Shown here one piece after another: positions 1 to 64,000 of a DNA stretch of 64,000 nucleotides; the stretch's first letter is position 1; every line of letters begins with the position of its first letter. A program made the position numbers and the translations under genes. This DNA is from Bolinopsis microptera. Its lineage: Eukaryota; Ctenophora; Tentaculata; Lobata; Bolinopsidae. Location of the stretch: positions 4,333,538 through 4,397,537 of the forward strand of contig NC_087084.1 in the NCBI RefSeq assembly GCF_026151205.1, in the 5' to 3' direction. The notes under the pieces were generated by a model that saw only the letters and a list, made by a program, of their open reading frames with translations, did no database searches and was not told the DNA's origin.

Positions 1-1962
1 AAATTGGGTTTTTTTCCAAAAACCCACATAATAAACAGATTTTTGTCACCCGAAACCCTTTCCCGAAATTCCGGGGACGGGGGCCTCATGTATTGAAACG
101 AAAATCACGAGAAAAAACACAGACCTCCGCCCCTGTTGGATACTGCTGTTAAACCCCGACATTTCAAGCTTTTTCTGAAAAGAACAATTTGCTTTGTAAT
201 AGTATCCCAAACCCACCCCCCTGAAGATGGTTAAAATTTTTACCCTTTTACCCAACTGTTGAACTGGTGTCCCTTTTAACTTTTTTAAAAAAAATTTCAA
301 ACCCATTGATAAAGGAACCCGGGTTAACATTTTTTAAAAGGGTTTTTATAAAAACTGCAGTTTTCCTCCGGGCTTCAAGTTATCATTGCCATTTCATATC
401 CCCCGGGAACTTTTTGCCGTTTTTGGACGTGAAAGAAGAAAGAGGGGCCCAGGGAGAAAATTTCGGTCCACAGAGATCGGCCCCTTTAGTATTTTATTGT
501 GCAGGGGTTTGGTTTGGGAAATTTTTGGGAAAAAGCCCCTGCATTTTTAAGCATTTCTTCCCTTTTTCTCTACAGGTTTTGGTGGGTTTTGTGCATTGGG
601 GATAAAGTTTACCCAAAAAAATTTTTTAAACGTTTGTTCCCTGTCCATTGGGCAATTTAAATTTGTAAATTTTCCTTTAATTTTTTTCGTTTTTTTGAAT
701 TTTTTTTTCCCAAAAATTTAGAAATTTTACCAAGAATTTTCCCCCATTTTTCCCCTTTGGTATTCAGTTTGTCAAGAAAATTTTTTTTTTTTAAAACGGG
801 CAATTTTTTAATTTTTTTACGTATTTTTTACTTTGGTAAAAATTTTTTCGAAATTTGTTAACCCCTATTGGGGGGGAAATCAAGAAACAATTTGAGCTTT
901 TTGCATCCGTTGTTAAAAAGGGGGTTTTTTTCTTCCCCTATTGGCTTTTTTTGGAAAACCCTTTAAAAGGGTTGTTTTTTTTATGGATCCCCTTTTTTTG
1001 GGGGGTTTAAATTTTGGGATGTTTTGGTCTTTTGGGCATTTGTCTGCTTTTTTTTTTGTTTCAAGGTTTTAACTGTGTATCTTCGTTCAATTTGTAATTT
1101 TTACCTAGGAGATCTTCGGGGAAAAATTTTTTCTAAAAAGGGGGTTTTTGGGAAAATTCTTCCCCAAGTGGGTCCAAACATTTGTATCCCCTAAAACTTT
1201 AAAAAGGCATCGGATTTATTTTGTAAACCCACGTGGGGCTGAGCGTAAGTTTCATGGGAAAAAGCCTTTGTGGGTTTTCAAGAAAGTTGGAAGGAGAGAA
1301 GTTGAGTGCCCCGGGTAGTGGTTTATGATCGAAAAAACCCCAAAGGGAAAGGTGGATTTGGGCATATGGCCCTACTAAATTACTGCAGTTTGGTGATCTA
1401 AATAAGTAGTCAACCAACGCTTGGCCCCCCCGCCGGGGGTTTTGGATACAAAAGGGGGGAAGGGGCCCCAAAAGAGGTTCCTAAAGTTCTCCCCTTTAGA
1501 TTTTGGAGTTCATTATTTTCCCGCATTTTTTAGAAAAGGGTTTTTTGTTTTTTTGTTCGACTTTTTGGCCTTTTTGGGTTTCCCGGTTGGGAAATTCTTG
1601 GAGGGCCCTTTGGGGTGGGGTTGTCTTTTTGGCAGGGGAAAGAAGCTCTCCCTAGCCACATTTCCCCCCTTTTTATGAAAATCAATGTCTTTTGGCCCAT
1701 ACGCGAGTTGAAGTCAACCCCAGGTAATAAAAATTCGCCTTTACTAGAAAAACATTTAAAAAAATTGGTCAGTTTCCCGGATGGGGTCAAAGCCCTGAAA
1801 TATTGGTTTTTTTTAGAGGAAGGGTTACTTGGGGTTAATGTTTTTAGTTTAACAATAATTATTTATCTTTCCCCCCAAAGTAATTTTTTTCCAAAATTTA
1901 CAGGGGAAAAAATATCTTCAATTGTGGATTTTTCCCGGGTTTTTCGCCTTTGGGGTATTTCG
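1..1962 (-). pseudogene. 3' part of a CR1/L2-like LINE ORF2 (endonuclease, then presumably RT), full of indels
   Basis: No long reading frame survives, but minus-strand fragments look like an apurinic-type endonuclease. A DFNSRMG motif lies near 1700 (catalytic Asp/Asn block) and a VDYLF...DHKPL block near 1410-1320 (the C-terminal SDH-type motif). The right edge reads MVQN, the same residues at which the endonuclease fragment at 7683-8036 breaks off, so this is inferred to be the continuation of that ORF2 beyond the nested LINE. Bases come in runs of three to six almost everywhere, which breaks the frame repeatedly. The detached half at 8068-9849 is intact, so base-calling error is more likely than decay. 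The RT part (below about 1200) is expected from family order and not seen. Confidence 0.5.
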
Positions 1963-1969
1963 TTTTGGA

Positions 1970-1973
<4 letters not shown>
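1962..1973. repeat. Target-site duplication, left copy
   Basis: The 12-mer gttttggaccat abuts the poly(T) run here and recurs at 7806-7817 next to the other end of the LINE. Both copies encode the same endonuclease residues (MVQN) of the interrupted element. Confidence 0.8.
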
Positions 1974-2004
<31 letters not shown>

Positions 2005-2223
2005 GAGGCTGGGCCAAATTAAGCCCACGAGAGGATAGCATTGGAGATGCTTGCCTACCTCTGGGGTGTGGCAACCTTTGGGGGAAAGGTTGCGGTGGAA
2101 TTCAGAGTGATTGGTGGGTGGATGGGTAAGATGATATTATGGTCAAACTGTTACGATTAAATGCCAGCTGGGGTTTGGAAAAGTAAAACGAGACGAGACA
2201 GGCATATGAAATAATACTTTAAG

Positions 2224-5200
2224 TCACCCGGTCTGATCCAGCTCTTCCGGCACAATTAAGCGTTTGGTTCGGTTTGCGAAATTGACAATTGTGGTGATGT
2301 GTTGGTTGTCGAATATGTCATGACAGAGGAGGTAGTAGTCCAGGAAATATTGACCTCTATTTTGGGCAATAGCTGGACACTGTCCAAGGAAGTGTGAGAC
2401 TGTTTCCTCTCCGTCGCCGCACATAGGACAAGCACTGGTGTTTGATTTGCAAATGGTGTGAAGGTGTTGTGTTTAAGCCGCAGTGACCCGTGATGAGGTG
2501 AACTGCAGTTCTGTAATCTTGGTCTGTTTTTGCTGAGTGTAGTGTTGAGGTTTTTGATGATTTTTGGCATGCTTGTGGCCGAGTGTCAGTTTGGTGTGTC
2601 TGGGACCGTCAGTTAACCAAGTTTCCTGATTCAGTCTGTTGACTTTGTTGTCGATTTGACGCTTGATGTAGGATTGTGGAATTGGACACTTCAAAGTGGA
2701 TTCACTGGTTGTACCAAGCTTGGCCAGCTCATCTGCTTTTTCGTTCCCCCACAATCCGATGTGTGCTGCAATCCATCGTATCTCTAGCGTGTTGTTGGAT
2801 CCGAGTGCATTAAGAGAGTCGTAACAGTCTCTTGTAGTTCTACTCCGCGTTGAAAGCGCAGAGATAGCTTGTATAGATGAGAGACTGTCAGGACCATATG
2901 ATGATATGTGTGTTGGTATAGGTAGAGAGATATTTGCAAGCTTCAATGATGGCGGTGAGCTCTGTTTGGTAAACAGTGCAATAATCAGGGAGCTTGAATG
3001 ATCTTTCTTCAAGGGTGGTGTTATTGTTGTCAGTTGTGATGATATAGCCAGGCCCCGCATCCTGAGTCTGTGAGTGACCCGTCAGTGTAGCAGGTGATCG
3101 TTTCACTGGTAATGTTGTCAATGGTGTTTTGAAGTGAATTTCTATATTCAGTGTTATCGGCTCCAGGAGTTGTGACGGTGAAGTGCCGTCCCAGCATCAT
3201 GGTTGGTGTTGTTAGGTCTCTCGTTGCTCTAGGTGGAATAATGAGATCTGCTATGAATTGTTTGTTGATAGTGGTATGATTTTTGATAGTTCCCTTCCTG
3301 AAGGCGATAGTTTCAAGAGTGAGGCTGCCATAAGCTTGTAGCCTGGCCGCACCCTTTGCTGCTTCGCCTTGCAGGAACAGTATGATGTCAGAAGTGTCGG
3401 TGAGGTGATTCAATGCGATAAAAAGGTGTGCTTGGCATGGCACCAGACATCATTCTGAGTGCCAATGCCTGAACACGTTTGAGTTTCTTCGCGTTATAGT
3501 CTGTTTGAGTGGCCCTGATCCATATACTACAGCAGTAGGATAGGATTGGACGGATGACAGCCGTGTACATCCATTTGCATGTTTTGGGGCTCATACCCCA
3601 TGTGGGGCCGACAGCTCTTCGACATTGCATGAGGGATGCCGTGGCTTTTTTGGTGGTGTTGATGATATGTTCATTGAAGTTGAGTTTGCTGTCCAAGGTC
3701 ACTCCTAGAAATTTAGCAGACTTGGAAAGACCTATAATGTTGTTGCCAACTGTTATAGGTCTTAGAGTCCACTTACTATTCCAGGTAAACATGACTATCT
3801 GAGTTTTAAGGGCGCTAATAGATAGCTCTTTGGTTCTGCACCAATTTTCTATCGTTTTAATAGTTTTGCATGTTCGGTCCCAGATGATGTCTAAATCATC
3901 CCCTTCCGCTAGAGACAACAGATCATCCGCAAAGGCTTGCAGGTAACCCGGGATGTCTTTTGCGGTAAAGGAAAGGAGATCGTCGACTACCAGGTTCCAG
4001 AGAAAAGGAGAGAGAATGCCTCCTTGGGGGCAACCTCGCCTGATCCGTACCCTTCTCGACTTATCCTTATGATTTAGTGTGATGAATCGATTGGTTACCA
4101 TGTTGATGATCCACTGCGCTGTAGCCAAGTCCACTTTCGTAGCCTTGACTGCTTCAGAGATAGCCTTGAACGAGACATTGTCGAAGGCGCCCTCTATATC
4201 TAGAAAGACACCTAGGACATATCCTTTCTTGGCTATTCTGCGCTCAATGGTGTGAGTAACTTTATGAAGTGCCGCTTCTGTGGAGCAGCCCTTCTTAAAG
4301 CCGAATTGTCGTTTGTTGATATCATTAGCTATGTTAAGGTCATGTTGCATATGCCATAAGATCACTTTCTCCTGCAACTTTAACATCACAGGCGAAAGAG
4401 TGATCGTTCGAAATGACTTAGCTTTGTTGTAGTCGGTTTTTCCAGGCTTAGGGAGAAAGATTCCAAGAGAGTCCCTCCACAAAGTTGGGATGTGTTGCGT
4501 TTCATGGTTTTTTGTCATAATGTTTTTTGTTATGTCTTTGATATGAGCCCAGGCTTTCTGGAATATGATAGGTTTTAGAGTGTCAGGTCCTGCAGCCTTC
4601 AAGGGATCGAAGGATAGGAGAGCCTTTTCGATTCTTTCAGGGCTGTAGATTTTGTCTAGTAAGTCTGTGGAGATGGGTAAGGGGCAGAGAGGCGGAACTG
4701 GCGGATCAGTAACACTCTCCTTGAAGTGGGTTTGTGTCATGACCTCCAGTGTTTCCTCTGCGTTTTTGGTGAGTTCGCCATTTGGTTTATAAACGGCTTC
4801 AAGTTTGTTATTGGTGTCAGTACAGGTTTTCAGAATCTTGTTCATCCTTCCAGATTCCTTAACCGATTCTGTGTCTGCGCAGAATTTCCGCCACGCATTG
4901 CGCTGGGAGTTGGACAGGATCTTGTTGTATTGCTTGTTGCTTTCTCTAAGAGCGAGCCACGAAGCATCAGTTTTGATTCGACGAGCTGTGATGAGTTTGC
5001 GTCTTATACCCCTCTGTGCTTCCTCAACTTCTCGAGTTAGCCAGGGTGGTTTTCTGACAGCGCTGGAGATGTAAGTAATGGGACATGCCTCCTCGAAGGC
5101 CGCTCGGAGAGCAGTATTAATGGTGTTAACTTTGTGATCAATGTCGTGTGGTGTGTTAACGCAGGTGTTGTGGAGATCATTGTTGTTGTAAAGAATCTCG

Positions 5201-5871
5201 TCAAATTTCGCCCAGTCAGTGTTCTTGACTAGGCGTATTTGTCTTGGTTCTTTTTTGGGACCAGAAGTAATGTCGAACATGATATATCTGTGATCGGAGT
5301 TTGAGTAAAGATCACTAACGTGCCAGTTACTGATCAGTTCAGCCCCCAGTTGGTTGGTAATAGTGAGGTCAATGATGGAATTATGACCTCGTGAGTTGAG
5401 GAATGTTGGAGTTGAACCTTTGTTGGAACAGGAGAGCCCTAGCGACGAGAGGAAATCAAGTAGTTCCTCTCCTCTTCTATTGCACAACCTGTTACCCCAA
5501 AGAGTGTGTTGGGAGTTGGTGTCAGAGCCTATTATGAGTGGTATTTTGTTGTCTATAGCGTATTTGGCTAGAGGTGTGGTTTCGTGGGATGGAGCTGGTC
5601 CATTAATATCCATGTACGAAGCTGCCAGAATTACTTCTGTCGAGCTAAGTTGAATCTTAATAGCAACTTGATCCGGGGTTGTGAATTGCGATAGTTCCCA
5701 ACTTTTTTCAGCTAGGTTTTTGTGTATTACTATGGCGGCACGGGGCCTAATGTCCCCAACTTTGTAATAATACTCGGTTAGTTCTTTGCTTATTGGTGGA
5801 ATTAGGTGTTTGTTATTAGTGTATGGTTCAGTCGCTAGTACAATAGGATTTTTCCTGCCATGAGTGTTCAC
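2224..5871 (-). pseudogene. I-group LINE ORF2: endonuclease, reverse transcriptase, RNase H, CCHC knuckle (frameshifted)
   Basis: The 5871-3388 frame gives 827 aa. It has an endonuclease (Glu15, GSDTN at 115-119, His122, SDH at 192-194) and a reverse transcriptase with LDIEGAFD (Asp558), a GCPQGGILSP block and the catalytic FADD at 647-650. Beyond 3388 the protein continues through frame changes: 3443-3030 (YTDGS of RNase H), 3121-2888 (the QTELTAI segment with the second acidic residue), 3060-2473 (WIAAHIGLWGNEKADELA) and 2424-2224 (MCGDGEETVSHFLGQC, a CX2C...HX4C knuckle). Upstream of the first ATG the frame stays open to about 5945 and encodes INLKRKYNAWKTLL, typical endonuclease N-terminal sequence, so translation probably starts upstream or by ORF1 coupling. 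At least four frame changes make it a pseudogene. Confidence 0.85.
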
Positions 5872-7097
5872 CAGCAGGGTTTTCCAAGCGTTGTACTTGC
5901 GTTTAAGGTTGATTTGAGTAACAGAGTAATATTCATGATGAGTTTTACCTGTTTTTTGGTATTGGGGACGTGGCGTGCAGCACCTGCAGTTACCCTCACC
6001 GGTCGGGTACTAGGACCTTTTGGATTGGGCACTGTGTCGGGGGGCTGGTCGAAGTCGAATAGCAGCAGCCAGCGTTTCCGGGAGAAACTGTGTTTCTCTA
6101 AGAATGTCTCACCCGAAGGTGAGACATCCACCCAGATCCGCTGCCTCTGTTTAAACTCCGTCGACGGGCCCCCACCTTCATGTAGCTGCACAGCCACTGC
6201 CTCCCAGATGTTGGTGATCTGTATCCTATTCCACGGTGGGGTAGGATTGAGAGATAATGTGTTGTTGTGTATCAGTATATGGGAGATTATGTGCGCGTTC
6301 CCGCGCAATGTTGTTGAAATAGGTCCTTTAATCACAATAATGTCTGATGTTAAACGTAAATCAGGAAACCTGATCCGCCCTGCGAAAATCAATGTCTCAT
6401 CTGTGTGATACATCTCATTACCGCTATCAGTCATGATTGTTTTGTAAATCCGGAGTTGTAGTATAGGGGTAATAGTGGTGGATTCCTTGGTGGTTGCTGA
6501 ACGAGCACAGCCCCGATTGAAACCAGCACCCTCGCAACAAGGCTGTGAAGCCTGTGCAAGTGTGCTAATCCCACACGAGGCCGGCTCAGTCCCGCCTCCT
6601 CCACTGGTAATCCGGTGTTGTAGTGTAGGTGTAGTAGTGGTGGATTCCTTGGTGGTTGCTGAACGAGCACAGCCCCGATAGGAACCAGCACCATCGCAGC
6701 AAGGCTGTGAAGCCTGCGCAAGTGTGCCAATCCCACACGAGGCCGGCTCAGTCCCGCCTCCTCCACTGGTAATCCGGTGTTGTAGTGTAGGTGTAGTAGT
6801 GGTGGATTCCTTGGTGGTTGCTGAACGAGCACAGCCCCGATAGGAACCAGCACCATCGCTGCAAGGCTGTGAAGCCTGCGCAAGTGTGCCAATCCCACAC
6901 GAGGCCAGCTCAGTCCTGCCTCCTCCACTGGTAATCCGGTGTTGTAGTCCAAGTGTATTAGTGAGAGTTTTAACACTTTCTGCGAATCGTAGAAAGATGT
7001 TTGTTTTACTACCGCGACAGTAATGATATGCCGCTAATAAGGTAAAGGTAAAACGGGTGCTAATGATCGGTATTAAGGGCCCGACCTTGAAGTACAC
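5868..7097 (-). CDS. I-group LINE ORF1, 409 aa with three 54-aa tandem repeats
   Basis: The position upstream of and overlapping ORF2 identifies this as ORF1. The N-terminal half is three near-identical 54-aa units (162 bp each) rich in Gly, Ser, Thr and Cys, with ASQPCCDGAGS and RGCARSATTKES blocks. The C-terminal half (after a Met at 6434) is unique, starts MTDSGNEMYH and has no zinc knuckle or RRM that I can recognise. Because 162 is a multiple of three, the repeats stay open in more than one frame. They could therefore be a repetitive 5' UTR, with the real ORF1 starting at 6434. ORF1 normally binds the element RNA, but nothing here shows that directly. Confidence 0.6.
   Translation of the reverse strand: MYFKVGPLIPIISTRFTFTLLAAYHYCRGSKTNIFLRFAESVKTLTNTLGLQHRITSGGGRTELASCGIGTLAQASQPCSDGAGSYRGCARSATTKESTTTTPTLQHRITSGGGGTEPASCGIGTLAQASQPCCDGAGSYRGCARSATTKESTTTTPTLQHRITSGGGGTEPASCGISTLAQASQPCCEGAGFNRGCARSATTKESTTITPILQLRIYKTIMTDSGNEMYHTDETLIFAGRIRFPDLRLTSDIIVIKGPISTTLRGNAHIISHILIHNNTLSLNPTPPWNRIQITNIWEAVAVQLHEGGGPSTEFKQRQRIWVDVSPSGETFLEKHSFSRKRWLLLFDFDQPPDTVPNPKGPSTRPVRVTAGAARHVPNTKKQVKLIMNITLLLKSTLNASTTLGKPCW
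6445..6930. repeat. 162-bp tandem repeat, three copies
   Basis: Unit boundaries (ccactggtaatccggtgttg) fall at about 6601, 6763 and 6925, giving an exact 162-bp period. The oldest-looking copy is the leftmost. Confidence 0.9.
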
Positions 7098-7805
7098 ACC
7101 CTGAACTTCTAAAACCCTATATGCTCAGGTGTGAGTGAAGGCTGTGAGAGCTCCAAAAGAAAAAGGGATCAAATGAGGTAAAGGAAGACGGTTGGCACGT
7201 GCGACCTACGTTCAGTTTTGCTCAGCTGAACAGTACAGCTTAGTCTCGGCTGGTCTTGTGATGCCGATTAAGCCCCCTTACCACGGCAAGGTCATTTGCT
7301 TTGGATAAAGCACCATTACCAATCACTATAGGTGAGAGAAACAGGATAGGATTGGGTCCTGGGCAGTAACTCCAAAGCAAATGGGCAGAGTCATAAGTGG
7401 TGCTCTAGTGCTCAGGATTGACTCTGCCGCTGTACTTTAAATCAATAAGTACCTACACGTGTGACAGACGCCCCAGCCGACAAGCCCCCTGACGCGATGC
7501 ATGCGAGCCCAGAACAGAGTGCCTACACCCAGTGTCACGCCATGCTAAGACAACGCCGCCAGCTATCGACCCGGATGCTATCCCCATGAGCTACCTAGCG
7601 ACTTTCGTCGCTTGGGTGCTCAATGTGGACTGCCTCCGTTACGACCACCAGCTTCGCCACTCAGCACAGCGGTCCCCTGGCTTCAGCCATCCACCCCAGT
7701 CTCAGCACACACCACACTGGGAACCACCAACCAGCACATCCAGACCCACATGCCAGGCCTCATCGAAGCTACCTGGTCTTTTGCCCGGAACCAGACAAAA
7801 GGGGG
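7098..7805 (-). other. 5' UTR / internal promoter region of the I-group LINE
   Basis: This stretch lies between ORF1 and the 5' target-site duplication. No open frame here resembles a protein. LINEs of this group carry an internal promoter at the 5' end, so one is expected at 7805-7700, but I see no motif that proves it. The element begins CCCCCTTTTGTCTGG on the minus strand. Confidence 0.5.
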
Positions 7806-7817
7806 GTTTTGGACCAT
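7806..7817. repeat. Target-site duplication, right copy
   Basis: Second copy of gttttggaccat, at the 5' end of the nested LINE (see 1962-1973). Confidence 0.8.
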
Positions 7818-8036
7818 GATGCATACGCCACCATGTTTTTTGTCCCGGCGGGTTTTATTGAAGGACCTGAAGCCCGAGTGTTTGACCGGTTGTCTTATTT
7901 CTTGAAGGCAGACAAAAGGAAACTTGTCAAAGACGGCACAAAATTGAGGGTCATCAAACTTAGAGCCAAAATTTGTATTTGTTGATTGGATGTTCCAGCT
8001 TATAATTTTGGATTGTAAATTCATAGTATTTTCCAA
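7806..8036 (-). pseudogene. 5' part of CR1/L2-like LINE ORF2 (endonuclease N-terminus), split by insertion
   Basis: Starts MENTMNLQSKIISWNIQST and continues with PFVCLQEIRQ (the catalytic Glu of APE-type endonucleases) and KHGGVCIMVQN, the first strands of an EEP endonuclease. After VQN the reading passes into the nested LINE's 5' UTR and the protein similarity stops. Only 31 bp separate it from the ORF1 stop, the tight ORF1-ORF2 spacing usual for LINEs. Its remainder is at 1-1962. Confidence 0.8.
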
Positions 8037-8067
8037 GAGGTTGGGTTGGTGGTTTGAAGACTAAAAT

Positions 8068-9849
8068 TTAGAATGGAAGCTCAAACTCTCTGAAGATCTT
8101 GTCGAGGGTGTCTCTCATGGTGTTGGTGATTACATGCATTCCTCTGTCTGACAGATGGAGATTATCGCGGAAGTACATCGAGTTCTGCTTGGGAGTGGAC
8201 TGCGTGTTAATGAAGAACTTATCATTTCTCTGAAGGAAAATCCTTTTTGTTTTAGGGTCCTCGTCTTGCTGCTGATTGACCAATAAGGACAGGGATCTCC
8301 TCAAGGAAAAGACGTGTCGGTTCTGATAGGTGTTTCCGTTTAGTAGGGGGCAAGAGATGATCAGTCTGGTGGTGGGAGATACTAGTTCTAACATTTCATT
8401 AAAGATCTTGAAGTTGTCGACGATTTTGGTGATGTCCTCTCCTTTGTGTATATCATTGATGCCGAGATGTACATATATTAGTTGAGGCTTCTCTGTTGCT
8501 ATTTGACTCCCCATCATGTATTCTCCGGTCAGTGATTCACTACATGTAAAGTCAATTCTTTTGAAATTCAACCTATATTTCCTAAATTCCAAGCATGACT
8601 CATCGATGTGTCTCATAATTGAATCGGTAACGAGCCAAACGTTGATGGGTTGACCACTTTCGACCATGACTTTGAGGGAGGGCTTTATTGGATCGGGGAA
8701 ACCAAATTTAGGAGAAGGCGAGGCTAGGTTCGGTTGTTCTCCTAACGTTGCTATTTCTTTTATCAAAGGGTCAGTTTGAGTTGCAACCTCGCACATTCGG
8801 TGTGTTACAAACGCGTGGATATCTTTAATTTGTTCCCTTGTTTCATCGCAGAAGACACTATTGTAGTAGCTCCCCATGTCTTCCACCGATTTCTTCATGA
8901 TGTCTACTCCATTTTGACTAAGGTTGTTCAGAATCTTCCTCATTGACTGAAGGTCATCTTTCGTGCCGTTTATGTTCTCCACAAGGTCATCAATCTTACC
9001 ATTGCACTCCTTTATCGTTTGTGTGAACACATTTGTCTTGCTCAGATTTTCGATTCTGTTGTTGCAATCACTCACTGCACTTTTCAAATCACTAATCGCA
9101 TCCAAAACGTCGGTGTTGCTGGTTGGGTGAGGCGAGATGTCTTTTGGAGTTTGTTGTTTGGTCGCTTCCTGGAGAGTTGCTACATTCGCTTTGACAGAAA
9201 CGATGGAATCCACAACATGCTTTAGAGAGTTCTCCACACATTTTTGAGCATTACGCACTGATGCAATGTCATCTTTCATTTCCACGTCTTCGATCCTCGG
9301 GGATTCACATCGTGAGAAGTTCATGCCGTGAGACATCGAGTTATTGGCTGCTGACATGGAGAGTTCCCCGATTGACATACACATTTTGTTCTGAAGTCTT
9401 GTCCGCTTTTCAGATAAAGATCCTGTAGTTGAGACTTGACTCCTTATGAGCTCCTTATCTACTGTTCCCTCATCCATCTTCCCTACAACTGCGCTGATCG
9501 TTGATGCAAGCAGGAGTCCTCCATCTGCTTCATAATCCAGGTTCTCTGCTACAGACGTTACTCGAACAACAGTGGGGGGAGACTTGAGGAGGGGTAAGTT
9601 CGTTTCTTCAGTCTGTTCCGAGGTGATGTCTGACTGGGAGTTCTTCTGCGAACCTTTGGGGGTGCTGTCAGTTTCTGTTGGAGTTTTTTGTTCAAATATC
9701 AGGAAGTACTGTTCTTCTTCTTTTCCCCAACCTCTAGGTATCGAACGTTTGTATCTCAACTCTGTCTTGCCACTGAGTACGCACAACGTGCCAGACATAA
9801 GGGCCGCTTTGTGGGTTACTTGACTCCCAGCTTGGGTCTTGATGTACAT
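8068..9849 (-). CDS. LINE ORF1 with coiled coil and SGNH hydrolase (esterase) domain, 593 aa
   Basis: Residues about 195-350 are Asn/Lys/Asp-rich with heptad spacing, a likely coiled coil for multimerisation. Residues about 402-590 are an SGNH/GDSL hydrolase: VTDS (Asp409-Ser410, block I), HLGIND (Gly463, Asn465, block III) and DNLHLSDRG (Asp562, His565, block V), so the full Ser-Asn-Asp-His set is present. Esterase domains are known in ORF1 of CR1-like LINEs, where a lipid or RNP role has been proposed. The first 55 or so residues look unlike the rest, so the true start may be downstream. The frame is intact although its ORF2 was split, suggesting a fairly young insertion. Confidence 0.8.
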   Translation of the reverse strand: MYIKTQAGSQVTHKAALMSGTLCVLSGKTELRYKRSIPRGWGKEEEQYFLIFEQKTPTETDSTPKGSQKNSQSDITSEQTEETNLPLLKSPPTVVRVTSVAENLDYEADGGLLLASTISAVVGKMDEGTVDKELIRSQVSTTGSLSEKRTRLQNKMCMSIGELSMSAANNSMSHGMNFSRCESPRIEDVEMKDDIASVRNAQKCVENSLKHVVDSIVSVKANVATLQEATKQQTPKDISPHPTSNTDVLDAISDLKSAVSDCNNRIENLSKTNVFTQTIKECNGKIDDLVENINGTKDDLQSMRKILNNLSQNGVDIMKKSVEDMGSYYNSVFCDETREQIKDIHAFVTHRMCEVATQTDPLIKEIATLGEQPNLASPSPKFGFPDPIKPSLKVMVESGQPINVWLVTDSIMRHIDESCLEFRKYRLNFKRIDFTCSESLTGEYMMGSQIATEKPQLIYVHLGINDIHKGEDITKIVDNFKIFNEMLELVSPTTRLIISCPLLNGNTYQNRHVFSLRRSLSLLVNQQQDEDPKTKRIFLQRNDKFFINTQSTPKQNSMYFRDNLHLSDRGMHVITNTMRDTLDKIFREFELPF

Positions 9850-9872
9850 GGGGCGTGGATCCTTCAGACCAA

Positions 9873-10365
9873 GCTAGTAACTTACATTACTAGTTACCAT
9901 AGTTACACTACTAGTTAATATGGTTACACTACAAGTTACCATAGTTATAATACTACTAGTTACCATAGTTACACTACTAGTTACCGAAGTTATTGTAGTT
10001 ACACTACTAGTTACCGTAGTTACACTACTAGTTACCATAGTTACACTACTAGTTACCATAGTTACACTACTAGTTACCATAGTTACACTACATGTTACCA
10101 TAGTTATACTACTAGTTACCATTATAGTTACACTACTAGTTACCGAAGTTATTGTAGTTACACTACTAGTTACCATAGTTACACTACATGTTACCATAGT
10201 TATACTACTAGTTACCATTATAGTTACACTACTAGTTACCGAAGTTATTGTAGTTACACTACTAGTTACCATAGTTACACTACATGTTACCATAGTTATA
10301 CTACTAGTTACCATTATAGTTACACTACTAGTTACCGAAGTTACTGTAGTTACACTACTAGTTAC
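9873..10365. repeat. 21-bp minisatellite with a ~96-bp higher-order unit
   Basis: Units of the type tagttacactactagttacca recur throughout. The last 300 bp are organised as three near-identical blocks of about 96 bp built from variant units (accatta, accgaagtta, catgttacc). Open frames across it are artefacts of the repeat. It abuts the 5' end of the esterase-bearing LINE. Confidence 0.9.
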
Positions 10366-11487
10366 TTTTTATAGCTTTATAGATAAGAGTGAGATGTTGC
10401 GTTTAAACTAAATAAAAATACAAAGTGTAATGCAAAAGTAGTGCTGCACTAATAAAACAGTAAAGCGTTTCACGGCTAAAATTTGCAGATGTTTTTGCAA
10501 ACTGTCATGACATTTATAGGTAGTTGAAGGATTTAATTTAACTTCATTATTCAAAGATAAACTCTCAAATTAAAATGTGAGCAAACCTGGGTGGAAGCTG
10601 ATTTTGATTGAGATCCTTTAGTTATAACAAATAGTGATCTTTGACTCAATGATGCATTTAACCTGAAATAAAAAGTGTGGTTTCTTAATCCAAAAAAGTT
10701 TGGAACTATAACGTTTTACGACTAAAATGTGCAAAAAATGTAACGGAAACTTTAATTCTATAGCTTCATTATCCAAATATAAACTCTCAAATTAAACTGT
10801 GAGCAAACCTGGTTAAAAGTTTATTGATATTCATTTATTATAGTTATCTGTTAATCTTTTAGTCTTGATAAAATCGGCCTTTTTGGTATACTTCACTTGA
10901 AATATGATAAAAACAGTTGATTGATATCATGCGGTCGATCACCTTAAAGAAAATACTCTCAGGACCCACAGCCGGGGTTAGGTCCTTCCACCAAAGGAAA
11001 GATATTGATTCCATAAATTTTAATTCAGTTTCTCAGTTTGACAGTTTGTAGACATTGATAATTATTGTAAATGAAGGATCATGATTCATGTGATGATGAA
11101 TCACGTAATGATGGATCACGCTCCTGAACGGTATTGGAAAATGGGCGTACTATTTACCGAATTGCCGAATCGCAATTTTTCTGTGCTGGAATATTTGCTA
11201 AATTAATAATTAATGTACAATCCTTAAATCATACACAATCAACCATCAAAGCATCAAAAATTAAGGTTTCAAAAACATTGACGAATTTTTCAAACATTTT
11301 TTTTAACGCTTCCAGTCTGTAAAAATTAGAATTTAGATTGCATTTTCAAGTTTTGAGGATTTTATTTTTAAACTAAATATAAAGCCTTTTATAGTACTTG
11401 GAAGTTGGAACTTTAAAACTAGTTTGTTGTTTAACTTTTGAAAGTGCAAATTCCCGGTATTTTATGGTGTCGGTGTTTACTGTTTAG
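10366..11487. other. AT-rich DNA, no gene seen
   Basis: No protein-like frame. One weak duplication is visible: a segment around 10535-10590 (aaactctcaaattaaa, gagcaaacctgg) recurs at about 10765-10815. Confidence 0.5.
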
Positions 11488-12089
11488 CTCTGTAAGCCGT
11501 GACCGGGCAAGAGATATGGTCTATAGTAAGAGATTTTCCATTAAATTATTGTACCAGTATAGTAAGGTTCTAAGAAAGAACATATTTTGTAAAGTTGTGT
11601 AAGCAGTGATTAATTGAGATGAATTTAGGGTAATATTGTGTAATATGTAGATAGTGTAATGATTATAATAAGGCGGTCGTGGGGTCCAGTATGTGACGGT
11701 AGTATTTTGGGCATATATTAGTAGTCGACAGTTATTGCAGTTTAAGTGCAGAGAGGTCAGTTTAACATATGTTTGGTCAGTACGAGGTTGAGTTATGGAG
11801 TGTTTACAGAATACTAGTGTTACAATGTTGCGGCTATCGACAGGATAGTTTGAGATTCCCGGGAAATGGTAGATTGTTTAGACTATCAGGGGCGAGAGGA
11901 AAATACGATTAGCCTTTTGAGATAGGGAGTGCCAGTTTACCCGATCGAGAGGGGGGTCATTTTGATACCGGGCAGGTTCTGTAGCTAGAACTTGTTAAGG
12001 TTAGGTCGTTTAGTTAGGTAGATGGTTATAGTGGTAAGTATAATATTGGCGGCCGTAGAATAGTGGAGCATTACGTAGTTACTATTATC
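11488..12089 (+). repeat. 5' LTR (or its shared part)
   Basis: Starts tgtaagccgtgaccgggc and matches the right copy almost base for base as far as ttactattat at 12089. The TG start and an attatca end one or two bases later would fit a TG...CA LTR. Confidence 0.65.
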
Positions 12090-12171
12090 AGGCTTGGTTG
12101 TGGCCGGGGTCAACAATGGTTGGTCCGACACCAGGGGATGTCTTGACAACACTGGGCTCTGGCAGAGCGAG

Positions 12172-12530
12172 AGTCAGCAATGGTTGACTCAGATAGGTAA
12201 AGCGAGACTAAGAGTAAGAGCCCGGGAGAAATAGTCAGCACTGGTTGACTTAGACAGATAAAGCTAGACTAAGAATAAGAGCCCGGGAGGAATAGTCAGC
12301 AATGGTTGACTCAGATAGATAAGGCTAGACTAAGAGTAAGAGCCTGGGAGGAATAGTCAGCACTGGTTGACTCGGATAGGTAAAGCTAAATTAAGAATAA
12401 GAGCCCGGGAGGAATAGTCAGCACTGGTTGACTTAGACAGATAAGGCTAGACTAAGAGTAAGAGCCCGGGAGGAATAGTCAGCAATGGTTGACTCAGATA
12501 GGTAAAGCTAGATTAAGGGCAGGATTAACG
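12172..12530. repeat. 61-bp tandem repeat, six copies
   Basis: Units start agtcagca at 12172, 12233, 12294, 12355, 12416 and 12477, an exact 61-bp period. Each contains tggttgact and gagcccgggag. It lies in the untranslated leader of the LTR element. Confidence 0.9.
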
Positions 12531-14051
12531 GCAGGAAGTGTGTTGCGTAATATTTGAGGCAGTATGAATCGGAATAATTAGGAATTTGTTGCATAGTATT
12601 TGAGGCAATATGAGTCTAAGTGACTAAGCGTTTGGTTGAGCAAATATTCGATTATTCATTGTTCAGTTAAATACCTTGGGCACCTTTATTATACCCCTTG
12701 TTTGCATTCTCACCCTATTCGATAGAAGGTCATGGTTGATACCGGACTAGTGTAAGGGACCAGGACCAGTTATGGTTGGGGCCTGGTGAGCACGGATGGA
12801 ACGTGTCGTTAGAGGTTTAGAATCGACAATGGTTGATTCAGGGCGTCTAGATCAGGCACGGTCAAGGCGAGTTGACCGTGCTATCCGTGTTTTAGGTTGC
12901 AGCGCTAGATCGCTGGGCGTTTATGGGCGATACGAGTCTGGTTAATTAGGATTTGAAGTAGAGGTTGTCGAATTATTCATTGGGTTGTTTCATAGTTTAA
13001 TTTTGTTTACCCTTTATTATCCCGCTCGTTTCCATTGTCCAAACCCTTAATTAAATGCAAATAAACTTCGAACCGGGAAGCAAGTGTCCACTGCTATTTT
13101 ATTATAGGATAGTTTGTTTTGTATTTTAATTAAGGTAATGGAGACTATTTAGTATGTGAGAGTGAGACGACAGAGGTCAGGAGTATTTGTTTATATGTAC
13201 GTAAACGTAATATAATACAGTGTTGTCAGTTGCCGTTGCTAGACTAGTGCAGTGCAAGAGCAGTAAATGAATGCTCGGTGAAGTGTAGAGTTTAAATGGT
13301 ATTTTTGGGGTTTCTTTCATCATGGAGGGGAAAGGGGGTTAGATACCGGAGAGGCACAGTTTAGGAGGGGTTATTTTGAGGAGTATATGTCCGTCCGTTG
13401 AGGGATTGGTTCGACAGAGTGTTTGATGAGTTGATTCAAGGATAACCGGGTCTTATTTTAAGTTTAAGACGGCAGACTTGACATCCTTTCAGCCACCAGA
13501 GCCTCAGTGGGAGTGGCTGCCTGCTGAACCGTTCTGTAGTGTGTCGGACTTGTTTTCTTTTTGTAGCGCTACGTATTGTGATATCACGAGAGAGAGCGAG
13601 AGGGGGAGTTTGGAGTGGGCTGGCGAAATTGTGCGACCAACACTTCAAGGATAGAGGTAGAGATAGAGGAAGAGATAGAGGAAGAGATATTATATAAATA
13701 AGACCCAGGTGATGCTAGCATTGGAGGTTGAGGAGAGGTTATTCAGAGAGTGGTGACGTCACTTGTAGGGAATTAGAGCGGTGTATTATTTGAAAACTTG
13801 GAACGTTTTGAAGGGGTTTTGAAATTTGAGGGGTGCCGGGGTATGGTATTATGATGAAAGAAACTAGGACTACTTTTCTGCGAAGAGAGTGTTGAATTGA
13901 CTGTCCGAATATTTGAATATGGGGAACTGACTGAGATTATGTCATGGAGTGACGGTGTGAGACACTGATTTATCAATTAGAGTAAAAACCGAGCAATAGA
14001 GAGCTGATAAGCGAGAGCTTTAATTATTACATTTGACCTGTACACGTCTTG
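12531..14051. other. Leader region of the LTR element, no gene seen
   Basis: No convincing protein. Fragments of the neighbouring unit (tggttgactcagggcg-like) and a short duplicated phrase (gcatagtatttgaggcaatatg-like, near 12545 and 12590) occur. 13650-13690 has a short gagatagagga repeat. Confidence 0.4.
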
Positions 14052-14595
14052 CATTTTAATTAGTACATTGTTGAAGAGAGAGACAGTGTTTGTATTTTAA
14101 TTAGTACATTGTTGAAGAGAGAGAGACAGTGTTTGTATTTTAATTAGTACATTGTTGAAGAGAGAGACAGTGTTTGTATTTTAATTAGTACATTGTTGAA
14201 GAGAGAGACAGTGTTTGTATTTTAATTAGTACATTGTTGAAGAGAGAGACAGTGTTTGTATTTTAATTAGTACATTGTTGAAGAGAGAGACAGTGTCTGT
14301 ATTTTAATTAGTACATTGTTGAAGAGAGAGACAGTGTTTGTATTTTAATTAGTACATTGTTGAAGAGAGAGACAGTGTTTGTATTTTAATTAGTACATTG
14401 TTGAAGAGAGAGACAGTGTTTGTATTTTATTTAGTACATTGTTGAAGAGAGAGACAGTGTTTGTATTTTAATTAGTACATTGTTGAAGAGAGAGACAGTG
14501 TTTGTATTTTAATAAGTACATTATTGAAAAGAGAGAGACAGTGTTTGTATTTTAATTAGTACATTGTTGAAGAGAGAGACAGTGTTTGTATTTTA
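14052..14595. repeat. 41-bp tandem repeat directly upstream of gag, about 13 copies
   Basis: The unit attttaattagtacattg plus ttgaagagagagacagtg plus tttgt repeats with a 41-bp period, with occasional two-base GA insertions. The array ends about 45 bp before the gag ATG. Confidence 0.9.
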
Positions 14596-14638
14596 TTTTA
14601 ATACTTTCAACACTACTATATAACAAATAATTTGAATC

Positions 14639-15457
14639 ATGGAAGCGGCACTGAGAGAGGAATTGGCAGAGATAAAGATAGCTAATGAGGTAATGATGAG
14701 AGCGCGGCAGGAGGCTGAGCTAGCAAACGAAGAGTTAAGGACTCAATATGATGAATTGAGGCAGCAGGGAGCACAGCTAAGAAGAGATGGATTCAGAGAG
14801 GGTAAGTTAGAAGCTATGCAGGAGAATGACATTCTGAATGAGACCGAAAAGAGGAGAATCAGAGAAGCGAACAGAGCAGCGGGTAAGAAATACCCATTAA
14901 TGAAACCTCGGTTGTTTGTGCTGGGGAAACACAGCTTTAGAACCTTCCTGAGCGGGCATAAAATATTTGCCAATGCTGCGGACATCTTGGATGAAGACTT
15001 AGTGGACATGATCATGACGTACTTGGACCCCAAGGCACAGAGGAGAGTGGAGACTCTACGATTAACCCGGGACGAGAAGAGAAATGTAGAGGCGAGTTTG
15101 GAGAGGAGGACAGAGATGCTATGTGATGTGCATTCAAAGAATGGGGAGGAACTTTTGTTCCAAATCGAGGAGGATATAGAGATGGATGAGGGAGTGATAA
15201 ACCGAGTGATGGAAGAGAACCGGCCGAGAAGAGACATCGGTGCCTGTTACACCTGTGGACAGCATGGACATTTCGCAAAGGAATGTAGAAATACCCCTAC
15301 TTGTTATGGATGCGGGAGACAGGGTCATATTGTAATGGATTGTACGCAAGGACACGGTGGCCAAGGAGGTCTTCAAAGAGGGCAAGATCCTCTTGTACAG
15401 AAAGCTATGGACGAAAGAAATTTATCATTGGTAGCAGGTAGAAGAACTGATAACTGA
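14639..15457 (+). CDS. Gag-like nucleocapsid protein with two CCHC zinc knuckles, 272 aa
   Basis: Residues 1-75 are Glu/Arg/Ala-rich and probably coiled coil. Residues 85-140 contain a capsid-like helical region (PRLFVLGKHSFRTFLSGHK). Two perfect CX2CX4HX4C knuckles follow: Cys203, Cys206, His211, Cys216 and Cys222, Cys225, His230, Cys235, the nucleic-acid-binding motif of retroelement nucleocapsids. A short basic, Gly-rich tail closes the protein. The ATG chosen is the first after the 41-bp array. The frame is intact while everything downstream is broken. Confidence 0.8.
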   Translation: MEAALREELAEIKIANEVMMRARQEAELANEELRTQYDELRQQGAQLRRDGFREGKLEAMQENDILNETEKRRIREANRAAGKKYPLMKPRLFVLGKHSFRTFLSGHKIFANAADILDEDLVDMIMTYLDPKAQRRVETLRLTRDEKRNVEASLERRTEMLCDVHSKNGEELLFQIEEDIEMDEGVINRVMEENRPRRDIGACYTCGQHGHFAKECRNTPTCYGCGRQGHIVMDCTQGHGGQGGLQRGQDPLVQKAMDERNLSLVAGRRTDN

Positions 15458-15463
15458 TAAGAC

Positions 15464-16420
15464 ATGGGAGGAGACCAACCGCCTTTGTCGACAGAGGGGA
15501 TGGATTACTTGAAGGGGATACGTGAAGTCGGCATCTGGGAGTTGGGAACTTCGATAGCAGCTGCTAAGCAGGCTGCAGTGTGTGTCTTGAGAATCCAGGA
15601 TTTCAAGGCAAGAGATTTTGCAACACGCTTAGAGTATATGTATATATACTCAGAGTATATTTCTAGGTATTGATGATCTAGAAAAGTTTGTTAGACCGGA
15701 ACAAATGCAAATGACAGAATATAGCGCTGAGTTCAAGAGACGATTGAACCGGATCGGAGAGTTGTTTAATGACAAGAAAGAAATTTATCATGATGGTATG
15801 TTGACATACAGGTTGTTAACTCAGGCCAACCTGACCAAAGATCAACAGATATTGATCAAAGCTGCAATGGGGACTCAAGAGTTGACAAGTAAAGCAATTA
15901 AGGAAGGTTTGAAGAGGTGTTTCGGTGACGCTGTTTTCTGTCGTAGATCCAGACTGGAGTTAGACACAGTGAAGATTAAGGTAGAACCTGGATCGGATGT
16001 GCATTACCATAGGGGTCAGTTTGATGAAAAAGGATACTGACATCAGTGGTGATAACGGAGAATATACATTCTATCAAGGCTACAATAATTGAGGACAAGG
16101 AGGAAGGAAATCGTTCTCTTCTGGCGGTTATAACAATTACTCCAATGGCAGAGGGAGATCTGGAAATGACAGCAGACCATGGGAAAGAGACAAACAGCTC
16201 AATTCAAAAGAAAGGAATAACTCAGACTACAAAGATGAGTTAAATGCTATCAGTCACAAAACAGGCGATGTAGCAAGATGTTCAATTTGTGATTCGAATA
16301 AGCATTTCCGGGCAGATTGTCAACAAATCCCAATGTTAATGATGTTCGAAAGAAGGATTCGGGCTCAGTGTGTATGTATCAGTCGTGCAGGAATGGTAAA
16401 GAATCAAACAAAATTGACAA
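15464..16420 (+). pseudogene. Second gag-like region with a third CCHC knuckle, frameshifted
   Basis: 15705-16040 encodes YSAEFKRRLNRIGELFNDKK and LTYRLLTQANLTKDQQ, helical sequence of the kind found in Copia-like and related gag polyproteins. 16100-16320 in another frame is Gly/Asn/Ser/Arg-rich and ends with CSICDSNKHFRADC (CX2CX4HX4C) at 16279-16320. An in-frame TGA near 16092 and at least two frame changes separate the parts. A short ORF at 15464-15673 belongs to the same degraded stretch. A gag knuckle followed by a second gag core and knuckle is unusual and may reflect a fusion of two elements. Confidence 0.6.
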
Positions 16421-16436
16421 TGACTACTGAGAGACA

Positions 16437-17165
16437 GTGCTGTTAGTCAATGAGACATTGAACAAGGTGTTGATTGACACTGGTACAACCAGTAATGTGT
16501 GTGGTGATGTTTGGTTGAACACATTCTTAGAGTCAATGCCTGAAGAGTTGAAGAAAAAGGTCAGCGAAGTCGAGAGAAACTTGAGTTTTTGTTTTGGAGA
16601 CGGACACGCAGTTAAATCTATCAAATGTGTCATGTTACCCGTCAAGTTGTGTAACAGAGATTTCATGTTAGAAACATTTGTGGTTCCAGGAGAATTACCC
16701 TTTTTGTTTTCTAGATGTAGCATGAAGCAACTGGGGGTATCATTAGACATAGAGAATGATCAGATTATGATTGGCGGAGAACGGCAACAACTGAAAGTGA
16801 CCAAATCAGGTCATTATGTGGGAGATATCATGTTATGGGAAAATATGAAATCAGAGAAATATACCATTGAACAAACTGGTAGGGAAGAGAGTGTAAGGAA
16901 AGAGGAGATTGTTGATAGTGATAGTGACAGTGAAGATGAAGTCTGTCCGAATGAATCAGAGGAAGTAAGCAATGAACCATCAGCAGAAGGAGTGGAAGTT
17001 TCGAGTGGAACTGAAACTTCAATAGAAGAATCTGGTAATGTAGAGACCAGTAGTGAACAAGTGAAGTCAGAAAGTGTCGGTGATGAAAATAGAGACACAA
17101 GTGAGCCTGATGAATTTCAGAGTGCTTCTTCCTTTCTTCGTCTGATGAGAATCAAGACTGGGTAG
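16437..17165 (+). CDS. Retropepsin-like aspartic protease domain, 242 aa (fragment of a polyprotein)
   Basis: LIDTGTTSNVCG near the start is the retroviral-type protease active-site motif (Asp-Thr-Gly). It is followed by FCFGDGHAVKSIK and ELPFLFSRCSMKQLGV blocks that match the flap and second half of a clan of invertebrate retroelement proteases. Residues from about 150 are very acidic (Glu/Ser-rich) and look like a linker. The first ATG lies only about 17 residues before the catalytic Asp, so the natural protein is the upstream polyprotein and this Met is probably not a real start. Confidence 0.7.
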   Translation: MLLVNETLNKVLIDTGTTSNVCGDVWLNTFLESMPEELKKKVSEVERNLSFCFGDGHAVKSIKCVMLPVKLCNRDFMLETFVVPGELPFLFSRCSMKQLGVSLDIENDQIMIGGERQQLKVTKSGHYVGDIMLWENMKSEKYTIEQTGREESVRKEEIVDSDSDSEDEVCPNESEEVSNEPSAEGVEVSSGTETSIEESGNVETSSEQVKSESVGDENRDTSEPDEFQSASSFLRLMRIKTG

Positions 17166-17248
17166 AGGTTGTAGTCAAGAGGAATAAGGTATTAGACTTT
17201 AAGAGTGAGGATGTCATTAGGTATAAGTCAGCAGATCATACCAACGAT

Positions 17249-18170
17249 GTGTGGCAGAGAGCAAGTGTAATTGGACCTGGATGGAAAGAAAATTCTGTAA
17301 GGAAGGAAGACATCAACGTCTGGAACTTGGTGAAAGAACCAGAAGATACAACAATTCAATTGCGTCTCAGTGAGTGTCAAGTGCAGAAAAAATCACATGA
17401 TTCTCTAGACACAGAGTCTAGTATTGATACGGTGATGATACCAAAGGAGAGATATGGTGAGGTGGGATGTGTAATCAGTTTATAATTTTGTGGAGGCACA
17501 GTACGGAGACAAGTACTGATAAAGGGAGACACAGTACGATATATAACAGTCAGAATGAGTCATAAGATTTATATAACAGTAGTTATATCGAAATAACAGT
17601 GCAACATCATTGATCACAAAAAATCAGATAAATCAGAAATTACTTGGAACTGAAAGAACTGTCGATATTGAAATGAAAATTAAAACGAAGTCTTAATAAA
17701 TAACTATCGGAGAGTATCACCCAACAGGGGCGGTGAGGAGAAGATGGTTAACATACCTGGAGTACAAGAAAGACAGTGACACTAAACCCACGGATTGAGA
17801 TGCGTAGTACATCAACTTGTATTCTGAACAGAGACATCGAACGAGATCCAGAAGAAGATATCTGGAAGGAGAAAAGAGACATGAAACGAGATCCAAAAGA
17901 AGATATCTGGAAGGAGAAAAGAGATATGGAACGAGATCCAGAAGTAGATATCTGGAAGGAGACAAGAGACGTGGAACGGGATCCAGAGGAAAATATTCAG
18001 AACGAGGAGCGGAGACCTGGAGCGAGAGCCAGAAGAAGATATGTTGAACAACAAACGGAGACTCGGGACCGGATCCAGATGAGGATGTTCGCAACGAAGA
18101 ATGAGACGGGGATAAGAAGAGACGAAAGAGAAAATGGACAGATAAAGTAAGCCGTTAAGTTTGGATATTG
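17249..18170 (+). pseudogene. Degraded 3' coding remnant with repeats rich in Arg/Glu
   Basis: A 78-aa frame at 17249-17485 (WNLVKEPEDTTIQLRLSECQ) may continue the polyprotein, but no family is recognised. 17830-18060 is an imperfect tandem repeat of about 57-60 bp encoding variants of RDMERDPEEDIWKEK. No RT or integrase motif is present. Confidence 0.35.
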
Positions 18171-18950
18171 TGAAACTTTATTAAATTATTGTACCAGTAT
18201 AGTAGGGTTCTAAGAAAGAACATATTTTGTAAAGTTGTGTAAGCTGTGATCGGGCAAGAGATATGGTCTATAGTAAGAGATTTTCCATTAAATTATTGTA
18301 CCAGTATAGTAAGGTTCTAAGAAAGAACATATTTTGTAAAGTTGTGTAAGCTGTGACCGGGCAAGAGATATGGTCTATAGTAAGAGATTTTCCATTAAAT
18401 TATTGTACCAGTATAGTAAGGTTCTAAGAAAGAACATATTTTGTAAAGTTGTGTAAGCAGTGATTAATTGAGATGAATTTAGGGTAATATTGTGTAATAT
18501 GTAGATAGTGTAATGATTATAATAAGGCGGTCGTGGGGTCCAGTATGTGACGGTAGTATTTTGGGCATATATTAGTAGTCGACAGTTATTGCAGTTTAAG
18601 TGCAGAGAGGTCAGTTTAACATATGTTTGGTCAGTACGAGGTTGAGTTATGGAGTGTTTACAGAATACTAGTGTTACAATGTTGCGGCTATCGACAGGAT
18701 AGTTTGAGATTCCCGGGAAATGGTAGATTGTTTAGACTATCAGGGGCGAGAGGAAAATACGATTAGCCTTTTGAGATAGGGAGTGCCAGTTTACCCGATC
18801 GAGAGGGGGGTCATTTTGATACCGGGCAGGTTCTGTAGGCGTAGCTAGAACCTGTTAAGGTTAGGTCGTTTAGTTAGGTAGATGGTTATAGTGGTAAGTA
18901 TAATATTGGCGGCCGTAGAATAGTGGAGCATTACGTAGTTACTATTATAG
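18171..18950 (+). repeat. 3' LTR with a ~107-bp segment in three copies
   Basis: The segment attaaattattgtaccag...gaagttgtgtaagc-like starts near 18179, 18288 and 18394, against about one and a half copies in the left LTR. From gtgattaattgagatg onward both LTRs are almost identical to the shared end at ttactattat. A 5-base difference (ggcgtagctagaa versus gctagaa) is seen near 18838. Confidence 0.65.
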
Positions 18951-20361
18951 TATAAATAATATAAATAATTAAAATTGTACTTGTGTCTGGAGGACATATT
19001 GATATTATTACTTTATTAATGCCTTGATATGATCACGTTGCCAATAAATTGTTTGTGAAAATGGTATTCAAGATAGCATTTAACTTTATTTGTAGCTAGT
19101 GCTCTCCTGAACTTATATACAAATTTTCATCAAATTAATGGCTGATCATATCAGTGCAGTTATAATTAGTAATTACCCCCCGGCTCCCCGCGGACCAAAC
19201 TTTAAGTTCCCCGGCCCCCTTGCCCTATGCTAGTTGCGTCAGCCAGCAACCAAAACGCGCGCCGAGTTGGACTCGATCGTATGTCGACGGTCTTATTCTT
19301 AATATTTGAAACAATTATTTTACGATTATCACCCGTTAAGCATTTGCTTACCTGGGGACCTCAGGCTATTATATTTATGTTCATAATCATAGAGATTCGG
19401 CGGAATGACAGGCTGACTGACGCAGTGACGCGGCCCATGCCCAGTAAGCATTTGCCAGACCCTCCACCCCTTCACTTAATAGTAATACTGATCCCTCCAA
19501 CATCCCGTGAACCAACGCAGCAAGGGGTTTTGTAACACTAACGGCCGGTGGAGGCCGGCGCGGAGGGGTCACGCCTGGCCGCCAATTCGTGACGCTACCA
19601 AAAATACCTAAATTTGGCTCTACAGTCTACCCTCCCAACCAATTACCATTCAGCTTTTAACAGTTGATCGTCAACAAAGTTCGGTTCACCGACACCGTAC
19701 CATGCAAAGTACTTATTGAGTAATACCATAAATATTTAAAAAGTTAGCAAAATGTTATTGTTAATGTTAATGAATTTTATTTGAAACAAAAATGTTTGCC
19801 AAAATTCACGAGCCACAAGGAGACAAAGTGCAGAAAAACTGCTGCTGTTGCGCGAGCGCCATTTGCAGCAGTTTGAAAATTGAGTTAGCAGCAATCAGCA
19901 TGAGCAGTCAGCAGCAGTTAGCAGCAGTCAGCAGCAGTTTCTTTGCACTTTAGTCTCCCTGTACGTGGAGCGTGCTAAAATTATATTAATTTACACTCGA
20001 ACTTCGAAATTTTTCTAAAAGAGCTCCTGACAGTTGGCGTTGCACTTGCAGCCAACTTGAATAGATGTACGCTGATTTCAAATCGCCCCACATCAACATG
20101 ATAATTGATAATGATGAAGGGTTACGTTAAAATGCTCCCTGGAGAGATATCGACGAAAACATTGTCTCCATCACGTGAATATGATATAGATACAGCCATA
20201 TAATTATAACTATGTAAGATTTTAGCAAATGCTTCAGTCTATAGGGATTAGGGTCGTAGTATATATTATACTAGTATAATAGTAGCGTAACGAAAGGCCC
20301 CACTTACACCTTCATTGTGGGGGGGGGGGGTAGGGACATCTTATAATTCAGAGAACTCCCA
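18951..20361. other. Intergenic DNA with scattered repeat fragments
   Basis: 19085-19145 (gtagctagtgctctcctgaa) is a diverged piece of the repeat family at 60248-61725. 19240-19345 (acgcgcgccgagttggactc...tatcacccg) resembles 34950-35010 on the other side of the giant inverted repeat. A run of 14 G lies at about 20319-20332. No gene recognised. Confidence 0.5.
19812..19970. mobile_element. Short foldback (MITE-like) element
   Basis: The left end ggagacaaagtgcagaaaaa pairs with the right end tttctttgcactttagtctcc, and both inner sides continue in cagcag/ctgctg stretches, making a hairpin of about 150 bp. No coding capacity. Confidence 0.55.
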
Positions 20362-20394
20362 GTAGTATGTAAGTTGTGAAGGCCCGCCATCAAG

Positions 20395-20830
20395 TGGCAC
20401 CCAGCCACTCACAGCACGCCCCCAGGTCACGTGACAGCACGTCACGTGACAGATCACATGTCATGTAACCACGTGACAAGCTCGTCAATCAAATGTCAAG
20501 GTCACGTGACAAGATAATTGACCAATGAGGAGCCAGAACGTCATGACGAATCAATCAATAATCCCGACTAAAGGATCTAAAGTCTGATTAAACGGTTGCC
20601 AAGCAGGTTCCTGTCACTTGATTACCGGTCACGTGTTTAGCTTAAGCATCATGTGACATGAATGTTATTTGAACCTCGAGATCACATGACAGGAGTCACT
20701 TGATTACCCGTCAGAACGTCATGATGAATGAATCAATAATCCTGTCTAAAGGATCTAAAGTCTGATTAAACGGTTACCAAGCAGGCTCCTGTCACTTGAT
20801 TACCGGTCAAATGATTCTTCACGATTTACC
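20395..20830. repeat. CACGTG-rich outer segment of the left arm
   Basis: Repeated ggtcacgtgac, cacgtgac and cacatgac phrases, each a near-palindrome, plus two copies of a segment ending cggttgccaagcaggttcctgtcac / cggttaccaagcaggctcctgtcac-like. The right-arm equivalents are at 28700-29120 and 31805-32225. Confidence 0.7.
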
Positions 20831-21002
20831 CCGGTCCAGTCACCACTCCAAATAAACAGAGGGTGACATAACGAAATGTGGTGTAGGGTTACCATCGCTC
20901 GACCTCCTGGAAATTACAAGTCTTATCATCAATTTTCTGACATTTAAGCAATAGCTACAGTATCTGAACCACATTTTCACCCTTTAAGATATAACAACTG
21001 TT

Positions 21003-21076
21003 AGGTAGCCTAGTGGTTAGAGCATTCGCCTTCTGCACAAAAGGTTCAGGGCGAATCGAACCCCATTGTCACCCTG
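21003..21076 (+). ncRNA. tRNA-like sequence A (left arm)
   Basis: TAGCCTAGTGGTTAGAGC is a good tRNA A-box. The B-box side (gttcagggcgaatcgaacccc) is altered, so a functional tRNA is unlikely. A tRNA-derived SINE head is the best reading. Mirror copies lie at 28461-28537 and 31565-31641 on the minus strand. Confidence 0.5.
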
Positions 21077-21282
21077 CAGTCTAGGGGGTAGCAAAGGCTC
21101 CATACCATTGACTATTATTAACTACTAAATTTGCGTGTTATAAATTTGGTGAATTTCAAGAGACGAATAAAACTACCGTTTAATTGATATTTTTTTTTGT
21201 TATCACCATAATCATAAATTGAAATCATCAAGAGTAAGATTGGGTACATAAATCATTGTATAACAGTTGCAAGTTCCACCAA

Positions 21283-21972
21283 CTACTTATTCAGATAAAG
21301 TTTGAGAATCTTATCGACAATAGTTGTGTTTTCGTTCATCAGTTTGTTTACATCAGATAGACTTGTAGTGTTGATAACTGCATCCAATAGAGCTCATTCT
21401 TCCAAACTTAAAATACCTGTTATGTCTTTTCCGTTGTCAATGAAACGCTGCTTCAAGTCCACAAACAATTCGGTTTTCATCATGTATGAGAATAACATGT
21501 CAAAACATTTATCTTGCTCTTTACACAATTTACTTTGTAACAGGACGTCTATAGATTTAAGTAATTTCGATATCTTTTTCTTGTTTGGTTGTTTGATTGG
21601 TACACCTTTCCGCTTGCCTATGTGTTGCCAGTCAGTATCAGATTCTAACACTTTAGCACTATATTCTTTGTTGGAGTCATCATCGCTACTTGTTACACCA
21701 CTAAATTCATCATCACCACTACCTGGTACATCAGAGTTAGAACCACCTTGCTGAGATTCTTCAGAAACTATTGTATCAGCATCTGAACATACAGAATAAG
21801 GACCCTCCATTTTGACATCAGTCGCATCTGAGTTAGCTTTTGACAGTGGCTGTAGAATTGCAGAACTTTCATCTGACTCTCGGTTCTCTCGATGATACCT
21901 ACTAATGTGTGAGGACAGACTATATTTATTGGCAAAATACTTGTCACAGAATGAGCAGGTTACAGAATTCAT
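21283..21972 (-). pseudogene. C2H2 zinc-finger ORF, left-arm copy with a premature stop
   Basis: Same 229-codon frame as the right-arm copy, but a codon that is CGA (Arg) there is TGA here (minus strand, at 21394-21396). This truncates the product to 192 residues and removes the last 37. The zinc finger itself is intact. Everything else is essentially identical to the copy at 27567-28256. Confidence 0.8.
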
Positions 21973-22019
21973 AACTGCAGTACAAACGTTTTATAATGCT
22001 ATGCAACAACCATTATATA

Positions 22020-22260
22020 GCAATAATCGCATAAAATTGCAAATAATCGCAAAATAATCGCATATAATAGCATATAATAGCATATAATCGCATATAATCG
22101 CATATAATCGCATATAATAGCATATAATAGCATATAATCACATTTAATCACATATATAATCACGTATATTATCTCTTAAAATCACATTTTGTTATTTATA
22201 CTCGCAAATAATTGCATATAATTGCACATAATCGCATATAGTAGCAGGGTGAATATGATC
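22020..22260. repeat. 10-bp satellite (gcatataat type)
   Basis: Units gcatataatc / gcatataata repeat in tandem. The same satellite recurs at 22770-22870, 23560-24085, 25140-25250, 25680-25960, 26665-26770 and 27300-27530, in opposite orientation in the two arms. Its ORFs (YYMLLYAIIC) are artefacts of the repeat. Confidence 0.85.
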
Positions 22261-23082
22261 CAACTTATGCATTCAACCTATTAAAGATTTTTTCAAAGAT
22301 TTGTTTTCATGCTGATTGCCAAGCATCATCCTGGAGATGGAACTGTAACTCTTGAGTCTACCAAAGACTGCACCCAACATGTAGGAATACTTCCTAGTGG
22401 GGACATTAAAGGACCACACCAGACAGGACAAGGAGATCATGGTAAATTCTAAGTCAACTAGTCAGACGGAAATCATCTTCGAGATCTATCACTTTCTGGA
22501 TTATCATTCATAACCAGTAGTCAGCGCACCATTGATTTCTGCTTTCAAATGATAACTGCTAATACTCTTGTCGATTTTATTGCACAGAAACCAGCATTTG
22601 ACCGGGACCGGGACCGGGATAGCTCAAAATTGCCAATCCCGGTCGATTACTGGTGCATGCAACTGACCAGGTTTAGGTATCAGGTGATTTTTCCTGCAAT
22701 TTGGTAGTTGTGAAACATCACCTTGGATTTCTGTTGTCACAAAACGTACCTTTTTAGACCTTTTTCTCAAAGCATATAATAGCATATAATAGCATGTAAT
22801 CGCATATAATAGCATATAATAGCATATAATAGCATATAATCGCATATAATCGCATGTAATAGCATTCGATCACATATATAATCCATTGGGTGGGCGAAAA
22901 TTGTCCCCCCGACAATTGACCCCTCGAAAATTGACCCCCCGACAATATAATTTAATACAGCATCACTTCATACCATACTCCTCACGGTGCTCTTGATCTA
23001 GGAAGAATGCACCTTTGTTGTGGTGTGCCGCACTCCACATGAATAGATTCCCGGAAAATTCAGATGCTCTCCCCATAGCTAG

Positions 23083-23160
23083 TGGCACAGACGGGAATCG
23101 AACCTGGGACCCTGTGAATGCGAGGCATTTCACAAGCAGGCAGACTAACAAACTGTGCCA
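23083..23160 (-). ncRNA. tRNA-like sequence B (left arm)
   Basis: Reverse complement of 26379-26456. See that entry for the folding. Confidence 0.5.
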
Positions 23161-23341
23161 CATAGCCATTTATAACTATAATGTATTATTTTAAACTGAC
23201 AAGCTCGTAAATGAAATGTCAAGGTTACGTGACAAGTTAATTGACCAATAAGAAGCAAGTACGTCATAATAGCATCCGTTACGTGATATTCATAACGATC
23301 TTGTTAAACATGTTCATATTTTCATTTTAACAGCGGTCCAG

Positions 23342-23417
23342 CTGGAGCCTCAGGTTAGTGAGTTAACGGCAACTTTCCTATGCAGGACAATGCGGGTTCA
23401 AATCCCGCCTAGCCTAC
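23342..23417 (+). ncRNA. tRNA-like sequence C (left arm)
   Basis: Contains gcgggttcaaatcccgc, a perfect T-arm with B-box (GGTTCAAATCC), and an A-box-like caggttagtgag. The acceptor stem does not close cleanly. Mirror copy at 26121-26200. Confidence 0.5.
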
Positions 23418-24084
23418 TTCTCCAGATGGATCGCTCTTTTAAAACATTTAATTTTATCTATTTAAACGTAACAACCATTGGCATTCATTTAAATGCGATT
23501 ATAAGATATTTTATGCGATTATATGAATATATGTTGGAGATGGAACTATAACTCTTGAGTCTACCGAATGCGATTATATATGCTATTATATGCTATTATA
23601 AGCTATCATACTTACTATCATACTTTATCAAACTTACAGTTCAGTTACTTTATTTCACCAGGTCTACCTAAGGATCAATTATTCTTTGGTGGGGTTTCAC
23701 TTCTGGTATTGGCTTCATTCCCGTTCCTTTTCCTTATTCTTTATACTTATTTTTTATATAGTTTAATGAGATATCTTCATATGCGATTATATGATATTAT
23801 ATAATGCTATTATATGCGATTATATGATATTATATGCTATTATATGCGATTATATGCTGGCGATTGAACTGTAATTCTTGAGTCTACCGAATGCGATTGT
23901 ATGTTATTATTATATGCTATTATATGCAATTATATGCAATTATATGCTATTATTTGCTATTATATGCTATTATATGCTATTATAAGCTATCATATCTTCA
24001 TATGCGATTATATGATATAATATAATGCTATTATATGCGATTATATGATATTATATGATATTATATGCTATTATTTGTGATTAT

Positions 24085-24213
24085 TTTCAGTATTCATTCA
24101 GTATTCATTCAGTATTCATTCAGTATTCATTCAGTATTCATTCAGTATTCATTCAGTATTCATTCAGTATTCATTCAGTATTCATTCAGTATTCATTCAG
24201 TATTCATTTAGTA
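24085..24213. repeat. 11-bp satellite (attcattcagt), left arm
   Basis: About 11 tandem copies. The right-arm equivalent, with fewer copies, is at about 25566-25670. Confidence 0.9.
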
Positions 24214-24784
24214 TTCACTCGGAAGCTTGCAGCTTCCGATGACAGTGTATCCAACCTGTTATCATGCTTGAATTGGTTTTGGACCTCTTCAATGCTTTTA
24301 ATTTATTTATTTATATTGTTATTTGGTACTATGAGCTGATATGTATATATACATACCGTATCTAAAATTAAGCGTATAGCGAGCATATTTAACCATTTTT
24401 AAACAATAATGTATTGCGAGCAGCTGTAACTTAATAAATATCGCATAAAAATCACACAATTATAAGTCAAAACTAAAATTTTATTGGAGTATAGGTTAAA
24501 CTAAGATAAAATTAATGTCAGACCAGTCGCCACTCTCAGCAGTCAACCAGAGCTCATAAAAGCTTAACAGCGCCTGGGTCCGTTCACCAACTGTGCTAAT
24601 GTGAGTGGCGGTGTGGTAAAACCCATTTCAACAGCGTGAATATTTATCAAATACAAGCGCGCTAGCTGCTAGCATACTTGTATCATTTAATTCTAAATTA
24701 AATTTATTCGGATATATATTTATTGATTATGTATTGAATTGGTGATAAATAATAAAATTGTCTTTTCTCAAAAAAAATTGTCTT
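24214..24784. other. Unpaired centre of the giant inverted repeat
   Basis: This is the only part of the region with no counterpart in the other arm. AT-rich. It contains a duplicated attgtcttttctca phrase at about 24760-24790, right at the inner symmetry point. No gene seen. Confidence 0.6.
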
Positions 24785-25600
24785 TTCTCAGTATTCAATC
24801 AGTATTCGGCATTTATTCAGTATTTAGCGGACTTGTTCATGTGGAGTGTGACACATCACAACAAAAGTACCTCCTTCCTAGATCAAGAGTATCGTGAGAT
24901 TTGTCCATGTGGAGTGTGGCACATCACAAGAAAAGTGAATTCTTCCGAGATAAAGAGTATCGTGAGATTTGTCCATGTGGAGTGTGGCACACCACAACAA
25001 AGGTGCATTCTTCCTAGATCAAGAGCACCGTGAGGAGTATGGTATGAAGTAATGCTGTATTAAATTATATTGTCGGGGGGTCAATTGTCGAGGGGTCAAT
25101 TGTCGGGGGGGGGGACAATTTTCGCCCACCCAATGGATTATATGTGTGATCGAATGCTATTACATGCGATTATATGCGATTATATGCTATTATATGCTAT
25201 TATATGCTATTATATGCGATTACATGCTATTATATGCTATTATATGCTTTGAGAAAAAGGTCTAAAAAGGTACGTTTTGTGACAACAGAAATCCAAGGTG
25301 ATGTTTCACAACTACCAAATTGCAGGAAAAATCACCCGAGGACAATTTTCGCCTCGACAATTGACCCCCCGACAATATAATTTAATACAGCATTACTTCA
25401 TACCATACTCCTCACGGTGCTCTTGATCTAGGAAGAATGCACCTTTGTTTTGGTGTGCCACACTCCACATGGACAAATCTCACGATACTCTTGATCTAGG
25501 AAGGAGGTACTTTTGTTGTGATGTGTCACACTCCACATGAACAAATCCGCTAAATACTGAATAAATGCCGAATACTGATTGAATACTGAATGAATACTAA
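24785..25600. repeat. Nested inverted repeat at the centre of the palindrome
   Basis: 24785-25115 (from cagtattcaatcag to the gtcgggggggg run) pairs with 25350-25600. The left half itself holds three tandem versions of a gtgtggcacatcacaa...gatcaagag unit of about 73 bp. The loop 25116-25349 is a copy of 26640-26860. Confidence 0.75.
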
Positions 25601-26120
25601 ATGAATACTGAATGAATACTGAATGAATACTGAATGAATACTGAATGAATACTGAATGAATACTGAAAATAATCACAAATAATAGCATATAATATCATAT
25701 AATAGCATATAATAGCATATAATAGCATATAATAGCATATAATAGCAAATAATAGCATATAATTGCATATAATTGCATATAATAGCATATAATAATAACA
25801 TACAATCGCATTCGGTAGACTCAAGAATTACAGTTCAATCGCCAGCATATAATCGCATATAATAGCATATAATATCATATAATCGCATATAATAGCATTA
25901 TATAATATCATATAATCGCATATGAAGATATGATAGCTTATAATAGCATATAATAGCATATATAATCGCATTCGGTAGACTCAAGAGTTATAGTTCCATC
26001 TCCAACATATATTCATATAATCGCATAAAATATCTTATAATCGCATTTAAATGAATGCCAATGGTTGTTACGTTTAAATAGATAAAATTAAATGTTTTAA
26101 AAGAGCGATCCATCTGGAGA

Positions 26121-26200
26121 AGTAGGCTAGGCGGGATTTGAACCCGCATTGTCCTGCATAGGAAAGTTGCCGTTAACTCACTAACCTGAGGCTCCAGCTG
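26121..26200 (-). ncRNA. tRNA-like sequence C (right arm)
   Basis: Mirror of 23342-23417, with T-arm sequence gcgggatttgaacccgc as read on the plus strand. Confidence 0.5.
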
Positions 26201-26378
26201 GACCGCTGTTAAAATGAAAATATGAACATGTTTAACAAGATCGTTATGAATATCACGTAACGGATGCTATTATGACGTACTTGCTTCTTATTGGTCAATT
26301 AACTTGTCACGTAACCTTGACATTTCATTTACGAGCTTGTCAGTTTAAAATAATACATTATAGTTATAAATGGCTATG

Positions 26379-26456
26379 TGGCACAGTTTGTTAGTCTGCC
26401 TGCTTGTGAAATGCCTCGCATTCACAGGGTCCCAGGTTCGATTCCCGTCTGTGCCA
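26379..26456 (+). ncRNA. tRNA-like sequence B (right arm), 78 nt
   Basis: A perfect 7-bp acceptor-like stem (TGGCACA with TGTGCCA) encloses a T-arm with GGTTCGATTCC (B-box). The central hairpin tgtgaaatgc...gcattcaca has a 3-nt loop, not a normal 7-nt anticodon loop, and the D-arm is poor. So it is tRNA-derived (SINE head or pseudo-tRNA) and not a confident tRNA gene. Confidence 0.5.
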
Positions 26457-27566
26457 CTAGCTATGGGGAGAGCATCTGAATTTTCCGGGAATCTATTCAT
26501 GTGGAGTGCGGCACACCACAACAAAGGTGCATTCTTCCTAGATCAAGAGCACCGTGAGGAGTATGGTATGAAGTGATGCTGTATTAAATTATATTGTCGG
26601 GGGGTCAATTTTCGAGGGGTCAATTGTCGGGGGGACAATTTTCGCCCACCCAATGGATTATATATGTGATCGAATGCTATTACATGCGATTATATGCGAT
26701 TATATGCTATTATATGCTATTATATGCTATTATATGCGATTACATGCTATTATATGCTATTATATGCTTTGAGAAAAAGGTCTAAAAAGGTACGTTTTGT
26801 GACAACAGAAATCCAAGGTGATGTTTCACAACTACCAAATTGCAGGAAAAATCACCTGATACCTAAACCTGGTCAGTTGCATGCACCAGTAATCGACCGG
26901 GATTGGCAATTTTGAGCTATCCCGGTCCCGGTCCCGGTCAAATGCTGGTTTCTGTGCAATAAAATCGACAAGAGTATTAGCAGTTATCATTTGAAAGCAG
27001 AAATCAATGGTGCGCTGACTACTGGTTATGAATGATAATCCAGAAAGTGATAGATCTCGAAGATGATCTCCGTCTGACTAGTTGACTTAGAATTTACCAT
27101 GATCTCCTTGTCCTGTCTGGTGTGGTCCTTTAATGTCCCCACTAGGAAGTATTCCTACATGTTGGGTGCAGTCTTTGGTAGACTCAAGAGTTACAGTTCC
27201 ATCTCCAGGATGATGCTTGGCAATCAGCATGAAAACAAATCTTTGAAAAAATCTTTAATAGGTTGAATGCATAAGTTGGATCATATTCACCCTGCTACTA
27301 TATGCGATTATGTGCAATTATATGCAATTATTTGCGAGTATAAATAACAAAATGTGATTTTAAGAGATAATATACGTGATTATATATGTGATTAAATGTG
27401 ATTATATGCTATTATATGCTATTATATGCGATTATATGCGATTATATGCGATTATATGCTATTATATGCTATTATATGCGATTATTTTGCGATTATTTGC
27501 AATTTTATGCGATTATTGCTATATAATGGTTGTTGCATAGCATTATAAAACGTTTGTACTGCAGTT

Positions 27567-28256
27567 ATGAATTCTGTAACCTGCTCATTCTGTGACAAGT
27601 ATTTTGCCAATAAATATAGTCTGTCCTCACACATTAGTAGGTATCATCGAGAGAACCGAGAGTCAGATGAAAGTTCTGCAATTCTACAGCCACTGTCAAA
27701 AGCTAACTCAGATGCGACTGATGTCAAAATGGAGGGTCCTTATTCTGTATGTTCAGATGCTGATACAATAGTTTCTGAAGAATCTCAGCAAGGTGGTTCT
27801 AACTCTGATGTACCAGGTAGTGGTGATGATGAATTTAGTGGTGTAACAAGTAGCGATGATGACTCCAACAAAGAATATAGTGCTAAAGTGTTAGAATCTG
27901 ATACTGACTGGCAACACATAGGCAAGCGGAAAGGTGTACCAATCAAACAACCAAACAAGAAAAAGATATCGAAATTACTTAAATCTATAGACGTCCTGTT
28001 ACAAAGTAAATTGTGTAAAGAGCAAGATAAATGTTTTGACATGTTATTCTCATACATGATGAAAACCGAATTGTTTGTGGACTTGAAGCAGCGTTTCATT
28101 GACAACGGAAAAGACATAACAGGTATTTTAAGTTTGGAAGAACGAGCTCTATTGGATGCAGTTATCAACACTACAAGTCTATCTGATGTAAACAAACTGA
28201 TGAACGAAAACACAACTATTGTCGATAAGATTCTCAAACTTTATCTGAATAAGTAG
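27567..28256 (+). CDS. C2H2 zinc-finger protein encoded in the palindrome arm, 229 aa
   Basis: The protein opens with one classical finger, CX2CX12HX4H (Cys6, Cys9, His22, His27; sequence CSFCDKYFANKYSLSSH). An acidic Ser/Asp-rich linker (about 30-130) and a Lys-rich patch (KRKGVPIKQPNKKKISK, about 132-148, possibly a nuclear signal) follow. The C-terminal helical part (about 150-229) has LSLEERALLDAVINTTSL and ends LKLYLNK. I do not recognise the family. A single finger at the extreme N-terminus plus a helical tail suggests a DNA-binding protein that multimerises, which is inference. This copy is full length. The left-arm copy carries a stop and a third, 5'-truncated copy lies at 31191-31361. 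No introns are seen. Confidence 0.65.
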   Translation: MNSVTCSFCDKYFANKYSLSSHISRYHRENRESDESSAILQPLSKANSDATDVKMEGPYSVCSDADTIVSEESQQGGSNSDVPGSGDDEFSGVTSSDDDSNKEYSAKVLESDTDWQHIGKRKGVPIKQPNKKKISKLLKSIDVLLQSKLCKEQDKCFDMLFSYMMKTELFVDLKQRFIDNGKDITGILSLEERALLDAVINTTSLSDVNKLMNENTTIVDKILKLYLNK

Positions 28257-28460
28257 TTGGTGGAACTTGCAACTGTTATACAATGATTTATGTACCCAAT
28301 CTTACTCTTGATGATTTCAATTTATGATTATGGTGATAACAAAAAAAATATCAATTAAACGGTAGTTTTATTCGTCTCTTGAAATTCACCAAATTTATAA
28401 CACGCAAATTTAGTAGTTAATAATAGTCAATGGTATGGAGCCTTTGCTACCCCCTAGACT

Positions 28461-28537
28461 GCAGGGTGACAATGGGGTTCGATTCGCCCTGAACCTTTTG
28501 TGCAGAAGGCGAATGCTCTAACCACTAGGCTACCTAA
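28461..28537 (-). ncRNA. tRNA-like sequence A (right arm)
   Basis: Mirror of 21003-21076. On the plus strand it reads ggggttcgattcgcc, so a B-box-like phrase is present on that strand too. Confidence 0.45.
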
Positions 28538-29457
28538 CAGTTGTTATATCTTAAAGGGTGAAAATGTGGTTCAGATACTGTAGCTATTGCTTAAATGTCA
28601 GAAAATTGATGATAAGACTTGTAATTTCCAGGAGGTCGAGCGATGGTAACCCTACACCACATTTCGTTATGTCACCCTCTGTTTATTTGGAGTGGTGACT
28701 GGACCGGGGTAAATCGTGAAGAATCATTTGACCGGTAATCAAGTGACAGGAGCCTGCTTGGTAACCGTTTAATCAGACTTTAGATCCTTTAGACAGGATT
28801 ATTGATTCATTCATCATGACGTTCTGACGGGTAATCAAGTGACTCCTGTCATGTGATCTCGAGGTTCAAATAACATTCATGTCACATGATGCTTAAGCTA
28901 AACACGTGACCGGTAATCAAGTGACAGGAACCTGCTTGGCAACCGTTTAATCAGACTTTAGATCCTTTAGTCGGGATTATTGATTGATTCGTCATGACGT
29001 TCTGGCTCCTCATTGGTCAATTATCTTGTCACGTGACCTTGACATTTGATTGACGAGCTTGTCACGTGGTTACATGACATGTGATCTGTCACGTGACGTG
29101 CTGTCACGTGACCTGGGGGCGTGCTGTGAGTGGCTGGGTGCCACTTGATGGCGGGCCTTCACAACTTACATACTACTACTCCCTCTGTACATCACTACAA
29201 TCTTTGTACGTACGACCGCCCACGTGCAAATTATACGAGAAATAAGTGGTTACAAAGTATAACCATGGTATTGGTAACGAGGGTTGTTACACGCACGTCA
29301 CGACTCACACGTGCACGTGCAAAGATTGTTAAAACGGCATTTTTATTGGTTTTGTTGATATTACGTTGTGTTTAGTGCGAGCAACATTTTAATTTTCGGT
29401 TGTGTATGATAATTTTGACTCGATTTAAACTTACTAACAACAAAATACTTCCTCCCT

Positions 29458-29981
29458 TGTATCACGTGCATGGTGACCCCCACTGTCGCTTCACTGTAGA
29501 GTTTCGACGATACAGGGGGAGCCGCGCACTCGTGCGCGGCGGGTCATACAACGTACGACAATTCCTCCCTAGCTGTAACCACGGGTTTTCTAGTCTATAT
29601 TATATTTTAAACTTGACGAAATCCCCCCGGCAACGGAAAAATTACCAAAAAATGACTCAGGTAACACTATAATTGTAGCTGATTGCAAATGGAGTTGTAT
29701 TGAAACCTCGTATGATATAAAACACACTTTTTCAATATTACCTTGTCATACGTTGTATGACCCGCCGCGCACTTGACGGATGTTACTCGTCTAAATTTCT
29801 TCGAAGTAGCGCGCGCCGCTTTCTTCTCGAAATGTGCCCGATGGCAAGTGCTACGAAGTAGCGCGCGCCGGGCCAGATCATTAACAATGGTCAACCGCGC
29901 ACGAGTGCGCGGCTCCCCCTGTATCGTCGCGTCGAAACTCTACAGGGGTGAAGCGACCGTGGGGGTCACCACGTGATACAA
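29458..29981. mobile_element. Foldback MITE A (~524 bp)
   Basis: Termini tgtatcacgtg...cacgtgataca and long inner arms (tgacccccactgtcgcttca, gatacagggggagccgcgca) pair over about 85 bp. The arms contain the palindrome cgcgcactcgtgcgcg. No coding sequence. The second copy is at 32562-33085. Confidence 0.7.
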
Positions 29982-30110
29982 ATATTACCGTCGTATCCTC
30001 TAAAATCACCTAATTTGTCCAATTTTCAAAGGTTATGCCACTGTGTCTGTAGCATGTAGGGTCAGTGTCTGTGAAGTAGCTGTAGAAGGTGTCTGTAGAG
30101 CAGCTGGACA

Positions 30111-30257
30111 AAGGATTTCGCGATTATTTTTGTCAAAATTCGCGATACCGCGATTTTTAACAGACTATACAATATACATTAAACTATAAATCAAATTTGT
30201 CGCAAATAATGGGAAAAATCGCGATGCCGTACATGCCGCGATTTCCTTTTGTCCCTG
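30111..30257. mobile_element. hAT-like MITE B (147 bp) with 8-bp target duplication
   Basis: Ends CAGCTGGACAAAGG and, in reverse complement, CAGGGACAAAAGG, the CAG-type termini of hAT elements. ctgtagag occurs directly on both sides (30103-30110 and 30258-30265), the 8-bp duplication expected for hAT. Second copy at 33215-33361. Confidence 0.75.
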
Positions 30258-30290
30258 CTGTAGAGTGTGTCTGTGTTATGTAGAGGGTTA

Positions 30291-30482
30291 CTGTCACCAA
30301 GATGTAATTAGATCGAACGCAGAAATTAGATCTAACCGGTTCGATCTAGGAATTAGATCGAACGCGCGGCGCGGCGTTCAATGTATTTGTATATGTATCT
30401 CGCGCGAGCGTTCGATCTAATTCCTAGATCAAACCGGTTCGATCTAATTTTTGCGTTCGATCTGATTACATCTTGGTGACAG
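30291..30482. mobile_element. Foldback MITE C (192 bp)
   Basis: Ends ctgtcaccaagatgtaat / attacatcttggtgacag, with about 75 bp of near-perfect inverted repeat built from gatcgaacgc and aaccggttcgatct modules. The loop has only about 40 bp. Second copy at 33395-33586. Confidence 0.8.
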
Positions 30483-31135
30483 TGCGGGTTTCGAATAATC
30501 ATTTAGGGCCACCTATAGAACGTGTTAGAAAAGTCAAGTGGCAGTTGAGCGTAGAGTGATTGATCATCATTAAAAATTCAGGTATTCACTATTCTAGGTA
30601 GTGCGCCATCGACAGTGAGCCGCGCGTGCCGACTGTAGGATGGTTTTTTAGCGCTAATTTCGGCCAGCACAATTTTCTTCAAACAAATAGATATTGAGTA
30701 TCGTTCCCGACCTCCGATTGCAACAAAAATTGGTGAGCTTACTCATAGACTTACAAGGAAAGTGTCCGAAAAATTTAAAGCATATCCAACCATCAGACAT
30801 TATGTTACAGCTAAAAGCAGCGTATTTTGCCCCATTTTGATCATTATATCAACTCTGATATCCACCAAATTTTTCGGACAGTTGTAAAAGCCCTATTGGA
30901 AGGTCGTCGTCAATTTTCAGAATGATCTCATTCAAGGAACTGAAGACATATTCAAATAATACGACAAAAATCAACGAATTTGGTCAAATTTGGTCAAATT
31001 ACGCGACTTTTACAGCTAATTTTGCTCCAAAAGCCGCGCACCATCAAATATGGCACCTAGGCGAAACTCACTGATCTTTCCAAAAAGGTATGACAAATTT
31101 GGTATTGTGAAAATTCTCACAGTCTCTAGAAATAG

Positions 31136-34100
31136 GAGGTGCACCATAAAAATAAACTTGCTCGGATTTCAAAATTTTTTGTACCATTGTAGCAGCGTTT
31201 CATTGACAACGGAAAAGACATAACAGGTATTTTAAGTTTGGAAGAACGAGCTCTATTGGATGCAGTTATCAACACTACAAGTCTATCTGATGTAAACAAA
31301 CTGATGAACGAAAACACAACTATTGTCGATAAGATTCTCAAACTTTATCTGAATAAGTAGTTGGTGGAACTTGCAACTGTTATACAATGATTTATGTACC
31401 CAATCTTACTCTTGATGATTTCAATTTATGATTATGGTGATAACAAAAAAAATATCAATTAAACGGTAGTTTTATTCGTCTCTTGAAATTCACCAAATTT
31501 ATAACACGCAAATTTAGTAGTTAATAATAGTCAATGGTATGGAGCCTTTGCTACCCCCTAGACTGCAGGGTGACAATGGGGTTCGATTCGCCCTGAACCT
31601 TTTGTGCAGAAGGCGAATGCTCTAACCACTAGGCTACCTAACAGTTGTTATATCTTAAAGGGTGAAAATGTGGTTCAGATACTGTAGCTATTGCTTAAAT
31701 GTCAGAAAATTGATGATAAGACTTGTAATTTCCAGGAGGTCGAGCGATGGTAACCCTACACCACATTTCGTTATGTCACCCTCTGTTTATTTGGAGTGGT
31801 GACTGGACCGGGGTAAATCGTGAAGAATCATTTGACCGGTAATCAAGTGACAGGAGCCTGCTTGGTAACCGTTTAATCAGACTTTAGATCCTTTAGACAG
31901 GATTATTGATTCATTCATCATGACGTTCTGACGGGTAATCAAGTGACTCCTGTCATGTGATCTCGAGGTTCAAATAACATTCATGTCACATGATGCTTAA
32001 GCTAAACACGTGACCGGTAATCAAGTGACAGGAACCTGCTTGGCAACCGTTTAATCAGACTTTAGATCCTTTAGTCGGGATTATTGATTGATTCGTCATG
32101 ACGTTCTGGCTCCTCATTGGTCAATTATCTTGTCACGTGACCTTGACATTTGATTGACGAGCTTGTCACGTGGTTACATGACATGTGATCTGTCACGTGA
32201 CGTGCTGTCACGTGACCTGGGGGCGTGCTGTGAGTGGCTGGGTGCCACTTGATGGCGGGCCTTCACAACTTACATACTACTACTCCCTCTGTACATCACT
32301 ACAATCTTTGTACGTACGACCGCCCACGTGCAAATTATACGAGAAATAAGTGGTTACAAAGTATAACCATGGTATTGGTAACGAGGGTTGTTACACGCAC
32401 GTCACGACTCACACGTGCACGTGCAAAGATTGTTAAAACGGCATTTTTATTGGTTTTGTTGATATTACGTTGTGTTTAGTGCGAGCAACATTTTAATTTT
32501 CGGTTGTGTATGATAATTTTGACTCGATTTAAACTTACTAACAACAAAATACTTCCTCCCTTGTATCACGTGCATGGTGACCCCCACTGTCGCTTCACTG
32601 TAGAGTTTCGACGATACAGGGGGAGCCGCGCACTCGTGCGCGGCGGGTCATACAACGTACGACAATTCCTCCCTAGCTGTAACCACGGGTTTTCTAGTCT
32701 ATATTATATTTTAAACTTGACGAAATCCCCCCGGCAACGGAAAAATTACCAAAAAATGACTCAGGTAACACTATAATTGTAGCTGATTGCAAATGGAGTT
32801 GTATTGAAACCTCGTATGATATAAAACACACTTTTTCAATATTACCTTGTCATACGTTGTATGACCCGCCGCGCACTTGACGGATGTTACTCGTCTAAAT
32901 TTCTTCGAAGTAGCGCGCGCCGCTTTCTTCTCGAAATGTGCCCGATGGCAAGTGCTACGAAGTAGCGCGCGCCGGGCCAGATCATTAACAATGGTCAACC
33001 GCGCACGAGTGCGCGGCTCCCCCTGTATCGTCGCGTCGAAACTCTACAGGGGTGAAGCGACCGTGGGGGTCACCACGTGATACAAATATTACCGTCGTAT
33101 CCTCTAAAATCACCTAATTTGTCCAATTTTCAAAGGTTATGCCACTGTGTCTGTAGCATGTAGGGTCAGTGTCTGTGAAGTAGCTGTAGAAGGTGTCTGT
33201 AGAGCAGCTGGACAAAGGATTTCGCGATTATTTTTGTCAAAATTCGCGATACCGCGATTTTTAACAGACTATACAATATACATTAAACTATAAATCAAAT
33301 TTGTCGCAAATAATGGGAAAAATCGCGATGCCGTACATGCCGCGATTTCCTTTTGTCCCTGCTGTAGAGTGTGTCTGTGTTATGTAGAGGGTTACTGTCA
33401 CCAAGATGTAATTAGATCGAACGCAGAAATTAGATCTAACCGGTTCGATCTAGGAATTAGATCGAACGCGCGGCGCGGCGTTCAATGTATTTGTATATGT
33501 ATCTCGCGCGAGCGTTCGATCTAATTCCTAGATCAAACCGGTTCGATCTAATTTTTGCGTTCGATCTGATTACATCTTGGTGACAGTGCGGGTTTCGAAT
33601 AATCATTTAGGGCCACCTATAGAACGTGTTAGAAAAGTCAAGTGGCAGTTGAGCGTAGAGTGATTGATCATCATTAAAAATTCAGGTATTCACTATTCTA
33701 GGTAGTGCGCCATCGACAGTGAGCCGCGCGTGCCGACTGTAGGATGGTTTTTTAGCGCTAATTTCGGCCAGCACAATTTTCTTCAAACAAATAGATATTG
33801 AGTATCGTTCCCGACCTCCGATTGCAACAAAAATTGGTGAGCTTACTCATAGACTTACAAGGAAAGTGTCCGAAAAATTTAAAGCATATCCAACCATCAG
33901 ACATTATGTTACAGCTAAAAGCAGCGTATTTTGCCCCATTTTGATCATTATATCAACTCTGATATCCACCAAATTTTTCGGACAGTTGTAAAAGCCCTAT
34001 TGGAAGGTCGTCGTCAATTTTCAGAATGATCTCATTCAAGGAACTGAAGACATATTCAAATAATACGACAAAAATCAACGAATTTGGTCAAATTTGGTCA

Positions 34101-34300
34101 AATTACGCGACTTTTACAGCTAATTTTGCTCCAAAAGCCGCGCACCATCAAATATGGCACCTAGGCGAAACTCACTGATCTTTCCAAAAAGGTATGACAA
34201 ATTTGGTATTGTGAAAATTCTCACAGTCTCTAGAAGTAGAAAACAATGGTACACAAATTTTTAAAATCCGAGCAAGTTTATTTTTATGGTGCACCCCCTA
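31136..34300. mobile_element. Possible composite element with 55-bp inverted ends enclosing copy 2
   Basis: gaggtgcaccataaaaata...accattgt at 31136-31190 is the inverted partner of acaatggtac...tatggtgcacc at 34243-34300, so the two lie as terminal inverted repeats around copy 2. This could be a DNA transposon that carries the block, or a small inversion left by the duplication. No transposase is seen. Confidence 0.4.
31191..34240. repeat. 3104-bp tandem duplication, copy 2
   Basis: Nearly identical to copy 1, including all three MITEs and the CACGTG-rich outer arm. It begins within the C2H2 ORF, so it carries only the C-terminal 57 codons of that frame (31191-31361). Confidence 0.9.
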
Positions 34301-34309
34301 ACTATTCTA

Positions 34310-35224
34310 ATTCAGCAACCGCACAAATTTGAACGGACATTGACTTTGAGTTAGACGGATTGTTAACGGATAAATCTAGAGCGGAATTTATTGCCATATA
34401 CATATTTTGGCTGTACAGAAAATTTTCAAATATTTGTGGTTTTGTTAATTATAAAATCACGAATAATGATTAGAAAGAAATAAAATAGATCTAGTAAATG
34501 ATTTCAATTGGTAAAAATAAATACAAACAAGCATAAAATATTAACATTAGATTATGAACTAACAATAACATGGCGGCAGATAAATCGCATTGTTTGAACC
34601 GTTAAACTTTGAAGAATGCTATGGTTTGGTAAACATTCAATTTTTCTTGCTAGGGGTAAAAGTTTCAACCATGACGAAAATCATTTTACTTGTTTATACA
34701 TAAATTATTTTCAAACATCATTAAGACACTAACTTCCAAAAATCAAAAAATTATTTTCACCAGCCAAAAGCAAAAGCTGTCATTCCAACTTAATATCATT
34801 ATCATTATCAGATCAGATGAAACAAAGTTTGATTCGGCGGAAGGCAGTCTCCTATACAATTACTATTGCTAAAACTCTTACCCCACGGTCATTTTATTTA
34901 AAGTATCCTTGTTTATCTTTGTAGGTTTATAATCTACCAGTACCAGTACCAAGACGCGCGCCGGTTTGGACTCGTCGACGAACTAATATTTTACGAGTAT
35001 CACCCGATAATGTTTATCTGTGTTGTACCAGCTGGTGAATAATGAATATTTGAATCGGTCTGCAATTCAAATCCTCGATATGCTTCAGTGTGAAGTTGTC
35101 AGAAGCTATTTTGACGTTTCTTATGTGATAACCTAGTCGGACAAATGCTCCTCCGGGTTTCCAGCGGCTAACAACCCAAGAAATAAGACATTCAAATGTT
35201 CAATGTCCTATTGAAGCTAGGGAA
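34310..35224. other. AT-rich intergenic DNA, no gene seen
   Basis: No coding sequence recognised. 34945-35010 (gacgcgcgccggtttggactc...tatcacccg) is related to 19240-19345. Confidence 0.4.
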
Positions 35225-37601
35225 CTACTGCTGATGCATCATTTTGATGAACTCATCAAAATCTATTTTACCATCTCCATTTTGGTCCGCTTCTTTGATC
35301 ATGTCTTCAATGTCGGATTCAGCCAGTTTTGAATCCACCGTGTTCATAATGGTTCGTAATTCTGTCCTGAGTGAGGAATATAAAAGTGAGGACACTTAAT
35401 TTAATCAATTAATTTAATTATTATTAAATTAATAATTAAACAGTTAATTGGCTCGATATAGCACGAACACTATCTAATCGCCTAAGCAATACGTTTATAT
35501 TATGCTAGACAAAATCGGTGTAAAAGATATGCTTAAAAAGATGTAAAGATCATCACATCATTCAAACTACTACAGAATTTTTGATCATTTCATTTCCAAT
35601 TATTCCCAAAAAAAAAGAAAATTAGAAGCAATGTTAAACTTGTGCTTATTAATAAGATTAATAAAGTAATAAATACAGAAAATATAGCAATGAAATTTGT
35701 GGGTAATTGCAGGAACTGTCGAATGTCATAATATATCGGGTTTTCAGAGATTGATTAGTGATCGCTGATCAGTCCTATTTTAACATGGCGAATCTGCGAG
35801 TGATGTGAGATATACGTGTAGGTGTTGTGTTTTAACAATAATGGAGTGGGTTATCAGGCGTAACTCATTACAGATCATATTGATCAATACATTCCAAATC
35901 TCAACCTCCACGGTATTCGATTACTTATTAGAGATAATTTGGACGGTCTTAAACTTAATCGTGACAAGATGAAGTGTTGGAAGGATAGAATAAGACTGTT
36001 TACAGTTTTTAATCATCCTGCACGACGAAAAAGAGTGGTTCTTTTAGGAATTTGTATTATAACCTTCCAAATTGTCGCGAATATCGACGGTATTTATCAA
36101 ATACATACAAGGATTTGAATAAAATAGCGAGAAAATAAATTTAAAACAATGAAATATACTCAAAAAATGGATTTTACCTTGATATGAAGCCATCCCCATC
36201 CTTATCAAAGAAGTTAAAAGCATCAATATAATCCTCTGGTGGCTTTTCCTTTTGAAAGTGGGGCCCTATCAACGTTTTAAACTCTGAAATACATTTAAGA
36301 ATAAAATATTTCCAGGAATTTTTCATCGTATGAAATACCAATTTTGACTCTATATCCACAGTTATTCACCATGGATTTGTTTGTTATTAAATAGTTTTTT
36401 ATAAATTTTTGGATTTAGATTAATTCGATGTAATGGGTCCAAGTTACTGCGGACATAGTTCACTATGTGTTTACCGTGTTTGGGTGCCCATCATATTTTA
36501 CAGATGGGGGCGATATTTTGAACGATTCTATTTTATATTCATCTATTGCTGTACTCTGTAAAATTTGAAAAGTATTTAATAAAAATTTTAAAAAAATCAC
36601 GACAACCATTAATTGCTGCTAATACAAAAAGGTCAGGCCGATTCCGATTTAGCGATTAACCTACCATCAAATTCTATCGTTCCAGACTTATCGATGTCTG
36701 CTTCTGCGATCATATCGTTTAGGTCTTCTTTAGTTGCGGTGATTCCTGAATGTTCATGTTATCAGGTATATTTTCGATATTTAATTAGCAGTTTATACTG
36801 GTATATACTGGTAAATACTGGTATATACTGGTATGATATTGAGGACGTTACAGAAGGAATATATTTGATATAGTTTGAAAAGTCCTCACACTCCTCACGC
36901 CCGACAATGGCGTTTCTCTTGTCGCTAATATACTGGTACATACTGGTAAATACTAGTACATACTAGTATGATTCTAGATTCTTCGGAATTTTGCTGAATT
37001 GCACAGCTTTCGTCTTGGTTGATTCCGAACACAAGGAAATTTTCCTTTTTGTTGTATATACAAAGATGAAGTACGTTGTATTGGCAGCACTCCGCTTACT
37101 AGTTTGGCTCTATGTGGTCCCCTGCTACACGGCATGTAAACAGGGATTGGCCAGTTAGAAGGGGTCCGTGGTGTAGGTCATGCACTGTTATGGTTTGGTA
37201 AATACCAACTATTAACTTTTAATCTGCAGATTAATAAAATCATAGTCGGTACTTCATTCCAAGTCCAAGGGACTCATTAAATATTCAGTCAGAGTTACAC
37301 TTATTATAAATCAATATTGCTACGAACTGTAAATATCTACGCTTGTATCAAATATAACCAGACAAAAGCAATTATGGAAAAAAACTGTTAACTCAAAGGA
37401 AATAAGTAAAAGTAAAAGTAAAAGTAAAAGTAAAAGTAAAAGTAAAAGTAAAAGTAAAAGTTCTTAAAACCCACCTAGTGATGAAACCATGCTTTCCAGC
37501 TCATTAACATCAATACTTCCACTATTATCCTTATCAAACATGGCGAATATATCTTTTAACTCGGCCAGTTCAGCTTCTGACAGTTTCACCTCTCCCATCA
37601 T
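35225..37601 (-). CDS. Calmodulin-like four-EF-hand calcium-binding protein, 151 aa, four coding exons
   Basis: Coding exons are 37475-37601, 36665-36745, 36178-36283 and 35225-35366. All three introns (729, 381 and 811 bp) have GT-AG ends, and the phases (1, 1 and 2) join into one open frame. Four canonical calcium loops are read: DKDNSGSIDVNE, DIDKSGTIEFDE (its Glu12 made at a splice junction), DKDGDGFISRTE (also split) and DQNGDGKIDFDE, each with Asp1, Gly6 and Glu12. The protein ends IKMMHQQ. Length and spacing match calmodulin/troponin C, but the sequence differs from calmodulin, notably in the central linker (TLIGPHFQKEKPPEDY), so calmodulin-like is safest. Start is the first of two Met codons. 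ctctcttcag just upstream looks like an acceptor, so a 5' non-coding exon (or an upstream first Met) is likely. It is the only clear host gene here. Confidence 0.93.
36787..36968. repeat. Short tatactggta repeats in the first coding-region intron
   Basis: Four units at 36787-36835 and three or four diverged ones at 36929-36968, inside the 729-bp intron. Confidence 0.7.
37403..37461. repeat. (agtaaa)n microsatellite next to a splice donor
   Basis: About nine hexamer copies end 13 bp from the 5' splice site of the first coding exon. Confidence 0.9.
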
Positions 37602-39487
37602 ACCACCTGAAGAGAGACAGTCTTAGACGCAAGATAATATTATAAAGGAGTATTATTGTAAAGGAGTAATATTGTAAAGGAGTATAATTACTGCTGCTGA
37701 ATTGGGCAAAGCTTTGTTAGAAATCGTCCATATTCAAATTTTCATTATCCATTTCTTCAAGTTAAACACGGTAACATGACTGGTGTGATAAGTTTGTGTG
37801 TCGCTATCACTAATGAAGCGTTGTAGTTAGTTGTATAATATGTTTCAGATACGATTGATCTGTTTATAGTTATACAGATCAATCGTTACAAATGTATGTC
37901 TTGTTTAAACATGGAAAGGTTGACCGTTAATATAAATGAAAATTCCAGCGATGGAATCAGTCACGAAGGATAGGATAACTTACATATATAATGCTTTTGG
38001 ACACGAAGGGAAACACACAACGTAAGGCTTGAAATCTTCGTAAAACTACATTATTAGAGCCTGTAATAACTTACATTCACTCATATCAATAACTTTGTAT
38101 AGTATCTGCAAAACCATTTTATCGAGTTACTCAGACCACAACACTACTAAGATACTGAGAACACAACCACGGACAAAGCTACAAACTACACAAATAATAA
38201 AGCAGTTGCTGGAATACTGGATTAACTTTAATTTGTTTCGTTTGCCATACACAGTGAACCAGCAGTGTAAATTAATTATTCGCTTTTAGAAAGAGTGTCT
38301 TGATAAGATGTACTATTATGTGTTTTAATTTATTTCACAGGAAAATTCTCACATCTGCTGCAATTTATCCTAGCAATTTTTTTTAATTACAATGGTGTTC
38401 TGCGTTGAAATAATAAATTATGACAGGAGTGTTTTTGTTGTTTCTCAAAGTAGATACGCCTTTCTTAAATCTAATTTCCGCAAATTTAACCAGTTGTCAT
38501 TATAATATAATCATAAGACCACAGTGGTAAGACGATACTTCAAAATTATGTATTTACTAATTTCTGAAGACGGCTTCTGCAAATGGCAACGTAGTGCAAT
38601 TCAAAATATTGTATAATTGTTCGTTCTCTGTGCTTACATTTTCCTTGATTGTTGAATATTTTTTGATGATTCATAATTCAAAGACTCAACATGGAAATAG
38701 TTCTTTGATTTATCAGTTAATTATACCAACTCATTCTAGCGTCACTCGAGTTCAGTGTTCACTGAAGTCTGAACCATTATGTATACAACAACTCAAGCTC
38801 GATACTCAAAACAGTATGACAGGAATTTGTAAAACACGAACCAGGAAATGGCAGGTCAAGAAAGAAGTTACCTTATCTGTTATTGGACGTTATTGGACGT
38901 TATTAGACCGGTCACTGGACATTGTGTGAACGGGCTTTATTTGAACGGACACTAAAATGAACGTTAAGGTCTCCAGCGTCCAATCAATGTCCGTTCAAAT
39001 AAAGTCCGATAAGGTATATATGGAAGGTCGTGAAAAAGAATAAAAGCCTAGACGCCTAGTAAAAAAAGATAAAGCAATTATTTTGTAAGTATGGTTTATA
39101 ACGTCCATAAATTAAAGATATCTCAAAAACACCAGCTGACAATAATGAATATTTAACCAAACACAACACAACTACCGGAAACGTACATTCATTACCCGTT
39201 ATATCAGGCAACATGTGAATAACAACAACCACCACAATCCTCACCCAGCCAAGTAGTGAATCACAAGATTACAACCCCTATAATGAAGCTATCACAGTAT
39301 ATCAGCATATATAGGTAGGTACTGAAGTTAGAGACAACCACTGGGCTACAAGTAATGACTCTACAGGGCGACACACTGATTATTATTGCTCTCTCTCTCT
39401 CCATCATGGATCTGCCAGTAGGGCTGTATACCGTCAATATCAGTAGTGGTGTCTCACACAGCAGCTCCTAGCACTCTGCTAATGTAC
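37602..39487. other. Upstream flank of the calmodulin-like gene, no further gene seen
   Basis: It would contain the promoter and any 5' non-coding exon of the minus-strand gene. 38925-39011 is a small hairpin (ctttatttgaacggacac / tgtccgttcaaataaag). 39397-39405 is a short (ct)n. Confidence 0.45.
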
Positions 39488-39706
39488 GTGAAGTAGATGT
39501 CAAGTAGATTTCAAGTAGATTTCAAGTAGCGGTGAAGTAGATTTCAAGTAGCGGTGAAGTAGATTTCAAGTAGCGGTGAAGTAGATGTCAAGTAGATGTG
39601 AAGTAGATGTCAAGTAGATGTCAAGTAGATGTCAAGTAGATGTGAAGTAGATTTCAAGTAGCGGTGAAGTAGATGTCAAGTAGATGTGAAGTAGCGGTGA
39701 AGTAGA
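39488..39706. repeat. 11-12 bp minisatellite (aagtagatgtc / aagtagcggtg)
   Basis: Alternating units aagtagatttc, aagtagcggtg and aagtagatgtc fill the segment. Confidence 0.9.
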
Positions 39707-39812
39707 GGTCCACTGTGCTCTGTGGTGAAGACTAATATTTAAAACGTGTAATATGACACGTGGGCGTAGTAATTATTATGCATGTTCATTGTTCAGGTGG
39801 TTTTGTAGAGGA

Positions 39813-40875
39813 ATCAGATGGTCCTGAATACGAACATAGCAGAGTAACGGCCCTGTGAGGGAGTGAGATGGTCCTGAATACGAACATTGCAGAGTAACGG
39901 CCCTGTGAAGGAGTGAGATGGTCCTGAATACGAACATTGCAGAGTAACGGCCCTGTGAAGGAGTGAGATGGTCCTGAATACGAACATTGCAGAGTAACGG
40001 CCCTGTGAAGGAGTGAGATGGTCCTGAATACGAACATTGCAGAGTAACGGCCCTGTGAGGGAGTGAGATGGTCCTGAATACGAACATTGCAGAGTAACGG
40101 CCCTGTGAAGGAGTGAGATGGTCCTGAATACGAACATTGCAGAGTAACGGCCATGTGAAAGAGTGAGATGGTCCTGAATACGAACATAGCAGAGTAACGG
40201 CCATGTGAAGGAGTGAGATGGTCCTGAATACGAACATTGCAGAGTAACGGCCCTGTGAAGGAGTGAGATGGTCCTGAATACGAACATTGCAGAGTAACGG
40301 CCCTGTGAAGGAGTGAGATGGTCCTGAATACGAACATTGCAGAGTAACGGCCCTGTGAAGGAGTGAGATGGTCCTGAATACGAACATTGCAGAGTAACGG
40401 CCCTGTGAGGGAGTGAGATGGTCCTGAATACGAACATTGCAGAGTAACGGCCATGTGAAGGAGTGAGATGGTCCTGAATACGAACATTGCAGAGTAACGG
40501 CCATGTGAGGGAGTGAGATGGTCCTGAATACGAACATTGCAGAGTAACGGCCCTGTGAAGGAGTGAGATGGTCCTGAATACGAACATTGCAGAGTAACGG
40601 CCCTGTGAGGGAGTGAGATGGTCCTGAATACGAACATTGCAGAGTAACGGCCCTGTGAAGGAGTGAGATGGTCCTGAATACGAACATTGCAGAGTAACGG
40701 CCCTGTGAAGGAGTGAGATGGTCCTGAATACGAACATTGCAGAGTAACGGCCCTGTGAAGGAGTGAGATGGTCCTGAATACGAACATTGCAGAGTAACGG
40801 CCCTGTGAGGGAGTGAGATGGTCCTGAATACGAACATTGCAGAGTAACGGCCCTGTGAAGGAGTGAGATGGTCCT
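39813..40875. repeat. 50-bp minisatellite, about 21 copies (left part of a split array)
   Basis: Exact 50-bp period (agagtaacgg ... gagtgagatggtcctgaata). All three minus-strand frames are open across the whole array because the unit has no stop in any phase. These 330-350 aa frames are not genes. The array continues at 47949 after the LINE. Confidence 0.95.
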
Positions 40876-41238
40876 TTTTATCAATAAACTTTCAAATTGT
40901 TACACAAATACATCATTTTATTTCAAAGAAAATATCGCCGAATGACCTTACATGCCTTGACAAGTGACCGAGTGTAAACAAAATAAGGGACACCGAAACA
41001 CCAGTTGACCAGTAAACTGATCATAGCAATTACATCGGGCCCTAAATGCACCTATAAGTGAAGCGATGCTGCAACCAAGGCATGCTAGGTTTATTCCATT
41101 GAACTAATAAGGTTACAGCCTAAAATATAAATATAATAAATAACAATGTACCATAAATCATAATTATAAACACACTTTATTTAACATATTTTATTAATTA
41201 TACTTCATATCAATTTATATTTAGACAATATAGTTACA
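40876..41238 (-). other. 3' UTR of the LINE
   Basis: AT-rich, between the ORF2 stop and the minisatellite. No repeat tail longer than ttgataaaaa is seen. Confidence 0.5.
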
Positions 41239-44200
41239 TTAAGGTAAATTGTCAGAGGATGTTATATGGTCGTTTAGAACTGTCCAGAGGTACTTAATTA
41301 AATGGGTTTTAAACACGGATGGCCTTGAGATTTCCCTTAATTCATAAGGGAGTTTATTCCAAAGAATGTGTGCTCTGTAAAAGTAAGACTTAGATATGCC
41401 TGAACATCTGGTCTGGCTTGACGTAAGGTTTTGTGGAACTTGAGGAGAAATGTCACTAATCATACTGAGATCGTCTAGATGTGATCGCCTTAACCTACTT
41501 CCCATGAAACGTCGTAAGTAAGGTGGAAATGTCACAACTGACATGTCATAAAAAATATTATGAAAATATAATATATCCTTGTAATCAAACCTTACCGAGA
41601 GTGGAAGGATATTTAGTTCCTTACACGCTATGAAATACCTTTTTTTGTCCCTAAGGCTCAAGTAAATATCATTAAGGATCCACTTGATACCTCTTTTTTG
41701 TATCGATTCAAGTTTCTCCACCGAGGTTTCTGAATGAGGCCGCCAGACAATTGTGCAGTGTTCGAAATGACTTCTAACCTGAGATAGATAGAAGGCCCGA
41801 CGTTTTTTAGTGTTCTTGGTGAAGTAACATGTTCTTTTTAGAAGGCCTAACCTCTGACTAGCCTTAGAGTATATCATATCACAGTGATGTGACCAATCTA
41901 ACTTACTATTGATATGTACTCCAAGATCTTTTTCAATGTCTGTGTATTCGATAGCCGTTTCATTCATTGAGTACACAAAATTAACACTACGATTCATAGA
42001 ATATGCTCGGGTAATAGAAAGAACGTGACTTTTTGAAGGGTGAAACACCATCTTATTATGATGAGCCCAATTTTGAAGACTGTTAATATCCCGCTGGAGC
42101 AGCCAATGGTCATCCTGGGACGTGATTCTACGCCATATTTTTGTATCATCAGCATACATGGTTATATTTGTTTCCGGTGACAAATCCTCTGTAATGTCAT
42201 TAAGAAAAAGTATAAATAAAGTAGGCCCTAAAATTGAGCCCTGGGGGACACCTGATCTAACCTGACAGGGAGCAGACATTTTATTTCCAATGACAACCCT
42301 TTGGTATCTGTTTTCAAGGTAGCACTTGAAGAATCTCAGTAGAGATGCATCAATGTTATATTGTTCTTTGAGCTTCAACAGAATTATGTCGTGGTTGACA
42401 GAATCAAAAGCTTTTTGGAAATCAAAGTATATTATGTCAGTGCGAACATTGTCATTGAGAGATAGGGCTAAGCTGTCACAGAAATTTACTAGCTGAGTTG
42501 TACATGATTTCCTACTCATAAAACCATGTTGACGTTGATCAATAAGATGTTCACATCGATTGAGCAATTCATCCCGGATTACTTTTTCGTAAACTTTCAT
42601 AATAATGCTTGTCAGAGAAATTGGCCTATAGTTGTTAACTTCAATTTTAGAGCCTTTTTTATGAACTGGAACAACGTTTGCCATTTTCCAATCTGCTGGA
42701 ATACATCCAGTTTTATAAGAAGCTTCAAAAAGGATAGCAAGAGGCTTAGACAGGCTCACTGAACAGTACTTTAAAATTCTTCCATGGATATTGTCGGCCC
42801 CTTGCGCTTTACTTGGATCAATATTTTCAAGTAAACCTTTGATTTTACAAGTGTCGAAATTGACCTGAAAATCACGGTCACTGGAAAAGTCGATATCTAT
42901 ATCATAATCACTACCCTCTGTAAACTGTTCGTTAAAATATTTATTGAATAACTCACACTGTCCTTGCGGATCGGACCGTAGGCAACCATTGTAGCTGACT
43001 GTTTCAGGAATGCGATTAGAGTTTGATTTAGATTTCACAAAAGACCAGAACTTTTTGTTAATGAGATTTCTGTTATCATCATCTTCAAAGTTTGCGTCCA
43101 ATTTTGCATCAACGAGATTTTTAAAATCCCTCCTAGCTTTGGAAAATTTTAAATATTTTTTTGGATTAGAAGACTGTTTCCATTCGTCATGTAGTCGCTC
43201 CTTTTTTCTACATAAATCAAAGACATCTGAGTCAAACCATGGGGGTTGAAATTCATCGGAGACAGATATCTTAGGAATATGTGAATTACAACGAGAAGTG
43301 AAAATAGTATTGAAAACTGACCAGGCCTCTTCGACTGGTTTACCACTAAGTAGATGTTCCCAGTTTTCAGAATTCAGTGCATTATTTAAATTGGTCCAAT
43401 TGGCCCTTTTGAAGCTATAGATTTTTCGTTTGGTAGACTTTTTCTTTCTAGCGTTAAGTCTTATGTCAAATCTTATCGCATAGTGATCCGACCCACAAAT
43501 ACCATGTTTACTGTCAACAATTAATTCTGATATAATTTCTGGCTTATCCGTCAAAACTACATCTAGAACATTTCCCCTGTAATGTGTAGGGTCTGTTACC
43601 AGCTGCTGTAAAGATAAATCATTAAACGTATCAATGAATGCTTGTTCAATAGGAACAGAGGAGGAGCCCTCATCCCATCTGACCTGGGGCATATTCAAAT
43701 CACCAACCAAGGTAATGCTCTGTACTCTTCTACGCCTACGGATGTTATGTAGGTATTGCTTGACTCTATCATGGTTATCATTGCCAAGTGTGCCAACTCT
43801 GTAGAACGAGCTTAATATGGATTTTCTTCCTAACTTGTCAGAAAGCTCAATACTCAAAATCTCGGCTCTACATTTGACAGGAATGATTTTAGATTCTATG
43901 TCAAGACAATGTTTTATGGCAATAAGGACACCACCCCCATTTACTCTGAATTTCCGACTATTCTGGGGGTCCGGGGGATGAGTAAAGCTAGAACGGTCAA
44001 GTCTAAATACTTTGTAATCAGCTGTCGAGATGATTTCACTATCATGGATATTGTCCTTTAACCATGTTTCATTATAAACTACAATATCTGGTTTATTGAT
44101 ATAAATAAAATGGTTTAGTTCGTGAATTTTTGTAGAGTGGAGAGTGGGATTTGCATCTCCAAGTTCACCAAAAGGGATCAAGCCCTGAACGTTACAATAA

Positions 44201-44829
44201 AAAACTGAGCAGTTTCCCGGGGGTCCTGGATTTTTCATGCTAGGGTTACAAATAAAGATAAGGAGAAAGTTTATGAGTAGTATCCAAAGGTAAAGTGATG
44301 CAGTTATATTTTGTAGATATGGGATTAAGCCTCGTTTGGAATTGTATTTAACAAAGAACGTATGTAGTGTTTTACCTCTAATAGATAAGCTACTCATTGT
44401 ACGTCTAATTGCAATACCAAAGATAACAAGGTAGAAATTGCAAAGTAAATTACCAAGACTGTTAATATTTAGTAGGAGTGGAGATTTAATAAGCTGTATC
44501 AGTTTAGCAGGGTTTGTAGGTGGGTTTTCCAAAATACAGGTGGTAAAACAGAGTAACATAACAAGGACGAAATAATAGTACATAAAAGCAAGACATATGT
44601 GATGTGGTTTGAATGAGTTTTGAACGGGTGTGGAGTGTATTACTGAATTCTTTGTTCTCTTCTTGTTTGAGTGGCTATTATTAAAGTAGCCAATACGTTT
44701 TCTATATGTTTCTAACTCAATCATGTGAAATCTAACAATAAAACGACCAACTGTGGAGCAATAATTCCCTTTACGGTGTGTAATTTGTACTTGTATTATT
44801 GTCCGTGTCCAGTTTGTTTGCGTGATCAA
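41239..44829 (-). CDS. LINE ORF2: hydrophobic N-terminal extension, 2A-like motif, endonuclease and reverse transcriptase, 1196 aa
   Basis: Residues 1-200 are not endonuclease. They contain three hydrophobic stretches (about 80-99, 127-141 and 178-194) and end CNPSMKNPGP, with NPGP at 200-203 (44221-44232), the invariant core of 2A ribosome-skipping peptides. The APE-type endonuclease follows (about 205-455): Glu254 in YNETWL, GDLN at 376-379, SDH at 447-449. The reverse transcriptase (about 715-980) has YFDFQKAFDS (Asp803), RSGVPQGSILGP and catalytic YADD at 892-895. The C-terminal part has the RTCYFTKNTKKR and HCTIVWRPHSE blocks usual for CR1/L2 ORF2. No stop or frameshift, so the protein could be functional. 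The start is the first Met of an open frame; a shorter start is possible. Confidence 0.9.
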   Translation of the reverse strand: MITQTNWTRTIIQVQITHRKGNYCSTVGRFIVRFHMIELETYRKRIGYFNNSHSNKKRTKNSVIHSTPVQNSFKPHHICLAFMYYYFVLVMLLCFTTCILENPPTNPAKLIQLIKSPLLLNINSLGNLLCNFYLVIFGIAIRRTMSSLSIRGKTLHTFFVKYNSKRGLIPYLQNITASLYLWILLINFLLIFICNPSMKNPGPPGNCSVFYCNVQGLIPFGELGDANPTLHSTKIHELNHFIYINKPDIVVYNETWLKDNIHDSEIISTADYKVFRLDRSSFTHPPDPQNSRKFRVNGGGVLIAIKHCLDIESKIIPVKCRAEILSIELSDKLGRKSILSSFYRVGTLGNDNHDRVKQYLHNIRRRRRVQSITLVGDLNMPQVRWDEGSSSVPIEQAFIDTFNDLSLQQLVTDPTHYRGNVLDVVLTDKPEIISELIVDSKHGICGSDHYAIRFDIRLNARKKKSTKRKIYSFKRANWTNLNNALNSENWEHLLSGKPVEEAWSVFNTIFTSRCNSHIPKISVSDEFQPPWFDSDVFDLCRKKERLHDEWKQSSNPKKYLKFSKARRDFKNLVDAKLDANFEDDDNRNLINKKFWSFVKSKSNSNRIPETVSYNGCLRSDPQGQCELFNKYFNEQFTEGSDYDIDIDFSSDRDFQVNFDTCKIKGLLENIDPSKAQGADNIHGRILKYCSVSLSKPLAILFEASYKTGCIPADWKMANVVPVHKKGSKIEVNNYRPISLTSIIMKVYEKVIRDELLNRCEHLIDQRQHGFMSRKSCTTQLVNFCDSLALSLNDNVRTDIIYFDFQKAFDSVNHDIILLKLKEQYNIDASLLRFFKCYLENRYQRVVIGNKMSAPCQVRSGVPQGSILGPTLFILFLNDITEDLSPETNITMYADDTKIWRRITSQDDHWLLQRDINSLQNWAHHNKMVFHPSKSHVLSITRAYSMNRSVNFVYSMNETAIEYTDIEKDLGVHINSKLDWSHHCDMIYSKASQRLGLLKRTCYFTKNTKKRRAFYLSQVRSHFEHCTIVWRPHSETSVEKLESIQKRGIKWILNDIYLSLRDKKRYFIACKELNILPLSVRFDYKDILYFHNIFYDMSVVTFPPYLRRFMGSRLRRSHLDDLSMISDISPQVPQNLTSSQTRCSGISKSYFYRAHILWNKLPYELREISRPSVFKTHLIKYLWTVLNDHITSSDNLP
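44221..44232 (-). other. 2A-like NPGP motif in ORF2
   Basis: Residues read SMKNPGP, followed by another Pro. The canonical upstream D-[VI]-E-x is replaced by P-S-M-K, so activity is uncertain. Placement just after a hydrophobic segment and just before the endonuclease matches 2A sequences reported in APE-type LINEs. Confidence 0.5.
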
Positions 44830-45241
44830 CGCCCGTCCGTGATTAGTTATACTATCATAATCAGTTATGTGATGTAATCACGTAACTGTAGAATTCATTT
44901 TCATCTATTTAAATTGAGAAAATAAGCAATATTCTGAGAAACGGAGATAACTCGTCTTAGATTAGATAAGATGTGATCAGCCAATCAGCTCATTCGAAGA
45001 GTGATGGACATAGATGCTGGACTAATATTGAGGCTCATGATGAATTAAAATTATACGTGATATTATTTAGGTATAACTTAGGCTGAAATTTGTTCGAATT
45101 TAGTTTACAGGTTATTATGGTGGATTTATAAGGTGACCATTTCCGCAGTTTGTTCTGTCAGCTACATGCTTGTTTAGTCGGTCTTGTTCTGTTCTTGAGT
45201 GAAATTGTTAAGTAGTGCAGCAATTCTATCATAAAGATTAA
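44830..45241. other. Spacer between ORF1 and ORF2
   Basis: 412 bp without protein-like frames. It is much longer than the usual LINE overlap or short gap, so how ORF2 is translated is unclear. Confidence 0.4.
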
Positions 45242-46828
45242 TCACTTAACACGAAAAGAAAACTGACATAATAAATTTCTATACTGGCGCCGCAGGGGCA
45301 GATATCCTCTCTTTAGTCCTAGAGAAAGTAGAATGCAGTGAACCCAACACTCAGATAGCACGGATTGACCAGACAAATTAAAGTGAAGGCCATCTCGTGC
45401 CAGGTGTGAGGTGCCAAATTTCAAGTTATCAAACAGTTTGAAGTTAGAAGTATGAACTGAAAGTTCGAACAATGTCATGTTCAGCTGGTCGATAGATTTG
45501 TTCATGTTGTTGAATCTGTCGGCGCTCATGTTGAGAGGTGAAATTGAATCAAAAATGAACTTAGTGTTTTTATATTGATTCACTGAGCGTTCAACAAAGT
45601 TGTGTAGAGTCGAGGGGTGAACGCGGTGTTTTCTGAGGTCGTTGATGCCCGCAGAGAGGAGAACAACATCAGCCTGCTCAATGGATCTGCAGTGCTGGTG
45701 TAGATCCCGCAGATGAAAGAGATCCTCTCTGAAGGCAACAACTGGCTCATGCAATGTGGAACAATCAAACGACTTATTCTTCGAATCTGAAAGAATCAAC
45801 ACCCTTTTAGGCCGAGCATGACTAGAATTACCCCTCTGGTATGGTGCTGATGCATGGCGAAGGACCCTGCAGGTAATGCTAATTCTAGTGCCAGAGAAAT
45901 CTTGTTCCTTGACCCGGGGTACACTGTGGTCAAACACATCCTGGCTAGCCCGAGTCATCGTGTACATTGACCCATGTTCTGGGGTCAGGGAGAACCGCTT
46001 ATAGCTACCAGGTGGTTTTATTCTGAACACTACGGGGCGAGGGGCACCCAGCGTGATGGTTAGAATGGTGCTTTCTGGGTCTATTGATGGCTCGTTATCA
46101 CTGTGTGGCGGGATGTGTGAGATATGGTTATCATATTTGGTCACGAGGAAACTGTTGAACGGTTTGGCCTGGTCAGGGAATAGGGAGTTCAAATGATCAA
46201 CAATATTCGCCAGATAAGTGTTGGTGCTGATTTCACGTGCCACATGGCGGCCTCCAGCATACTCATAAGGCATGTTCCCATAGTGGGCAACTTTCCTATT
46301 TCCAAAATTGCGGTCATATGTTGTGTTGTTGTCCAAATGCGCAGCTTGAAACTGTTTAAATAAATTTTCTGCATAAAGTGTATAAGGCATGATACCTTCA
46401 GGCTCCAGGTTACTAGTACTGCGAGTTGTTGAGGATGGTGTAGGTAGGATGGCAGGAGTCGGCAGGAGGGGGACGTCACGGGCTGCAGGAGCTGCTGGCT
46501 GTTGTAGGTCTTTAACGAGCGTCTGGGCACGGACTACGTTCTCCTTCAGCTGCTCCAGTTGTTTGTTTGCTTCCGACACGTGCCTCGCAAAATTAGAGGT
46601 TAATTTGTTGAGATCGTGTGTTAAGTCGGTGCTGTCTTCTATGACTACTTGTTTAAAATGTTCAGTAAGCGAGTTACTTTTACGTATTTTGCCTCGAGCT
46701 TTGATGAACTTCTCATTACAAGTTCTTTCGAGTTCAAGTGTCATTTGATCTTCCGAGAGCTGATCAACAAGGTCAAGGCAGAGTTGTGGGCAAAACAAGA
46801 AAATGAAAATTAATGTAATAAGATACAT
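45242..46828 (-). CDS. LINE ORF1 (main part): coiled coil, AlkB-type dioxygenase and SGNH hydrolase domains
   Basis: In this 528-aa frame the first 13 residues come from the inserted 465-bp segment; authentic ORF1 begins PQLCLDLVDQ. Residues about 68-110 are a likely coiled coil and 110-145 are Pro/Ser/Thr-rich. Residues about 150-325 match AlkB-type 2-oxoglutarate/Fe(II) oxygenases: HSDNE (His242, Asp244), VFDHSVP (His301), and GTRISITCR with Arg315 and Arg321, so all metal and co-substrate ligands are present. Residues about 340-505 are an SGNH hydrolase: LSDS (Asp348-Ser349), SAGIND (Gly394, Asn396), DGLHFNLSG (Asp479, His482). AlkB enzymes remove alkyl groups from nucleic acids, so repair or demethylation of the element RNA/cDNA is a plausible role but is inference. 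Confidence 0.85.
   Translation of the reverse strand: MYLITLIFIFLFCPQLCLDLVDQLSEDQMTLELERTCNEKFIKARGKIRKSNSLTEHFKQVVIEDSTDLTHDLNKLTSNFARHVSEANKQLEQLKENVVRAQTLVKDLQQPAAPAARDVPLLPTPAILPTPSSTTRSTSNLEPEGIMPYTLYAENLFKQFQAAHLDNNTTYDRNFGNRKVAHYGNMPYEYAGGRHVAREISTNTYLANIVDHLNSLFPDQAKPFNSFLVTKYDNHISHIPPHSDNEPSIDPESTILTITLGAPRPVVFRIKPPGSYKRFSLTPEHGSMYTMTRASQDVFDHSVPRVKEQDFSGTRISITCRVLRHASAPYQRGNSSHARPKRVLILSDSKNKSFDCSTLHEPVVAFREDLFHLRDLHQHCRSIEQADVVLLSAGINDLRKHRVHPSTLHNFVERSVNQYKNTKFIFDSISPLNMSADRFNNMNKSIDQLNMTLFELSVHTSNFKLFDNLKFGTSHLARDGLHFNLSGQSVLSECWVHCILLSLGLKRGYLPLRRQYRNLLCQFSFRVK
46361..46789. repeat. 429-bp duplicated ORF1 segment, copy 1
   Basis: Identical as far as I can read to 47255-47683. 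Covers the coiled-coil and Pro-rich part of ORF1. Confidence 0.9.
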
Positions 46829-47254
46829 TTGATTATGGCACAGTCAATCTGTCTCAGTTACTAACCATACCAAGAAGACGATGAGCCGGCCAAAATGATA
46901 AATGTTCAGACCAAACGGACGAAATAATCAAACATCTAGAGATCTAGATTCTAGAGCTCATGAATTCTAATGAGAGCAGTAGGGGTGTCAGTCAGCTGAT
47001 AATAGAACTATTTTATGATATCATTCCCATATGAGGAGGTAATAATGGGTAATTATATCACACCGGGATCAATAAGTCTTATATCTGACAATGTCTTGTC
47101 CTTTGTTCATATTGAAATGAAGCAGTCCCGTGTTATAAATAGAGGTATTATACTGAGTACCGGTATCTTGGCCATCATTAAATCTTTTCGAAGTACGGAA
47201 ATTTGTAAGAGAATGGAATCTAATTTATTTTGTACCCAGTGGAGATTTAAAAAA
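46790..47254 (+). repeat. 465-bp insert inside ORF1, copied from the flank
   Basis: Matches 48413-48877 at a constant offset of 1623 bp with only a few differences (gagctcatg/gagctgatg, cgaagtacgg/cgaaatacgg). Junctions show short shared bases (ggg on the left, aaa on the right). It has an 80-aa plus-strand frame, present in both copies, with no recognised family. Confidence 0.85.
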
Positions 47255-47845
47255 TAAATTTTCTGCATAAAGTGTATAAGGCATGATACCTTCAGGCTCC
47301 AGGTTACTAGTACTGCGAGTTGTTGAGGATGGTGTAGGTAGGATGGCAGGAGTCGGCAGGAGGGGGACGTCACGGGCTGCAGGAGCTGCTGGCTGTTGTA
47401 GGTCTTTAACGAGCGTCTGGGCACGGACTACGTTCTCCTTCAGCTGCTCCAGTTGTTTGTTTGCTTCCGACACGTGCCTCGCAAAATTAGAGGTTAATTT
47501 GTTGAGATCGTGTGTTAAGTCGGTGCTGTCTTCTATGACTACTTGTTTAAAATGTTCAGTAAGCGAGTTACTTTTACGTATTTTGCCTCGAGCTTTGATG
47601 AACTTCTCATTACAAGTTCTTTCGAGTTCAAGTGTCATTTGATCTTCCGAGAGCTGATCAACAAGGTCAAGGCAGAGTTGTGGACTAAATGACTTCATGG
47701 TAGTTTGAGTGCCCCTATCTACCGTACCTGTGTAAAGGGGGTCTGCCAGGTAGCCCTTAGAGTCTGCGGTAGCGGTGGGCGTGCCGCTACCTGGCAGCCC
47801 GAGAGTCCGTTGAGAAGAAGTTGGAGTGTTTGTAGTGGTATCCAT
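47255..47845 (-). pseudogene. LINE ORF1, true N-terminal part, cut off by the insert
   Basis: Starts MDTTTNTPTSSQRTLGLPGS, a Thr/Ser/Pro-rich N-terminus, and runs through the coiled-coil region to MPYTLYAENL, where the 465-bp insert brings an unrelated tail and a stop at 47225. With the part at 46789-45242, an uninterrupted ORF1 would be about 570 aa. The start is the only good Met, about 100 bp from the 5' end of the element. Confidence 0.8.
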
Positions 47846-47948
47846 GGTCAGTCAGCAAGGAATAATTCGCGTCGCACAGTCGGTCTTCTTATCAGTTTTA
47901 ATCCATTAGCGAATTTAAACAAACGTATTTAAAAATTGCAAATGAGTA

Positions 47949-48147
47949 TCCTGAATACGAACATTGCAGAGTAACGGCCCTGTGAGGGAGTGAGATGGTC
48001 CTGAATACGAACATTGCAGAGTAACGGCCCTGTGAAGGAGTGAGATGGTCCTGAATACGAACATTGCAGAGTAACGGCCCTGTGAAGGAGTGAGATGGTC
48101 CTGAATACGAACATTGCAGAGTAACGGCCCTGTGAAGGAGTGAGATG
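47949..48147. repeat. 50-bp minisatellite, four copies (right part of the split array)
   Basis: Same unit, same orientation and same phase as 39813-40875. Confidence 0.95.
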
Positions 48148-51100
48148 AGTGAACTAATGAATTGTGCTATTAGTGACTTGACAAATGTGGAGTTAACCAC
48201 TGTTAGGATGATTGCAAGTAAGGTAGCGGTGTTATATTATACCTGTCCCCTATAATAATGATATACTGCAGCTAGTTATTATGTTAATTATAAATTCAGC
48301 TGTCATAATGTGAGTTATGATTTGCCAGTTTGCCACTGTGAGGAGGCTGGTATTGAGCAATTCTCACTGGCCAATGTGTGTATGTGCTCCTTCAGCAAGA
48401 TGATTGTTGAGGGCAAAACAAGAAAATGAAAATTAATGTAATAAGATACATTTGATTATGGCACAGTCAATCTGTCTCAGTTACTAACCATACCAAGAAG
48501 ACGATGAGCCGGCCAAAATGATAAATGTTCAGACCAAACGGACGAAATAATCAAACATCTAGAGATCTAGATTCTAGAGCTGATGAATTCTAATGAGAGC
48601 AGTAGGGGTGTCAGTCAGCTGATAATAGAACTATTTTATGATATCATTCCCATATGAGGAGGTAATAATGGGTAATTATATCACACCGGGATCAATAAGT
48701 CTTATATCTGACAATGTCTTGTCCTTTGTTCATATTGAAATGAAGCAGTCCCGTGTTATAAATAGAGGTATTATACTGAGTACCGGTATCTTGGCCATCA
48801 TTAAATCTTTTCGAAATACGGAAATTTGTAAGAGAATGGAATCTAATTTATTTTGTACCCAGTGGAGATTTAAAAAACAAAAACTTTAAAATTGCTATAA
48901 TATTATACATATGAAACGGAATCAAGTCAGTCCGCTATTGCCTTATCAAAATGAAATGCAAATTGTAAAAGCAAAAAGATTTACACTGGCGCTGCATCGA
49001 TCCCTCACACTGCACCTTTACAATTCAGCTCATTACATTAATTTCAGCATGAACCTTATATATCTAATCTACACTTGGGGTCTATCATCCACAATACCGT
49101 ACCACCATGAAGCATTCCTTCCTTATACGCGATGGTATTTTAACACGAGTTTTTAATCAACTTTTAGTAAGTCAGCGTTTTGACAGCGATAATATGTTTT
49201 ACCATTATATTTGTACCTGCAGAATTTCTACGTTGTCTTGGAGCACCTCTGGTTCGGGTTCTGGTGGTATTCGCAGGCCTGGTGGCTACTTCCTTCGTCT
49301 CCATGCCTTTGAGTTGGCGATTTGTATTAATTGTGTATGATCTGACCTTCGAGGTTAATCCAAAAGTTAGAAATATCTTATTAATCTCCATGGAGATCGT
49401 TGATTATTCAAGAGCTTCATGCATTTATTTAAATCGAATCAACCCTACTTGATTCAGATCAAAATATATTAATTATGGAAATTCAACACTATAAATGAAG
49501 AGGAAACTAGATCATCAAGACAATCTAGATCTCCTATCTACGATTATACCACATCTTAAGTCTAAAACAAGCGATAGCACATTCCACGCTTAATAACCTA
49601 AACCAAACAACCACGCTCGGGAAAGATAACCCAAGCGGGAAAGAAGTGATGATCATCTTTACAGAAGAGAAGAAAAATAGGCCAAATAAGCTAATCGACA
49701 GCTGCGCTCAGAACATAAACGATATGATCTGAATTAAAAGATGTCAACATTAACCCTGACAATGTGTATGTAATCGGCAATTTGAGCACCGCGTGCTAGG
49801 AACAGCCCGCCAGTATCCTGTCTGGACACTGGTCACGTGACCAATCAGCCCACGTGGCCAATCAGCCGGATTTAAACATGTGTAGTTCTACTGGACAAGT
49901 GCTTGGTTATTTAGGAGTAAACACGTGTGGAAGGAGTGAGGTCAATTAGCAGAAGGGAGGGTTAATGGAGTCATGATCACACCAGGAGTAGGATAATTCA
50001 TCTTCCTACAGGGTGGCAAGGAGGAGTAACAACTGTGAGCACTCGGCAAGGAGGAGTAACAACTGTGAGCACCTTAGGTTCATTTTAGCCAACTTTACGT
50101 CAGGGCGTACGTGTTTCCCTTCTCTTTGATATGATATCGTGCTGTTTAACTGGAATTAGGTCTAACCGAGCACTGATCTAGAGTCGGCTAAAAACCGGTC
50201 TGTAGCCGCCTAAGAGTCGGTCGAGATCAGCCGAACTATAGCCACCTAAGAGTCAGTCTAGAGCCGAGCTATAGTCGGCTAAGAACCGGTCGAGAGCCGA
50301 ACTATAGCCACCTAAGAGTCAGTCTAGAGCCGAACTATAGTCGGCTAAGAACCGATCTATAGTCGGCTAAGAACCGGTCTAGAGTCGACTAAGAGCCGAT
50401 CTATAGATTCGGCTAAAAGAGCCGGGTTATGACCGATTTACACCGACTAAGAGTTGGCAGTGAATATATTATTCAAACCAGCTGCTTACCATCTTTAAAA
50501 ACAGCTCATGTATATTATATATGTATGTAGTAAGCTAATCCTTTTTAAGAAACAACTCTTAGAAGTGCCGGAGTCATGTGAACACCACGCGTGTTATGTG
50601 AACACGTGGTATCAGGATTATAAAGGAGTTGACTAAACTTAATTGTAGAGAAGTAGGACGACCCAATCTTACAAACGGTTAGGAAAACTAAAAACACAAC
50701 AAGTCGGAAGAAATAAATGTAAAATTAATATTTTCACTGGATAAGCTGAACCATCCCGGAAGTTAAGTGAAATTAATGACGGAATGATAAGAAGACACGT
50801 ATATTATATAACGAGAGTAAAACTAAGAGAGTAAAATTAACGTGATGCATGTAACTGTGTGGGGAGCAGGGTAGAAGGAGGTGGTGAGGTTTGTTTAACC
50901 CGGCCCCTGCTACCTGGATAGTAATCTAATTCTACTTACGATAGACACGTATTAAATTCCACTGATCTAACCATCTCAAACCGTTATAAAACTACCTAAT
51001 AGACCGATATTTAATGTTAGTATTACGTTACTAGTGTATTTTGTGTTAGAAAATAGACAGTGCATTTATGTTGATGTTATGTATTGTGAGTTACGTGATA

Positions 51101-51164
51101 TGAGTAGTTTCTGTTGAGTGGTATGACGAATGCGGTAAATAATTTGATAATAATGGCTCTTTTA
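48148..51164. other. Intergenic DNA; holds the source of the 465-bp insert and two small repeats
   Basis: 48413-48877 is the second copy of the insert seen in ORF1. 50010-50072 has two copies of a 28-bp unit (ggcaaggaggagtaacaact). 50160-50450 is a degenerate satellite (see next entry). 49205-49355 contains a hydrophobic open frame bounded by cctgcag and gaggtt, which could be an exon but has no recognised family. Confidence 0.5.
50160..50450. repeat. Degenerate satellite (gtcggctaagaaccggtc type)
   Basis: Variants of gagccgaactatagtcggct and aagaaccggtctagagtc alternate at about 25-30 bp spacing. Confidence 0.75.
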
Positions 51165-51199
51165 AAGCCCCCTCCCGGGTTGCAACATTGCCATGTTAC

Positions 51200-51700
51200 G
51201 CAAATAATTGCCGCGCTAACGAAATATTTGCCATCTTAGCAAAATATGCGCCGTGTTATGATGTATTTGCCAGGCTGCGCGTGATGATGCAAATATTTCA
51301 TAAGGAGGCGAATTTTACGTTAGGAAAATGCGCATTCTTAGCAAAATATTTGCCAAACGGTCAGACGCGCGCTGCACGCTCCTTTTTAGTTTGTTTACGC
51401 GAGAATGAAATCTTCGCATTCTTAGCAAAATATTCGCCTCCTTATAATTTATTTGCGCGAGAGTTAAATCTACGCTTTCTTAGCAAAATATTCGCCACCT
51501 TATAATTTATTTGCGCGAGAGTTAAATCTACGCTTTCTTAGCAAAATATTCGCCACCTTATAATTTATTTGCGGGAGAGTTAAATCTACGCTTTCTAAGC
51601 ATAATATTTGCCGCCTTATAATTTATTTGCGGGATCAGAGTCAAATCTAGCTACGCTTTCTTAGAAAAATCTTTGCCACCTTATATTTTACATAACTTCA
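51200..51700 (+). repeat. ~58-bp tandem repeats in the outer left arm
   Basis: Units gcaaaatattcgccacctta / taatttatttgcgcgagag / ttaaatctacgctttctta recur about five times with drift. Related units occur at 53140-53420, 54040-54300, 56740-56970 and 58265-58760. Confidence 0.85.
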
Positions 51701-52729
51701 TTTGTGATAGGAATTAGGATCATATGCTGCTTACGACTCTGCAGTGGATCACATACTGTAGGTATACGTGGATTGAACTGACCCGAAGGAATTATGATCA
51801 GTGGATCGAAATACATAACGTGACCGACGAATCGCGTCCACAAGATCACTTCGAAATAAGTAACGTGAACCGGCCTGACGAATCACTTGATGAGTTTATG
51901 ATCCAAAAGAAGGATAGAATCTGACCTGAACTTGGAAATAAGATAGGATATTGTGTCGCACTGAATATAATAGAGTACGCTACCTGGATTGTAGTGCGAC
52001 ACATACTGTAGTCAGTGTAGTGCGAAAGATTACTTTTATAGTGTTAGCAGTTAAAATTCTAAACTTCATCCCGTTTCAAATATCAAACCACAGTACGAAT
52101 TATTGCACTAATGCCGGTTATAATGAGGTCTAAAACACACGCTCAAAGTTAAAGTGTGTTTATATTTACCAATTAAACTTTAGTTGATGTTAACTTGTTA
52201 ATTATAACTGTGTACGAGTACGACTACCTACCTACCTAACAGTAACCGCTTCGATTTGTTTAACAAAACATCATTTTCCGAACTAGAGTGCGGTACCTAT
52301 GACTTAGACTTTACTCCGCTAGAAACAACAAAATTTAAACAATTGGACAGTAGCGAATCTACCTAGCGAACTTTAGTGTTAGAACTTAGCGGTGACCGAC
52401 AACTAGGAACCTCTCATTCCGGCCTCCCACAGCTAGGTATCACATGACATGGCCCAATCAGTGACGTATCATTTGTGATGTGATCCATATTATTCACATG
52501 ACAGTTTAGTAAGTAGTTGTGTCTGAGAAGTGTTTGAGCTCTCGGCATGTGTTCACATAACGGACGTGAGCCAGGTCCAAAAGGGGCTGGTTCTCGTATC
52601 CAAGGATGTGAGCCGAGCATGCACTGAAGCGGAAAGCTGCTGAACAGCCCAAGGCAGTAGAGCCAAGGCGTCCGGATCTGCACAGCACTCTGAAGCGAAG
52701 ACCTCAGAAGAATTCCTCCTTCCTTCTAC

Positions 52730-52936
52730 ATGCACCTCCACGAGACGGGCCCTTTGTTATCTTCGGCGGGAAGACAGATCGGAATGTACGAGTCGTTGCC
52801 TTCTTTACAGCCCGGAACCTTGCTACGCTGGCATGGTAGCAACTGGATTGCAGACGGCACGTTTTACGTCGCCCCGAATATATTCACCCAGAGCTATACG
52901 ATTCATGCTGTTATTGACCAGAAATTTTTGCTGTGA
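52730..52936 (+). pseudogene. MULE transposase fragment (left arm)
   Basis: WIADGTFYVAPNIFTQSYTIHAVI is the start of the MULE-type DDE transposase domain (the Asp of ADGTF is the first catalytic residue). The preceding LLRWHGSN fits the strand before it. The frame ends shortly after (KFLL, stop), so the second Asp and the Glu are missing. Only about 65 residues remain, so this is a relic or one exon of a longer gene. Confidence 0.65.
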
Positions 52937-53798
52937 AATCAGTGGATACCTGAAGATTGAGAGATGGACGCCTCGAGATTGTTCTACAAGGGCCCCCGAC
53001 TGTTTAAACCAACAAACTTTTTGTGAATTACCTAAGTTATGTTTGTAAACAGTAAAATAACTAATTCGTCAATCATGGATATGCAGATGATCCATTTTCT
53101 CTCAAAACTTAAAACTCCGTAATATTTTAAATCGATTTACTCGCGCATTCTTGGAAAAATAATTGCCAAACAGTTTTACGCGCGTTGCACGCCCCTTTTT
53201 GGTTTGTTTACGCGAGAATGCAATCTTCGCATTATTAGCAAAATATTCGCATCCTTATAATTATTTGCGCGACGCAAATAAATCTTCGCTTCCTTAGGGA
53301 AATATTCGCCACCTTATAATTTATTTGCGAGAGGATTCAATTTGTGTTTTTTATGTTCGCGCAGTTCTTAGCAAAATATTTATCTGAACGAAAGCTCAAA
53401 ATTTACCGAGAAATTGACCGTCTAATTAATCTATTTTGATGACTGTTTCTGACCTCAAAATTTATGTTTTATAGTTAATACGAGCAACAAGCAACGCCAA
53501 CATGTAGGTATATTGTATTGATTCTTCGGTTCTACAGCTCTTGACCTAGGGCTGAAACCGTAAGATCGAGGCAATCCTCATCTCAACTGATCGAACTTGA
53601 TCGGAGAGCAGAGTACGACAAAACACAGCAGGTACCTAAGCAATTCATTTTTGTGACTGTTCCTCACCTGTACAACGTTGCACGAGAAATCGATTTAAAT
53701 TGGTTTTACAGCCCTAATCATGACCTACGGAGTTGAACTTAAGCTGAGACCGAAAGATCGAGGCAATCCTCACCTTCAATGATCGAACAGGTACTACT

Positions 53799-54770
53799 AA
53801 CATCGATCACGTGATATGACCGTAAGTTGACCCGAACTAAAGTCAACTACCTTCTGAACACGCACTAAAGTCCACCAGGGAAATATATTGAAAAATATAT
53901 TTTGTCAAACTCGAAGAAAACTTCTTGTGAATTACCTAAGTTATGTTTGTAAACAGTAAAATAACCAATTCGTCAATCATGGATATTGGATATGCAAATG
54001 ATCCAGTTTCTCTCTAAACTTAAAACTTCGTGATATTTCAATCGATTTTACTCGAATTCTTTAAAAAATATTTGCCTAATAACGGTCTGACGCGCGTTGC
54101 ACGCTCCTTTTTAGTTTGTTTACACGAGAATGAAATCTTCGCATTGTTAGCAAAATATTCGCCTCCTTATAATTTATTTGCGCGAGAGTTAAATCTACGC
54201 TTTCTTAGCAATATATTCGCCTCCTTATGATTTATTCGCGCGAGGATTGAATATGCGCGTTTTTAAGTTCTTACTTCTTAGCAAAATATTTATTTGAACG
54301 AAAACTCAAAATTTACCGAGAAATCGACCTTTTTATTAACTCATTTTGATGACTGTTTCTGATCAGAAATTGCACGAAAAATCGATTTAACTAGGTTTCA
54401 GAACCTATAAACAATTCTTTATCCGTCAAAATTGATTTTTTATAGTTAATACGAGCAACAAGCAACATATATTTTGATCCTATTATATGGTTCTACTCAT
54501 GGTATGACCTAGGGAGTTAAGCTGAAACCGAAAGATCGAGGCGATCGAACAAGTAGGTACTAACACAATTTTCAGATAGAAATGTTCGTTGCAATATTAT
54601 TTTTATTGCAGCTTTGCAACTTGAGCGAAGTAAAGAACAAAGTACGAAAAAACACAGCAGGCAAGCAACTCATTTTGGTGACTATTCCTCATTTAACTGC
54701 TAACGTTGCACGAGAAATCGATTTTAGTTGGTTTTAAAGCCCAATAACGCTTTTACGCTTCATTAGAGAC
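53799..54770. repeat. Second, diverged copy of the inner left-arm module
   Basis: gtgaattacctaagttatg at about 53927 repeats the phrase at about 53022, and the match continues with drift to the GA satellite. It has no partner in the right arm. Confidence 0.7.
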
Positions 54771-56248
<1,478 letters not shown>

Positions 56249-57175
56249 ATTAGTACCTGTTCGATCATTGAAGGTGAGGATTGCCTCGATCTTTCGGTCT
56301 CAGCTTAAGTTCAACTCCGTAGGTCATGATTAAGTGATTAGGGCTGTAAAACCAATTTAAATCGATTTCTCGTGCAACGTTGTACAGGTGAGGAACAGTC
56401 ACAAAAATTAATTGCTTACCTGCTGTGTTTTGTCGTACTCTGCTCTCCGATCAAGTTCGATCAGTTGAGGTGAGGATTGCCTCGATCTTACGGTTTCAGC
56501 CCTAGGTCAAGAGCTGTAGAACCGAAGGATCAATACAATATACCTACATGTTGGCGTTGCTTGTTGCTCGTATTAACTATAAAACATAAATTTTGAGGAA
56601 CAAGGATTTGTTTATAGGTTCTGAAACCTAGTTAAATCGATTTTTTGTGCAATTTTAGGTCAGAAACAGTCATCAAAATAGATTAATTAGACGGTCAATT
56701 TCTCGGTAAATTTTGAGCTTTCGTTCAGATAAATATTTTGCTAAGAACTGCGCGAACATAAAAAACACAAATTGAATCCTCTCGCAAATAAATTATAAGG
56801 TGGCGAATATTTCCCTAAGGAAGCGAAGATTTATTTGCGTCGCGCAAATAATTATAAGGATGCGAATATTTTGCTAATAATGCGAAGATTGCATTCTCGC
56901 GTAAACAAACCAAAAAGGGGCGTGCAACGCGCGTCAAACTGTTTGGCAATTATTTTTCCAAGAATGCGCGAGTAAATCGATTTAAAATATTACGGAGTTT
57001 TAAGTTTAGAGAGAAACTGGATCATCTGCATATCCATGATTGACGAATTAGTTATTTTACTGTTTACAAACATAACTTAGGTAATTCACAAAAAGTTTGT
57101 TGGTTTAAACAGTCGGGGGCCCTTGTAGAACAATCTCGAGGCGTCCATCTCTCAATCTTCAGGTATCCACTGATT

Positions 57176-57387
57176 TCACAGCAAAAATTTCTGGTCAATA
57201 ACAGCATGAATCGTATAGCTCTGGGTGAATATATTCGGGGCGACGTAAAACGTGCCGTCTGCAATCCAGTTGCTACCATGCCAGCGTAGCAAGGTTCCGG
57301 GCTGTAGAGAAGGCAACGACTCGTACATTCCGATCTGTCTTCCCGCCGAAGATAACAAAGGGCTCGTCCCGTCTCGTGGAGGTGCAT
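57176..57387 (-). pseudogene. MULE transposase fragment (right arm)
   Basis: Mirror of the left-arm fragment, again reading WIADGTFYVAPN. Small differences upstream (ctcgtcccg for gggcccttt-like sequence) change the frame of the N-terminal side. Confidence 0.65.
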
Positions 57388-58790
57388 GTAGAAGGAAGGA
57401 GGAATTCTTCTGAGGTCTTCGCTTCAGAGTGCTGTGCAGATCCGGACGCCTTGGCTCTACTGCCTTGGGCTGTTCAGCAGCTTTCCGCTTCAGTGCATGC
57501 TCGGCTCACATCCTTGGATACGAGAACCAGCCCCTTTTGGACCTGGCTCACGTCCGTTAAGTGAACACATGCCGAGAGCTCAAACACTTCTCAAACACAA
57601 CTATTTACTAAACTGTCATGTGAATAATATGGATCACATCACAAATGATACGTCACTGATTGGGCCATGTCATGTGATACCTAGCTGTGGGAGGCCGGAA
57701 TGAGAGGTTCCTAGTTGTCGGTCACCGCTAAGTTCTAACACTAAAGTTCGCTAGGTAGATTCGCTACTGTCCAATTGTTTAAATTTTGTTGTTTCTAGCG
57801 GAGTAAAGTCTAAGTCATAGGAACCGCACTCTAGTTTGGAAAATGATGTTTTGTTAAACAAATCGAAGAGGTTACTGTTAGGTAGGTAGTCGTACTCGTA
57901 CACAGTTATAATTAACAAGTTAACATCAACTAAAGTTTAATTGGTAAATATAAACACACTTTAACTTTGAGCGTGTGTTTTAGACCTCATTATAATATAC
58001 ACAATATCCTATCTTATTTCCAAGTTCAGGTCAGATTCTATCCTTCTTTTGGATCATAAACTCATCAAGTGATTCGTCAGGCCGGTTCACGTTACTTATT
58101 TCGAAGTGATCTTGTGGACGCGATTCGTCGGTCACGTTATGTATTTCGATCCACTGATCATAATTCCTTCGGGTCAGTTCAATCCACGTATTATACAGTA
58201 TGTGATCCACTGCAGAGTCGTAAGCAGCATATGATCCTAATTCCTATCACAAATGAAGTTATGTAAAATATAAGGTGGCAAAGATTTTTCTAAGAAAGCG
58301 TAGCTAGATTTGACTCTGATCCCGCAAATAAATTATAAGGCGGCAAATATTATGCTTAGAAAGCGTAGATTTAACTCTCCCGCAAATAAATTATAAGGTG
58401 GCGAATATTTTGCTAAGAAAGCGTAGATTTAACTCTCGCGCAAATAAATTATAAGGTGGCGAATATTTTGCTAAGAAAGCGTAGATTTAACTCTCGCGCA
58501 AATAAATTATAAGGAGGCGAATATTTTGCTAAGAATGCGAAGATTTCATTCTCGCGTAAACAAACTAAAAAGGAGCGTGCAGCGCGCGTCTGACCGTTTG
58601 GCAAATATTTTGCTAAGAATGCGCATTTTCCTAACGTAAAATTCGCCTCCTTATGAAATATTTGCATCATCACGCGCAGCCTGGCAAATACATCATAACA
58701 CGGCGCATATTTTGCTAAGATGGCAAATATTTCGTTAGCGCGGCAATTATTTGCGTAACATGGCAATGTTGCAACCCGGGAGGGGGCTTT

Positions 58791-60197
58791 TTAATTGGTA
58801 TGTAATTAAAAGCTGTGCTAATGTTTCCTTTGAAAATAGATAATTTGCAGAAATCTCCGTTTTTCATTTTGTCAGTTTGGTTTAAAAGAACATATCTTTT
58901 GTAATGGTATTATGTTAATGCGGAAAATAAAGATATCACTGCATATAACAGTGCTGTATTGATCGTTATAGGTATTGAGGTATTTGTAGGTACATGCCAC
59001 TCGCAAGATGTTTTAATTATTAGTTTTATCGTTTTTGCCATGATATGAATATTTCAGAGACGAGATTTTCTTCTATATCTTTTAACAACAGCTTCACTAT
59101 TTATCCTTTTGATTTTAAAACATAAACCAGCAGCTGTAGCTGGTAGCTATCCCGATTGGTTCACATGATAGGTGATTATGATGAGCTATACAGATGGATA
59201 ATGTGCAGCCATATGGAATGGAGGAGGAGGAGGAGGAGGAGGAGGAGGAGGAGGAGGAGGAGGAGGAGGAGGAGGAGGAGGAGGAGGAGGAGGAGGAGGA
59301 TGGGTGATTATGATGAGCTACGGATGGATAATGTGTAGCCATATGGAATGCAAATGGCCGGTGGGTTTGAAAATTGCACTCAATAAATTTACTGCAAAAT
59401 ATTATTACAGCGAGACGCTTATAACTTGTGTTGTTCTTCATAATTGACTAAATGCTCTCATCAACAAATTTTAATCGATCTGTAGCTTCACTTGATGAGC
59501 CTAACTGGGATGAAGTCTGTGCTAATTAGAGGTTGTAGAGTGGCATGGTGGTGATTTAGGTGTATTTCTTGGCAAACACTCTCACAATATCAAGAAACAC
59601 GCCAGTCTGGCAGCGAGGAAGTTTGGGATTTGATAGGAAATTTAGTGTCAAAGAGGAAATTTTTTCCCGATCCATAACTCCTGCGCCAAAGGCACAAAAG
59701 AGTCAAGGACAAGGGTTAGCGAATGAGGTTTTTTTCGTAAGTGGTAGCTTGCGACCGTCGTGCCTGTGTTCTTCCATATGTCGCTCACGTTCCTAATATA
59801 ACTGCGCAAAGTTATTTTGCGAGATATGAATTAAATTATTATTTGTTATTGGCGCGCGGCGCTGAACTGATCAAGTAAATCAGTAATTTCACCATGTACA
59901 TATCCCACTAGGCACTAATTGATAGCATATTATTTCAAGTTATAATTACTATTTTGCACAGATCCGTGTCATATCAGGTTGCATAAACAATAAACATATT
60001 GCATATGGGTACAATGTTACATACGTCTTGGTATGTTATCTTAGAGTCTTAGAATCATTGCCAAGTAGATTAGGCTGTTATCACGACTCACTATGGCGAT
60101 TAAAACGGTTTTTAAAAATCAATGTTGATCATAATCAATTCGAAATGCCTTCACTTTGAAGCTTCAAATACTGCCTGATGATGTTTTATCGAGTTAA
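58791..60197. other. Intergenic DNA, no gene seen
   Basis: Contains the (GGA)n tract described separately. 59540-59800 has a GC-richer open stretch with no recognisable protein. Confidence 0.4.
59171..59349. repeat. (GGA)n microsatellite flanked by a ~48-bp direct repeat
   Basis: About 28 GGA units at 59217-59300. gtgattatgatgagcta...gccatatggaatg occurs on both sides with small changes. Confidence 0.9.
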
Positions 60198-60249
<52 letters not shown>

Positions 60250-61457
60250 GGTGACCGAACTTTTGAGGGGGTCCCGGACCCCAACCGCCAAACGGTGCCC
60301 ATATTTGGTCCAAATTAGGCTCAATTTAGCCAAATACCCAGAGCATGCCCAAAACCGAGATTTATGTGCTCTTCTTGTAGCTAGTGGTCTCTTGAACTCG
60401 TATATGAATTTTCATCAAGATTGGACAAAAAATGACTGAGTTATGAGCCAAAAACCATATGACCATATTTGGGCATACGCACCAAATTTGATGCCAGGCA
60501 AATTTTGGAATTTGGCCGCCAAATTTTTTTAAAGGCCTAACTTAAAATTCCAATACAAAACTTAAGGTCGAAATGCGATTCTACGTTGATTCTGAAAATT
60601 TCATGTAAAAATATTGAAACCCTATTGAGTTCTATTGTTTTGAGCGAAATCAGTTTTGCAAATATCGCGAACTGAGATATGGGCGGTTTTGTTCATTTTT
60701 TGCGATTATTTAAACACAGAATCCACATAGAGAATGTGTAGTATAGGCTTACCTTCCATATAAAGTTGGTTTCATTCAAAAATATTGATATTTGACCAAT
60801 TTATGGGCCAAAATCGATCAGGGGGGGGGGGGGGGGGGGGGGCCGGTGACCGAACTTTTGAGGGGGTCCCGGACCCCAACCGCCAAACGGTGCCCATATT
60901 TGGTCCAAATTAGGCTCAATTTAGCCAAATACCCAGAGCATGCCCAAAACCGAGATTTATGTGCTCTTCTTGTAGCTAGTGGTCTCTTGAACTAGTATAT
61001 GAATTTTCATCAAGATTGGACAAAAAATGACTGAGTTATGAGCCAAAAACCATATGACCATATTTGGGCATACGCACCAAATTTGATGCCAGGCAAATTT
61101 TGGAATTTGGCCGCCAAATTTTTTTAAAGGCCTAACTTAAAATTCCAATACAAAACTTAAGGTCGAAATGCGATTCTACGTTGATTCTGAAAATTTCATG
61201 TAAAAATATTGAAACCCTATTGTATTGAAACCCTATTGAGTTCTATTGTTTTGAGCGAAATCAGTTTTGCAAATATCGCGAACTGAGATATGGGCGGTTT
61301 TGTTCATTTTTTGCGATTATTTAAACACAGAATCCACAGTTAGTTAGATACTGAGCTGATAATCATAGAGAATGTGTAGTATAGGCTTACCTTCCATATA
61401 AAGTTGGTTTCATTCAAAAATATTGATATTTGACCAATTTATGGGCCAAAATCGATC
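60198..61457 (+). repeat. Two direct copies of a ~590-bp repeat, each headed by poly-G
   Basis: G runs at 60198-60247 (50 bases) and 60821-60842 (22 bases) each precede ccggtgaccgaacttttgag. The bodies (60248-60820 and 60843-61457) are almost identical apart from two small insertions in the second. Confidence 0.9.
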
Positions 61458-61725
61458 AAATTTGGTGCGTATGCCCAAATATGGTCATATGGTTTTTGGC
61501 TCATAACTCAGTCATTTTTTGTCCAATCTTGATGAAAATTCATATACGAGTTCAAGAGACCACTAGCTACAAGAAGAGCACATAAATCTCGGTTTTGGGC
61601 ATGATCTGGGTATTTGGCTAAATTGAGCCTAATTTGGACCAAATATGGGCGTGGCTGCCCCGCGGGCACCGTTTGGCGGTTGGAGTCCGGGACCCCCTCA
61701 AAAGTTCGGTCACCGGTCCTAGTTT
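61450..61725 (-). repeat. Inverted partial copy of the same repeat
   Basis: Reads back from atcgatcaaatttggtg to aaaagttcggtcaccgg, the reverse complement of the first part of the unit, and lacks a poly-G (poly-C) run. Together with copy 2 it forms an imperfect hairpin. Confidence 0.85.
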
Positions 61726-62316
61726 GTTGGTCAGCTGCTATCTCGAAACCAAGTTTCACAAAAAAATCAGGGTGAACCCCCCCTTTTAAGTAGCCCAGTA
61801 TGAGAGCTAGAGAGTATTTAAAAAAAAAGAAAAGTTATACGAAATGTTTGTTTAGCAGGAGCTTTCAAAATACACGTATAAATCGTCTTCAGCTTAGATG
61901 GGAGATCAAATGCTTGTTGGACATGTCCATATAAGATGGGGTAGCAAACGCACGAAAACTTCATAATAAATCTAATATGTGTAGTGTGCTAGTAATTCCA
62001 GTAAATTTTGCGATTTTAGCTTCACAAATACAATGTCATAACTTAACCAATTAAATGCAGCTGAAGTTAGAGAGTTAAAGGTTTGGACAAAAATATGGAC
62101 AACAGTACAGGACACAGGTGGTCCACAGTGCATTTGGGTCATTATTATAACGGAAAGTAGGGTCGGAGAGAGAGGTCGGACTTGTTCTAGCAACTCCCTA
62201 GCAACTCCCTAGTCAAGGCAGCCTAGCAACGGCAGCCTAGCAACGGCAGCCTAGCAACCTAGTCACGGCAGTATTCAAGCAGCCCGACAGGTGTTCCAGA
62301 ACTAAATGTGTTAATG

Positions 62317-62405
62317 TTAACCCTAACCCTAACCCTAGCTAACCCTAACCCTAACGTTAACCCTAACCCTAACCCTAACCCTAACCCTAACCCTAACCCT
62401 AACCC
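62317..62405 (-). repeat. Interstitial telomeric repeat (CCCTAA)n
   Basis: About 14 units of ccctaa, with small interruptions (ctagct, acgtta). The G-rich strand TTAGGG is the minus strand. This is the animal telomere repeat. Confidence 0.95.
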
Positions 62406-62532
62406 TGTTCGAAAACACTTGTTCGGGAACACCTGTCTGGCTACTTGGATACTGCCTAGTTTTAACATTAACAAATGCGTAATAGCTCCGCACAACAAGG
62501 TTGTGATTAGGGGAACTATTGGAGATGTTCGT

Positions 62533-62640
62533 GTTAACTATACTAGTGTTTTAGTTAACTATACTAGTGTTTTAGTTAACTATACTAGTGTTTTAGTTAA
62601 CTATACTAATGTTTTAGTTAACTATACTAGACAGCAGAGT
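62533..62640. repeat. 21-bp tandem repeat (gttttagttaactatactag)
   Basis: Five units, the fourth with one change (aat for agt). Confidence 0.9.
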
Positions 62641-64000
62641 GTAGGCACTGGTGTTTTAGTTAACTTTCTGAAAATAACTAATGTCTAGATTGAAAGAATG
62701 GAAAAATGTTTTTGAGAAAGGAAGCACCTTAAAAGGTAAAGGATGATCTTTCCAATTATCTACGATCGTCGATTATACGACAAATCCTTTGATGTTAGAG
62801 GGGTAAATATATTGCAAGAAATTCACTTATAAAATATCGCATGATAAGAGCCTTTTCCTTGTCGCAACAAACGGGAACACTAAAACGTTTGCCCCAGAAT
62901 CATTACAACAATGCGACTAATAAATAATGTTCCAATCCGGATATTACAAAAAATCACAATTATATTGTCGCACGGAATTGGCAGATCTCACAGCATGAAA
63001 ATGGTAATGTCTTTCTCAGAATGATTAGAGTAACTAAAACGTCAAGCTAAACGTCCAACTAAAACTTCTTCACTCTGGACAGGATCTGGGGTTTAAGTAA
63101 CGAGTGGGCTGTGACGTCACACGAGCCTATGATTATCATTTCAACCTGCCAAAACTCACCGGGGTTAATTTAGAAAAAGTGGTCAGTTTCAATTAAAAAG
63201 CTTGAAAATCTTAATTGGTTTGTTAATGGATCTTAATTGGTTTGTTAATGGATTTATGAGTGGTTGAAGTTTAACAAGATCTTAATCCTAATGCATTTAT
63301 TAATTATCAATATAGATCGGAAACAAGGGCATCATACCTTTTCCGACTCAACCATAATAGAATAAGCAAAATAAGCGTCGAAAAAATGCAAACCACGGAC
63401 ATTGCTCTTGCTGTTCCACTCCTCCGGGGAAAACTAATATTGATTAGCCAGATCAGAGTTTACCCTGCGCATGATCGCAACTTGTCATTATCCAAATCAA
63501 TATAATATCTGTGTGGAACATTACAAAGATCTGGCAGCACAATCTTTATAATCATATGGTTGCTTAGTAACCGTAGACTCACCGAATATGTTGACAAACT
63601 TGGATCATGCGTATTTACAAGATTGCTTGTGTATTCATGTTGGTTTGTTGATGAGCACGTGTTAATATCGTGATCGTTCCGTCCTTATGCTATTATACCA
63701 AATACTCATTTTGTCCGGTCTCATATTAACGGATATCCTAAAATAATGATCAACTTTCATGAAAACATTGTGTTATTACTTTGATTCGTATTTAGCGATA
63801 GTATGATCAGAGTTAGGACGATTGCCGGTGGAGAACCGCAGATAACCGAGAAATTGCAATGTGGTGATATTTCTACAATACTATCAGTAAATTGGAAGCT
63901 CCCACTCCGCTCCCTGTTTTAATTTGTATGTGTTTTAATAATGGAAACCATAAACTACTAATAATATAAGCTTATAAGCGCATATAATATTGCCAAAAGA

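Follow-up and report, generated by a model that had tools for sequence, protein, structure and literature searches.

AlkB-like and SGNH esterase-like domains in the ORF1 of LINE retrotransposons from the ctenophore Bolinopsis microptera

The AlkB family consists of enzymes that strip methyl groups from DNA and RNA. Human ALKBH3 and ALKBH2 are stand-alone repair enzymes, unlike the ORF1-fused AlkB domain described here, and likely host genes for both are also present in the genome that encodes the fused domain. To our knowledge, the AlkB systems of plant RNA viruses, compared with the present locus by description only, involve neither an SGNH domain nor reverse transcription. The viral domains (Alpha- and Betaflexiviridae, Closteroviridae) likewise reside in a selfish element that copies itself through RNA and demethylate RNA in vitro, as cited in the available sections of PMC9289625. 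The same sections describe an AlkB retrotransposon of orchids, a Ty3/Gypsy element with an ALKBH5-like ORF, whose protein was an m6A demethylase in vitro. The orchid system is a plant LTR element with a separate ORF of the ALKBH5 clade in one lineage, whereas the type reported here is found in an animal, in non-LTR elements and Helitrons, is ALKBH3/2-like and has an SGNH domain on the same protein.

The type IV ORF1 of the CR1/L2/RTEX LINEs, for example ZfL2-1, likewise has a coiled coil and an SGNH hydrolase and precedes an ORF2 with endonuclease and reverse transcriptase (PMC3905857, PMC4120745, both in part). The survey in PMC4120745, as far as its text was available, placed the esterase-type ORF1 in vertebrate groups only, and PMC3905857 (2013) called this type unique among LINE ORF1s in having an enzyme. 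The word AlkB did not occur in the available text of PMC3905857, nor dioxygenase in that of PMC4120745. In contrast to type IV, the ORF1 described here has an AlkB dioxygenase between the coiled coil and the SGNH domain, and some of its relatives also have weak PHD-like matches; it is thus a variant of the type IV (esterase) ORF1 with an extra domain. The original prediction knew of no LINE ORF1 with AlkB, and no LINE or Helitron of this kind appeared in the accessible portions of the open-licence literature, which included PMC9289625, PMC4120745, PMC3905857, PMC5408684, PMC11797021 and PMC11294593, so that an earlier mention elsewhere is possible.

The window, the whole stretch of 64,000 nucleotides of B. 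microptera DNA that was analysed, contains an AP-endonuclease LINE (Table 1), with a reverse transcriptase and an AP-type endonuclease, an ORF1 upstream on the same strand and dispersed copies that have common ends. The ORF2 matched PF00078 (RVT_1, 4.4e-29) and PF14529 (1.6e-10) in Pfam and had 119 relatives, and the solved reverse transcriptases nearest to it were those of R2 and L1 ORF2p. No long terminal repeats were found by self-BLAST among matches longer than 150 bp, which comprised only the flanking minisatellite, an internal duplication and a copied flank.

Table 1. Coordinates of the LINE, its flanking DNA and the two Helitron loci
Feature	Position	Strand	Remarks
Whole LINE insertion	40875..47942	-	5' end near 47942, 3' end at 40875; ends by L036 alignment
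5' part of ORF1	47252..47845	-	start ATG 47845; N-terminus and coiled coil; ORF 47225-47845
Internal duplication splitting ORF1	46358..47251	-	self-BLAST; missing from L036
Make-up of the duplication	46358-46795 and 46796-47251	-	second coiled-coil part and 5'-flank copy, respectively; self-BLAST
3' part of ORF1, AlkB and SGNH	45242..46795	-	stop at 45242-45244
Predicted long helix (coiled coil)	46502..46690	-	residues 47-109 of the 528-aa frame; AlphaFold model
AlkB-type 2OG-Fe(II) dioxygenase domain	45854..46405	-	residues 142-325; ligands H242, D244, H301, R315, R321
SGNH/GDSL hydrolase domain	45251..45814	-	residues 339-526; S349, G394, N396, D479, H482
ORF2 frame	41239..44829	-	endonuclease ~43474-43788, reverse transcriptase ~41995-42663; Pfam
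3' UTR	40875..41238	-	terminal sequence GATAAAAA
50-bp minisatellite, 3'-side flanking DNA	39809..40874	.	~21 units
Same 50-bp minisatellite, 5' side of LINE	47949..48147	.	~4 units
Helitron protein, L030	G000:C10:16874000-16883500		single open frame, 3032 codons or more
Helitron protein, L005 and L029	G000:C12:2468326-2476800		L029 overlaps and continues the end of L005

The window copy is about 7.07 kb long, as compared to about 6.18 kb for a colinear copy, L036, which aligned with 40875-46795 (99.3%) and, overlapping, with 47252-47942 (99.6%), the alignment stopping at both ends. The ORF2 frame runs through without a break in the window copy; that of L036 is broken. The original prediction had placed ORF1 at 45242..47845; both its start and its end held, and the start, MDTTTN, is common to L036 and two further copies, L038 and L039, but the gene is not one open frame. 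Self-BLAST showed that a 438-bp block occurs twice (46358-46795 and 47252-47689, 99.5%) and that a 476-bp copy of the 5' flank is present (46783-47258 and 48406-48881, 99.2%). In L036, which lies on another large contig, a single block stands in place of the two of the window; the gene-splitting duplication belongs to the window copy or to its assembly.

The 3' end of the LINE coincides with the boundary of a 50-bp minisatellite and the same minisatellite lies just past the 5' end, so the element sits inside that array, with a possible short target-site duplication, at most TCCT (4 bases), at the junctions. The array is the insertion site of the window copy; about 10 flanking bases of L036 do not match it. 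Elsewhere in the window, self-BLAST detected a large inverted repeat at 51164-58790. Its arms, 793, 1350 and 352 bp long, match at 96-99.6%, and the whole forms a near-palindrome of some 7.6 kb. A 3.25-kb sequence recurs inverted at 99.9% (20361-23610 and 29177-25929), and a direct repeat (28069-31135 and 31173-34239, 99.8%) lies in the same region, 20361-34239. A Gag-like ORF with two CCHC zinc knuckles (PF00098, 1.4e-9) occupies 14639-15457 on the plus strand.

The 3' part of ORF1 was read in a minus-strand frame of 528 aa (46828 to 45242). PF13532 matched residues 175-321 with an E value of 8.9e-16 (59.1 bits, cut-off 31.2), within the segment, residues 150-325, for which an AlkB match had been proposed. 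The five ligands, predicted as a complete HxD, His, Arg...Arg site, are invariant across 36 aligned rows (35 of the 46 database relatives plus the window itself), and they align with the HSD, His and R...R of ALKBH3. The same HxD...H and R...R ligands are kept in all 98 rows of a wider AlkB alignment that takes in very diverged families. The AlphaFold model of the window frame has the AlkB fold in this domain, and one long helix ahead of it fits a coiled coil; the fold matches cover mainly AlkB and barely the SGNH part. The predicted order of coiled coil, AlkB site and SGNH site was confirmed by the Pfam match, the invariant residues and the modelled helix. The prediction of a complete SGNH site was borne out in its residues. 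In the 36 rows, S349, G394, N396 and H482 do not vary and D479 hardly does, and block I of the window ORF1 reads SDS. PF00657 (0.0017) and PF13472 (0.0019) remained below the Pfam cut-offs, at 19 bits against 23.6 and 32.9, and there was a weak profile match to 2hsj (E 0.016).

The AlkB part is not confined to one copy; such confinement would have counted against the original prediction. Among the 7993 best word-sharing candidates, 46 protein relatives of the window ORF1 were counted, all with a precomputed PF13532 and 17 also with PF13472, so the presence of AlkB in ORF1 is not due to chance. One relative is named Mnemiopsis leidyi, and three others (P0014, P0023, P0031) bear the source name 'alkylated DNA repair dioxygenase AlkB'. 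The genome comprises 264.65 Mb in 232 contigs, of which C1-C13, 15-26 Mb each, sum to about 258 Mb. A search of the genome with the window ORF1 gave at least 83 matches (82 of 800 candidates scored). Among the matches listed, four other loci have 98-99% identity and an open frame of 571 codons, one more has 98% with 506 codons, and further subfamilies lie at 59, 58, 54, 49, 46 and 43%. These near-identical loci show that the window family moved recently. Three of the four, L036, L038 and L039, were read, and each encodes 569 aa from the shared start, unbroken in L036. Hmmscan (E 0.05) gave no PF13532 line for L036 and L037, though L036 shares 98% identity with the window frame; the AlkB profile built in this analysis scored them at 218 and 212 bits, and the missing lines were taken as filter loss. 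No ORF of 150 aa was found downstream of the L037 ORF1 within the 3.35 kb seen. In viral_contigs and genome_contigs, 17 and 46 pattern matches to ORF1 were obtained and 0 were confirmed.

AlkB-bearing ORF1s also occur in other LINE lineages of the genome. PF13532 gave at least 151 matches (150 of 587 candidates scored), from which 20 and then 5 loci were chosen by frame length, mostly long frames. The AlkB ORF1 was followed by a reverse transcriptase on the same strand in 18 of the 20 and all 5 of these loci; of the two exceptions, L010 is cut short after 2.3 kb, and in L028 an insertion of about 4.4 kb moves most of ORF2 outside the fetched stretch. These loci supersede an earlier hint of linkage from P0012 and P0089, whose source contigs both have a length of 5989. 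The ORF2 of L035 is in two pieces, and Pfam matched the reverse transcriptase of L027 and L034 with no endonuclease match. Nine of 12 ORF1s (window, P0001, L011, L023, L025, L027, L031, L032, L034) had both an AlkB and an SGNH-type match in Pfam, every one of the latter below cut-off. L035 has AlkB and no SGNH Pfam line, with GDS, GxND and VHL motifs present in its sequence; L036 and L037 have SGNH lines. AlkB and SGNH lie at 102-278 and 628-758 in L034, and the PHD-like matches precede AlkB in L031, L032 and L035. A profile search with seven other ORF1s added 36 database proteins, all 36 with a precomputed PF13532. Two of these, P0200 (928 aa) and P0201 (902 aa), have another architecture, with PF00857 and other Pfam domains, and branch near the host AlkBs. 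An esterase without AlkB also occurs here: a second LINE-like pair at 3388-9849 of the window (minus strand) comprises an ORF with SGNH (9849 to 8068) and one with endonuclease and reverse transcriptase (5871 to 3388), neither of which gave an AlkB match.

One further family, L009-L022, was picked for a frame of 551-552 codons, so the intactness of its 14 copies is by choice. Their ORF1s of 550 aa have a mean pairwise identity of 99.2% (minimum 97.9%). Compared with L011, the 3' end is common to 11 of the 13 other copies, and the 5' end to nine of those 11; in the remaining two, L014 and L022, the initial 0.1-0.25 kb is missing. An interruption of about 1.9 kb occurs in L016. Of ten copies displayed, most have one to three TCAA units following on from the 3' end; CR1/L2 elements are known to carry short repeats at their tails. 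In 10 copies of this family the best candidate target-site duplications were matches of 0-7 bp.

Among the very long AlkB frames, the two that were read both encode Helitron proteins, with SGNH and AlkB ahead of Rep and a PIF1 helicase in about 2500-3400 codons, so that the order is SGNH-AlkB in Helitrons as against AlkB-SGNH in LINEs. L030 matched SGNH (1.2e-5, below cut-off), AlkB (6.7e-21), DUF6570, Helitron_like_N (4.8e-22) and PIF1 (9.9e-22); the other comprises L005, with AlkB and an SGNH match below cut-off, and L029, with Helitron_like_N and PIF1. Identity of the N-terminal 800 residues of L030 to about a dozen loci was 36-100%, and some of these loci are broken (56 of 4951 candidates scored); frames of 540 and 630 codons are among the weaker matches, at 28-44%.

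The AlkB tree held 98 domains, with hits shorter than about 110 profile columns and near-copies left out. Three likely host genes, labelled by their PDB matches as ALKBH2 (L001), ALKBH3 (L002) and a second ALKBH3-like gene (L003), group together (97/78), and the transposon domains are separate from them, with the exception of L034, which joins the host genes. The AU test did not reject a single transposon clade that includes L034 (p 0.414), and the reading in which L034 had acquired its AlkB separately, in a second event, was therefore dropped. The Helitron pair was placed among the PHD-type LINE domains, a weak join with long branches. In the reverse transcriptase tree, which carries no named references and was used only for the spread of AlkB elements, these fall in at least four groups: the window's; L011 with L025 and L027; L023 with L031, L032 and L035; and L034. 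The ORF1 type of the database sequences and of the fragments L009, L017 and L019 is unlabelled, which makes counts of changes on this tree uninformative.

L025 and L027 are 97.7% identical over 3.47 kb of ORF2 and 3' part (ORF2 98% in amino acids), while their ORF1s are 70% identical in nucleotides where alignable (55% in amino acids), from which we infer an ORF1 swap between near-identical elements. The AlkB domain of this pair is under purifying selection, with dN 0.22 and dS 1.9 (NG86) or 0.24 and 2.0 (YN00), a result from one pair with dS near saturation; the N-terminus gave 0.25 and 1.41 and SGNH was saturated. In the window family, three near-identical ORF1s differ by 1-2 synonymous and 2-3 nonsynonymous codons per pair, with no sign of constraint among the three copies. 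Against L037 and L040, dS was saturated for AlkB and SGNH.

The domains, their order, the conserved ligands, the many copies and the linkage to reverse transcriptase are established at the level of sequence; the coating of RNA by ORF1p and a repair role for AlkB are proposed extensions of them. We give an even chance to the reading that the element is an autonomous, recently mobile non-LTR retrotransposon, the ORF1p of which joins a coiled coil, an ALKBH3/ALKBH2-like AlkB and an SGNH esterase, and that AlkB repairs the single-stranded template or cDNA of the element. ORF1p would coat the RNA of its own element and the AlkB domain, with Fe(II), O2 and 2-oxoglutarate, would remove base-pairing-face methylation (1-methyladenine, 3-methylcytosine) from the single-stranded RNA template or the nascent cDNA, so that target-primed reverse transcription could reach its end. 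The esterase may link the particle to membranes, as proposed for ZfL2-1. Such methylation blocks reverse transcriptase, and full-length cDNA is recovered in vitro after treatment with AlkB (PMC7968990, in part). According to the accessible part of PMC3905857, the esterase-type ORF1ps in Repbase have no structured RNA-binding domains, so AlkB could bring both grip and repair, and may also provide a nucleic-acid contact that these proteins otherwise miss. The fold matches human ALKBH3 solved on single strands; the likeness is one of fold and sequence, from which the substrate preference is presumed. Helitrons have a single-stranded DNA intermediate, and the same enzyme pair in these elements fits a role in single-strand repair.

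It is unlikely, though a live alternative, that the domain is instead an epitranscriptomic or epigenetic eraser that takes host-written m6A off the element's RNA, or 6mA or 5mC off its DNA, and so escapes silencing. The orchid retrotransposon enzyme acts as an m6A eraser, which keeps this explanation alive, and AlkB, ALKBH2 and ALKBH3 can oxidize 5mC (PMC7968990, available text). The absence of structured RNA-binding domains from the esterase-type ORF1ps would also suit an AlkB fold serving mainly as a single-strand binding module in place of the RRM and zinc knuckles, with catalysis secondary; we consider this improbable, since pure binding has no need of the five metal and 2-oxoglutarate ligands kept in all 98 rows. 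Somewhat less probable again is a trans-acting enzyme with nucleic acids or proteins of the host as its targets, which might for instance blunt a damage or immune response to retrotransposition, for the location of AlkB inside ORF1, presumed to coat RNA, and inside a Helitron replication protein points to the element's own nucleic acid. That AlkB here is a host gene lying next to a LINE, or the product of an assembly join, is barely credible in spite of the rearranged window copy, because 1) copies lie on other large contigs, one of them colinear with common ends, 2) ORF1 is linked to reverse transcriptase across several families and 3) the likely host ALKBH2 and ALKBH3 genes are elsewhere in the genome and, except for L034, branch apart from the transposon domains.

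Beyond the repair of its own template or cDNA by the window element, we tentatively suggest, as somewhat less than an even prospect, that AlkB and SGNH form a two-enzyme cassette that circulates as an exchanged module within one animal lineage between transposon classes that are unrelated, namely several lineages of LINEs and giant Helitrons, for the repair or demarking of single-stranded intermediates. This would imply a host defence that methylates or damages the nucleic acid of transposons. As a caution, the name 'AlkB' in metagenome databases can be attached to proteins of transposons. LINE ORF1 proteins are poorly understood, and the conservation of a dioxygenase across many copies, several lineages of LINEs and Helitrons suggests that modified bases in the element's nucleic acid limit transposition enough to be countered enzymatically. 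The elements described here may offer an entry to testing host nucleic-acid methylation against transposons in early-branching animals.
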